DNA of 42,569 nucleotides from Nanobdellota archaeon (lineage in GTDB: Archaea > Nanobdellota > Nanobdellia > SCGC-AAA011-G17 > ARS1403). The position numbers were made by a program, and so were the translations under genes. The notes under the pieces are model-generated. The model did not search any database. It worked only from the letters and a program-made list of their open reading frames with translations, and was not told the origin of the DNA. Where the stretch lies: contig NZBI01000002.1 in NCBI GenBank assembly GCA_002687825.1, positions 21,382 through 63,950 of the forward strand, given 5' to 3'. Below, one piece after another: positions 1 through 42,569 of this stretch (position 1 is its first letter; every line of letters begins with the position of its first letter).

Positions 1-1
1 T

Positions 2-94
2 TTCACAAGAACAGGAAAATTTAGTGAGAGACAAGTTGTTTATTCAATGATATTGATACAGCTTTTCTTCTCTAGCTTAATTTGGGTACTTTAA
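2..94 (+). CDS. 3' end of a membrane protein, possibly a polyprenyl-phosphate sugar-1-phosphate transferase (partial)
   Basis: An open frame runs in from the left edge and ends with TAA at 92-94, directly abutting the ATG of the flippase gene at 95. The 30 visible residues hold a short polar stretch with the motif SERQVV followed by a hydrophobic helix and the C-terminus. This layout resembles the C-terminal end of MraY/WecA-type transferases, where a (S/H)xRQVV stretch precedes the last helix, and such an enzyme would suit the start of a lipid-linked glycan operon. The identification rests on one short motif and is tentative. The abutting stop/start suggests cotranscription with the flippase. 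Confidence 0.45.
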   Translation, partial: FTRTGKFSERQVVYSMILIQLFFSSLIWVL

Positions 95-1378
95 ATGAAA
101 GAAAAATTAAAACATCATTTTGAAAAAAATAAATCTTTGATAAAAGATAATTTTGTACTTTTTGTCAGTTTTTTTATTTTGAATATATTAGGATATTTAT
201 TTCATTTTTATGCTGGGAGAAAATTGGGGCCAAGTGAGTATGGCGTATTCGGTTCTTTGTTATCATTAATTTACATTATTGGTTTGCCTTTAACATCTAT
301 TCAAACTACGATAACTAAATTTGTTGCAGATTTTAAAGCTAAGGGAAATTGGGAAGAGATAGCATATTTATTAAAAAATTCTTTGAAGAAAATATTTTTG
401 ATTGGATTAGGAGTTACTTTAGTGTATTTACTTTTAAGCCCCTTTATCGCTTCTTTTCTGAAAATAGATTCTTTGACACCAGTTATGTTGATTGGGAGTT
501 ATTTATTCCTAGCTTTACTTTTACCAATAACAAGAGGGATTTTACAAGGATTACAAAAATTCAAACAATTGGGAGCTAGTTTTGTTTTTGAAGGGATTAC
601 TAAATTAGGGCTTGGAGTTTTATTAATTTCTATAGGGCTTGGGGTTAACGGAGCTATTTTAGCTTTTACCTTTGCTTATTTAATTCCATTTGTGTTAACA
701 TTTTATTTTTTAAGAAAGGTTTTTAGAAAAGAAAAGAAGAAATTCGATAGCGGAGAAATTTATAGATATTCTTTTCCAGTTGCTTTGATGCTAGTTAGCT
801 TGACTGGATTTTTTACGATTGATATTTTATTGGTAAAACATTTCTTAAGTGCTGTTGAAGCTGGCTATTATGCTGCTATGGCTTTATTGGGGAAGGTAAT
901 ATTTTTTGGATCTATGTCAGTTAGTATGGTTATGTTTCCTAAGATAGCGGAATTGTATGCTGTCAAAAAAAATACTAAGAGATTAATGTTGAAATCTTTG
1001 TTTATGGTGTTTTTATGCAGTTTTGTTGTGGTATCTTTTTACTTTTTATTTCCTGAATTCGTTGTTAATATGTTGTTTGGGAGCGAGTATTTAGAAATTG
1101 CTGGTTTGATAGGATTCTTTAGTTTATTTATGGGTATATTCTCTTTAGTCTATGTTTTGTCTTTTTACAACGTTTCGATTCAGAGGAGTAAATTTATATA
1201 TATTTTGATTCTGTTTAATTTTATCGAAGGGGGTTTAATATATTTATTCCATGAGAGCCTAATGCAAATAATCACAATTTTGATAGGATTAATAATTGTA
1301 TTATTTTTGATTTTGGTTTTTTATACATATATTGACAAAAATGAAAGATTGGACGTTAGTGATACCAGCATACAATGA
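95..1378 (+). CDS. Wzx/MATE-type lipid-linked oligosaccharide flippase
   Basis: This 427-residue protein is nearly all hydrophobic helices (about 12 by eye) and has the usual length of Wzx/polysaccharide-biosynthesis flippases of the MOP superfamily. The N-terminus contains the AGRKLGPSEYGVFGSL stretch typical of the family's first helices (a residue run like 'G.YG.f....s'). Such proteins move polyprenyl-linked sugars across the cytoplasmic membrane. The ATG directly follows the TAA of the upstream partial gene, and the 3' end overlaps the next glycosyltransferase by 38 bases, so it belongs to the 2-5947 operon. A second flippase lies at 24331. The exact substrate cannot be read from sequence. 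Confidence 0.85.
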   Translation: MKEKLKHHFEKNKSLIKDNFVLFVSFFILNILGYLFHFYAGRKLGPSEYGVFGSLLSLIYIIGLPLTSIQTTITKFVADFKAKGNWEEIAYLLKNSLKKIFLIGLGVTLVYLLLSPFIASFLKIDSLTPVMLIGSYLFLALLLPITRGILQGLQKFKQLGASFVFEGITKLGLGVLLISIGLGVNGAILAFTFAYLIPFVLTFYFLRKVFRKEKKKFDSGEIYRYSFPVALMLVSLTGFFTIDILLVKHFLSAVEAGYYAAMALLGKVIFFGSMSVSMVMFPKIAELYAVKKNTKRLMLKSLFMVFLCSFVVVSFYFLFPEFVVNMLFGSEYLEIAGLIGFFSLFMGIFSLVYVLSFYNVSIQRSKFIYILILFNFIEGGLIYLFHESLMQIITILIGLIIVLFLILVFYTYIDKNERLDVSDTSIQ

Positions 1379-2030
1379 AGAGAAAAGAATAAAGCAGACA
1401 CTAAATTCTATTCAGAACACTTTAGGAAATGAAATAAATATTTTAGTTGTTTCTAATGGAAGCGTGGATACTACTGTTTCAATCTTAGAAGAATGGAAAA
1501 AAGATCATAAGAATTTTGATTTTCTAGATTTTTCTGAGAAATTAGGAAAGGGTGGTGCAATATTAAAAGGATTAGTGAAGGTTGAAAGTAAATATGTTGG
1601 ATTTATAGATGCGGATGATTCTTTTGATTTGAACACTGTTAAAGAAATAATTTTAAGTTTTGGAGATAATGATGTGGTTACGGCTTCTAAATGGAAAGGT
1701 AGAAATTTTTTCCAAGTAACTGAGCCTTTTTTGAGGAAATTATCTAGTAGGGGATGGAATTTATTGGCTAGAGTTTTATTGGGATTAAAATTAAGAGACA
1801 CTCAAGCCGGAGCTAAATTTTTTAAGAAATCTGTTTTTGATTCTATTGATAAAAATTTTATTTGTAGCGGTTTTTCATTTGATGTAGAACTTTTGTACAA
1901 GTTTAAAAAAAATAATGTTAAGATTAAAGAGGTGTATGTAAAAACTATCCATCGAGATGGGAGTACTTTTAGTTTGAAATTTGTATTTCCCATGTTTAAG
2001 GACTTAGTTAGATTGTGGTGGTCAAAATAA
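1341..2030 (+). CDS. GT2 glycosyltransferase, soluble, dolichyl-phosphate sugar synthase-like
   Basis: This is a 229-residue GT-A fold enzyme. The N-terminus has the family signature VIPAYNEEKRI, followed by VVSNGSVD, LGKGGAILKGL and the metal-binding DxD-type motif in GFIDADDSFD. The arrangement resembles the DPM1/ALG5 branch that loads a sugar on a polyprenyl phosphate, but there is no C-terminal membrane segment. I chose the ATG at 1341 over a TTG at 1332. The gene starts inside the flippase gene and its end overlaps the deacetylase, so translation is probably coupled. The donor sugar is unknown. Confidence 0.82.
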   Translation: MKDWTLVIPAYNEEKRIKQTLNSIQNTLGNEINILVVSNGSVDTTVSILEEWKKDHKNFDFLDFSEKLGKGGAILKGLVKVESKYVGFIDADDSFDLNTVKEIILSFGDNDVVTASKWKGRNFFQVTEPFLRKLSSRGWNLLARVLLGLKLRDTQAGAKFFKKSVFDSIDKNFICSGFSFDVELLYKFKKNNVKIKEVYVKTIHRDGSTFSLKFVFPMFKDLVRLWWSK

Positions 2031-2833
2031 AACATATACTATTAACATTTGATATTGAAGAATTTGATATGCCTTTGGAATTTGGATTAAAGATTTCTGA
2101 GGATGAAATATTTGAGAGAAGTTTTGTTGGGACTAAAAGAATTTTAGAGTTAGTTAATAATAAAAAAATTAAATCAACTTTTTTTATTACTCCGAGATTT
2201 GCTTCAAAATATCCAGAGCTAGTTAAAGAGATTTCTGAAAAACATGAAGTGGCTTTACATGGATATCATGATCATAGCTACAACTATAAAGTTGTTGAGA
2301 GAGATGTTGCTTTCAAAGATTTAAAAGAAGGAAAAGAAATGTTGAGTAAGATTACTGGAAAAGAAGTGAAAGGTTTTAGGGAGCCCAGGTTGCAAAAACC
2401 ACCTTATAGTATTTTGAAGAAAACTGGGTTTGAATATGATAGCTCTTTGAATCCTACGTTTATTCCGGGAAGATATAATAATTTAATTTCTAATAGGGAA
2501 CCATTTTCTATTGAAGGAGTTAAGATATATCCTTTGAGTGTTACACCATTAGTTAGACTTCCGTTATTTTGGTTTGCTTTTAGAAATCTAGGATTGAGTT
2601 ATGGTAAATTTGTTACTAAGTTATCTTTAATGGATCAAGATTTTGCTAATTTGGTTTTTCATTCTTGGGAATTTATAGATTTGAACGAGTTTAAAGTTCC
2701 TTTGTTATTGAGAAGAAATAGTGATGTTAAAGTTAGAAATATGTTGGACAAATATATAGACTGGTGCTTAAAGAAGAAATTTAAATTTATTTGTATGGGA
2801 GAGTACAATGATATCTATAATAATTCCTTATAG
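2015..2833 (+). CDS. Polysaccharide deacetylase (NodB homology domain)
   Basis: This 272-residue carbohydrate esterase 4-type protein probably removes N-acetyl groups from a sugar of the glycan. The NodB motifs appear in order: TFDIEEFD near the N-terminus (catalytic and metal Asp), ALHGYHDHSY (metal His residues), FREPR with the nearby YDSSLNP, a PLSVTPLVRLP segment, and VFHSWEFID near the C-terminus. It has no signal peptide, so it would act in the cytoplasm, possibly on a lipid-linked intermediate. The start is a GTG at 2015 (or the next GTG at 2018); no ATG fits without losing motif 1. It overlaps the genes on both sides. Confidence 0.85.
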   Translation: MVVKIKHILLTFDIEEFDMPLEFGLKISEDEIFERSFVGTKRILELVNNKKIKSTFFITPRFASKYPELVKEISEKHEVALHGYHDHSYNYKVVERDVAFKDLKEGKEMLSKITGKEVKGFREPRLQKPPYSILKKTGFEYDSSLNPTFIPGRYNNLISNREPFSIEGVKIYPLSVTPLVRLPLFWFAFRNLGLSYGKFVTKLSLMDQDFANLVFHSWEFIDLNEFKVPLLLRRNSDVKVRNMLDKYIDWCLKKKFKFICMGEYNDIYNNSL

Positions 2834-3734
2834 GATTTTTGACAAATATTTAGAAGAGTGTTTGGAAGGTTGTAGTAGTTTGGATTATGATTCCTTTGAA
2901 GTAATCTTATTACCAGATAAAAAAACTAGAGAAGATAAAAAGTTTAAAATTTATGAAACTGGAAAAGTAAAGCCTAGTGTGAAAAGGAATTTGGGAGTTA
3001 AACATTCTAAAGGAGATTTAATTGCATTTATCGACGCTGATGCGTACCCAAGAAGTGATTGGTTGAAGAATGCTGTTAAGTATTTTGAAAATGAAAAAGT
3101 AGGTATTGTTGGTGGACCAAATCTAACTCCTAGAAACGTAAATATCTGGGAGAAAATAAGTGGAGATTGCTTGAGTATGTTTATTGGTAGCGGAAATGCC
3201 GCTGTAAGATATAAAATTGGAAATAAGGTTGAGGAAGTTATGGAGTTGCCTACCTGTAATATGTTAATAAGAAAAGAATTGTTTAGTGACTTCGATGAAA
3301 ATTTGTTAACTGCTGAAGATACAAAATTATGTTTTCAGGTTAAAGAAAAAGGTAAGAAAGTTTTGTATGTTCCGGATGTTGTTGTTTATCATCATAGAAG
3401 GAATAGTTTGAAAGGACATTTAAAACAAATGTGGATTTATGGAAGAGACATTGCTTTTTTGACTAAACAGAAATTTAGTTTTGATAAATTGTATTATTCT
3501 TTATTGAGTTTGTGGGTTATTTTTTTAGTTGTTGGAACATTAATTTCTTTTTTTAATGAATTTTTAAGATTTATATTTTTAGGGATTGTATTATTTTATT
3601 TAGTTATAATTTTATTTTCTAGTTTAGTTGTTAACTTTAAAAGAAGTTTACTAATTTTCTTTACTGTTGTTTTAACGCATCTTAGTTACGGAATTGGATT
3701 TATTTATGGAGTTTTGAATGGAAAGAAAACTTAA
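2808..3734 (+). CDS. GT2 glycosyltransferase with C-terminal membrane segments
   Basis: The first ~230 of 308 residues form a GT-A catalytic domain: N-terminal ISIIIPYR, the DxD motif in FIDADAYPRSDWL, the acceptor-side TAEDTKLCFQ (ED motif) and a VYHHRR stretch. The last ~80 residues are two or three hydrophobic helices that would anchor the enzyme to the inner membrane face, as in many GT2 enzymes acting on lipid-linked acceptors. The ATG lies within the end of the deacetylase gene and the stop overlaps the next gene by 17 bases, so it is part of the same operon. Sugar specificity is not deducible. Confidence 0.85.
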   Translation: MISIIIPYRIFDKYLEECLEGCSSLDYDSFEVILLPDKKTREDKKFKIYETGKVKPSVKRNLGVKHSKGDLIAFIDADAYPRSDWLKNAVKYFENEKVGIVGGPNLTPRNVNIWEKISGDCLSMFIGSGNAAVRYKIGNKVEEVMELPTCNMLIRKELFSDFDENLLTAEDTKLCFQVKEKGKKVLYVPDVVVYHHRRNSLKGHLKQMWIYGRDIAFLTKQKFSFDKLYYSLLSLWVIFLVVGTLISFFNEFLRFIFLGIVLFYLVIILFSSLVVNFKRSLLIFFTVVLTHLSYGIGFIYGVLNGKKT

Positions 3735-4851
3735 GGTTTGTGTAATACATCGCTACCCTGCTAAAGAAGTTTTAGGAACTAACCCTAGTTTTGTTAAATT
3801 ATTAGAGGATTTAGTTGAGAAAGGACATGATGTTTCTTTAGTTACTTTGAAAGACGATCAAAAAATAAATGGTGTAAAGTTAGATCCAATTAATTTAAAG
3901 TTTCATAGAGATAAAAGTTTAGATAAAGTTTGGAAGAGTTTGTTGTTTACATTTATTGTTCCGTTTAAAGTTTTAGGGAAGAAATATGATGTTATTTATT
4001 GTGATGATAATCAACCAATTTATTGGTATTTTGTGAAGAAGTTTGGGAGAACAAAAACATTGCTAAGAATAGGAGATTTATGGGGATTGTTTTTGCAAGA
4101 GAAGCAGTTTCCAATTTATGTAAGATCTTTAGCTAAAATTTTATACTTCTTTGAGAGAAAAATTATGTGGAATTCTTTGGATAATATTTTGGTATTAAGT
4201 AATGCGTTAAAAAAGCACATGATGAATTTAGGAATTAAAGAAAATAAATTGAAAGTTATAACTGAATGTATAAATTTAGAAGATTTTAAAGATATTAAAA
4301 GTGAAGGAGATAAAATAATTAATCATGGATTTTTTCATCAATATAAGAAAAGTGAAACCGTTATGAACGCTATTCCTATAATTCTAAAAGAATTTCCTAA
4401 AGAGAAATTTATTTTTGCTGGAGATGGGCCTGAATTGAATAATTTGAAGAAATTAGCTAAAGATCTTAAAATAGAGAATAATGTGGAATTTACTGGTTGG
4501 TTAAATTTTAAGGAGTTGAAAAATAAGATAAAAGAGAGTAAAATAGGCATAGCTACTAGGAGCAAGGGAAGAGCTAATGATTTTGTTGTTACATCTAGTC
4601 TATTACAAGATATGACCTCTGGGTTAGCTGTTTTAGCGCCTAACTCTGAAGCTACTAAGGAATTTATTAATGGGAAGAACGGTTTAACCTATGAAATTGA
4701 GGATTTTAATGATTTAGCTAAGAAAATTATGCTATTGTTAAATAATAGAAAACTATTAAAAGAACTGGGTACAAATGCAATGGAGAGTGTAGAAGTCTAT
4801 AGTAAGAATATAATAGCTAAACAATTATTAGAGGCAATAGAAAATGCTTAA
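3718..4851 (+). CDS. GT4-type glycosyltransferase with altered EX7E motif
   Basis: This 377-residue protein has two Rossmann-like halves (GT-B fold). The C-terminal half has the GT4 signature FAGDGPELNNLKKLA followed by VEFTGWL, and then SGLAVLAPNSEATKEFI. At the place where GT4 enzymes carry E-x7-E (usually EGFG....EAM), this protein reads DFVVTSSLLQDMTSG, so neither Glu is present. It may therefore use different donor-binding residues or be a specialised subfamily. It overlaps the neighbouring genes on both sides (17 and 8 bases), so it is translated as part of the first operon. Confidence 0.78.
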   Translation: MERKLKVCVIHRYPAKEVLGTNPSFVKLLEDLVEKGHDVSLVTLKDDQKINGVKLDPINLKFHRDKSLDKVWKSLLFTFIVPFKVLGKKYDVIYCDDNQPIYWYFVKKFGRTKTLLRIGDLWGLFLQEKQFPIYVRSLAKILYFFERKIMWNSLDNILVLSNALKKHMMNLGIKENKLKVITECINLEDFKDIKSEGDKIINHGFFHQYKKSETVMNAIPIILKEFPKEKFIFAGDGPELNNLKKLAKDLKIENNVEFTGWLNFKELKNKIKESKIGIATRSKGRANDFVVTSSLLQDMTSGLAVLAPNSEATKEFINGKNGLTYEIEDFNDLAKKIMLLLNNRKLLKELGTNAMESVEVYSKNIIAKQLLEAIENA

Positions 4852-5947
4852 AACATTTTTAAAACCGAATGCGCCAATATATGCAATCTTTTTTGTTACT
4901 GCTGTATGTAACGCTAGATGTAGCTTTTGCTTTAATTGGGAAAGTGTTTGGAATTCTAAAGATAAGAAAGAGTTAACCTTGGAAGAAATAGATAAAATTG
5001 CTTCTAATTTTGGAGAATTACCTTATTTAACTTTGAGTGGTGGAGAGCCTTTTTTGAGGAGAGATATTGCTGATATTGTTAAAGTTTTCCACGAAAAAGC
5101 TAAGACTAAGTTCTTTACAATCCCTACGAATGGTTCTATGAGTAAGAAAATAAGAGATGACGTTGAGAAAATGCTGAAATTGGGAGTTCATGTTAATATT
5201 CGTATGAGCATAGATGATTTGCTTGAGAAGCATGATGATGTTAGAAAGATTAAAGACGGTTTTAAGAAATTAATGGAGACTTATAAATTATTAAACGAAT
5301 TAAGAAATAGATATAAAAAATTTAATTTAGATGTTATGACAGTTTATAATCAAACTAACAAAGATCATATTAAAGAAGTTTTTAATTATTTTAAAGAATT
5401 TAAATTAAATCACCATTATTTGGGATTGATAAGGGTAGATAGTAAAGAGAGGGAATTTACAGATGTTTCTATTGATGATTATGAAAAAACTGTTGGTTGG
5501 ATTAGAAAACAACATCCTAGAAAAGAGAATAGGGTATTTGGTAGGGTGTTTAGAGCTCTGGATGATATGAATGATGATATTTCCATTGAAACTTATAGAA
5601 AAGGCTTTGTCCAAGAATGTTATGCTGGAAGGAAATTAATTGTTATCGATGAAGAAGGAGAAGTTATGCCTTGTGAAATTTTGGATAAGAAGGAGAAAGG
5701 ATTTGGTAATTTAAGAGATTATAATTATGATATTAAAAAAATATTAAGCAATACTAAATCAAAAGAAGTTGTTAAATGGATTAAGAAAACTCAATGTCAT
5801 TGCACTTGGGGTTGTGCTAATTTTATTAACACAATTTACAATCCTAAGATGTATCCTAAGCTACTATCAAAATCATTAAAATATAAAACACCTAAGAAAT
5901 CTCAGATTTCGTTTGATAATATAAAACCGCAACCAGTTAGCTATTAA
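4844..5947 (+). CDS. Radical SAM/SPASM domain protein
   Basis: This 367-residue protein carries the [4Fe-4S] motif CX3CX2C at Cys22, Cys26 and Cys29 (CNARCSFC) and the SAM-binding GGEPFLRRD. Near the C-terminus are Cys residues of a SPASM-like auxiliary-cluster region: ECYAGRK, VMPCEIL, and a closely spaced CHCTWGC. SPASM enzymes modify peptides, proteins or small metabolites; the substrate is unknown here, and I see no precursor peptide nearby. It overlaps the preceding GT4 gene by 8 bases and closes the operon. Its closest relative in the window is the minus-strand enzyme at 35560-36651, which shares the same motif order and Cys pattern. Confidence 0.85.
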   Translation: MLKTFLKPNAPIYAIFFVTAVCNARCSFCFNWESVWNSKDKKELTLEEIDKIASNFGELPYLTLSGGEPFLRRDIADIVKVFHEKAKTKFFTIPTNGSMSKKIRDDVEKMLKLGVHVNIRMSIDDLLEKHDDVRKIKDGFKKLMETYKLLNELRNRYKKFNLDVMTVYNQTNKDHIKEVFNYFKEFKLNHHYLGLIRVDSKEREFTDVSIDDYEKTVGWIRKQHPRKENRVFGRVFRALDDMNDDISIETYRKGFVQECYAGRKLIVIDEEGEVMPCEILDKKEKGFGNLRDYNYDIKKILSNTKSKEVVKWIKKTQCHCTWGCANFINTIYNPKMYPKLLSKSLKYKTPKKSQISFDNIKPQPVSY

Positions 5948-5951
5948 CAAC

Positions 5952-5972
5952 TTTTATAAACAATTTAAAAAT
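5952..5972 (+). promoter_or_regulatory. Probable TATA element(s) for the intein-containing radical SAM gene
   Basis: Two TATA-like blocks, TTTTATAA and TTTAAAAA, lie about 35 and 24 bases before the ATG at 5991. An AGGGGT at 5981-5986 could act as a Shine-Dalgarno sequence if the upstream box is used. Which box is used cannot be told from sequence. Confidence 0.45.
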
Positions 5973-5990
5973 AAAACTTTAGGGGTTAAA

Positions 5991-8762
5991 ATGAAAATAT
6001 TAGTGGGTTTTCCACCGACAGAGAGTAGACATGGAGGGACGATTTTGCTTTCTCAGAATAGACAATTGCAAGAATTTCATGAGCCTACTTTTTTATATCC
6101 GGTAGTTATGGCAACTGCTGCTACTTTTTTGAGAGATAAGGGTTACGACACTAAATGGATGGATTGTTTGGCAGAAGGTGTTGGAATGGAAGAGTTTATA
6201 GAATATATAGAAACTGAAAAATTTGATATGTTCTTTTTTGAGACTAAGGGTCCTGTTGTTAAGAGGCATTGGAAAGTTGCTGAAACATTAAAAGAAAAAT
6301 TTCCTGATTTGAAGATTGTTATTTGTGGAGATCATGTTTCTTGGGAGCCCGGAATAAGAGAAACTATGGAAAATTCTAAAATAGATTTTGCTATCAATGG
6401 TGGTTATTATGATTTTGCTATTGTGGATTTAGCTGAAGCTTTGAGTAAGAAAACTAAAATTCCAGAAGGAATATGGTATAAGAAAAAGGATAAAGTTGTT
6501 GAGAATGGAAGATATAAGTTGAGTAAGAAATTAGATGAAGCTCCTTATCCGGATAGAGATTTAGTTACAATTGCTCCTTATTCTAAAGAATATAATTTAG
6601 CATATAAACCACACACCTACATTATGTCTGGAAGAGATTGTTGGTGGCAGAAATGTACATTTTGTCTTCATCCTGATACGAATATAGTGACAAGAGAAGG
6701 AATAAAAAAAATTAAAGATGTGAAACTAAATGAAGGAATGGTAACCCATAATGGAAAAATTTCTAAAAATAATTTTGTTTTCAAAAGACTTTACAAAGGA
6801 GAAATGATTAATATAAATGTTAGAAACTTGCCTTACGATTTAAAATGTACTCCTAATCATAAACTATTTGTTGTTAGAGGCGAAGAATCTAAATTTATAG
6901 CTGCTTCTGAATTAGAAAAAGGAGATTATGTTACATTTCCTTTAATGAAGGAAGTTGTTGATTCGGATGAAATCGATATTTACAATAAATTGATGGATAG
7001 TTTTGTTGAAATACCTACAAAGGTTAAAACCTTAAAACACAATGTTGTTCAGAATATTTTTGAGTTAAGAGAAAACAATTACACCACTAGAGAAATTTCA
7101 AAAGAATTACAAATTGATAGAGGAGTTGTTTTAGATTACTTGCATGGCAAACCAAAAGGCAAAGTTACTATTCAAGAAGATGGAGATAATTTTAAGTTTA
7201 GTTATGGCACCAAATCTATTCCTAAGAGGGTTGACTTGGACAAAGGGTTTATGAGGTTAGTTGGATATTATCTTGCTGAAGGTTGTGTTAGTTTTAGCAA
7301 AAATAGACCTAATTCTGGAGTTGTGCAATTTACATTCCATAAAGATGAAAAAAAATACATAAATGATGTTGCTGATTTAATTGAAGCAAAATTTAATTTA
7401 GAACCTGTTTTAATAGATAATTCTGCTAATAATACTGTACAAATAACTGTGTTCTCTAACATATTAGCTAGAGTGTTTAAACAATTATTTGGGAGTGGTT
7501 CTCTAAATAAAAATATTCCAGAAGAATTAATGAAATTGCCCACTGAAAAACAAGTTGAGTTGATTAAAGGATTGTTTAGGGGGGATGGTCATTTGAGAAA
7601 AAGAGAAAGAGGATATGAATATATTCTGAACACTGTTTCTGAGCAATTGGCTTATAAAATCTGGATGATTTTGACTAGATTTGACATAATTCCTTCATTT
7701 TATATTTCTAAAAAGGAAAATAGAGAAAAAGCTAAACATGATCAGTATGTTTTATCTTTGAATGGAGATGGCATAAATAAATTAGGTTACATAAATGCTA
7801 GGAGTAAAATTGGTGGAAATAGATTTACTAAAATTGTTGATGATAAAATTTTATTTCGAATAAAGGAAATAGAAAAAGAGAGATATGAAGGGGATGTTCA
7901 CAACATTTCAGTTCCAGGAGATCAATCTTACATGGCTAATTTGATGAGTGTTAGTAATTGTGTTTGGGACCATACACTTTACCCTGCAGGAACTTTCAGA
8001 GCTAGGAGTCCTGAGAATGTTATGGAAGAAGTTAAATATCTAGTAGATAAGCATGGAGTTAAAGAAATTTTTGATGATTGTGGAACTATACCTATTGGCG
8101 GTTGGTTGAAAAGATTTTGTAATTTATTGATTGATTCCGGTTATAATAAAAAAGTTAAATATTCTTGTAACATGAGGTTTGGTGCGGTAAACTCTGAGGA
8201 ATATAAATTAATGAAAAAAGCTGGATTTAGGTTATTGAAATTTGGATTAGAATCTGGAGAACAGAAAACTATTGACAAATTAGAAAAGGGAACTAAGATA
8301 GAAGAAATAATTCCAAGTTGTAGTGCTGCTAAGAAAGCTGGACTGACTGTACACTTAACGATGATGGTTGGTTATCCTTGGGAAAGTAAAAAAGATGCTG
8401 AAAAAACTTTTCAGTTAGCTAAAAAATTAATGGTTAAAGGGCATGCAGATGTTTTACAGTCTACTATTGTAATTCCTTATCCTGGAACTCCACTTTACGA
8501 TGAAGGTAAGGAGAAAGGATGGTTTAGATTTGATCCTAGCGATTATGATAGATTTGATATGAGAGAACCTGTGTTTAAAACTCCAGATATGACTCCAGAG
8601 GAAGTTAATGATATGTGTAATAAGGTTTATTCCATTTTTTGGCATCCGGAATATATTATTAGAAGAGTGTTTAATATTAGAAGTATGGTGGATTTGAAAT
8701 ATACTTTAAATGGTGTTAAAGCTGTTGTTGGGCATATGAAAGACTTTGCTAACCACTCATAG
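5991..8762 (+). CDS. B12-binding-type radical SAM protein interrupted by an intein
   Basis: The 923-residue precursor consists of a 491-residue host protein plus a 432-residue intein. Residues 1 to ~190 resemble a cobalamin-binding domain (PTESRHGG, YPVVMATAATFLRDKGY, VICGDHVSWEPG). The radical SAM core begins at ~210. The cluster-binding motif is Cys217, Cys222 and a third Cys. The third position is split: Cys225 is intein residue 1, and Cys657 directly follows the intein, so splicing recreates CWWQKCTFC followed by VWDHTLYPAGTF. Downstream are LKFGLESGEQ and MMVGYPWES, typical of the family. Without the intein the length matches ordinary B12-type radical SAM proteins. Such enzymes often do methylations or other radical chemistry; the substrate is unknown. 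It starts a new transcription unit after a 43-base gap. Confidence 0.9.
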   Translation: MKILVGFPPTESRHGGTILLSQNRQLQEFHEPTFLYPVVMATAATFLRDKGYDTKWMDCLAEGVGMEEFIEYIETEKFDMFFFETKGPVVKRHWKVAETLKEKFPDLKIVICGDHVSWEPGIRETMENSKIDFAINGGYYDFAIVDLAEALSKKTKIPEGIWYKKKDKVVENGRYKLSKKLDEAPYPDRDLVTIAPYSKEYNLAYKPHTYIMSGRDCWWQKCTFCLHPDTNIVTREGIKKIKDVKLNEGMVTHNGKISKNNFVFKRLYKGEMININVRNLPYDLKCTPNHKLFVVRGEESKFIAASELEKGDYVTFPLMKEVVDSDEIDIYNKLMDSFVEIPTKVKTLKHNVVQNIFELRENNYTTREISKELQIDRGVVLDYLHGKPKGKVTIQEDGDNFKFSYGTKSIPKRVDLDKGFMRLVGYYLAEGCVSFSKNRPNSGVVQFTFHKDEKKYINDVADLIEAKFNLEPVLIDNSANNTVQITVFSNILARVFKQLFGSGSLNKNIPEELMKLPTEKQVELIKGLFRGDGHLRKRERGYEYILNTVSEQLAYKIWMILTRFDIIPSFYISKKENREKAKHDQYVLSLNGDGINKLGYINARSKIGGNRFTKIVDDKILFRIKEIEKERYEGDVHNISVPGDQSYMANLMSVSNCVWDHTLYPAGTFRARSPENVMEEVKYLVDKHGVKEIFDDCGTIPIGGWLKRFCNLLIDSGYNKKVKYSCNMRFGAVNSEEYKLMKKAGFRLLKFGLESGEQKTIDKLEKGTKIEEIIPSCSAAKKAGLTVHLTMMVGYPWESKKDAEKTFQLAKKLMVKGHADVLQSTIVIPYPGTPLYDEGKEKGWFRFDPSDYDRFDMREPVFKTPDMTPEEVNDMCNKVYSIFWHPEYIIRRVFNIRSMVDLKYTLNGVKAVVGHMKDFANHS
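6663..7958 (+). mobile_element. Intein with LAGLIDADG homing endonuclease inside the [4Fe-4S] motif
   Basis: The in-frame insertion covers precursor residues 225-656. Splicing blocks are visible in order: block A starts with Cys225 (CLHPDTNIVTREG), block B has TPNH at 287-290, a putative helix-turn-helix lies near 345-390 (YTTREISKELQIDRG), the two endonuclease LAGLIDADG helices are LVGYYLAEGC at 423-432 and LIKGLFRGDG at 524-533, block F is VHNISVPGDQSYMAN, and block G ends SVSN before Cys657. The usual block-F His and penultimate His are replaced by Gln and Ser. Both endonuclease acidic residues (Glu430 and Asp532) are present, so the element may still be able to home. The boundaries are well fixed by Cys1 and Asn432/Cys+1. 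Confidence 0.93.
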
Positions 8763-8767
8763 AAAGG

Positions 8768-8776
8768 ATTTTAAAT
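8768..8776 (+). promoter_or_regulatory. TATA element for the radical SAM gene at 8798
   Basis: ATTTTAAAT centred about 26 bases before the ATG at 8798. The spacing predicts a leaderless or nearly leaderless transcript, so this gene may be transcribed independently of the intein-containing gene. Confidence 0.6.
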
Positions 8777-8797
8777 TGTTCTTATTTAATTAAAAAA

Positions 8798-9883
8798 ATG
8801 TCTTTGGTAAAACATGCTATAAATTTTGCAGCTTTTTCTTTTGGTAAAGAGCAACCTATAACTGGGCCTTTAAGGGTTCATTGGGACTTAACAGATTTAT
8901 GTAATTCTAAATGTAAACATTGTGATAGGTGGAAACATAAGAAAAATCCTGAAGAATTAACAACTCAGGAAGGTTTTAAATTATTAAAAGAATTAAAAGA
9001 AATTGGAGTTAGAGCTGTTAGTTTTGCTGGAGCTGAACCATTATTAAGAAAAGATATTTTTGATTTAATTAATTATGCTGTTAAACTAGGATTTAGTACT
9101 TCTATGAACACTAATGCTTTGCTTTTGAATGAAGAAAGAGTTGAAAAATTAGCCAATATTGGATTAGAGACTTTAATTTTCTCCATAGATGGAAATACTG
9201 AAGAAATTCATGATTTTATTAGAGGAGTTAAAGGGAGTTTGAAGAAAAATTTAGAAATAATTCAAACGATTAAAAATGCTAATAAGAGATTAAATAAAAA
9301 TTTAACAGTTCAAGGGACAATTGTTGCGAATAGTAAAAATGTTAGAAATTTGTATGAAACAGTTAAGATGTGCAAAGAAAAAGGATTTGATAAGATAGTT
9401 ATTCAACCTGTTCATTTTGTTGATTTTCATTTTGTGAGTGAAGATTTTATGCATATGAAATCTGAAGATATTCCTATATTGGAAGAACAATTAGAAAATA
9501 TTTGGAGAGATTTTGGAGACTTTTTATCCGTACAGAAAGGATATTTCGATAAGTTTAGAACATTTTTTGAGAATCCTAAAAGTTTGTACAAATATAGATT
9601 TTCATCTGGATTTATTATTGCAGATATAAGAAGTAATGGTGATGTTGTTCCAGATCCTGTTGGAGGGTTGAAGTTAGGGAATTTGCATGAAAAATCCTTT
9701 AAGGAAATATGGTTTGGAGAAGAGGCTAAAGAAGTTAGAAGGAAAATAAAAAATTCAGAATATCCAATGAATTGGTTCTCTTGTGTTCAACCAATAAGTT
9801 TGTTTGCAGATGATGTTAAACATTTAAGGGTGTTAAAGATAATGAATCCTAAATTTTTGAAGCATGCCATATCTAAAGTTTAA
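8798..9883 (+). CDS. Radical SAM protein, SPASM-like C-terminus without cluster cysteines
   Basis: This 361-residue protein has Cys35, Cys39 and Cys42 in CNSKCKHC (CX3CX2C), a SAM-binding FAGAEPLLRKD segment and a SIDG strand, all typical of the radical SAM core. The C-terminal part has the family's layout (NGDVVPDPVGGLKLGNL then FKEIWFG), but where SPASM proteins have a cluster Cys this protein has Asp, and only a single isolated Cys follows. It probably lacks auxiliary clusters. The substrate is unknown. Its TAA interlocks with the stop codon of the convergent gene at 9880 in the sequence TTAA. Confidence 0.84.
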   Translation: MSLVKHAINFAAFSFGKEQPITGPLRVHWDLTDLCNSKCKHCDRWKHKKNPEELTTQEGFKLLKELKEIGVRAVSFAGAEPLLRKDIFDLINYAVKLGFSTSMNTNALLLNEERVEKLANIGLETLIFSIDGNTEEIHDFIRGVKGSLKKNLEIIQTIKNANKRLNKNLTVQGTIVANSKNVRNLYETVKMCKEKGFDKIVIQPVHFVDFHFVSEDFMHMKSEDIPILEEQLENIWRDFGDFLSVQKGYFDKFRTFFENPKSLYKYRFSSGFIIADIRSNGDVVPDPVGGLKLGNLHEKSFKEIWFGEEAKEVRRKIKNSEYPMNWFSCVQPISLFADDVKHLRVLKIMNPKFLKHAISKV

Positions 9884-11493
9884 AGATAAGTTATTTCGTA
9901 TATGAATAATGCGGGAATACTATAAACTAAATTAAATTTAAGGTCATCTTTAATTACTTCTGCTGCGGGGAACTGATCTGTGGGTTCTCCTTTGTGGAGA
10001 GCTATTGCTTGTCCGTTTGAGATTAATAATTCTGATTCGAAATATGGGAGTGCCCATCTTGTTAATCCGGTTGGACCAAATTCTTCTGTGCTTAACCATT
10101 TGGGTTCTATTTCTAATAAGGAAATTACCATGAAACGAGTATCTTTAGTTTTCTTTAGTTTATCTATTAAAAATTCTTCTGAGCCTCCACCTGTGGACCA
10201 AGTAAATCTTTCAGAATAGTAATTTATTTGGGGTAGGCCATTACTATAAATAAGGTCTTCAGGATTGGAATTTTCTTTGAGCCATAGTCCTGCATCTCTA
10301 AATTGGGAAAATGAATCTTTCCTTACTTGAACTTGAGAGTCTGTTAATTGTAACTGATAAGAAGATCCTGCGATTAATAAGATTACAATTATTGATACTG
10401 CTGCTAATTTGTTAAACTTTGAAATTATATTGTAAATCGTTTTGAATCCTTTTGCTACTATGAAGAAGACTGCTGGAGCCATTATTAGTGCCCACCTTGG
10501 TTCTGCTTGTCGCTCTATAAAAATAAAGAAGATCATAGGAACTAAAATTGAAAGTGTGGTGAATAAATCCGACTTGGATAATAACTTAGCTTTATTTTTT
10601 ATTATTAGATCAAATCCTAGAATTAAATTTAACAAATATGCTAAACCAAGTAAAAATATCACGAAGAGTATTAATCCCGTATATTGTTGGAAATATTCTA
10701 ATAAATGCCAGGCTATTGGTGTTGAAAATTTTATCGCGGATTTTCTTGCTCCGAAATACAACTCCCAGAAAGCTAGGAAATTACCGAAATGGAAATAATT
10801 CCAGATAAGATATGGTGAGATTGCTACAACTGAAACAATACCCGTTAAGTAAAGTTTTTTCTTTTTTAGAATCTTTATATTTTCTGTTATGAGTAAATAA
10901 AATAAAATAACCGCTACTGGTAAAACTCCCCCCACCCTTATTAGAAAACCTAAACCTAAGAATAATCCTGTTAGAATGAGGTTGAGTGTTTGGCTTTGTT
11001 TTTTTACATATCCCTTCCAGAAAAAGTAAAAGGCTGCTAGTCCGAAAAGAAAAGCAATAGGATCTGTGTGGACTCTTGCTGTGTTAAACAATAAAACCCA
11101 AAAAATAGCCATGATGTAAGCTGCTATTAATCCTGTATATTTATCATAAAATTCTTTTCCTAATAAATAAGTTAGGTACACACTAAGAAATGAAGGAATT
11201 AGAACTACGAAAAATCTAATTACGGCTTCGCTACTAATTTTTAAAAAATAAAATACAGAGATTAGTAATGGAAATAAAGGTTGACGTTGAATGGCAACGC
11301 TGTATGGAACATCTAATGCCCAATGCTTTGCTGTTACTAGATATTCTGATTCATCCCACCAAACAGCAGTGTTTATGTTGAAATATTTGAATCTTAAATA
11401 AAAGGCGAAAATTAAAATGACTATTAGAATGATATTAGAATTCTTAGCGAGGAACTCTAAAATTTTCTCTTGAATGTCTTTTGTTTCTTCCAT
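9880..11493 (-). CDS. GT-C membrane glycosyltransferase (PMT/ArnT-like)
   Basis: This 537-residue protein has many hydrophobic helices and a cytoplasmic/soluble C-terminal tail. The first extracytoplasmic loop holds WWDESEYL, the catalytic-type Asp-Glu of GT39/GT83-like enzymes, and the next loop has RQPLFPLL. ARVHTDPIAFL follows in a later loop. Such enzymes use polyprenyl-phosphate sugars on the outer face of the membrane to decorate proteins, lipids or glycans. It faces the radical SAM gene at 8798, and the two stops interlock. It has its own TATA box at 11513-11522, although the next minus-strand gene ends only 30 bases upstream. Confidence 0.82.
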   Translation of the reverse strand: MEETKDIQEKILEFLAKNSNIILIVILIFAFYLRFKYFNINTAVWWDESEYLVTAKHWALDVPYSVAIQRQPLFPLLISVFYFLKISSEAVIRFFVVLIPSFLSVYLTYLLGKEFYDKYTGLIAAYIMAIFWVLLFNTARVHTDPIAFLFGLAAFYFFWKGYVKKQSQTLNLILTGLFLGLGFLIRVGGVLPVAVILFYLLITENIKILKKKKLYLTGIVSVVAISPYLIWNYFHFGNFLAFWELYFGARKSAIKFSTPIAWHLLEYFQQYTGLILFVIFLLGLAYLLNLILGFDLIIKNKAKLLSKSDLFTTLSILVPMIFFIFIERQAEPRWALIMAPAVFFIVAKGFKTIYNIISKFNKLAAVSIIVILLIAGSSYQLQLTDSQVQVRKDSFSQFRDAGLWLKENSNPEDLIYSNGLPQINYYSERFTWSTGGGSEEFLIDKLKKTKDTRFMVISLLEIEPKWLSTEEFGPTGLTRWALPYFESELLISNGQAIALHKGEPTDQFPAAEVIKDDLKFNLVYSIPALFIYEITYL

Positions 11494-11512
11494 TTTTCTA
11501 TTAAATTAATTA

Positions 11513-11522
11513 CTTTTATAAG
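11513..11522 (-). promoter_or_regulatory. TATA element for the GT-C gene ending at 9880
   Basis: CTTATAAAAG on the minus strand, centred about 24 bases before the ATG at 11493. It fills the 30-base gap between two co-oriented genes. Confidence 0.62.
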
Positions 11523-11523
11523 T

Positions 11524-13224
11524 TTATTTTGGTGTTAAATTTTGTAGATCATAAATTAATGTTGCTGGCTCTCCTTTTACTGAAATTAATTTATTAGGTT
11601 GGAAAGTTTGCATGAAAATAGCTGACTCTTCTCCAAATCTCTGTCTTGGACTTGGATCAAATACTAAATATCTAACAGTTTGATTTTCAGGCCTGAAGAA
11701 TTGTATCTTTTCGGACATTGTTGGTTCTCTTCCCACTTGTTGTTTAAATGCTTGATGAAAATTCCAGTCTAAAATTCCTTGAGAGTGTCTGAGATGGAAA
11801 AGTAATGGACCTTCGAACCCAATAAAAGTTTCATCATCTTTTAATATCGAATTTAAATAATCTGCTGTGGGTTTAATTGCTGTTTGATAAATATTGCATT
11901 TATCTTCCCAGATGGCACAGATTAAAGGATTTTTATTTTCAAAGTTTGGTGAAGTTGAATTGACGTTATAAAATGAAAACGAGATATAAATTATAAGAAC
12001 CAATATAAAAATTAATCTTCTATTTTTTAATTTCCATAAAGGAGATATGCTTGAAAATGCTAAAGACATTAAAAATATGAAGCCTATGAAATAAGGTAGT
12101 GTTCTATAAAATCCTAAAAATACTGGGAAGAAGATTGTAACTATAAATCCTACGGGGGCCAAATATAAAATTAAATAATCTACACTTGATTTCTCTCCTT
12201 TTCTAACTAATTTATAGTATAGATAAAAAGCGAAGAAGAAAAATAAAGTATCTATTAAATTTAAATTTAGTAATATTTCTTGAGAATATCTGAAAAAACT
12301 GTTTAAGTTAAAATTACTTGAGGCAAGATTTTGGTTGAACCTTTGATAAATTGTGTAAGTTTCATAAAAATTCTTTGGATTAAGTTTGAAAAATATTAAA
12401 GTAAAGAATGTTGAAACTATTCCGAAAAGAGCTAATAATCTTGTAAATTTAAGACATGCACTTTTATCTATTTCTAAATCTCTTAAGAATGTGAGATTTA
12501 ATTTTCTTGTTATTAATGAAAGAATTTGTAAAATTTCTTTTGAATATTTTCTAAGAAGTAAGAAAAAGTAAACTATAGGTAAAAATACTATGCTGAATTT
12601 TGTTGCTAAAGTTAATCCTAAGAAAGCTGCTGAAATTAAGAAGTAAATTAGTTCTTTTTTTGAAAATTTATATTCTTTGTAGGCTTTTAGGAAGAAAATT
12701 AAAGATAATAAAGTAAATACCCAAAGGAAAATATCTGGTTTTATGATTCTAGTGTATTTTATTATTAAAGGTGAAAATGAGAAGAAAGAGATTAAGAACA
12801 ATGCAGAGTATTTATTGAAAAAAGTTAAAGCGAAATAAATTATTATTAATAAAAAAATAACTCCAAAGATCAAACCTGGAAGGTGACATTGGAAGTTTGA
12901 ATTTGCTAAACCTTCCCCTATCCATAAATATCTATCTGGATAAAAAAATGGTCTTATATTAGAAACTCCTGAAAAATCTTCTCCTGAAAGCATGCATCCT
13001 GCTCCTGAAATCATATCTCCTAAGGGAGGGTTACCGTAGTTTAATCCTGGAAAGTATGAATGAGGATAAAACCACATTAAACCTGCGGGTAAAGTGGCTT
13101 CATCATCACTAGCGTAACCTATATGTGAGAAATCTGCGAATCTAACATAAATTCCTAAAAACACCACTATTAAAAGTAAAATGAAAAAAGTCTTATCTCT
13201 TGTAATTTTTGAGATGAAGTTCAT
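11524..13224 (-). CDS. GT-C-like polytopic membrane glycosyltransferase
   Basis: A 566-residue protein with a first helix near residues 10-27 and roughly ten or more helices after it. The first large loop contains SDDEATLP (acidic pair typical of GT-C catalytic loops) and a GNPPLGDM stretch comparable to the H/NPPL motif of PMT_2-type proteins. A soluble region with several charged residues ends the protein. I chose ATG at 13224, because a TATA box sits ~26 bases before it; the open frame extends to a TTG at 13245. Likely role: transfer of a sugar from a polyprenyl-phosphate donor outside the membrane. Donor and acceptor are unknown. Confidence 0.76.
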   Translation of the reverse strand: MNFISKITRDKTFFILLLIVVFLGIYVRFADFSHIGYASDDEATLPAGLMWFYPHSYFPGLNYGNPPLGDMISGAGCMLSGEDFSGVSNIRPFFYPDRYLWIGEGLANSNFQCHLPGLIFGVIFLLIIIYFALTFFNKYSALFLISFFSFSPLIIKYTRIIKPDIFLWVFTLLSLIFFLKAYKEYKFSKKELIYFLISAAFLGLTLATKFSIVFLPIVYFFLLLRKYSKEILQILSLITRKLNLTFLRDLEIDKSACLKFTRLLALFGIVSTFFTLIFFKLNPKNFYETYTIYQRFNQNLASSNFNLNSFFRYSQEILLNLNLIDTLFFFFAFYLYYKLVRKGEKSSVDYLILYLAPVGFIVTIFFPVFLGFYRTLPYFIGFIFLMSLAFSSISPLWKLKNRRLIFILVLIIYISFSFYNVNSTSPNFENKNPLICAIWEDKCNIYQTAIKPTADYLNSILKDDETFIGFEGPLLFHLRHSQGILDWNFHQAFKQQVGREPTMSEKIQFFRPENQTVRYLVFDPSPRQRFGEESAIFMQTFQPNKLISVKGEPATLIYDLQNLTPK

Positions 13225-13244
13225 AATATTAATGTATAAAGTCA

Positions 13245-13254
13245 ATTTTAAAAG
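13245..13254 (-). promoter_or_regulatory. TATA element for the GT-C gene starting at 13224
   Basis: CTTTTAAAAT on the minus strand, centred about 26 bases from the ATG at 13224. It supports that start over the TTG at 13245. Confidence 0.62.
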
Positions 13255-13263
13255 ATTGTGGTG

Positions 13264-14250
13264 CTAATTTGAGAATAAAGAATCCTTTATTGGTCTTGGA
13301 ATTAACCACTTTTTTAACTCTATGGATGGAACTTTTCTTGATCTTTGAATCTTCCATCTTTTTCTTAACATTAATGGCATTTTGTATAAAATCATCATTC
13401 TAGATTTGAAAGCTGCCGGATTAAGTTTGATTAAATAATATAAGAAAGATACTAGTTGTCTGGATAAAATAACTGGAGAATGTTTTATTAAAAATGTTAA
13501 GGGATAATTTTTGATGATGAAAAACATTTTATTTTTAATTCCGTAATACAGTCCAAAGTTGCTAATCTTTCTTGTTGTTCCTTGGAATTTGTGTAGTAGT
13601 TTTGCTTTTGGGACGTATAAACATTTCCAACCCCTCCATCTAGCTCTGAAAGAAACATCTAGATCATCTGAATAAATGAAGAAATCTTCATCATAGAATT
13701 GTCCATCTAAACTTATATCATTGATTAATTCCCTTGAGAAGAAAGCTGCTCCTCCGCATGGTCCGAAGACTTCCATTACTTTTTCATTTTCTGAATCTAA
13801 TTCTGGTTCATTAAATCCATCATCAACGGCTTTTGCGTCATGGTACAATTTTAATCCCTTTGAATTGATGTAAGACGGTTTGTCATAGAATAACATTTTA
13901 CAAGATAGCATTCCTGCTTCTGGATTTTCTTCTGCTACTTTTACTAGTTCTTTTAGCCAATCTTTATCTAATTTAGTATCGTTGTTTAAAGTTATTATGT
14001 ATTTTCCCTTTGATATTCTTATTCCTTGATTATTAGCCTTGCAGAAACCTAAATTTTTTTTATTTTCAATTAATTTTGCTTTTGGAAACTTATTTTTTAT
14101 TGTTAAATTAGAACCGTCTTCAGATCCATTGTCAACCACAATAACTTCATAATTTTTGTAAGTTTGTTTGAATAAAGTATCTAAACATTCTTCTATGTGG
14201 TCTTTTCCGTTCCAGTTTAAGGCTACAACTGAGACTAATGGGTTTTCCAT
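13264..14250 (-). CDS. GT2 glycosyltransferase (rhamnosyltransferase-like)
   Basis: This 328-residue enzyme starts with VSVVALNWNGKDHIEECL, followed by VVDNGSEDGS, LGFCKANNQG, LNNDTKLDKDWL and the ED-type motif SDDLDVSFRARWRGWKC. These are the marks of the GT2 branch that includes WbbL-like rhamnosyltransferases. It has no strong membrane anchor but has a hydrophobic stretch with basic residues toward the C-terminus. The actual sugar is unknown. It is followed closely by the GT-C gene, with a TATA box in the gap, and preceded by a B12-type radical SAM gene. A paralogue of the same branch lies at 25872-26930. Confidence 0.85.
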   Translation of the reverse strand: MENPLVSVVALNWNGKDHIEECLDTLFKQTYKNYEVIVVDNGSEDGSNLTIKNKFPKAKLIENKKNLGFCKANNQGIRISKGKYIITLNNDTKLDKDWLKELVKVAEENPEAGMLSCKMLFYDKPSYINSKGLKLYHDAKAVDDGFNEPELDSENEKVMEVFGPCGGAAFFSRELINDISLDGQFYDEDFFIYSDDLDVSFRARWRGWKCLYVPKAKLLHKFQGTTRKISNFGLYYGIKNKMFFIIKNYPLTFLIKHSPVILSRQLVSFLYYLIKLNPAAFKSRMMILYKMPLMLRKRWKIQRSRKVPSIELKKWLIPRPIKDSLFSN

Positions 14251-14273
14251 AAGAAATAAAAGATAAAAATTCA

Positions 14274-14283
14274 GTTTTTAAGG
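14274..14283 (-). promoter_or_regulatory. TATA element for the GT2 gene starting at 14250
   Basis: CCTTAAAAAC on the minus strand, centred about 28 bases before the ATG. Confidence 0.58.
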
Positions 14284-14292
14284 ATTTCTATA

Positions 14293-15825
14293 CTACGTAT
14301 TAGTTTCATTATACTGCATTGGTACAGAATCATGGCTTAATAATCGCTTAAACGCGTTTAAGACTGTTGAATCTGGGTTTTTATAATAATATTTGACTAG
14401 TTGTTTCTTTATTGGTGCGCTTGCTGTAGCTAACAATAAATGATTTGCTTTGTTATATTCTTTATTTTCTATAAGATTTTGAATTTTCTTGAAGTACGCA
14501 TCTCTGTAGTATTTTCTTGTGCTTATGTATTTTAAAGAAGGCTCTGCTATCCTAGTTTCTTGAATTAAACTATAAATTTGATCTAGGGTTAGAGGAGATT
14601 CAATTCTTTTAGTTTGATAAGATCTGTCTACCTTTTCTAAGTTTTGCTCGAATCTAACATTGTTGTCTTTTAACCATTCATACAAATGTGTTCCAGGATA
14701 AGGAGTTAATATACAGATAGAAATGCTGTCTGGCTTTACTTCTTTCATTAAATTTACTGTCTTTTTTGCTTCTGCATATGTTTCTACTGGAGCTCCGAAG
14801 ATTATTTCGGCTATTGTTAGTAAATCTAATTTTTTACACATGCTGAATAAATTTCTAATATTATCAGGAGTTATTCTTTTATCGTAAAATTTTAGAACTT
14901 CTGGAGAACCAGTTTCTATTCCAGCCATAACTAAGTAACATCCACGTTTTTTTGCGAATTCTAGCATTTCATGTGTTGAAGAGTTAGCTCTTGATTGGCC
15001 CCACCATCTTAAGTCCATTCTATCTTTTTTTACTAAGTTAGTCCACTCATAAATCCAGCTTTTCCAGCTTCTATTCAATAATAAATCATCTTCGAAGAAA
15101 ATTTCTTTTACTTTATAATCATCTTTAAGATATTTGATTAACTCGAAAACTTTTGGAGCGGACATTTTTCTTATTTTCTTACCGAATGTTGAAAATAAAG
15201 TTGGTTGGCAGAATGTGCAATGGAATGGGCAACCTCTTGCTGCATAAACATGAGTAAATGGGAGTAAGTTCATCCAATTTGAAGGGGTTTTTAGAGTTTC
15301 TTTGATGCTTGGAAATAAATCGTAAGCTGGAAATGGTAAAGTGTCTAGATCTTCTACATATAATCCATGTTCATTTTTAATTATTTTTCCAGATTTGTCT
15401 TTCCATAGGATTCCTCTGATTTTTTTTAGAGGTTTGTTTTTTTCTATAGCATCTGCTAATTCTACTATTGCTATCTCTCCTTCCCCATCTATAACCACAT
15501 CGAAATTTTCGTCTTTTAAGAAATAATCATGAGCTACAGTTGCATGAGGACCACCCACTACTAAACAAGTGTTTGGTAATAAAGCTTTTACTTCCTTTCC
15601 TATATCTAGAACTCCTGGGGCTGTTTCTGTTGAACTATAAATTCCAACCATCTCTGGGTTTTTAGTTTTTAATAAGGAAGTTAGATAACTTTCAGATTCA
15701 TACCTTAAATCTGCTATGAAAATGTTGTGATTTTCTCTTCTTAGAACCGCTGCTATCGAAGCTACACCTAGGGGAACTCCGAATTTTGGTGCTCTTTTTG
15801 AAGGATAGACTAAAACTATATTCAT
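14293..15825 (-). CDS. B12-binding domain radical SAM protein
   Basis: The 510-residue protein has an N-terminal cobalamin-binding-type domain (PSKRAPKFGVPLGVASIAA, LVVGGPHATVAHDYF, VIDGEGEIAI) in residues 1-170. The radical SAM core follows, with Cys199, Cys203 and Cys206 in RGCPFHCTFC. Downstream are IFFEDDLLL, MAGIETGSPEVL and EIIFGAPVET, matching the usual fold. The motif has ordinary CX3CX2C spacing and no intein, unlike its paralogue at 5991. The 80-residue C-terminal region is charged and of unknown use. Related enzymes methylate unreactive carbons or rearrange lipids; the substrate here is not known. A TATA box at 15848-15857 gives it its own promoter. Confidence 0.85.
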   Translation of the reverse strand: MNIVLVYPSKRAPKFGVPLGVASIAAVLRRENHNIFIADLRYESESYLTSLLKTKNPEMVGIYSSTETAPGVLDIGKEVKALLPNTCLVVGGPHATVAHDYFLKDENFDVVIDGEGEIAIVELADAIEKNKPLKKIRGILWKDKSGKIIKNEHGLYVEDLDTLPFPAYDLFPSIKETLKTPSNWMNLLPFTHVYAARGCPFHCTFCQPTLFSTFGKKIRKMSAPKVFELIKYLKDDYKVKEIFFEDDLLLNRSWKSWIYEWTNLVKKDRMDLRWWGQSRANSSTHEMLEFAKKRGCYLVMAGIETGSPEVLKFYDKRITPDNIRNLFSMCKKLDLLTIAEIIFGAPVETYAEAKKTVNLMKEVKPDSISICILTPYPGTHLYEWLKDNNVRFEQNLEKVDRSYQTKRIESPLTLDQIYSLIQETRIAEPSLKYISTRKYYRDAYFKKIQNLIENKEYNKANHLLLATASAPIKKQLVKYYYKNPDSTVLNAFKRLLSHDSVPMQYNETNT

Positions 15826-15847
15826 CTTTTTTTAACAATAGTTACTT

Positions 15848-15857
15848 ATTTATATAA
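15848..15857 (-). promoter_or_regulatory. TATA element for the B12-type radical SAM gene starting at 15825
   Basis: TTATATAAAT on the minus strand, centred about 27 bases before the ATG at 15825. It lies in a 36-base gap between two co-oriented genes. Confidence 0.65.
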
Positions 15858-15861
15858 TTTC

Positions 15862-16863
15862 TTATTTCTTCCAACTTGGAGGAAGATTTTCTTCAATCTC
15901 TATGTTTTTGAATTCTTGAGATTCTTTTATTCCAACTTGTTTAACCCAATTTGCCATTTTTTTAAGTCCTTCAGATAATGAAGTGTTTGTTTTGTATCCT
16001 AAAACATTCATGACTTTTTCATGAGTGGAATAAGCATGCATAACTTCTTTTCTTGGTGGTTGGTGATCTATTTCGTGTTCATCAGTTTCTTTCATTGATT
16101 TTATTATTTCTTTGGTTAAAATATTAAGGGAGTAACGCTCTTCAGCGCCTATGTTGAAAATTTCGTTATATGCTTTTTGTTCTGAAATAGATTTGGCAAT
16201 TATTGGTGCAACATCTCCTATGTAAGTGTAAGCCCTCGTTTGTTCTCCATCTCCAAAGATTGTTAGTGGTTTGTTTTGTAATATCTTATTCATGAAAATT
16301 CCAACAACATTTCTATATCTGTCTCCTATATTCTGTCTTTCTCCATAAACATTATGAGGTCTGAAGATAATATAATTAAGACCAAACATTTGCTTTGCTG
16401 CCTTAAGATCTTGTTCGATAGCTAGTTTAGAAATTCCATAAGGATCTTCTGGTTCAGGAATTGTTTCTTCTGTCATAGGTAATTGATTTTTTCCATAGAC
16501 TGCTATTGAGGAAGTAAAAACGAAACATTTCACTTTGCTTTTTATTGATTCGTTGATGAGATTTATACTTCCCATTAAATTATTTTCGTAGTTAAACTTT
16601 CTGATGAAATGGCTTAAACCTTCAGCTGCGTATGCTCCAATATGGAAAACATAACTAATTTTATTTTCTGAGAATATTTTACTTACTAGTTCCTTATCAC
16701 TAGTGCTACCTTTGATAAATTCCGCTTTAGGATTAAGATTTTCTTCAAATCCTCCGCTTAGATCATCTAGGACTATAACTTGGTTATCTGATTCAATTAA
16801 TTCATCGACCACATGGCTCCCAATGAAACCTGCTCCACCCGTAACAAGGATTTTATCGTCCAT
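15862..16863 (-). CDS. NAD-dependent epimerase/dehydratase, UDP-glucose 4-epimerase-like
   Basis: This 333-residue extended SDR begins with the NAD-binding GGAGFIGSHVV, has the LDDLSGG stretch after the second strand, the FTSSIAVYG strand, and the catalytic YGISK (YxxxK). FRPHNVYGERQN and a DVAPIIAKSI stretch follow. These match GalE-like nucleotide-sugar epimerases. It lacks the TDE triad of 4,6-dehydratases. It most likely interconverts UDP-hexoses to supply the glycosyltransferases around it. It is divergent from the GT4 gene at 16968, and each gene has its own TATA element in the 104-base gap. Confidence 0.85.
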   Translation of the reverse strand: MDDKILVTGGAGFIGSHVVDELIESDNQVIVLDDLSGGFEENLNPKAEFIKGSTSDKELVSKIFSENKISYVFHIGAYAAEGLSHFIRKFNYENNLMGSINLINESIKSKVKCFVFTSSIAVYGKNQLPMTEETIPEPEDPYGISKLAIEQDLKAAKQMFGLNYIIFRPHNVYGERQNIGDRYRNVVGIFMNKILQNKPLTIFGDGEQTRAYTYIGDVAPIIAKSISEQKAYNEIFNIGAEERYSLNILTKEIIKSMKETDEHEIDHQPPRKEVMHAYSTHEKVMNVLGYKTNTSLSEGLKKMANWVKQVGIKESQEFKNIEIEENLPPSWKK

Positions 16864-16885
16864 TCTCTTAATTTTTCCTGTTTTC

Positions 16886-16896
16886 GATTTAAAAGG
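16886..16896 (-). promoter_or_regulatory. TATA element for the epimerase gene starting at 16863
   Basis: CCTTTTAAATC on the minus strand, centred about 28 bases before the ATG at 16863. Confidence 0.6.
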
Positions 16897-16935
16897 TTTT
16901 CACTTCTGGAGAATATAGTTAAATTTCATAGAAAG

Positions 16936-16946
16936 TTATTAAAAGG
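16936..16946 (+). promoter_or_regulatory. TATA element for the GT4 gene at 16968
   Basis: TTATTAAAAGG, centred about 27 bases before the ATG at 16968; preceded by a purine-rich GAAAG that could act as a BRE. Confidence 0.6.
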
Positions 16947-16967
16947 TTATCCTGGAAAATAAATTTA

Positions 16968-18044
16968 ATGAAAATAAAGATTTATACGGATTGTCCTTTG
17001 GATTTGTATTATGAAGGAGTTTACTACTTAAAAAAATTAAATAAAGTAGAAGATGTTGAGCTTATTGGTACGAGGTTTTTCTATTATGCTTATATTAAAT
17101 TAAATAACAATTTTAGATTGTTTAAGAACCTTAGAAGTTTGATTATGGGAAAGAAAGGTGCTATTAGAGGTGAACCTGTAACTAATTTAAGAGGAAGTTT
17201 AAGTGCACCTTTTAGATTATTGTTTACTAAGAATATTATTTTATCTATAGCCGCATGTAGAAATAGTATTTATTTTTTATATTTGTTGAAATTGTTAGGT
17301 AAGAATTTAATTTTCTATAGTTCATGGCCTTATTACGGAAAAGAGTGGATAAGGAAACCTAGATTTGGAGATAATGAACCTTTGTGGAAATTATTTTTTA
17401 AAAATATAAAAGCTGTTGGGATAAATAAACATGCTGCGGAAGGAATGAAATTATTAGGAGCTAAGACTTGTCACATTCCTCATTGTGTAGACACTTCTGT
17501 GTTTAGACCTAGGAAAAGTAAAAATGAAAAATTAACAGCTTTGTATGTAGGTAGATTAAATGAAGCTAAAGGAATTAGATCTATTTTGGGATTAGCTGAT
17601 AAATTTCCAAAAGTTAGATTTGTTTTTGTTGGCTCTGGCCCTTTAGAGGATGAAGTGAAGAACAATAAAAATGTTGAATTTTTAGGGAAAGTTAGTGATA
17701 GGGATAAGATGGCTGAAATTTATGGGGGTTCAGATATATTTATTTTAAATTCATATAAGACTCCTGAATGGGAAGAAGTTTTTGGTAGGGTTTTGATTGA
17801 AGCGATGGCTTCTGGTTTGGCAGTTATCTCAACTGACTGTATTGGTCCTAAGGAAATAATTGATGGAAAGAACGCTTTGATGATTGAGCAAAGAAATGAT
17901 ATGCAATTGTTAGAAAAATTTGAATTATTATTGAAAGATAAAAAGTTAAGGGAGGAATTGGGAAAAAATGCTAGAGAATGTGCAGTTGAAAAATACGATA
18001 CTGCTAAAATTGCTGAGAAATGGTTAGAAGCAATTAAAAGATGA
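16968..18044 (+). CDS. GT4 glycosyltransferase
   Basis: This is a 358-residue GT-B fold enzyme. The C-terminal half has VGRLNEAKGIRSIL (glycosyltransferase family 4 core), FVGSGPLEDEV, VEFLGKVSD and the EX7E motif in EVFGRVLIEAMASG, all intact. The N-terminal acceptor half is unusual, short and basic. The retaining mechanism and nucleotide-sugar donor are known for the family; the specific sugar is not deducible. The gene starts a plus-strand run of three GT4 genes, each facing the same direction. Initiation is probably leaderless given the TATA box 27 bases upstream and no Shine-Dalgarno sequence. Confidence 0.85.
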   Translation: MKIKIYTDCPLDLYYEGVYYLKKLNKVEDVELIGTRFFYYAYIKLNNNFRLFKNLRSLIMGKKGAIRGEPVTNLRGSLSAPFRLLFTKNIILSIAACRNSIYFLYLLKLLGKNLIFYSSWPYYGKEWIRKPRFGDNEPLWKLFFKNIKAVGINKHAAEGMKLLGAKTCHIPHCVDTSVFRPRKSKNEKLTALYVGRLNEAKGIRSILGLADKFPKVRFVFVGSGPLEDEVKNNKNVEFLGKVSDRDKMAEIYGGSDIFILNSYKTPEWEEVFGRVLIEAMASGLAVISTDCIGPKEIIDGKNALMIEQRNDMQLLEKFELLLKDKKLREELGKNARECAVEKYDTAKIAEKWLEAIKR

Positions 18045-18045
18045 A

Positions 18046-18056
18046 GCTTTAAAAAT
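18046..18056 (+). promoter_or_regulatory. TATA element for the GT4 gene at 18078
   Basis: GCTTTAAAAAT, directly after the stop of the preceding gene and centred about 27 bases before the ATG. Confidence 0.62.
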
Positions 18057-18077
18057 TTTTCCTAACTTTAAATCAAT

Positions 18078-19283
18078 ATGACAAACGTCCTTGTTACAGC
18101 TACAACCTTCCCTAGATGGAAAGGAGATCCGGAACCTGGTTTTGTTTATTTTTTAAGCAATTTGTTAGGAAAGAAACATGCTGTCAATGTTTTAGTTCCT
18201 CATTTCTCTAAGATAAAAAAAATTGAGAGGATGGGGGAAGTGAATGTTTATAGATTCCCTTATTTTTTTGAAAAGTTTCAGAGAGTTTGTTATGATGGAG
18301 GGATTTTACCTAATTTGAAGAAATATTTTTCGGCTAAAATTGGATTGCCTTTTCTTGTTTTTTTTGGATTTATGAATACAATAAAAATGATTAAGAAGAA
18401 GGATATTAAATTAGTGCATGCTCACTGGATTTTGCCACAAGGTTTGATTGCTACTATAATGAAAAAACTTTATGGCATTCCTTTTTTAGTTACTGTACAT
18501 GGGGGAGACATATTTCCATTTAGGAAAAAACCTCTATTTAGAAAACTGATTAAATATGTATTGAAGAATTGTGATTATTGTACTGTCAATAGTAGTGCTA
18601 CTAAAGAAGCGATTTTAGAAATTTGCAATGTTAAAAGAATTGAAGTTATTCCTATGGGTGTTGATTTGAAATCTTTTAGTAGCAGTAAGAAAGATGATGC
18701 TTTGAAAAAAGAAATGGGGATTGAAAAAGATTTTTTACTAACTGTTGGGAGATTAGCTTCGTATAAAGGAATAAAATATCTTATTACAGCTTTAGTTAAA
18801 ATTAAGGAAGATTTTCCGAAAATAAAATTAATTATTGTGGGAGATGGTCCTGAAAAAGAATATTTAGAAAAATTAACTAGGCAATTAAATTTGGAGGAGA
18901 ATATAATATTTACAGGAAAAATACCTAATGAAAACTTGCCCAGATATTACGCTTCTGCAGATATTTTCATTGGACCTTCTATAATTGCTGAAGATGGCTG
19001 GACTGAAGGAATGGGAATTGTTTTTTTGGAATCAATTTCTTCTGGGACTCCAGTTATCGGATCTGATGTTGGAGGGATTTCTGACATAATAAAAGATAAT
19101 GAAACAGGATTATTAGTTGAGCAGAAAAATTCTGAACAAATAGCTAATGCCGTTGGAAAAATTCTTAAAGATAAAAAAATTGGAGAGAAAATGGTAAAAA
19201 AAGGTAAGAAATATGTTGAAGAAAATTATTCGTGGGATGTTGTTGCAGAAAGATTTGAAAAAATTTATGGAGAATTAATTTAG
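18078..19283 (+). CDS. GT4 glycosyltransferase
   Basis: This is a full-length 401-residue GT4 enzyme. The N-terminal half has TTFPRWKGDPEPGFVYFLS and HAHWILPQG, and a VHGGDIFPF loop. The C-terminal half has TVGRLASYKGIKYLI, VGDGPEKEYLE, FTGKIPNENL, and EX7E in EGMGIVFLESISSG. All expected catalytic elements are present. It resembles archaeal and bacterial capsule/LPS GT4 transferases; the sugar is unknown. The next GT4 gene begins 3 bases after the TAG, so the two are likely cotranscribed. Confidence 0.87.
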   Translation: MTNVLVTATTFPRWKGDPEPGFVYFLSNLLGKKHAVNVLVPHFSKIKKIERMGEVNVYRFPYFFEKFQRVCYDGGILPNLKKYFSAKIGLPFLVFFGFMNTIKMIKKKDIKLVHAHWILPQGLIATIMKKLYGIPFLVTVHGGDIFPFRKKPLFRKLIKYVLKNCDYCTVNSSATKEAILEICNVKRIEVIPMGVDLKSFSSSKKDDALKKEMGIEKDFLLTVGRLASYKGIKYLITALVKIKEDFPKIKLIIVGDGPEKEYLEKLTRQLNLEENIIFTGKIPNENLPRYYASADIFIGPSIIAEDGWTEGMGIVFLESISSGTPVIGSDVGGISDIIKDNETGLLVEQKNSEQIANAVGKILKDKKIGEKMVKKGKKYVEENYSWDVVAERFEKIYGELI

Positions 19284-19286
19284 ATC

Positions 19287-20273
19287 ATGAAAAAATTAAT
19301 ATTTTCCTTGCTCAAGGGAGACTCTGGTGGAGATGTTTATTTTGAAAACATTATGGAATGTATTAGAGATTCCTTTGAGATTGAAGTAGATTATTTTAAT
19401 GGATCCTATAAATTCTTACCATTCTTAACTAGGAGTGAAAATGGTAATGGAGGAATATACCACTGTATAAACAGCCAGGTTTTATGGAACTTGAGAAAGA
19501 AAAAAGGATACAAAATATTTTCAATTACTCATTTAATGAATCAAAAGAATTATAGTAAACACATGGATTTTACTTCGAAAATTTATTCTAATTTTATTTT
19601 TAATAAATATCTTAAAAAAGCCCTTCCAAAAACCGACAAAATAATTTCTATAAGTGAATATACAAAAATTAAATTGAAAGAAGTGTTAGGTTTTGATTCT
19701 GAAGTTATCTATCCTTGTATAAATATTAAAAAATTTAAACCGGGTTTAGAAAAGAGAGAAAATGATAAAATAAGATTATTTTTTTCTGGAAATTCTTCAA
19801 AAAGAAAGGGTTCTGATTTATTGCCTCAAATAATGGCTAAATTAGGTGATGGTTTTGAGTTGTACTGTACTAGTTTGAGAGATTACAAATCAGAAACTAA
19901 ATCTATAAACTATTTGGGGAAATTAGATGATAAGGATTTGGTTAAGGCATATAACGATTGTGACATTTTTTTATCTCCTACTCGGTTAGAAGGATTTGGA
20001 TTGAATGTTGCAGAAGCTATGAGTTGTGGGAAACCTTGTGTGGTTACTAATTGTAGTTCTTTACCAGAATTGATAGATGATGATAAAGGTGGATTTTTGT
20101 GTGAAAGAGATAATGTGGATCATTTTGTTGAGAAGATAAGAATTTTAGCTAAAGATAAAAAATTAAGAGAAGGAATGGGGAAATATAATAGAAAAAAAGT
20201 TATTGAAAAATTCTCTTTTGAAGCTTTGAAAGATAAATATTTAGAATTGTATAATGCCTCTAGAAAGGCTTAA
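19287..20273 (+). CDS. GT4 glycosyltransferase
   Basis: This 328-residue protein is shorter than typical for the family, mainly in the N-terminal half. It contains ISISEYTKIKLKE, the core strand RLFFSGNSSKRKGSDLL, a short LGKLDDKDLV stretch, and the EX7E motif in EGFGLNVAEAMSCGKP. The ATG follows the upstream stop by three bases, suggesting translational coupling. The downstream kinase promoter overlaps its stop codon. Function: transfer of one sugar in the glycan; identity unknown. Confidence 0.84.
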   Translation: MKKLIFSLLKGDSGGDVYFENIMECIRDSFEIEVDYFNGSYKFLPFLTRSENGNGGIYHCINSQVLWNLRKKKGYKIFSITHLMNQKNYSKHMDFTSKIYSNFIFNKYLKKALPKTDKIISISEYTKIKLKEVLGFDSEVIYPCINIKKFKPGLEKRENDKIRLFFSGNSSKRKGSDLLPQIMAKLGDGFELYCTSLRDYKSETKSINYLGKLDDKDLVKAYNDCDIFLSPTRLEGFGLNVAEAMSCGKPCVVTNCSSLPELIDDDKGGFLCERDNVDHFVEKIRILAKDKKLREGMGKYNRKKVIEKFSFEALKDKYLELYNASRKA

Positions 20274-20278
20274 AAAGC
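20267..20278 (+). promoter_or_regulatory. TATA element overlapping a stop codon, for the kinase at 20299
   Basis: GGCTTAAAAAGC is centred 27 bases before the ATG at 20299 and includes the TAA of the preceding gene (20271-20273). It favours ATG 20299 over an upstream in-frame TTG at 20293. Confidence 0.6.
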
Positions 20279-20298
20279 TATATTTTTAGATTTTGGGT

Positions 20299-20994
20299 AT
20301 GATTAACGATTATTTGGAGCCCACAATGATTATACTTGCTGGACCTCCGGGTGCAGGAAAAACTACGTTAGCTGAAGGCATAACTAAAGAAATTCCATCT
20401 TCTTTTCTTTTGGAGAAAGATGTTCTTAATGATAGCCTTTCAGAAGTGAGACCTACAACTAATGGAGATTTGATTACAGAGGAAGAATATTTAGAATCTC
20501 AATATACTGTTATGGAAAGAGATATGATGGGAGATGTTATTAGGTTACCTAAAAGAAGTGAATTTTTTGGTAGACATGTAAGAGATCAGACTTATCGTGC
20601 AATTGTAGATTTAGCATTTAGAAATCTTGAAGTTGGAAAGTCTCCAATTCTTGAATCCTTGTTAACAAGACAATTTACTGTTGATGGTCTTGTTGAAGGT
20701 ATGTTTGAAGCCTTTGAAGATTATAGGACAATTATGATTTTCACTTATATTCCAGAGGAAGCTAGTAGGAAACGTTTAGAAGAAAGATCTGCAAGAGACG
20801 AATATGCAAGAATGAGGGATAAAGAAAAACTCGGAAGTGAAGAAGGTTGGAGAAATTATGTAGCACAACATCCTATTATTCCTCAAAACTTAGATCAATT
20901 TCCTCATTACAAGGTGGATATGCGACAACCTCCTGAAGAATGTGTGGAAGAAGCAGTTAGACAAATTTATTCTAAAGAAGTACTTACTGTATAA
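20299..20994 (+). CDS. P-loop kinase-like protein (AAA_33/zeta-toxin-like fold)
   Basis: This 231-residue protein has a clear Walker A motif, GPPGAGKT at residues 15-22, directly after a hydrophobic strand, followed by LLEKDVLNDSL as expected for small-molecule kinases of the AAA_33/APS-kinase/zeta type. An ERSARDEYARMRD lid-like region lies in the last third. The substrate could be a sugar, nucleotide or other metabolite; no antitoxin partner is present, so a toxin role is unsupported. It is not obviously a glycan gene and seems richer in Arg and Glu than its Lys-rich neighbours. It has its own TATA box. Confidence 0.7.
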   Translation: MINDYLEPTMIILAGPPGAGKTTLAEGITKEIPSSFLLEKDVLNDSLSEVRPTTNGDLITEEEYLESQYTVMERDMMGDVIRLPKRSEFFGRHVRDQTYRAIVDLAFRNLEVGKSPILESLLTRQFTVDGLVEGMFEAFEDYRTIMIFTYIPEEASRKRLEERSARDEYARMRDKEKLGSEEGWRNYVAQHPIIPQNLDQFPHYKVDMRQPPEECVEEAVRQIYSKEVLTV

Positions 20995-20999
20995 CAGAA

Positions 21000-21011
21000 A
21001 TATTTAAAAAA
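21000..21011 (+). promoter_or_regulatory. TATA element for the methyltransferase at 21033
   Basis: ATATTTAAAAAA, centred about 27 bases before the ATG at 21033. Confidence 0.63.
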
Positions 21012-21032
21012 CGCCTTAAATGTGTAGAAATA

Positions 21033-21704
21033 ATGGTATCTGTTAAAACTATTCAAAATAAATTTGATGGCAAAGTTAGAATTTATTCTCCTAATTTAAA
21101 TCCTTATATGATAAGAGCTGTACCAGATAACAAAAAAGTATTAGATGTTGGATGTAGTTCTGGAACTTTAGGGAAGCATCTAAAAGAACACAAAAATTGC
21201 AGGGTTTGGGGATTAGATATCTCACAAAAAGCTGTAGATGAAGCTAAAGAAACCTATGAAGATGCTGCAGTTATGGATCTTGATAGAGATGAATTTCCAT
21301 TTAAGAATGAAAAATTTGATGTTATTGTGTTTGCAGATGTTTTGGAACATGTTGTAGAACCAAGAGAAGTTTTGAATAGATTTAAAGAATATTTAGAAAA
21401 TGATGGAATCATTGTAATTTCTATTCCTAATGTGGCTACGATTGCAATGAGATTACATTTATTATTTGGTAATTGGAACTATACACAATTAGGAACATTA
21501 GATAATACTCATTTGAGATTTTTTACTAGAAAAACTATGAAAAATATGATTGAAAATGTAGGACTTGAGATAATCGAAAATGGTGGTGGGCACCCTGTAG
21601 TAATTAAGAAATTGAAAATTATGCCAGTTTATAACCTTTTACAGAAAATATATCCAAATTTATTTTCTTCACAATTTGTAATGATTTCTAAATTGAAAAA
21701 TTAA
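21033..21704 (+). CDS. SAM-dependent class I methyltransferase
   Basis: This 223-residue protein has motif I VLDVGCSSGTLG (about residues 36-47), the acidic strand WGLDIS, and post-motif FADVLEHVVEP, typical of Methyltransf_11/23 enzymes. The C-terminal half has HLRFFTRKTMKNMI, as seen in methyltransferases near glycosyltransferase clusters. It may O-methylate a sugar or another locus product. The stop codon directly abuts the stop of the convergent GT2 gene (21705) with no base between. Confidence 0.83.
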   Translation: MVSVKTIQNKFDGKVRIYSPNLNPYMIRAVPDNKKVLDVGCSSGTLGKHLKEHKNCRVWGLDISQKAVDEAKETYEDAAVMDLDRDEFPFKNEKFDVIVFADVLEHVVEPREVLNRFKEYLENDGIIVISIPNVATIAMRLHLLFGNWNYTQLGTLDNTHLRFFTRKTMKNMIENVGLEIIENGGGHPVVIKKLKIMPVYNLLQKIYPNLFSSQFVMISKLKN

Positions 21705-22583
21705 TTATTTTTTCTTCATATCTGCGAAAAATCCGAACATTATAATCTGTATTCCGTTTATTATTAACAATAGCATTAGCATCATTAAACCAACATGTCC
21801 AACAATTCCTACAGTTACATGAAGATAAAAGAAATAAAGCCCTATTAAAAAACCAAATAAAAGAAAGATGAATCCTATTATTCCAAAGAAATTTAATGGA
21901 TCATAATCTCTGTAAATTCTCAAAATATTTATCCAAGCTTTTACAGCATACTCTAATGGATTTTTGAATAATCTACTATCTCTTGTTTTTCTTGTTTCTA
22001 TTGGGATTTCTATGACTTTGAAATTTTGCTTTGCTGCTTTAATTATCTGTTCTTGGGTGTAAGTAAATCTGTTTATGAATTCTATATTTTGGGCTACATC
22101 TTTTGTAAACGCTCTAAATCCCGTTGTAGAATCTGTTATTTTTAACTTTGTTAAAGAGCTTATTACTTTAGAGAACATCTTATTTCCTATTCTCTTTGTT
22201 AATGGCATTCCCCTTATTTTGCCTCTGAATCTTGACCCTAGAACTAAGTCATAACCTTCTTCTACCTTCTTTATTAATTGAGGAATATGATAAGGTAAAT
22301 ACTGTCCGTCTGCATCTGTGTGGACGATTACATCTGCTTTTAATTTTAAGCAGCTTATCATTTCAGCTTGGAAGTTCTCAGCTAAACCCATATTTCTTGG
22401 GTTTGAACTTACTATTGCTCCAGCTTTTTTAGCTAATTCTGCTGTCCTGTCTTTGCTTCCATCATCCTGTACATGGATTTTGTAATCATAGGAAGTTTGA
22501 GACATAATTCTCTTAATTTCCTCAATAACAGGAACGATTGTCTTCTCTTCGTTATAAGCAGGTATTGTGATTATTACTTTCAT
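21705..22583 (-). CDS. GT2 polyprenyl-phosphate glycosyltransferase with C-terminal helices
   Basis: A 292-residue protein with the dolichyl-phosphate-mannose-synthase-type signature: TIPAYNEEKTI, VQDDGSKDRT, the DxD in HTDADGQYLP, GSRFRGKIRG, and TTGFRAFTKD. Two hydrophobic helices follow near residues 232-285. Such enzymes load a sugar onto polyprenyl phosphate for GT-C enzymes, and the preceding cotranscribed gene (22586-24247) is a GT-C enzyme, which supports a donor/transferase pair. The start ATG at 22583 is 2 bases after the upstream stop. Confidence 0.87.
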   Translation of the reverse strand: MKVIITIPAYNEEKTIVPVIEEIKRIMSQTSYDYKIHVQDDGSKDRTAELAKKAGAIVSSNPRNMGLAENFQAEMISCLKLKADVIVHTDADGQYLPYHIPQLIKKVEEGYDLVLGSRFRGKIRGMPLTKRIGNKMFSKVISSLTKLKITDSTTGFRAFTKDVAQNIEFINRFTYTQEQIIKAAKQNFKVIEIPIETRKTRDSRLFKNPLEYAVKAWINILRIYRDYDPLNFFGIIGFIFLLFGFLIGLYFFYLHVTVGIVGHVGLMMLMLLLIINGIQIIMFGFFADMKKK

Positions 22584-22585
22584 CT

Positions 22586-24247
22586 TTAATTTCCTTTTAG
22601 AGAGTATATATAAATATTATCTTTAGAGGTTTTTATTATTGGAAAATCTAATTTATGTCTTGAAATTATAAAATCTACGTTTTCTACATTATTTGGGTCG
22701 TCCACTATTATGTTGTCATTTAGCCAGAAACCAATGATTGTACTTTTTCCAGAAGGCTGACAAATACTTTTTTGGTTGAGTTTTGTAAGTGCACTTATAC
22801 AATCTCGTTTATCGAATAATACTGTAGAGATTTCTGGATCATGAGATTCTAACCATAAACCTAATTGCATTTGGTCTCCCTTGTACCAAAATTCATTTGA
22901 ATTATAATAGATTAATGTGAAGTTTAGGATATTTAATAAAATAAATAATAGCATAAAGAGTGAAAATATTTTTTGAAAATTGAATTTGATTTTATATAAA
23001 ATAAAAGGAATTATTCCTAAGATTATTCCAACGATTAACATATTGATTGGAAAATTTGTTATGAAAAGTAAGAGATGATTAAACAACCCTAAATGTACTG
23101 TGGATACATGATTTATTGGAAACAAACGTGTTAAAACCATTTGAGAAGAGAATAATAATATTGTGGAGAATATGATTGTTTTTCTTAGACTTATTTTTTC
23201 TTTTATGCAAATAAATCCTAGAATAATTACTAGAGGTAGAATAACATCGATATATCTTCCAATTAACCTTCCTGCTAGCCAAGGCAAATAATTAGCAGGT
23301 AAATCCAATAAAAGGTTTGGAAGGATAGTTACATTATGGTTTGCCGCTATTATGAGCGTAGTAAAAATAGATGTTAGTGTTACTATTGAGAAAGTTATTG
23401 TTTCTTTGTTGAATATTTTTTTGGATATTAATAATGGGAAAAGAACTCCTGTTGAGAGGATCATTAAACCTAGATAAAGTATGAATTGAATTGAGTATTT
23501 TGGTAAGAATTTATTTAATTCGAAAATAGTTGATGCTTCCGCAGTGTATCCTCCTAGAACACTTCCTTGAGTAAGGATATTTTGGAGGAGAAATGGAGAG
23601 ATTATTAATAAAGATGTTGAGCACATAATAATCGTGTTTTTTAAAAATATTTTTTCTTTTTTTATTAACCTAAATAAAAATACCATTCCGATAGCGGCAA
23701 ATAAAACAATTCCAACTATCCTTGATAAATAAGTTAACCCTATAGCGATTCCGGCCAAGATTGGCCAAATTAATTTTTCTGAAATAAGAGATTTGTAGAT
23801 TAGATAAATTGAGAATAAGAATAATGGGTAGAATATGTTTTCTGTTAAAATATAAGATGAAAATATAAAATTTGAAGGTAGTAATGAGATTAAAATTGCA
23901 ATTTTAAAAGATTTATTTGAGTTGAAGAATTCTCTTGAAATTAAAAATGCTGGGAATATTACTAAGGAAGAAATTATAGAATTTATAACCTTCATAGCAG
24001 GATATATTAAAGTCATCTTGCTGAATAAATATGCAGGAGATAAAGTGATAAAATACAAAGGATGGGAGATGTTAAAAAAAAAGTTATGTACTGTGAAATT
24101 GAAATCGAAGAAAAAACTCCTAGCTAATTTAGCATAAATATATTCATCACTAAATCCGGAAGGAGCTGGAATAAAATAAGATAAAATACTCTTGATTATT
24201 ACGAATGCGAGATAATACAGAACTAGTTTTTTTACTATCTTTTTCAT
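22586..24247 (-). CDS. GT-C-like polytopic membrane glycosyltransferase
   Basis: This 553-residue membrane protein has a first loop with GFSDEYIYAKLA (Asp-Glu as in GT-C catalytic loops) and SHPLYFI, plus about ten helices. A soluble C-terminal region begins near residue 455 and includes a few Cys residues. It probably uses the polyprenyl-phosphate sugar made by the adjoining GT2 (2-base spacing). It is divergent from the second flippase gene; two separate TATA elements occupy the gap. Substrate unknown. Confidence 0.77.
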   Translation of the reverse strand: MKKIVKKLVLYYLAFVIIKSILSYFIPAPSGFSDEYIYAKLARSFFFDFNFTVHNFFFNISHPLYFITLSPAYLFSKMTLIYPAMKVINSIISSLVIFPAFLISREFFNSNKSFKIAILISLLPSNFIFSSYILTENIFYPLFLFSIYLIYKSLISEKLIWPILAGIAIGLTYLSRIVGIVLFAAIGMVFLFRLIKKEKIFLKNTIIMCSTSLLIISPFLLQNILTQGSVLGGYTAEASTIFELNKFLPKYSIQFILYLGLMILSTGVLFPLLISKKIFNKETITFSIVTLTSIFTTLIIAANHNVTILPNLLLDLPANYLPWLAGRLIGRYIDVILPLVIILGFICIKEKISLRKTIIFSTILLFSSQMVLTRLFPINHVSTVHLGLFNHLLLFITNFPINMLIVGIILGIIPFILYKIKFNFQKIFSLFMLLFILLNILNFTLIYYNSNEFWYKGDQMQLGLWLESHDPEISTVLFDKRDCISALTKLNQKSICQPSGKSTIIGFWLNDNIIVDDPNNVENVDFIISRHKLDFPIIKTSKDNIYIYSLKGN

Positions 24248-24267
24248 TTCTAAATAAAGGATAGATA

Positions 24268-24277
24268 ATTTTAAAAG
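24268..24277 (-). promoter_or_regulatory. TATA element for the GT-C gene starting at 24247
   Basis: CTTTTAAAAT on the minus strand, centred about 25 bases before the ATG at 24247. Confidence 0.6.
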
Positions 24278-24279
24278 GG

Positions 24280-24290
24280 TTTTTAAAAGT
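24280..24290 (+). promoter_or_regulatory. TATA element for the flippase at 24331
   Basis: TTTTTAAAAGT lies about 46 bases before the ATG at 24331 (34 bases before an in-frame GTG at 24319). It is therefore farther from the start than other boxes in the window, suggesting a short leader. Confidence 0.5.
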
Positions 24291-24330
24291 CAGAATTTAG
24301 GTTCAAAAGACAATCTACGTGGGTTTCTCT

Positions 24331-25875
24331 ATGGAATACGAAGAATCATTAAAGAAGATAGTGAAAGGTGCAGGGATAATCTTAGTTGGGACTTTTTTTG
24401 CTAGAATCTTAACTTTTATCTATAGAATAATTGTGGCTAGGATTGGAGTTGAGACTTATGGTTTATTTGCAATAAGCTTAACTTTTTTGGATTTAATTTC
24501 TACTACGGCTATGCTTGGTCTTGATACTGGGCTTGTTAGATATATTTCTTACTATAAAGGAAAATTAGAAATGGGTAGGATTAAAGGTACTATATATTTC
24601 GTTTCGAAAATATCTATAATTACTAGTTTAGTTTCCACTTTCCTTTTATTTATTTTAGCTGATTGGATTTCTGTTAGGCTTTTTCATAATCCCCAATTAG
24701 CATTTTTTTTGAAGATGATTTCCTTTGCAATTCCCCTTGTTTTGTTAAGTGTTGTTTTTTTGAGAGTGTTGAAAAGTTATCTTTATGCTAAATATGAAGT
24801 TTATATCAAAGTTATTTTTGAGAATATTTTTAAGATTATTTTTACTTTTATTTTTCTAGGATTTGGTTTTAAAATTTTTGGAGTTATCATGGCGTACAAC
24901 TTAGCCCTCTTTGGGACTTTAATTTTTTCATGGTATTTTGTTAAGAAGAAAATTTTCTCCAAACTTAAAGAATTTAAACCAATTAATCCCCCTAAAAAAG
25001 AATTAATTTTTTATTCATTGCCTTTGATATTTAACGAGATTATTTTATCTAGCATCATATGGATTGATATTTTTATGATTCCTTATTTTCTCGATGCGGA
25101 AGCTACAGGAATATATGGAGTTGTTATTTTAGTTGTTATGTTGATGGGATTGGTTCCATATTCTTTGATGTATTTGTTTTTACCAATTTTAACTGAAATT
25201 CACTCGCAAAATAAAAGACCTACATTTAATCTTCTGTATAAAGCGTGTACTAAATGGATTTTTGCTGCTAATCTTGCAATTTTTTCTTTTCTTCTTTTAA
25301 TTTCTAAGGAATTCTTAGGCATTTTTTTTGGTAGAGAATATGTAAAAGACTTAGTAGTTGTTTTTGATATGGTATTTCCATTGAGTGTTGTAGTGTTGAG
25401 TATATTGCTTGTTGGATTTTTAATATTCCATACAATGGCTTCCTCAAAAGAGATCTTAATTATATTTAAAAGAACTAAGTTTATTGCTTTGAATACGATT
25501 ATTACTGCTATCTTTAATATTATCTTGAATTTTTATTTAATTCCTCTTTGGGGCATTATTGGAGCCGCAATAGCTACATCTCTTTCTTTTGTAGTAGGAG
25601 CTTCATTGATAGGTGTAGAGGCTTACTTAGTTTCAAGAACAAATGCTTTTAGACTTAAGTCAATTACAATATTTTTTTCAGCAGTTTTGGCTTTAGTTAT
25701 TGTTTCCGTAGCTAAATCTTTGTTTGGGTTAGGGAATATTGTTTCTTTAGTGTTTTACCCAGTAATTTATTTACCATTATATTTATTACTCTTAGTCATT
25801 ACAAAATCTTTTGAAAAAGAAGATATTTTCATAATTAAAACTTTGAGAAGGAAATTATTTGAGAGAGTTTCTTAA
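24331..25875 (+). CDS. Second Wzx/MATE-type flippase
   Basis: This 514-residue polytopic protein has the flippase N-terminus: a helix with GAGIILVGTFFARILTF followed by VARIGVETYGLFAIS, and 12-14 helices by eye. It is longer than the flippase at 95 and not closely similar, so it is not a recent copy. It probably flips a lipid-linked saccharide. I chose ATG 24331 (MEYEESLKK) over GTG 24319, since it leaves the usual short charged N-terminus. Its TAA interlocks with the stop of the convergent GT2 gene in the sequence TTAA at 25872-25875. Confidence 0.86.
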   Translation: MEYEESLKKIVKGAGIILVGTFFARILTFIYRIIVARIGVETYGLFAISLTFLDLISTTAMLGLDTGLVRYISYYKGKLEMGRIKGTIYFVSKISIITSLVSTFLLFILADWISVRLFHNPQLAFFLKMISFAIPLVLLSVVFLRVLKSYLYAKYEVYIKVIFENIFKIIFTFIFLGFGFKIFGVIMAYNLALFGTLIFSWYFVKKKIFSKLKEFKPINPPKKELIFYSLPLIFNEIILSSIIWIDIFMIPYFLDAEATGIYGVVILVVMLMGLVPYSLMYLFLPILTEIHSQNKRPTFNLLYKACTKWIFAANLAIFSFLLLISKEFLGIFFGREYVKDLVVVFDMVFPLSVVVLSILLVGFLIFHTMASSKEILIIFKRTKFIALNTIITAIFNIILNFYLIPLWGIIGAAIATSLSFVVGASLIGVEAYLVSRTNAFRLKSITIFFSAVLALVIVSVAKSLFGLGNIVSLVFYPVIYLPLYLLLLVITKSFEKEDIFIIKTLRRKLFERVS

Positions 25876-26930
25876 TTTTTGTAGAACTCAGAAGTTCTTA
25901 TGTTAAATATGTCGCAATAAATGTAACTAACCTTGTTTATTATATTTACAAATCCTTTCATAGTTTTTGAATGAACTCTTTCTGAATCTAGGAATCTACA
26001 ACTCATTGGTTTTAGGAGAGCAGAATCGCTTATTTTCCTTGTTTTTTGCATCCTTCTTCTTTTTTCTAATATTTTGCTTATGTTTGTTAATAACCAAAAA
26101 TAGCTCTTGATCCTTATAGGAAAGCCTCTAATTTGGTTGAGGTTTCTTAGAATTGCTGCGCTAATTATTAATGGAAACATCTTTAGTAAAGTTTTTCCTT
26201 CATAAAATATTAATAAATTCAAAATATAATTCCTTTCTTTTAGATATGTTGGAAGTTTGCTTATTTTCTTATTTTTTTCTTTGCCATAAACAACGTCTCC
26301 TTCATGATAAACTATTGAACTTTTCACTTCTCTAATTTTGTATCCCATTATTCTGGCTCTGAAAGTTAATGCAGTATCATCACAGCAACAAAAATAATCT
26401 TCATCGAAAGGTTCTTTGAATAATTTAGAAGGATAGAGTACAGAACAACCCAATGCTAGAAAAGGCTTCTTTAATCCTTTTTCATCAAATTCTTCTTTGT
26501 TAGGTAATGGGCAGCCTATGATACTTTGACCATTGTTATTGTCATAGTGATAATCATCTTTTCCGTACTTTACAAAAATATTGGATTGTGTTAGAGCAAC
26601 AGAAGGATCTTGGGATGCTTTTACTAATTCTGATAGCCAATTTTTTTCTACAGTGGTATCATTGTTTAGTAAAACTATGGATTCTCCTTTTGTTTGTTTG
26701 TAACCAAAATTAGCTCCCCCTGTGTAACCTTTATTTTTCTTCATAGAAAATACCCGAGCTTTTGGGAATTTTTCTTTGATTATTTTACCTTCATCAACTT
26801 TTGATCCGTTGTCTACAACTACAATTTCATAATTGGGGTAATCAATTTTTTGTAAGGATTCCATACAATCTATAGTGTAGTCTAATCCATTGTAATTTAC
26901 CAAAATTATTGATACAAAGGGTGTTTTCAT
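25872..26930 (-). CDS. GT2 glycosyltransferase (rhamnosyltransferase-like)
   Basis: A 352-residue GT2 enzyme with VSIILVNYNGLDYT, VVDNGSKVDEG, GYTGGANFGY, LNNDTTVEKNWL and the CDDTALTFRARIMGYKI segment, the same layout as the GT2 at 13264-14250. I prefer ATG 26930 over ATG 26951: the TATA-like sequence lies about 30 bases before 26930 but only about 9 before 26951. The C-terminal 80 residues are basic and of unknown use. It is divergent from the sugar kinase gene at 27039. Confidence 0.84.
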   Translation of the reverse strand: MKTPFVSIILVNYNGLDYTIDCMESLQKIDYPNYEIVVVDNGSKVDEGKIIKEKFPKARVFSMKKNKGYTGGANFGYKQTKGESIVLLNNDTTVEKNWLSELVKASQDPSVALTQSNIFVKYGKDDYHYDNNNGQSIIGCPLPNKEEFDEKGLKKPFLALGCSVLYPSKLFKEPFDEDYFCCCDDTALTFRARIMGYKIREVKSSIVYHEGDVVYGKEKNKKISKLPTYLKERNYILNLLIFYEGKTLLKMFPLIISAAILRNLNQIRGFPIRIKSYFWLLTNISKILEKRRRMQKTRKISDSALLKPMSCRFLDSERVHSKTMKGFVNIINKVSYIYCDIFNIRTSEFYKN

Positions 26931-26953
26931 TTTCGATATTAATTGAGGCATTT

Positions 26954-26965
26954 ATATTTTATACC
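26954..26965 (-). promoter_or_regulatory. TATA element for the GT2 gene starting at 26930
   Basis: GGTATAAAATAT on the minus strand, about 30 bases before the ATG at 26930. It supports that start over the ATG at 26951. Confidence 0.58.
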
Positions 26966-27038
26966 TTGCAAAAAGCTTATATTCCTTTCCTATTTTACTT
27001 TTATGAAGCTGACGCTATACTTAATCTTTATAAATAAA

Positions 27039-28025
27039 ATGATAATTTCAAAAACACCATTTAGGATGAGCTTTGTTGGGGGAGGCTCTGATTTAAAGGA
27101 TTATTATCAACATTCTCCAGGTGCAGTTGTTAGTACTACGATTAATAAACATGTTTATGTTACGGTCAATAAGCGTTTTGTGGATAATATAAAAATTGGT
27201 TATTCTCAAACAGAAGATGTTAAAGATGTTAAAGATATAAAGCATAATTTAGTTAGAGAATCTTTGAAAGCGGTTGGTATTAAGAAAGGTATAGATATTT
27301 CTTACTTGTCAGATATGTTGTCTACTAATGAAGGTTCTGGTTTAGGTGGGTCTAGTAGTTTTTTGGTTGGAACTTTAAATGCACTTCATGCTTACAAAGG
27401 AAGACATACAGCATCTAAAGCTTTGGCAGAAAAAGCATGTGAGATTGAAATAGAAAAACTAGGAAATCCTATTGGAAAACAAGATCAGTATGCTGCTGCT
27501 TTTGGAGGCTTTAACCATATTATTTTCAAAGAAGATGGGTCTGTAATTGTCAACCCGATTATTTTTAAAAATAGCACTAAGCAGAAATTAACGAATAATT
27601 TATTATTATTTTATACTGGAATTAATACAACATCTAGTTCTGTTTTGGGAGAACAAAAAGAAAAAACTACTGGAAATAAAAAAATTATAGACAAAATGGT
27701 TGAGCTAACTTATGATGTAAAAAAAGCTCTTGAAAATAATGATTTAACTCAATTTGGAAATCTTTTAGGCACAAATTGGGAATATAAGAAAAAATTAGCT
27801 AGTAAAATTTCTAACTCTGCTATAGATTGTTATTATGAAAAAGCTAAAGGAGCTGGTGCATTGGGTGGAAAGATTCTTGGTTCTGGAGGAGGTGGATTTT
27901 TATTAGTTTATTGTGAGAAAGAAAATCAACAAGAAGTTAGGAATGCACTTTCTGATCTGAGAGAGGCTAAATTTAAGTTTGAACAAGAAGGTAGTAAGAT
28001 AATTTATGTTTATGATCCGGAGTGA
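27039..28025 (+). CDS. hddA: GHMP sugar kinase, D-glycero-D-manno-heptose 7-phosphate kinase-like
   Basis: This 328-residue GHMP kinase begins with MIISKTPFRMSFVGGGSDL, characteristic of the HddA/heptose-kinase branch. It has the ATP-binding EGSGLGGSSSF (about 98-108), the catalytic-Asp region GKQDQYAAAFGG, and a GAGALGGKILGSGGGGF C-terminal motif. In the HddA pathway it phosphorylates heptose 7-phosphate at C1. I chose ATG 27039 because the frame upstream (from 26943) precedes the family's N-terminal motif and is not conserved-looking. Its stop overlaps the start region of the five-domain fusion that holds the next pathway enzymes, which supports the assignment. A fucose- or other sugar-1-kinase role remains possible. 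Confidence 0.82.
   Translation: MIISKTPFRMSFVGGGSDLKDYYQHSPGAVVSTTINKHVYVTVNKRFVDNIKIGYSQTEDVKDVKDIKHNLVRESLKAVGIKKGIDISYLSDMLSTNEGSGLGGSSSFLVGTLNALHAYKGRHTASKALAEKACEIEIEKLGNPIGKQDQYAAAFGGFNHIIFKEDGSVIVNPIIFKNSTKQKLTNNLLLFYTGINTTSSSVLGEQKEKTTGNKKIIDKMVELTYDVKKALENNDLTQFGNLLGTNWEYKKKLASKISNSAIDCYYEKAKGAGALGGKILGSGGGGFLLVYCEKENQQEVRNALSDLREAKFKFEQEGSKIIYVYDPE
28019..28022 (+). promoter_or_regulatory. Shine-Dalgarno-like GGAG deciding the start of the fusion gene
   Basis: GGAG lies five bases before the ATG at 28028. It favours that start over the GTG at 28022, which would overlap the upstream TGA. Confidence 0.5.
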
Positions 28026-28027
28026 AA

Positions 28028-31000
28028 ATGAAAATACTTGTGACAGGAAATCAAGGATATATTGGTTCTGTACTAACTGAAATACTTCTTGGGAAAGGAT
28101 ATGAAGTTGTTGGATTAGATACTGGATACTATAGGGAATGTGATGTTATTGAGAATAACCTGAATGTCAAACAAATTGTTAAAGATATTAGAGATGTTGA
28201 GAAGAAAGATTTAGATGGTATTGATTCGGTTATTCACCTTGCTGCTTTGTCTAACGACCCTTTGGGAGAATTTGATACTAATCTTACAGAACAGATTAAT
28301 CTTAGAGGAACGATAAAATTAGCGCGTTTAGCAAAAGAATGTGGAATTAAGAGATTTGTTTATTCTTCATCACAAAGTATGTATGGAGTTTCTAATACTG
28401 GAGATGAGCTAGAAGAAGATAATAGTGAAAAAAACCCAATAACTGCTTATGCTAGAACTAAATGGGAAGCTGAAAAAGTTTTGAAAAAGCTAGGAACTGA
28501 TGATTTTGTTGTTGTTTGTTTTAGACCATCTACAGTTTTTGGAGCTAGTCCTAATTTGAGATGTGATATTGTCTTTAACAATCTTGTCGGATGTGCTTAT
28601 ACTACTGGAAAAATTGAGATTAAAAGTGATGGTACTCCTTGGAGGCCTGTTGTGCATGTAAGAGATGTTAGTAATGCTTATATTGCTGGCTTGGAAGCCC
28701 CTAAAGAATTAGTGGCAAATGAATCGTTTAATGTTGGTATTGAGAATGGGAATTACACAGTTAGAGATTTGGCAGAGGCAGCACAAAAATCTGTTGAAGG
28801 AAGCGAACTTATTTTTACTGGAGAACATGGAAGTGATTCTAGGACATATAAAGTTTCATTTAAAAAAATATTAACACAATTAAAAGATTATTATAAGCCA
28901 GAATGGAATTTGGAGAAAGGTGGGAAGGAGCTTGTTGAATTTTTTGATAAAATAAACTTTGATGAAGGTAAATTTAGAGGTAGAATTTGTAATAGGTTGC
29001 CTCAATTAAAATATTTGATAGAAAATAAAGAAATTGACGATGAATTTTATAGAACTTTAAAGACTAAAATAAAACAAGCAGTTATACTTGCTGGAGGGAT
29101 AGGAGAGAGATTAAAACCAATTACAGATGAGATACCTAAACCAATGGTGAAATTAAATGACAAAGTGTTTATGGAATCTTTGCTTGAATTATTAAAAGAA
29201 AATGGGATAGAAGAAGTTGTTATTTGTTCTGGATATAAAAGTGAAAAAATAACTGAACATTTCAAGGATGGAAAAAAGTTTGGTTTGGACATAAAGCATT
29301 CTGTTGGTGATGTTGAATGGGACACTGGAAGAAGAATAAAAGAAGCTGAAAATCTATTGGATGAAAATTTCTTATTGATGTATTGCGATAATTATTGGCC
29401 ATTGAATTTGAAAAAATTATTGAGATTTCATGAAAGTCATGGAGCTTCTTTGACTACAACTGTTTTTAGTAATCTAGATAACTCAACAAAAAATAATATT
29501 TTAGTTAATGACCTGGGAAAGGTTGAAGTTTATGACAGAAAAAGAGAGAAAGAAAATTTGAATGGAGTTGATGTTGGTTTCTTTATTGTCAATAAGAAAA
29601 TTATAGAAAATGCTCCTAGAGATAACTTTCATTTCGAAGCAGATTTAATGGGTAAATTAGCTGAGAATGGAGAAGTTGCTGGATACTTAACAGACCATAA
29701 ATATTACAGCATAGGAGATTTGGAAAGACTGCCTATAACTGAAAAGTTCTTAAAACCGAATAAAGTTATTTTTTTAGATAGAGATGGAGTGATAAATAAA
29801 GATACTCCTGAAGGAGATTATGTGAAGAATTGGGATGGTTTTGAATTTTTACCTGGTGTTGTTGAAGCTTTGAAAATCTTGGCAGATAACTGTTATGATA
29901 TTTACATATTAACAAATCAACCTGGAATAAATAAAGGGATGATGAGTGAAGGAGATTTGAAAGAAATCCATGATAACATGATTAATAAATTAGAAGAAGA
30001 AAATGTTGAAATTAAGGGAGTTTATCATTGCCCTCATGACTGGAACGAAGGTTGTAATTGTAGAAAACCAAATCCAGGAATGTTACTTCAAGCTTCAAGA
30101 GATAATCAAATAGATTTGAGAAAGGCAGTTTTTATTGGAGATGATGATAGAGATATTGAAGCAGGTTATAATGTGGGAGTTAAAACATTTTTAGTAGATG
30201 AGAAAAATAGCCTCTTAGATATTGTTAAGGATGTAGTTGGAAGGATAACTACTTGTAGGATCTGTGAAAATCCTAATATCAAAGAATTTTTCGATTTAGG
30301 AGAACAGCCTCCTGCTAATTCTTTATTAGAAAATTTAGAGGAGAAAGATAAGTTTTATCCGCTTAGTTTAAGTTGGTGTCCTGGATGTAATTTGGTTCAA
30401 TTAAACCATACTGTCGATCCTAAAGAGTTATTTTCAAAATATGTTTGGGTTACACAGACTTCAACAGTTGCTAAAGAATATTCTAAAAAATTCTGCGAGG
30501 AAGTTTTGTCAAGAGTTAATTTAGAAGATGGATATGCTTTAGAAATTGCTAGTAATGATGGAACATTTTTAATGCCATTTGTTGAAAAAGGTCATAAAGT
30601 TTTAGGAGTAGATCCTGCTGAAAATATTGTTGAAATGGCCATAAAGAGGGGAGTCCCTACAAAACTTGGATTCTTTGGAGAAGATGTGGCAGAAGAAGTT
30701 ATTGAGGAGCAGGGAAAGCCTAAAGTTGTATTTGCAAGAAATGTTCTTCCTCATGTGGCTAATCTTCATGAATTTGTAAAAGGATTGAAATTATGTTTGG
30801 ATGATAAAGGATTATTAATTTTAGAGATACATTATGCTAAGATAATTCTTGAAGAACTGCATTATGATTCTATCTATCATGAGCATTTATGTTATTTTAC
30901 TTTGAAAAGCTTAGAGAAATTGTTGAATAAATATGGTTTATATGTTCAGGATATTGAAATGAGTCCTATAAGTGGAGGTTCATTTGTATTGTATGTAAAA

Positions 31001-32011
31001 AACAATAAAGAAGAGAAGCCGGTTGTACAAGAATTCAGAGATGCTGAGGAAAAGATAAAATTAAATGAATTTGATAGCTGGCAAGAATTTGCTGACAAAT
31101 CTTACAAACATAGAGATAAATTACTTGAGATTCTTAAAAATGCTGATAAAAATATTGTTGGATATGGTGCTTCAGCAAGAAGTTCAACATTATTGAATTT
31201 TTGTAAGATAACTCCCGAGACACTTCCAATAATTGCGGATCAAAATCCATTAAAACAAAAAAAATACACTGCTGGAACACATATACAGATAGATAGTCCG
31301 GAAATTGTTATGGCCAAAAATCCAGATCAAGTATTTATTTTAGCTTGGAATTTTGCTGATGAAATAACAAAAATTCTTAGGAAAGATTATGGATTTACTG
31401 GAAAATGTATTGTACCTTTACCAAATGATCCTGAAATAAAGGGAGATGGGATTGTGGTAAAAGAAAATGGGATTAATGGTGTGTTTGAAATTGAATTAGA
31501 TCCTAAAAATGATGAGCGAGGATTTTTTATGAGGACTTATGATGAAGAAACATTTAGGAAATATGATTTGAATAAAAATTGGGTACAAGAGAATCATTCT
31601 CATTCTAAAGAAAAAAATATTGTTAGAGGGCTTCACTTTCAACTTCCACCTTATGCTGAAGGCAAACTCATTAGAGTTGTGAGTGGAGAAATATTTTTAG
31701 TTTATGTGGATTTGAGGGAAGGATCTAAGACATTTGGTAAATGGGAAAGTACTATAGTTTCTGCGGATAATAAAAAAATGTTATATGTTCCTAGGGGTTT
31801 TGGGATGGGAATGTGCACCCTAAGTGAGAATTGTACTTTACTGTATAAAATGGATAACGTTTATTCTCCTGATCACCAATGTTCTATAAAATGGGACGAT
31901 CCTGACTTAGGTATTGAATGGCCGGTTAAAGAAGCAATTGTGTCTGAAAGAGATTCAAAGGCTATGAGTTTTAAGGAATTTGTTGAGAAACATAAAAGTT
32001 TGAGACTATGA
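28028..32011 (+). CDS. Five-domain nucleotide-heptose synthesis and modification fusion
   Basis: One uninterrupted 1327-residue frame joins five usually separate enzymes. Domain 1 (1 to ~340) is an extended SDR: Gly7/Gly10/Gly13, YSSSQSMYG, Tyr141 and Lys145 of YxxxK; it lacks the TDE triad of 4,6-dehydratases. Domain 2 (~350-575) is a sugar-1-phosphate nucleotidyltransferase: LAGGIGERLKPITDEIPKPM and a CDNYWPLN strand. Domain 3 (~579-735) is GmhB-like HAD phosphatase: DRDGVIN with Asp584 and Asp586, TNQPGI, and a zinc loop CPHDWNEGCNC. Domain 4 (~738-1135) is a C-methyltransferase of the TylC3/NovU type: N-terminal Cys zinc site, EIASNDGTF at 839-847, IYHEHLCYF. Domain 5 (~1142-1320) is RmlC-like: RGLHFQ with His1203 and VYSPDHQ. 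It probably converts a heptose bisphosphate to a modified, C-methylated nucleotide sugar. It is followed by an SDR gene with ATGA overlap. Confidence 0.88.
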   Translation: MKILVTGNQGYIGSVLTEILLGKGYEVVGLDTGYYRECDVIENNLNVKQIVKDIRDVEKKDLDGIDSVIHLAALSNDPLGEFDTNLTEQINLRGTIKLARLAKECGIKRFVYSSSQSMYGVSNTGDELEEDNSEKNPITAYARTKWEAEKVLKKLGTDDFVVVCFRPSTVFGASPNLRCDIVFNNLVGCAYTTGKIEIKSDGTPWRPVVHVRDVSNAYIAGLEAPKELVANESFNVGIENGNYTVRDLAEAAQKSVEGSELIFTGEHGSDSRTYKVSFKKILTQLKDYYKPEWNLEKGGKELVEFFDKINFDEGKFRGRICNRLPQLKYLIENKEIDDEFYRTLKTKIKQAVILAGGIGERLKPITDEIPKPMVKLNDKVFMESLLELLKENGIEEVVICSGYKSEKITEHFKDGKKFGLDIKHSVGDVEWDTGRRIKEAENLLDENFLLMYCDNYWPLNLKKLLRFHESHGASLTTTVFSNLDNSTKNNILVNDLGKVEVYDRKREKENLNGVDVGFFIVNKKIIENAPRDNFHFEADLMGKLAENGEVAGYLTDHKYYSIGDLERLPITEKFLKPNKVIFLDRDGVINKDTPEGDYVKNWDGFEFLPGVVEALKILADNCYDIYILTNQPGINKGMMSEGDLKEIHDNMINKLEEENVEIKGVYHCPHDWNEGCNCRKPNPGMLLQASRDNQIDLRKAVFIGDDDRDIEAGYNVGVKTFLVDEKNSLLDIVKDVVGRITTCRICENPNIKEFFDLGEQPPANSLLENLEEKDKFYPLSLSWCPGCNLVQLNHTVDPKELFSKYVWVTQTSTVAKEYSKKFCEEVLSRVNLEDGYALEIASNDGTFLMPFVEKGHKVLGVDPAENIVEMAIKRGVPTKLGFFGEDVAEEVIEEQGKPKVVFARNVLPHVANLHEFVKGLKLCLDDKGLLILEIHYAKIILEELHYDSIYHEHLCYFTLKSLEKLLNKYGLYVQDIEMSPISGGSFVLYVKNNKEEKPVVQEFRDAEEKIKLNEFDSWQEFADKSYKHRDKLLEILKNADKNIVGYGASARSSTLLNFCKITPETLPIIADQNPLKQKKYTAGTHIQIDSPEIVMAKNPDQVFILAWNFADEITKILRKDYGFTGKCIVPLPNDPEIKGDGIVVKENGINGVFEIELDPKNDERGFFMRTYDEETFRKYDLNKNWVQENHSHSKEKNIVRGLHFQLPPYAEGKLIRVVSGEIFLVYVDLREGSKTFGKWESTIVSADNKKMLYVPRGFGMGMCTLSENCTLLYKMDNVYSPDHQCSIKWDDPDLGIEWPVKEAIVSERDSKAMSFKEFVEKHKSLRL

Positions 32012-32853
32012 GAATTTTTGTTACTGGGGGAACTGGATTTATTGGTAGGCATGTAGTTGAGAGACTGTTAGAAGGAGATAATGAAATTCTATTGTTAACT
32101 TGTGAAGATAAAATTGAAGGAGTAAACTCTATAGAGGGAGATTTGTCTGATATTGAAAGTTGGAAGGAAAAGTTAGAGAATTTTAAACCTGAAGTTTGCG
32201 TTCATCTTGCATGGGAAGGCATTCCAGATTATGGATATGAAATAAGTTCAAAGAATCTTAAATATGGGTTAGATCTTTTTTCTGTTTTAGCAGAGATTGG
32301 ATGTTCTAAGATAATTGGAATTGGAAGCTGTTGGGAATATGAAAATAAAAATGGTGAACTTAAAGAAGGGGATGTGATTAATCCAAGTTCTCCTTTTAAT
32401 GTAGCAAAAAACTCATTACGTTTAATGGGAGAGACTCTTGCAAATGAGAAAAATATTCAATTTATATGGACTAGGTTGTTTTATGTCTATGGTCCTGGTC
32501 AAAAAGAACATTCTTTAATTCCGCACATAATAAACTGCATTAAAAATAAAGAAGATCCAGAAATCAAAACTCCCAATGCTAAAAATGACTTTGTTTATGT
32601 TGGGGATGTTGCTGATGCTATTTATTCTATAGTTGAAAATGGTGAAAGTTCTATATATAATATTGGTTCAGGGAAATCTACAAGTGTTAAGGAAATCGTA
32701 GAGATAGTTTCTAAACATTATAATTTTGATGTGTTGTTAAAAGATTCTGAAAGTGACGTTGATTTTTGGGCAGATATATCAAAAACAAAAAACGAACTTG
32801 ATTGGGAGCCCAAAACTGATATTTTAGAAGGGATAAAGAAGTTTTTTATCTGA
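32008..32853 (+). CDS. NAD-dependent epimerase/reductase (SDR) with Phe in place of the catalytic Tyr
   Basis: This 281-residue extended SDR starts with VTGGTGFIGRHVVERL (NAD(P) binding). SSPFNVAK at the active site has Phe130 where YxxxK enzymes carry the catalytic Tyr; Lys134 is retained. VYGPGQKEHSLIP and DFVYVGDVADAI follow, as in nucleotide-sugar epimerases and 4-ketoreductases. It overlaps the fusion gene by four bases (ATGA), so it likely completes the same pathway, for example by reducing the 4-keto intermediate after methylation. The missing Tyr makes the mechanism uncertain. Its end overlaps the convergent gene by 8 bases. Confidence 0.78.
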   Translation: MRIFVTGGTGFIGRHVVERLLEGDNEILLLTCEDKIEGVNSIEGDLSDIESWKEKLENFKPEVCVHLAWEGIPDYGYEISSKNLKYGLDLFSVLAEIGCSKIIGIGSCWEYENKNGELKEGDVINPSSPFNVAKNSLRLMGETLANEKNIQFIWTRLFYVYGPGQKEHSLIPHIINCIKNKEDPEIKTPNAKNDFVYVGDVADAIYSIVENGESSIYNIGSGKSTSVKEIVEIVSKHYNFDVLLKDSESDVDFWADISKTKNELDWEPKTDILEGIKKFFI

Positions 32854-34309
32854 TAGATTCCATTCTTCTTAAATTAAATTTTTCAGTTAAGAGAATAAGT
32901 GCTTTCTTGAATGATGGAGATTTGTAAGTTAAGTTTTGAAGCGTTTTATATACTGGTTTGTAGAAGATTATATGGGAAGAAATCTCGCTGATAATCCCGA
33001 ATTTTTTTAATTTCCTAACAAAAGTTCTTCTTAAAATTTCTTTTTCAGCTTTCTTAGTCATTTTAAGCATTTTTCTTCTTTCTTTAAGAGGAAACTCTGA
33101 TGTTGTAAATATAGGATCATCGAAATGAGCTGTATCGTTAAGGTAATCTGGATCTTTTACAACAAATAGTTTATTTTTCTTTATATAATCATATAATTCT
33201 GTTCCTGGGAACGGGACTGCATTATAGAAATTAGCATTATTAACGGGATATTTCAAGGCTAGTTTAATTGATTCTTTTACATCTTCCATAGTTTCTTGAG
33301 GCATACCAACAATAAAAAATAAATTTACTATGTAATCTAATTCGCATGCAATTTTTATTGCTTCATCGATTTGTTCTACAGTTTCTCCTCTTTTTGAAGC
33401 TTTCATTACTTTATTATTTCCACCATCGACTCCGATAGAAATTTCTGAAACCCCCATTTTTTTCATTTGGGTTAGAACTTCCCTATCAACTTTATCTGCC
33501 CTTATCCCATTACATACAGATATTTTTAGATCTTTGAAATTCATTTTACTTATTTCTTCACAGATACCAAGTGTCCTTTCTCTATCAAATGCAAAATTAT
33601 CATCTGTGAAATCTAAATTTCTATAATCTTTGTCATACCAATATTTTACTTCTTCAGCTACGTGTTTAGGAGTTCTCATCCTCATTTGTCTTCCAACTGT
33701 GGTTTTAATTGAACAATAAGTGCAACTATAAGGGCATCCACGAGAAGTCATTATGTTGATTTGCTTTCTTAGATATCTGTTTAACTCAAACTTTTCATAT
33801 TTAGGAAATGATAATCTGGTTACATCTACAAAGGGACCTTCTTGATTTTGTATAACTTTTCCCTTCTCTCTAAAAATTAAGCTGTCTATTTCACTTAATT
33901 TTTTTCCTTTGCACAAAGATAATATTGCGTTTTCTCCCTCTCTTATCAAACCATAATCTGCAATTGATTCTTCGAGTATTTGACTTTTTACTGTGGATGC
34001 ATGGGGTCCTCCAAACAATATATGAATATTTGGAAAATCTTTTTTTATGCTTTTAGCGTAGTCATAAGGAATGTCGTGATGATAAGTGAATATTGAAAAT
34101 CCGATCAAATCTGGTTTGAATTCCTTTATTTTCTTCTTTAATTCTTCTAAGGTATATCCAAATCTCATATCAAAGATTTCATGTTCTATTTTATTATCTA
34201 TTAGAACTTCTGACAAGTAACCAAGAGTTATGGAAGGACTAGATGGTGCTGCGTAGACTCCAGGTAAAGTTGGCATACAAAGTAAAACTCGCTTATAGCG
34301 GTCTTTCAT
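32846..34309 (-). CDS. B12-binding domain radical SAM protein
   Basis: This 487-residue enzyme has a cobalamin-binding-type N-terminal half (PTLPGVYAAPSSPSITLGYLS, ILFGGPHASTVKSQ, IREGENAILSL) and a radical SAM core with Cys192, Cys196 and Cys199 in RGCPYSCTYC. Later segments DFTDDNFAF, SIGVDGGNNKV and FIVGMPQETMED match the family. The C-terminal region ends in a basic stretch. I chose ATG 34309 over a TTG at 34315; the TATA element is 29 bases before it. Unknown substrate; one of four B12-type radical SAM enzymes here. Confidence 0.85.
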   Translation of the reverse strand: MKDRYKRVLLCMPTLPGVYAAPSSPSITLGYLSEVLIDNKIEHEIFDMRFGYTLEELKKKIKEFKPDLIGFSIFTYHHDIPYDYAKSIKKDFPNIHILFGGPHASTVKSQILEESIADYGLIREGENAILSLCKGKKLSEIDSLIFREKGKVIQNQEGPFVDVTRLSFPKYEKFELNRYLRKQINIMTSRGCPYSCTYCSIKTTVGRQMRMRTPKHVAEEVKYWYDKDYRNLDFTDDNFAFDRERTLGICEEISKMNFKDLKISVCNGIRADKVDREVLTQMKKMGVSEISIGVDGGNNKVMKASKRGETVEQIDEAIKIACELDYIVNLFFIVGMPQETMEDVKESIKLALKYPVNNANFYNAVPFPGTELYDYIKKNKLFVVKDPDYLNDTAHFDDPIFTTSEFPLKERRKMLKMTKKAEKEILRRTFVRKLKKFGIISEISSHIIFYKPVYKTLQNLTYKSPSFKKALILLTEKFNLRRMESIR

Positions 34310-34334
34310 TTTCAAAGATATTTTTGCTAATAAA

Positions 34335-34344
34335 CTTTAAAAAG
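34335..34344. promoter_or_regulatory. Single TATA-like element between two divergent genes
   Basis: CTTTAAAAAG lies 29 bases from the ATG at 34309 (minus) and 40 bases from the ATG at 34378 (plus). It is the only obvious TATA element in the 68-base gap, so it may serve both directions. Confidence 0.5.
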
Positions 34345-34377
34345 ATTTCCTTTGATAGGTAAAGTGGGGTTAATAGG

Positions 34378-35580
34378 ATGTTAAATGTAACTTTTTTCGT
34401 AAATCAAAGCTTGGAAAGCCCAAATGGGGTTGGGAGGTATTTTCCTATTGCTAAAGAGTTAGTTAAAAAGAACTACAATGTTAATATAATTACACTACAT
34501 CATAATTTTGAATCTCTAAAACAAAAAACTTTTGTGAAAGAAGGAGTTAATATTTTCTATGTTGGTCAGATGCATGTTTTAAAAATTAATGGTAAAAAAA
34601 TCTACATGAATAAACTCCAATTGATTAGAACAGTTTTTGTATCAACCTTTAGAATGTGCTTGAAAGGATTAGCATTGAAATCTGATGTATTGTATGTTTT
34701 TAAGCCTCAGCCAATTAATGGAATTCCTGCTTTAATTGTTAAATTCTTGAAAAGAAAAAAACTATTTGTAGACTGTGATGATTATGAAGCTTATTCCAAT
34801 AAACTTTCTAAATTTGAGAAAATTTTGTTTGTTCTATTTGAGAATTATCTCCCGAAGTTTGCTGATAAAATTACGACACACAATTTATTTTTAAGAAACA
34901 GATATGAAAAACTTGGAATTAATAAGAAAGAATTGATTTACTTACCAAATGGAATTGACGTTGAGCGCTTTAGTAAAATAGATGAGAATAAAATTTTAGA
35001 ACTTAAAAAAGAATTTAATCTTAAAAACAAAAAAGTTGTCTTGTATTTTGGATCATTAAGTTTGATGTCTGGTCATGCTGTGGATCTATTATTAAAGGCT
35101 TTTAAGATTGTTAAAGAAACTGTGGAAAATTCTGTGCTGGTTTTAGTTGGTGGTGGAGAAGATATAGATTTTTTAAAAAAATATGCTGAAAAATTAAAAA
35201 TTGATTCTATTATTTTTACTGGAGCAGTAGATTCTGAAGATATTCCTTGTTATCTTAAATTAGCAGATGTTACTATTGATCCAATTTATGATACCTTAGT
35301 AAATAAAGCAAGATTCCCATTGAAGATTATTGAGAGTATGTCTTTAGGAGTGCCAGTTGTTACTAGTGATGTCGGAGATCGTAGAAAAATTACAGAAGAT
35401 GGAAGAGCGGCAGTATTGGTAAAACCAGGAGATGAAAAAGAATTATCTAAAGGCATTATTAAAATTCTATCTGACAATAAGTTATCTAAAAAAATATCAA
35501 AAGAATGTGTTGAAATAACAAAGAATTATCATTGGAATAGATTAGTGAATATAATAAATTTACAGCTTGCTAGATTCTAG
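34378..35580 (+). CDS. GT4 glycosyltransferase
   Basis: A 400-residue GT-B enzyme. The N-terminal half has a NQSLESPNGVGRYFPIAKEL acceptor-side region. The C-terminal half has VLYFGSLSLMSGHAVDLLLKA, VGGGEDIDFLKKYAEKL, FTGAVDSEDI and ARFPLKIIESMSLG. The second Glu of EX7E is present and the first is Ala, which is seen in the ARFPxKxxE subgroup of GT4. The sugar is unknown. Its 3' end overlaps the convergent SPASM gene by 21 bases. Confidence 0.83.
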   Translation: MLNVTFFVNQSLESPNGVGRYFPIAKELVKKNYNVNIITLHHNFESLKQKTFVKEGVNIFYVGQMHVLKINGKKIYMNKLQLIRTVFVSTFRMCLKGLALKSDVLYVFKPQPINGIPALIVKFLKRKKLFVDCDDYEAYSNKLSKFEKILFVLFENYLPKFADKITTHNLFLRNRYEKLGINKKELIYLPNGIDVERFSKIDENKILELKKEFNLKNKKVVLYFGSLSLMSGHAVDLLLKAFKIVKETVENSVLVLVGGGEDIDFLKKYAEKLKIDSIIFTGAVDSEDIPCYLKLADVTIDPIYDTLVNKARFPLKIIESMSLGVPVVTSDVGDRRKITEDGRAAVLVKPGDEKELSKGIIKILSDNKLSKKISKECVEITKNYHWNRLVNIINLQLARF

Positions 35581-36651
35581 CAATAGCTTTGGATAGTGTT
35601 TAAGGTTAAATAAAATATTTGTTGACCAAAAACATTCATGAGTGCAAAAACATTTGGTATCTTTAATATATTTAATTACTTCTGTAGCTTTTTCAGAGTT
35701 CCATAATTTTTTAAAATTATAATCAAAATCCCTAATATTTCCTATTTTTTTATCTTCATCTAATAACTCACATGGAAAGACGTCTCCGTTTTCATACATT
35801 ACTCCACTTAATTGCGCTGCATAGCATTGAGAAATAAATTTGTTATTTTTGTAAGTTTTAGAAATGATATCTGCCCTAAGAGCATTTTTTGAAGCACTTA
35901 TTTTTGCTAAAGGAGCATTTTTATTAAACTTATCACTTTGATAACCATTGATAATTCTGCTTGCGATATTTTCATATTTTTTTATATCTACATTAGAAAT
36001 TTGCGGGTTTTTAGGTGTTCCTCTAATTAAATTAACAGAAAAGACAGCTTGTGGAAATTCTTTTTTTACATAAGCCTGGATTTCTTCCATCTTGTCTTGA
36101 TTTTGAGAAGTAACTGTTGCTAATATGCTTATTCCTAGTTTGTTAAATTCTTTCTTAAGTTCGGCTAGAGCTTTGTAAGTATTAGTAGCTCTTTCAAAAC
36201 TATCTTTTTGTCCCCTTATGTCATTATGGTCTTTTCCAATTCCGTCTATTGAAATATTTATATCTAAAGAAGTATTTTTACAATTTTCTAAGATATATCT
36301 AACTCCTTCTACAACTTGTTTTGTAAATGTTCCGTTAGTCGGTATTGCTAATTTTCTTACACCATTATTTTTGCAAAATAGTTCAGCAATTTGTGCTACA
36401 TCCCTTCTAAGGAAAGGTTCTCCTCCGGTAAGAGACATAAACAAAACTTTACCCATGTTTTTAGAGATTTTTTCATATTCTTCAAGAGTCAATTCATCCT
36501 TTTGTGAATTATTAAGTTCTGCAGAATAAAAGCAATGTTCGCAGGTTAAATTACACTTGTTAGTTACGTAACAGATGAGATAGAAAGGATTGTTTGCCCT
36601 TTTATCTAACATTCTCTTTCCTACATTGAAGAGATTAGTTTTAGTGTTCAT
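35560..36651 (-). CDS. Radical SAM/SPASM domain protein, paralogue of the one at 4844
   Basis: This 363-residue protein has Cys33, Cys37 and Cys40 (CNLTCEHC), GGEPFLRRD for SAM binding, NISIDGIGKDH in the core, and a SPASM-like C-terminal region: SQCYAAQ, VFPCELL, CFCTHEC. Motif order and Cys spacing match the 4844-5947 gene, so the two are paralogues on opposite ends and strands of the locus. I chose ATG 36651; the frame extends upstream to 36693, but those residues do not resemble the family and overlap the divergent promoter. A GGGGG stretch five bases before the ATG could serve as a ribosome binding site. Substrate unknown. Confidence 0.84.
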   Translation of the reverse strand: MNTKTNLFNVGKRMLDKRANNPFYLICYVTNKCNLTCEHCFYSAELNNSQKDELTLEEYEKISKNMGKVLFMSLTGGEPFLRRDVAQIAELFCKNNGVRKLAIPTNGTFTKQVVEGVRYILENCKNTSLDINISIDGIGKDHNDIRGQKDSFERATNTYKALAELKKEFNKLGISILATVTSQNQDKMEEIQAYVKKEFPQAVFSVNLIRGTPKNPQISNVDIKKYENIASRIINGYQSDKFNKNAPLAKISASKNALRADIISKTYKNNKFISQCYAAQLSGVMYENGDVFPCELLDEDKKIGNIRDFDYNFKKLWNSEKATEVIKYIKDTKCFCTHECFWSTNILFNLKHYPKLLLESSKL

Positions 36652-36696
36652 TATGCCCCCAAAATATATTTTAACTATTGTTAAACGAATCAAAAA

Positions 36697-36708
36697 CTTT
36701 ATATAAGC
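36697..36708 (+). promoter_or_regulatory. TATA element for the B12-type radical SAM gene at 36729
   Basis: CTTTATATAAGC, centred about 27 bases before the ATG at 36729. It rules out the upstream ATG at 36678, which would precede the promoter. Confidence 0.68.
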
Positions 36709-36728
36709 ATATCGTTTTTCTTGGTAAA

Positions 36729-38213
36729 ATGAAGATTCTGGTATTGTACTGTCGGTTTGGAGGGGATGAGTCCCATATCACAGATATTTATTCTAGGGTC
36801 CCTATGGGTGTTGCTTATGTTGGTGGAGCTTTAAGAAAAGCAGGATTTGACGTTCACTTAAGAGATGGGACTTTTTATCGAAATTGGAGCGAATTTGAAG
36901 AGGATTTAAAAAAAATAAAGCCAGATGCACTGGGAATATCCTTTACTACATCTTTAGAAAAACAAGTTAACAAATACATAAGTATAACAAGAAAAATACT
37001 TCCAGATACCGCAATAATTGCTGGAGGAGCACATTCTACGGCTCATCCTGGAAGTGTACTTGAAGATTTTGATGTTGATTTTGTTATTCATGGAGAAGGA
37101 GAAATAGCATTTCCAGAACTATTAACATTTCTTAATGAGAAAGGTGGAAGAAAGAATGTCATTGGTAAAAAGATTGAGGTTAAGGGTGTAGCTTATAGAG
37201 TTGGTAAAAAGATTGAGGTTAATTCTCAAAGACCTTTTGTAGATAACTTAGATGAACTGGCCTGGCCTGCGAGAGATTTATTGCCGATGGAGAAATATCT
37301 TAAAAATGTACCTTTAATGCCACTTCCCTATCCAAGTACTGGTTTGTTGGTAAGTAAGGGGTGTTTTGGAAATTGTATATTTTGTCAACCAATTCTTAGG
37401 AAGTTATCCGGTAGCAGGAATAGATATAGAGGTGTGGAAGATGTCATAAAAGAGATAAAATATTTGATCAAGACATATAAAATTAAATCTCTTGATATTG
37501 GCAATGACGAACCAACTTATGATAGAAATTGGATGATAAGTTTCTGTGATGCTTTGATAAGAGAAAAAATTAATATTAAATGGGGACTTCCTAGTAGAGT
37601 TGATACTGTTGATCCAGAAATGTTGAATAAAATGGGAAAGGCAGGATGTGTTTACATAGCCTATGGTATTGAATCAGGCTCTCAGAAAATGATGGACAAC
37701 TTGAGAAAGGGAACGAAAGTTGAACAAGCAGAGAAGGCATTGAAATGGACTGAAGAAGCTGGAATATTAGGTAGATCAAACTTAATGGTTGGTTCTATGG
37801 GCGAAACAAAAGAAACAATACAAGAGACTATCAACTTTATAAAAAGAGCAAAGCCAGACCTTATCTTTTGTGCTGCTACAATTCCCCTTTTTGGAACAGA
37901 TTTATATGATATATCCAAAAAAGAAGGTATTTTTGTTGAGGGAACGGATGGGATTACAGATTACGATTTTGGACATTTGAAAATTAAAGATCTTTCTACT
38001 GATGAATTAAGAGCTGGCCTAAATAGGATTGTTAAAACCTATAAGAGAAACCTTGTTATGTTTATGTTAAATCCAAAAATGCTTTTTAGGAAGAGACACA
38101 TTTATATTAGAATGTTCTTGTATTTCTTTTCTTTGATAAACAATAGGAAAGGATTAGTGAAAGTGATGGACCATTATTTTAATTATGGAAGACATGTTAA
38201 ATCTAAGAACTAG
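36729..38213 (+). CDS. B12-binding domain radical SAM protein
   Basis: This 494-residue protein has a cobalamin-binding-type N-terminal domain (PMGVAYVGGALRKAGFDV, IIAGGAHSTAHPGS, VIHGEGEIAFPE) and a radical SAM core with Cys212, Cys216 and Cys219 in KGCFGNCIFC. DIGNDEPTYDR, IAYGIESGSQKM and NLMVGSMGET follow, as in relatives. A 22-base direct repeat inside the gene (37162-37183 and 37201-37222) duplicates GKKIEV at the end of the first domain. Start chosen at ATG 36729 because a strong TATA box lies 27 bases upstream. Substrate unknown. Confidence 0.86.
   Translation: MKILVLYCRFGGDESHITDIYSRVPMGVAYVGGALRKAGFDVHLRDGTFYRNWSEFEEDLKKIKPDALGISFTTSLEKQVNKYISITRKILPDTAIIAGGAHSTAHPGSVLEDFDVDFVIHGEGEIAFPELLTFLNEKGGRKNVIGKKIEVKGVAYRVGKKIEVNSQRPFVDNLDELAWPARDLLPMEKYLKNVPLMPLPYPSTGLLVSKGCFGNCIFCQPILRKLSGSRNRYRGVEDVIKEIKYLIKTYKIKSLDIGNDEPTYDRNWMISFCDALIREKINIKWGLPSRVDTVDPEMLNKMGKAGCVYIAYGIESGSQKMMDNLRKGTKVEQAEKALKWTEEAGILGRSNLMVGSMGETKETIQETINFIKRAKPDLIFCAATIPLFGTDLYDISKKEGIFVEGTDGITDYDFGHLKIKDLSTDELRAGLNRIVKTYKRNLVMFMLNPKMLFRKRHIYIRMFLYFFSLINNRKGLVKVMDHYFNYGRHVKSKN
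37162..37222 (+). repeat. Exact 22-base direct repeat, 39-base period, inside a radical SAM gene
   Basis: A 22-base sequence starting TTGGTAAAAAGATTG occurs at 37162-37183 and again at 37201-37222. The offset is 39 bases, so the frame is kept. Both copies encode GKKIEV. It looks like a small in-frame duplication in the loop between the B12-binding and radical SAM domains. Confidence 0.8.
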
Positions 38214-38244
38214 AGAATTTTAAGTTATTTATGGAAGATATAAA

Positions 38245-38254
38245 CTTATAAAGG
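38245..38254 (+). promoter_or_regulatory. TATA element for the SGNH gene at 38275
   Basis: CTTATAAAGG, centred about 26 bases before the ATG at 38275. Confidence 0.62.
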
Positions 38255-38274
38255 GCGCCTGCTGGATTTGAAAT

Positions 38275-39258
38275 ATGTCAAGAATTAGTAAATATAAATT
38301 AAAAAAACTGATTAAAAATATTAGTCTTTTGGTGGTAGTTGTAATTATTTTTTTGAGTTTAGGAGAATTAATTGCTAGATTTGCTAATGTTGAAAAGAGT
38401 GAATATGATGTTTTCTTTATGGAGGGAAATTCTAACTTATCTAATCAATTAATTCCGAATGCAGAGGGATATTTTAAAGATCATTATACAAAAATCAACA
38501 AAGATGGATTTAGAGATAATAAAGATTATAGTGTTAAAAAACCAAGAGATGTGTTAAGAATTATTAGTTTAGGTGCTTCATTCACATTTGGAGAAGGTGT
38601 GGATTTAGAAGATACTTACTCAAAACAATTAGAGGTTTCTTTGAATAATTATTGTGAAGATAAGATTGAAGTTTTGAATATGGGTGTTAGCGGTTATAAT
38701 ATGGTTTATGAATTAGAGACGTTAAAAGAGAAAGGTTTGAAATATGGTCCAGATTTGATAATGGTTAACCTATTTTCTAGACCTAATGTGCAATATAGAT
38801 ACTTTCCTCTTAAAGATTCTTTAAAGAGACATTCTTATTTGTTCGCTTATTTACGTAAGAAGTATCAGATAGTGAATTTAAAATATTTAACAGCAAAGTC
38901 TGAACAAGTTGAAGGAGGGGAGATTTTTGTAAATACAATTGGAAGAGAACAAAATGAAAAAACTTTACAAGAATTTATTGATATTGGTAAGGGAAAAGAT
39001 GTTTCGATTTTATTTTTGTACTTCCCTATTTTAGAAGATGAAGAAGATTTTGTTGATCCAGATGTGGAATTTTATAAGAATATGTTAGAATACTTAGAGA
39101 GTGTTAATGAGGATAATTTAGATTTAACAGATGCATTTGTGGGGAAGAACTTTGAAGATTTGTGGGTTTCTAAAAACAATCACCACCCTAATAGAAAGGG
39201 ACATGAAATCGCAGCAGAAGAATTACATAATCATATTGTAAAAAAAATAGAATGTTAA
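38275..39258 (+). CDS. Membrane-anchored SGNH-fold protein with altered catalytic residues
   Basis: A 327-residue protein with an N-terminal membrane helix (residues ~14-30) after a basic start, so the rest is likely outside the cell membrane. The domain starts with RIISLGASFTFGEG, the GDSL block I with Ser102 but Ala101 instead of Asp, and ends with NNHHPNRKGH, the block V in which Asn302 replaces the usual Asp and His304 remains. These changes suggest weak or different activity compared with esterases. It lies one base before its tandem paralogue at 39260. A role in removing or adding acyl groups on the glycan is possible but unproved. Confidence 0.78.
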   Translation: MSRISKYKLKKLIKNISLLVVVVIIFLSLGELIARFANVEKSEYDVFFMEGNSNLSNQLIPNAEGYFKDHYTKINKDGFRDNKDYSVKKPRDVLRIISLGASFTFGEGVDLEDTYSKQLEVSLNNYCEDKIEVLNMGVSGYNMVYELETLKEKGLKYGPDLIMVNLFSRPNVQYRYFPLKDSLKRHSYLFAYLRKKYQIVNLKYLTAKSEQVEGGEIFVNTIGREQNEKTLQEFIDIGKGKDVSILFLYFPILEDEEDFVDPDVEFYKNMLEYLESVNEDNLDLTDAFVGKNFEDLWVSKNNHHPNRKGHEIAAEELHNHIVKKIEC

Positions 39259-39259
39259 A

Positions 39260-40231
39260 ATGAGAGTTAAAACTAAAAGAAAAATACAGGGATTTTCGTT
39301 AATGTTAATAACAATCCTGATTTTTTTATTCGTTGGAGAGATTTTGGCTAGAGCAAGTTATGATTCTATTTTTAATTATGATACTGAAATGTGGAGATAC
39401 GCTTCTTTTGCTAAACAACCTTCTGAAAACCTCCTTATCTCTCACGAACACAAGCCTGATGTAGATATTGATCTTTATGGTGCAAATGTAAGAATTAACT
39501 CAAATGGATTGAGAGATTATGATTACGAATATGAAAATGTAGAGAATGTGAAAAGAATTTTAGTTTTGGGCGATTCAGTTACTTTTGGATGGGGGGTTGA
39601 ATTTGATAAGATCTACTCTAAACTTTTGGAAAAAAAATTGGAAGATACTCAAGTTATCAATACAGGAGTAGGGAATTATAATACTCAAATGGAAGTTGCA
39701 TTTCTAAAGGAAGAAGGGATAAAATATGATCCAGATATCATAATCCTGGGCCATTACATTAATGATGCAGAAATGACTCCAGAAGTTAGTAATTATTTTT
39801 TGAAAAGAAAATCTTACCTTTACGGATACTTGTGGGGGAAATATCGTAATTCTGTGGGGAAACTTTCTGAAAAAGGGAATTTTTTGGATTATTATAACAA
39901 TTTGTACAAAGAAGATTTTGAAGGAAGAGTTCTTTTTGAGGATGCTATTAATGAACTTAAAGATATTTCAAAAGAAAAAGGCATTCCTGTAGTGATAGTT
40001 ATAATTCCAGAATTACACAAACTTGACCCTTATCCTTTTGAATCTGTTAATGAATTCATTAGAACCTTTGAAGATGAAAACACATATGTTCTGAATGTTT
40101 TGCCTTATTTGCAAGGTTATGAACCAGAATCTTTGTGGGTGAGTGGAGAAGATGCGCATCCTAACGAGATTGCAAATGATATGATAGCCGAGGCAATTTA
40201 CGAAAAATTAATAAAGGAAAATTTAGTCTGA
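39260..40231 (+). CDS. Membrane-anchored SGNH hydrolase-like protein
   Basis: A 323-residue paralogue of the preceding protein, with a basic N-terminus and membrane helix at ~10-28. The catalytic blocks are complete: GDS at 104-106 in LVLGDSVTFGWG, an LGHYINDAE segment, and EDAHPNE with Asp298 and His300. It probably acts as an esterase or acyltransferase outside the membrane. Its ATG follows the first gene's stop after one base, so they are cotranscribed. The small DUF5989-like gene follows 6 bases later. Confidence 0.82.
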   Translation: MRVKTKRKIQGFSLMLITILIFLFVGEILARASYDSIFNYDTEMWRYASFAKQPSENLLISHEHKPDVDIDLYGANVRINSNGLRDYDYEYENVENVKRILVLGDSVTFGWGVEFDKIYSKLLEKKLEDTQVINTGVGNYNTQMEVAFLKEEGIKYDPDIIILGHYINDAEMTPEVSNYFLKRKSYLYGYLWGKYRNSVGKLSEKGNFLDYYNNLYKEDFEGRVLFEDAINELKDISKEKGIPVVIVIIPELHKLDPYPFESVNEFIRTFEDENTYVLNVLPYLQGYEPESLWVSGEDAHPNEIANDMIAEAIYEKLIKENLV

Positions 40232-40237
40232 ACAAAG

Positions 40238-40396
40238 ATGGGAAATAAGAGTCTTTTATTTGAATTGTGGGATTTTTTAAGGATTAGAAAGGCTTGGTGG
40301 CTTACGCCTATCATAATAATGTTAATTCTTGTAGGTGGATTAATTATATTTGGACAGAGTAGTGCACTATCTCCATTTATCTATGCTTTATTCTGA
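40238..40396 (+). CDS. Small DUF5989-like membrane protein
   Basis: A 52-residue frame from ATG 40238 to TGA 40394-40396. It starts with a charged segment ELWDFLRIRKAWWLTP, has one membrane helix, and ends with GQSSALSPFIYALF. The RKxWWLxP and QSSALxPFIYxLF blocks are what I recall for the DUF5989 family, small proteins found near SGNH and carbamoyltransferase genes in bacteria and archaea. It lies 6 bases after the second SGNH gene, and its end overlaps the convergent methyltransferase gene by 9 bases. Role unknown; a membrane partner for the SGNH proteins is plausible. Confidence 0.82.
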   Translation: MGNKSLLFELWDFLRIRKAWWLTPIIIMLILVGGLIIFGQSSALSPFIYALF

Positions 40397-41089
40397 TTTT
40401 TTTGCAATTATGCTAATTGAATCAGAAATTCTTCCAAAATTTATGTTAGAATCTAGATATCTTATTCTGTTAAATTTTAATGTTTTATTAAAAATCCATC
40501 TGGAAAATAATTCTAAGTGATTTCCAATGTATCCTGTAATTAAACCTCTTCTTTTGTAATTAAGAATTTCAAATTTATTTAATAATATTCTTAAGTCTTT
40601 TATTGAATAATGTCTGTGTTTGTTTGTGTATCCTTCTTTTACCTTTGGCGCTTCTCTGCCTTTTAATCTATGGATAAAATTGTATAATTTAGGGTGTTGT
40701 CTTAAGCGCCAACTATAATTGTCAACATCTAAGAAACTAAATAATCCTGTATGGGGGACTGTAATTATTAGTATTCCATCTTTTTTTAGAACTCTATAGA
40801 TTTCTTCTAAACTCTTTGTTTCATCTTGTACGTGTTCTAGAACGTCGCTTAAGATTACTGTGTTGAAGGTTTCTTCTTTAAATGGTAGATTTTCAGCGCC
40901 TGCTTCAATGAATTCTAATTCTGGATTTTCTTTTTTTGCTTTTTCTACTAGGTCCTTATTTGGATCTATACCTATGATTTCCTTACATTTTTTAGCATAT
41001 AATTTCGTGTAGTAACCACTAGCACACCCTATGTCTAACATACTATCGCAATTTTCTAATAAATTGTATACGAAATTACCCCTATCCAT
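40388..41089 (-). CDS. SAM-dependent class I methyltransferase
   Basis: This 233-residue enzyme has motif I MLDIGCASGYYTK near residues 17-29, the acidic strand IGIDPNKD, and LSDVLEHVQDE, typical of Methyltransf_11-type enzymes. The C-terminal half includes a NKHRHYSIKDLRILLNKF segment seen in methyltransferases beside glycosyltransferases. I chose ATG 41089 over GTG 41104 because the TATA element is 26 bases before it. It may methylate a sugar or glycolipid. It is divergent from the GT-C gene at 41142 and shares the single TATA element between them. Confidence 0.82.
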   Translation of the reverse strand: MDRGNFVYNLLENCDSMLDIGCASGYYTKLYAKKCKEIIGIDPNKDLVEKAKKENPELEFIEAGAENLPFKEETFNTVILSDVLEHVQDETKSLEEIYRVLKKDGILIITVPHTGLFSFLDVDNYSWRLRQHPKLYNFIHRLKGREAPKVKEGYTNKHRHYSIKDLRILLNKFEILNYKRRGLITGYIGNHLELFSRWIFNKTLKFNRIRYLDSNINFGRISDSISIIAKKSE

Positions 41090-41110
41090 GCAAAAAACCT
41101 GCACAAAAAG

Positions 41111-41119
41111 TTATTTAAG
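41111..41119. promoter_or_regulatory. Single TATA-like element placed midway between two divergent start codons
   Basis: TTATTTAAG (CTTAAATAA on the other strand) is centred about 27 bases before the ATG at 41142 and about 26 bases before the ATG at 41089. It is the only TATA-like block in the 52-base gap, so it probably serves both leaderless genes. Confidence 0.6.
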
Positions 41120-41141
41120 TTTACCTAATCTAGGCTAAAAG

Positions 41142-42425
41142 ATGATTATGGGGGAGAATTTTTTTGAAAGATACTTTGGAGTCTTAGTAGTTTTTGTACT
41201 TTTATCTGCATTTTTTGTTTCTGTACTTGGCTTTGTGTTTGCAACAAATTGTAGCTTAGGAGATGCTGAAGAATGTATGTTGTCAAAAGAAAACTTGATG
41301 CCTGACTTTTATTGGCATTACAATACAATAAAATATGTTGCTGCTTATGGTGAATTCCCTTTTGAAGTTCCTGGATTTTGTGATGGGGGACCCAATGGAG
41401 ATCTTGGTCCGGATGGAGAGTTGTGTGGCCCTTTGAAAGGAATGTATCATAGCCCACTTTATTATTTCTTAGGTGCTGGCGTATTTAATATAGCTGACTC
41501 ATTTGAAATTAGCAATTTATTGGTTTTGCATAGTTTGACTATAATAATTATAGCAATTACTAATCTACTATTTCTATTACTTTTGATAGAGTTAGCGAGA
41601 AGGTATAAATTGGATAAAAAATTCATTATTTTTTCCTTAGCTATATTTGCGTTTCTTCCGGTTCATTTGTTCTATGGTGCAATGGTATATGATGGAGTTT
41701 TATACTATCCCTTTTTGATTGCTACAATCTACATGTTTGTTAGACTTTATGAGAAATCAAACTTAAGAAATTCAATTGCCTTAGGGCTTGTTGCTGGATT
41801 ATCTCTCTTAAGTTTTCTTGCTGGTGTTATGAGTTTTATTGCTATGGGGATTTTGTTTGTGAGTTTATATTTGAAAAAGAAATATTACAAAGCGAAATTT
41901 CTGTTTCTATCTATGGTTATTGGATCTGTTGTTGGTGCATATCCTTTTATTAGGAATTTTCTCACATTTGGAAACCCTATGGGTCCATTTTTAAACGAGA
42001 TATTTGCTACAGATCTTTTTAGAATTCCATTATATTTTAATGCGTTCTGGGGTGGAATTTATGGAGGAGTAGATTCTCTTTTTATCCCTCTTGTTTTTAG
42101 TTCCTTATTTTTGACTTTATTAACTTTTTATAGTATATTTAAAAATTTTAAGAAAGTTAAAGAATTAAGATTTGTGTTGCTAGTAGCTTTACTAAGCATG
42201 TTTTTTTTAATACATCTTAGCTGTAATCTATTAGATTTAATTAAAACAGGAGTTTGTACTGGTAGATTTGGTCATGGGAAATATTTGATTTCATTAAATC
42301 CTATTATTGCTATATATTCTTCCTTGTTATTAGTAAATATAAAAAAATTTAAGACACTTATAGCTATTTTGGTATTTTTAATCTTAATTGTGTTTAGTGT
42401 TGATTTTTTATTCGCGCTTAGATAA
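41142..42425 (+). CDS. GT-C-like polytopic membrane glycosyltransferase
   Basis: A 427-residue membrane protein with a first helix at about 13-33, a loop containing MPDFYWHYNTIKYVA, then GGPNGDLGPDGELCG and MYHSPLYYFLG, where the acidic loop and the HSPLYY stretch are typical of GT-C sugar transferases and relatives. About eight or nine helices follow. It lacks a soluble C-terminal domain and is shorter than the three other GT-C proteins here. Its likely role is transfer from a polyprenyl-phosphate sugar on the outer face of the membrane. Its end overlaps the partial GT2 gene on the other strand by 18 bases. Confidence 0.72.
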   Translation: MIMGENFFERYFGVLVVFVLLSAFFVSVLGFVFATNCSLGDAEECMLSKENLMPDFYWHYNTIKYVAAYGEFPFEVPGFCDGGPNGDLGPDGELCGPLKGMYHSPLYYFLGAGVFNIADSFEISNLLVLHSLTIIIIAITNLLFLLLLIELARRYKLDKKFIIFSLAIFAFLPVHLFYGAMVYDGVLYYPFLIATIYMFVRLYEKSNLRNSIALGLVAGLSLLSFLAGVMSFIAMGILFVSLYLKKKYYKAKFLFLSMVIGSVVGAYPFIRNFLTFGNPMGPFLNEIFATDLFRIPLYFNAFWGGIYGGVDSLFIPLVFSSLFLTLLTFYSIFKNFKKVKELRFVLLVALLSMFFLIHLSCNLLDLIKTGVCTGRFGHGKYLISLNPIIAIYSSLLLVNIKKFKTLIAILVFLILIVFSVDFLFALR

Positions 42426-42569
42426 ATCGAACTTAGAAGTTTTTTTCAAACCTTTTTTGAAAAGCCAATAACCTATAACTGCATTTATACAATTATATCC
42501 ATATTTCCAAACTTTAACTCTACTAATTTCATCCCCATAATATGTAGGGATAGGTTCTTCAATAATTTT
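42408..42569 (-). CDS. 3' end of a GT2 glycosyltransferase (partial)
   Basis: A minus-strand frame enters from the right edge and ends with TAA at 42408-42410. The 53 visible residues include EEPIPTYYGDEISRVKVWKYG, a conserved C-terminal segment of a common archaeal and bacterial GT2 branch (DPM-like, motif PTYYGDEI), then a basic tail. The catalytic part lies outside the window. The gene is convergent with, and overlaps, the GT-C gene by 18 bases. Confidence 0.75.
   Translation of the reverse strand, partial: KIIEEPIPTYYGDEISRVKVWKYGYNCINAVIGYWLFKKGLKKTSKFDLSKRE

Follow-up and report, generated by a model that had tools for sequence, protein, structure and literature searches.

Five sugar-nucleotide enzymes in one reading frame of a DPANN archaeon: probably a collapsed operon for a methyl-branched heptose

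Can five enzymes of sugar-nucleotide metabolism be encoded as a single polypeptide, and what would such a protein make? The question is raised by a 42,569-nucleotide stretch of DNA from a Nanobdellota archaeon (the window: the whole stretch that was analysed). A sequence-only reading had described an SDR, a nucleotidyltransferase (NT), a GmhB-like phosphatase (HAD), a C-methyltransferase (MT) and an RmlC-like epimerase in one stop-free frame (Table 1). The frame, the Pfam domains and the uniform codon statistics confirm this; the five-domain fusion is present in the assembly. The frame is open from GTG 28022 through 32011, and a GGAG precedes ATG 28028, the likely start codon of the 1327-residue protein. 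In shuffled windows (n=200) stop-free runs reach 150 codons at most, which excludes chance as the source of the frame. GC by codon position is even over all five domains (GC3 0.17-0.24) and gives no hint of a frameshift. A search of the full protein, which the same reading had proposed, recovered five distinct enzyme domains: Epimerase (aa 3-237), NTP_transferase (351-558), HAD (579-724), Methyltransf_13/23/14 (743-1132) and dTDP_sugar_isom (1148-1317). Each is complete and retains nearly all family-conserved positions, and predicted models of the two halves of the protein show the expected domains (pLDDT 87 and 83). The flanking genes are also as first described: the upstream GHMP kinase, HddA-like, ends 2 nt before the fusion, and a second SDR (SDR2) overlaps its end at ATGA.

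Table 1. Features of the fusion locus, in positions of the window
Feature	Position	Strand	Remarks
HddA-like kinase	27039..28025	+	frame opens at TTG 26943; ATG 27039 is the likely start codon
Five-enzyme fusion gene	28028..32011	+	1327 aa, ATG 28028 to TGA 32011, single stop-free frame
SDR1 domain, Cj1427-like (putative GDP-heptose 4-dehydrogenase)	28028..29047	+	aa 1-340
Junction SDR1/NT	29048..29062	+	no stop, no in-frame ATG; relatives have a stop plus a start
NT domain, HddC-like sugar-1-phosphate nucleotidyltransferase	29063..29746	+	aa 346-573; PF00483
HAD domain, GmhB-like heptose 1,7-bisphosphate 7-phosphatase	29750..30232	+	aa 575-735
Junction HAD/MT	30233..30244	+	VGRITTCRIC replaces the ATG-started MKRITECRIC of the separate MT gene
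MT domain, sugar C-methyltransferase with zinc-binding domain	30245..31438	+	aa 740-1137; PF08421, PF13489, PF08484
Junction MT/RmlC	31439..31450	+	GGAG 31442-31445 and GTG 31454 (aa 1143), a possible internal start
RmlC-like 3,5-epimerase domain	31451..32008	+	aa 1142-1327
SDR2, probable 4-keto reductase	32008..32853	+	281 aa, PF01370, ATGA overlap with the fusion

The fusion is carried by one genome only, a draft assembly of 25 contigs which is 87% complete and in which no archaeal SSU gene for 16S placement was found. This single draft, together with the separate genes of the relatives, is what an assembly or sequencing error joining four genuinely separate genes would lead one to expect. 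Such an error is nevertheless very improbable, as it would require three independent wrong borders. The complete C-terminus of SDR1 meets the complete start of NT at the first junction; at every border whole C- and N-termini are joined with almost no linker, and start codons have been replaced. In relatives with separate genes the neighbours are often in different reading frames. The uniform codon statistics, the position of the gene inside a long contig and the partial fusions seen in other genomes also speak against an error.

The origin of the fusion can be read from relatives. Separate genes for SDR, NT-HAD, MT, RmlC and SDR2 stand in the same order in Woesearchaeota (L039, JAFCEA010000003.1), in a Thermoplasmatales MAG (L040), in Nanoarchaeota (L041) and in genome G202 (L102 and L103). 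They are 50-74% identical to the window genes. HddA and GmhA are encoded upstream where the contigs cover this region; hddA of L041 lies beyond the contig start. These operons differ from the window in having four separate genes in place of one, and in the presence of gmhA. NT-HAD fusions are common, and from this comparison the window gene appears to be the separate-gene operon minus three gene borders. The sequence-only reading had pointed out, correctly, that the chain does not follow pathway order; the domains keep the gene order of the ancestral operon. It had also named identical separate genes in close relatives as a sign of error. Stops do occur exactly at these borders, but the genes are only 50-74% identical and belong to other orders or phyla, and therefore tell how the fusion arose, not that it is a mistake.

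The claim that no other five-part fusion of this kind is known has held: the search of related genomes turned up the separate-gene operons, and neither 1,322 partly overlapping genome searches nor pattern scans of genome contigs and viral contigs yielded another fusion of five parts. Two further candidates with large open-frame values (G500 and G606) were rejected, as their DNA contains ordinary stops; the G500:C105 stretch is identical to L039. A related case is a Pacearchaeota fusion of SDR1, NT and HAD (G408, L101/L037, JACPGZ010000015.1), which has the same first three domains in the same order (61% identical). It ends after HAD, however, and about 25 aa are missing from the end of SDR1 at its junction. 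It does not group with the window in the tree, though the AU test does not reject such a grouping (p 0.121); tree and junction do not favour a shared origin. Other partial fusions include SDR-MT (L045, G193), SDR2-SDR1-CmcI (G115), NT-HAD-uridine-kinase-like (L040), HAD-NT-SDR (G084, G073), MT-RmlC-like (G350), RmlD-MT (G006) and SDR-aminotransferase (G037, G067). These single chains, from small archaeal genomes and a number of bacterial ones, also unite sugar-nucleotide enzymes, but have only two to three parts. A P-loop kinase-like gene in the window (20293-20994) was considered as a counterpart of the kinase that accompanies NT-HAD in other genomes and was rejected, since the match is limited to the P-loop.

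A real fusion may still be a passive one, in which the enzymes are merely tethered, or are partly made separately (RmlC from the GTG, for example), and no intermediate is channelled. We rate this as a serious possibility, somewhat short of an even chance. The retention of the old operon order instead of pathway order fits it, as do the near absence of linkers and the recurrence of partial fusions with varied partners, which drift in small genomes predicts. A GGAG stands 8 nt ahead of the GTG at the MT/RmlC border, but several other such pairings of motif and start occur in frame across the gene, which makes the internal start weak evidence.

The domains point to heptose chemistry. The top PDB match of the kinase is D-glycero-D-manno-heptose kinase (3k85, 3e-49), and HddA is its best family by far, although it scores 167 bits against a cut-off of 600 (NF049969). 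It is 62-65% identical to the kinases of the separate-gene operons L039, L040 and L102. The NT domain matches heptose-pathway nucleotidyltransferases (6jq8/5xhw) and keeps GGxGxRLxPxTxxxPKPM, with V for P in the following KPF; it scores 98.8 against the NCBIfam HddC cut-off of 300 (NF049965). The top PDB match of the HAD domain is E. coli GmhB (2gmw). Alignment to this structure and a comparison of invariant residues show that DRDG, TNQ, GDDxxD and the zinc ligands C-x-H...C-x-C are kept. Its scores fall below the cut-offs of PRK08942 (159 < 178) and TIGR00213 (127 < 149.6) and exceed that of the TIGR01656 domain (135 > 84).

The isomerase GmhA of the expected route is not encoded in the window. 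In relatives gmhA lies between hddA and sdr1 (best families TIGR00441/PRK13936); a query that was positive in G202, G100, G115, G408 and the same-genus G001 did not find it in the available genome (87% complete). The window thus does not hold the whole production line. Transketolase and transaldolase are encoded in the genome, which makes sedoheptulose 7-phosphate plausible. One might ask if kinase, NT and HAD now act on a different sugar phosphate, with a C-methyl hexose or some other sugar as the product. The lack of gmhA, the missed equivalog cut-offs, and departures from almost invariant positions that are confined to HddA, NT and HAD (SDR1, MT, RmlC and SDR2 have none) would agree with such a shift and count against a heptose. 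We consider it unlikely. A GmhB-type 7-phosphatase beside HddA would otherwise make little sense, the sister operons that do carry gmhA show 50-74% identity, the departures amount to mild changes (R to K, P to V, Y to H), and gmhA may sit in the missing 13% of the genome.

The best match of SDR1, in both sequence and fold, is Cj1427, the GDP-heptose C4-dehydrogenase of a route in which HddA, GmhB and HddC, epimerases of the RmlC type and a C4-reductase also take part (PMC10680097). Structure 6vo6 is the top PDB sequence match (E 2.3e-33, 118.8 bits; runner-up 83 bits), and 6vo6/6vo8 fill Foldseek ranks 1-6. SDR1 keeps Y141/K145 of the SDR Tyr-x3-Lys motif. The usual substrates of C-methyltransferases and RmlC epimerases are 4-keto-6-deoxy sugars, and a 4-keto-6-deoxy C-methyl route has been proposed for virenose (PMC3539893); SDR1 might on these grounds be a 4,6-dehydratase that leads to a 6-deoxy C-methyl sugar. 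Motif and nearest structure make this barely credible: where dehydratases have STDEVYG, SDR1 has SSQSMYG, without the Asp-Glu pair, and Cj1427 has NTNSGYG. SDR1 instead resembles a Cj1427-type 4-dehydrogenase; as such it would oxidise C4 of GDP-heptose with 2-oxoglutarate as co-substrate, and a 6-deoxy sugar is not implied.

The nearest solved structures of the MT domain are the C-3 methyltransferases MtmC (4rv9), KijD1 and TcaB9. All three of its Pfam domains are above cut-offs, and YHEH, the Tyr of the catalytic region and NDG are kept. The RmlC domain passes the TIGR01221 cut-off (185.5 bits; 155.75 needed) and keeps the active-site His, Lys, Tyr and Asp; AHG is changed to GMG, and this His is also replaced in sister operons. 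SDR2 has orthologues in the same place in L039, L040, L041 and L103 (51-58%), and is joined to SDR1 in L108. It has Ser107-Phe130-Lys134 in place of S-Y-K. It is not considered defective, because the Phe is nearly family-wide and the same Ser-Phe-Lys set is known from the C4-reductase MlghC of C. jejuni (PMC7949155).

Taken together, we think it fairly probable that the locus is a collapsed operon in which a one-polypeptide fusion works with HddA and SDR2 towards a GDP-C-methyl-heptose, even though the fusion is found in only one genome. An operon HddA - GmhA - SDR1 - NT/HAD - MT - RmlC - SDR2 for a modified GDP-heptose would have spread laterally, and loss of three stop/start borders would have made SDR1, NT-HAD, MT and RmlC one polypeptide with almost no linkers. 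The individual reactions are our inference, as are the choice of nucleotide, the site of methylation, the purpose of the sugar and any advantage gained by fusion. HddA would form heptose 1,7-bisphosphate, the HAD domain would remove the 7-phosphate, and the NT domain would attach GMP to give GDP-D-glycero-manno-heptose. SDR1, like Cj1427, would then use bound NAD to oxidise C4. The MT domain would place a methyl group from SAM beside the ketone, with C3 as the likeliest site; C5 may afterwards be inverted by the RmlC domain; and SDR2 would reduce C4. The product could enter a surface glycan through the many neighbouring glycosyltransferases.

The idea of an assembly line for a branched, modified heptose thus stands as a probable GDP-heptose route with a C-branched product, but the line is incomplete in the window. 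It is doubtful that a single pentafunctional chain performs GDP-heptose formation, C4-oxidation, C-methylation and epimerisation towards a C-methyl-branched heptose undescribed from archaea while passing intermediates between its domains. A search of a limited literature collection for C-methyl GDP-heptoses or such fusions in DPANN archaea returned nothing relevant. A tiny uncultivated archaeon probably makes an unusual methyl-branched seven-carbon sugar for its cell surface, an indication that uncultivated DPANN archaea have C-methyl-heptoses in their surface glycans. Here a sugar-nucleotide operon has collapsed almost fully into a single gene, and relatives in which the genes are separate or fused in part can be set beside it. 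The five-enzyme protein is also a ready test case for whether joining the enzymes accelerates or safeguards the passage of unstable 4-keto sugars.

The domain architecture is new; the pathway is of a known kind. The C. jejuni route (GmhA, HddA, GmhB, HddC, Cj1427, MlghB, MlghC; PMC10680097, PMC7949155) resembles the window in the activities predicted here, in a Cj1427-like SDR and in a Ser-Phe-Lys C4-reductase. As described, however, it has no C-methyltransferase and every enzyme is separate, and the window RmlC is closer to true RmlC than to the heptose epimerases. MtmC, TcaB9 and KijD1 share the domain set, the catalytic Tyr and the Glu-His region with the window MT, but they are stand-alone enzymes with dTDP-deoxyhexoses as substrates. 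The fungal pentafunctional AROM protein of the shikimate pathway (PMC9074039) likewise unites five enzymes of one pathway in a single chain; its enzymes and pathway are unrelated, and the likeness is an analogy only.

The 1327-residue fusion protein is real and derives from a known kind of operon; it rests on one draft genome. No stop interrupts its frame between 28022 and the terminal TGA (32009-32011), which bears out the single frame proposed by the sequence-only reading. Translation probably starts at ATG 28028, preceded by GGAG. Stop-free runs in shuffled windows reach a maximum of 150 codons, and codon-position composition is even along the whole frame. Pfam and NCBIfam also recover the five predicted enzymes, in this order: a short-chain dehydrogenase (SDR1), a nucleotidyltransferase (NT), a HAD-IIIA/GmhB-like phosphatase (HAD), a zinc-binding sugar C-methyltransferase made up of three Pfam domains (MT) and an RmlC-type epimerase. 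The neighbours are likewise as described: an HddA-like kinase gene stops directly upstream, at 28025, and the gene of a second SDR (SDR2), which begins at 32008, overlaps the end of the fusion gene as ATGA. RmlC might also be made separately, from a GGAG-GTG pair where MT meets RmlC, but comparable pairs occur elsewhere in the frame. AlphaFold models have a mean pLDDT of 87 for residues 1-740 and 83 for residues 574-1327; the HAD part of the latter, with one HAD row in the alignment, is poorly modelled.

The same enzymes are encoded by separate genes, in the order hddA, gmhA, sdr1, nt-had, mt, rmlC, sdr2, in a woesearchaeote (L039), a Thermoplasmatales MAG (L040), a nanoarchaeote (L041, whose contig begins at gmhA) and genome G202 (divided over two contigs, L102 and L103). 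Identities between the window and these four are 67-74% for SDR1, 49-60% for NT and HAD, 62-69% for MT, 59-67% for RmlC and 51-58% for SDR2. Every junction places a complete C-terminus directly onto a complete N-terminus. SDR1 ends '...CNRLPQLKYLIENKEIDDEFYRTLKTK' before 'IKQAVILAGG' of NT. HAD ends '...SLLDIVKDVVG' before 'RITTCRICEN' (the L039 mt gene starts MKRITECRIC), and MT ends '...CIVPLPNDPEIKGDG' before 'IVVKENGINGVFEI' (L039 rmlC starts MLIKEKSLKGVFEI). Three gene borders have thus been lost with almost no linker. NT-HAD is already one gene in nearly all relatives, which leaves three new joins. The chain departs from pathway order because it retains the order of the separate-gene operon. 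Among 103 genomes of the same taxonomic order, close copies of the gene set are absent from all the others, where the best match (37%, to MT) lies above 1e-81, and SDR1 relatives at 60-74% identity are spread across bacterial and archaeal phyla. The operon was therefore probably gained laterally and fused later.

Genome searches and scans of collections with short exact patterns found no second five-part fusion; such rarity is not proof of uniqueness. The pacearchaeote G408 also has an SDR1-NT-HAD fusion, but its junction differs. The two do not group in a concatenated SDR1-NT-HAD tree, although grouping is not rejected (AU p 0.121). Other partial fusions are tabulated. A phosphoribulokinase/uridine-kinase-like P-loop protein adjoins or is fused with NT-HAD in L040 (9044-10891), L111 (3779-4435), L048, L064 and L068.

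Fusions and other features of the source genome (G000) and comparison genomes
Feature	Location	Coordinates	Strand
Seven radical SAM proteins	window	4844-5947, 5991-8762, 8798-9883, 14293-15825, 32846-34315, 35560-36693, 36678-38213	
B12-binding radical SAM protein, 923 aa, split by intein with LAGLIDADG endonuclease domain	window	5991-8762	+
Two neighbouring proteins, weak to moderate GDSL-lipase-like matches	window	38275-39258, 39260-40231	+
Compact pentose-phosphate cluster: transketolase, HAD, 6-phosphogluconolactonase-like, transaldolase, glucose-6-phosphate dehydrogenase, phosphomutase	L117 (G000 contig C5)	1816-9855	
Second HAD-NT fusion of G000, reversed domain order, cut by contig end	L115 (G000 contig C19)	3-1061	-
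SDR-MT	Bacteriovorax, G193		
SDR2-SDR1-CmcI	G115		
NT-HAD-uridine-kinase-like	L040		
HAD-NT-SDR	G084, G073		
MT-RmlC-like	G350		
RmlD-MT	G006		
SDR-aminotransferase	G037, G067		

The host is a small DPANN-type archaeon (775 kb, 25 contigs, 87% complete), and the window, positions 21382-63950 of its contig C2, is a surface-glycan region with many glycosyltransferases, flippases and radical SAM proteins. The seven radical SAM proteins are interleaved with glycosyltransferases, and several have B12-binding domains. gmhA, which lies between hddA and sdr1 in L039, L040, L102 and L111, is found neither in the window nor, by PF13580 or a GmhA query, in the 87%-complete genome. The same query is positive in G202, G100, G115, G408 and the same-genus G001. 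Transketolase and transaldolase are encoded, which makes a supply of sedoheptulose 7-phosphate plausible.

NT resembles HddC-type enzymes and HAD resembles GmhB; signature, metal and zinc ligands are kept, and both score below NCBIfam equivalog cut-offs. HddA, NT and HAD each depart from one or two almost invariant positions, which would allow for a different sugar. The nearest relatives of MT are the C-3 methyltransferases MtmC, KijD1 and TcaB9. The RmlC domain (aa 1142-1327) scores above the threshold of TIGR01221, and its active-site His, Lys, Tyr and Asp are conserved. Its usual AHG reads GMG, and the sister operons also lack this otherwise common His (orthologues in L039, L040, L041, L054, L103, L108 and L111). 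Such AHG-less proteins are perhaps a subfamily for C-methylated 4-keto sugars.

A PDB search with the SDR1 sequence ranks 6vo6 first, at 118.8 bits; the runner-up scores 83. Foldseek ranks 1-6 are 6vo6/6vo8, the C. jejuni GDP-heptose 4-dehydrogenase Cj1427, one with GDP-D-glycero-D-mannoheptose. Dehydratases carry STDEVYG at a motif which reads SSQSMYG in SDR1 and NTNSGYG in Cj1427; SDR1 should thus not remove water. Cj1427 oxidises C4 of GDP-D-glycero-manno-heptose with 2-oxoglutarate as co-substrate (PMC10680097). SDR2 has Ser107-Phe130-Lys134 instead of Ser-Tyr-Lys, and most orthologues share the Phe; the Ser-Phe-Lys set is also reported for the C. jejuni heptose C4-reductase MlghC (PMC7949155).

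In the proposed pathway, every reaction of which we infer, HddA would phosphorylate heptose 7-phosphate at C1, HAD would remove the C7 phosphate and NT would activate the product to GDP-heptose. SDR1 would form the 4-ketone and MT would methylate a carbon beside it, more likely C3 because its nearest relatives act there. RmlC may then invert C5, as a methylated C3 could chemically no longer epimerise, and SDR2 would reduce C4.

Five sugar-nucleotide enzymes in one chain would surprise a specialist. The five-domain architecture is new; all parts and the pathway type are already known. In C. jejuni the established order is kinase, phosphatase, guanylyltransferase, 4-dehydrogenase, epimerase and reductase (PMC10680097), to which the window pathway would add methylation.
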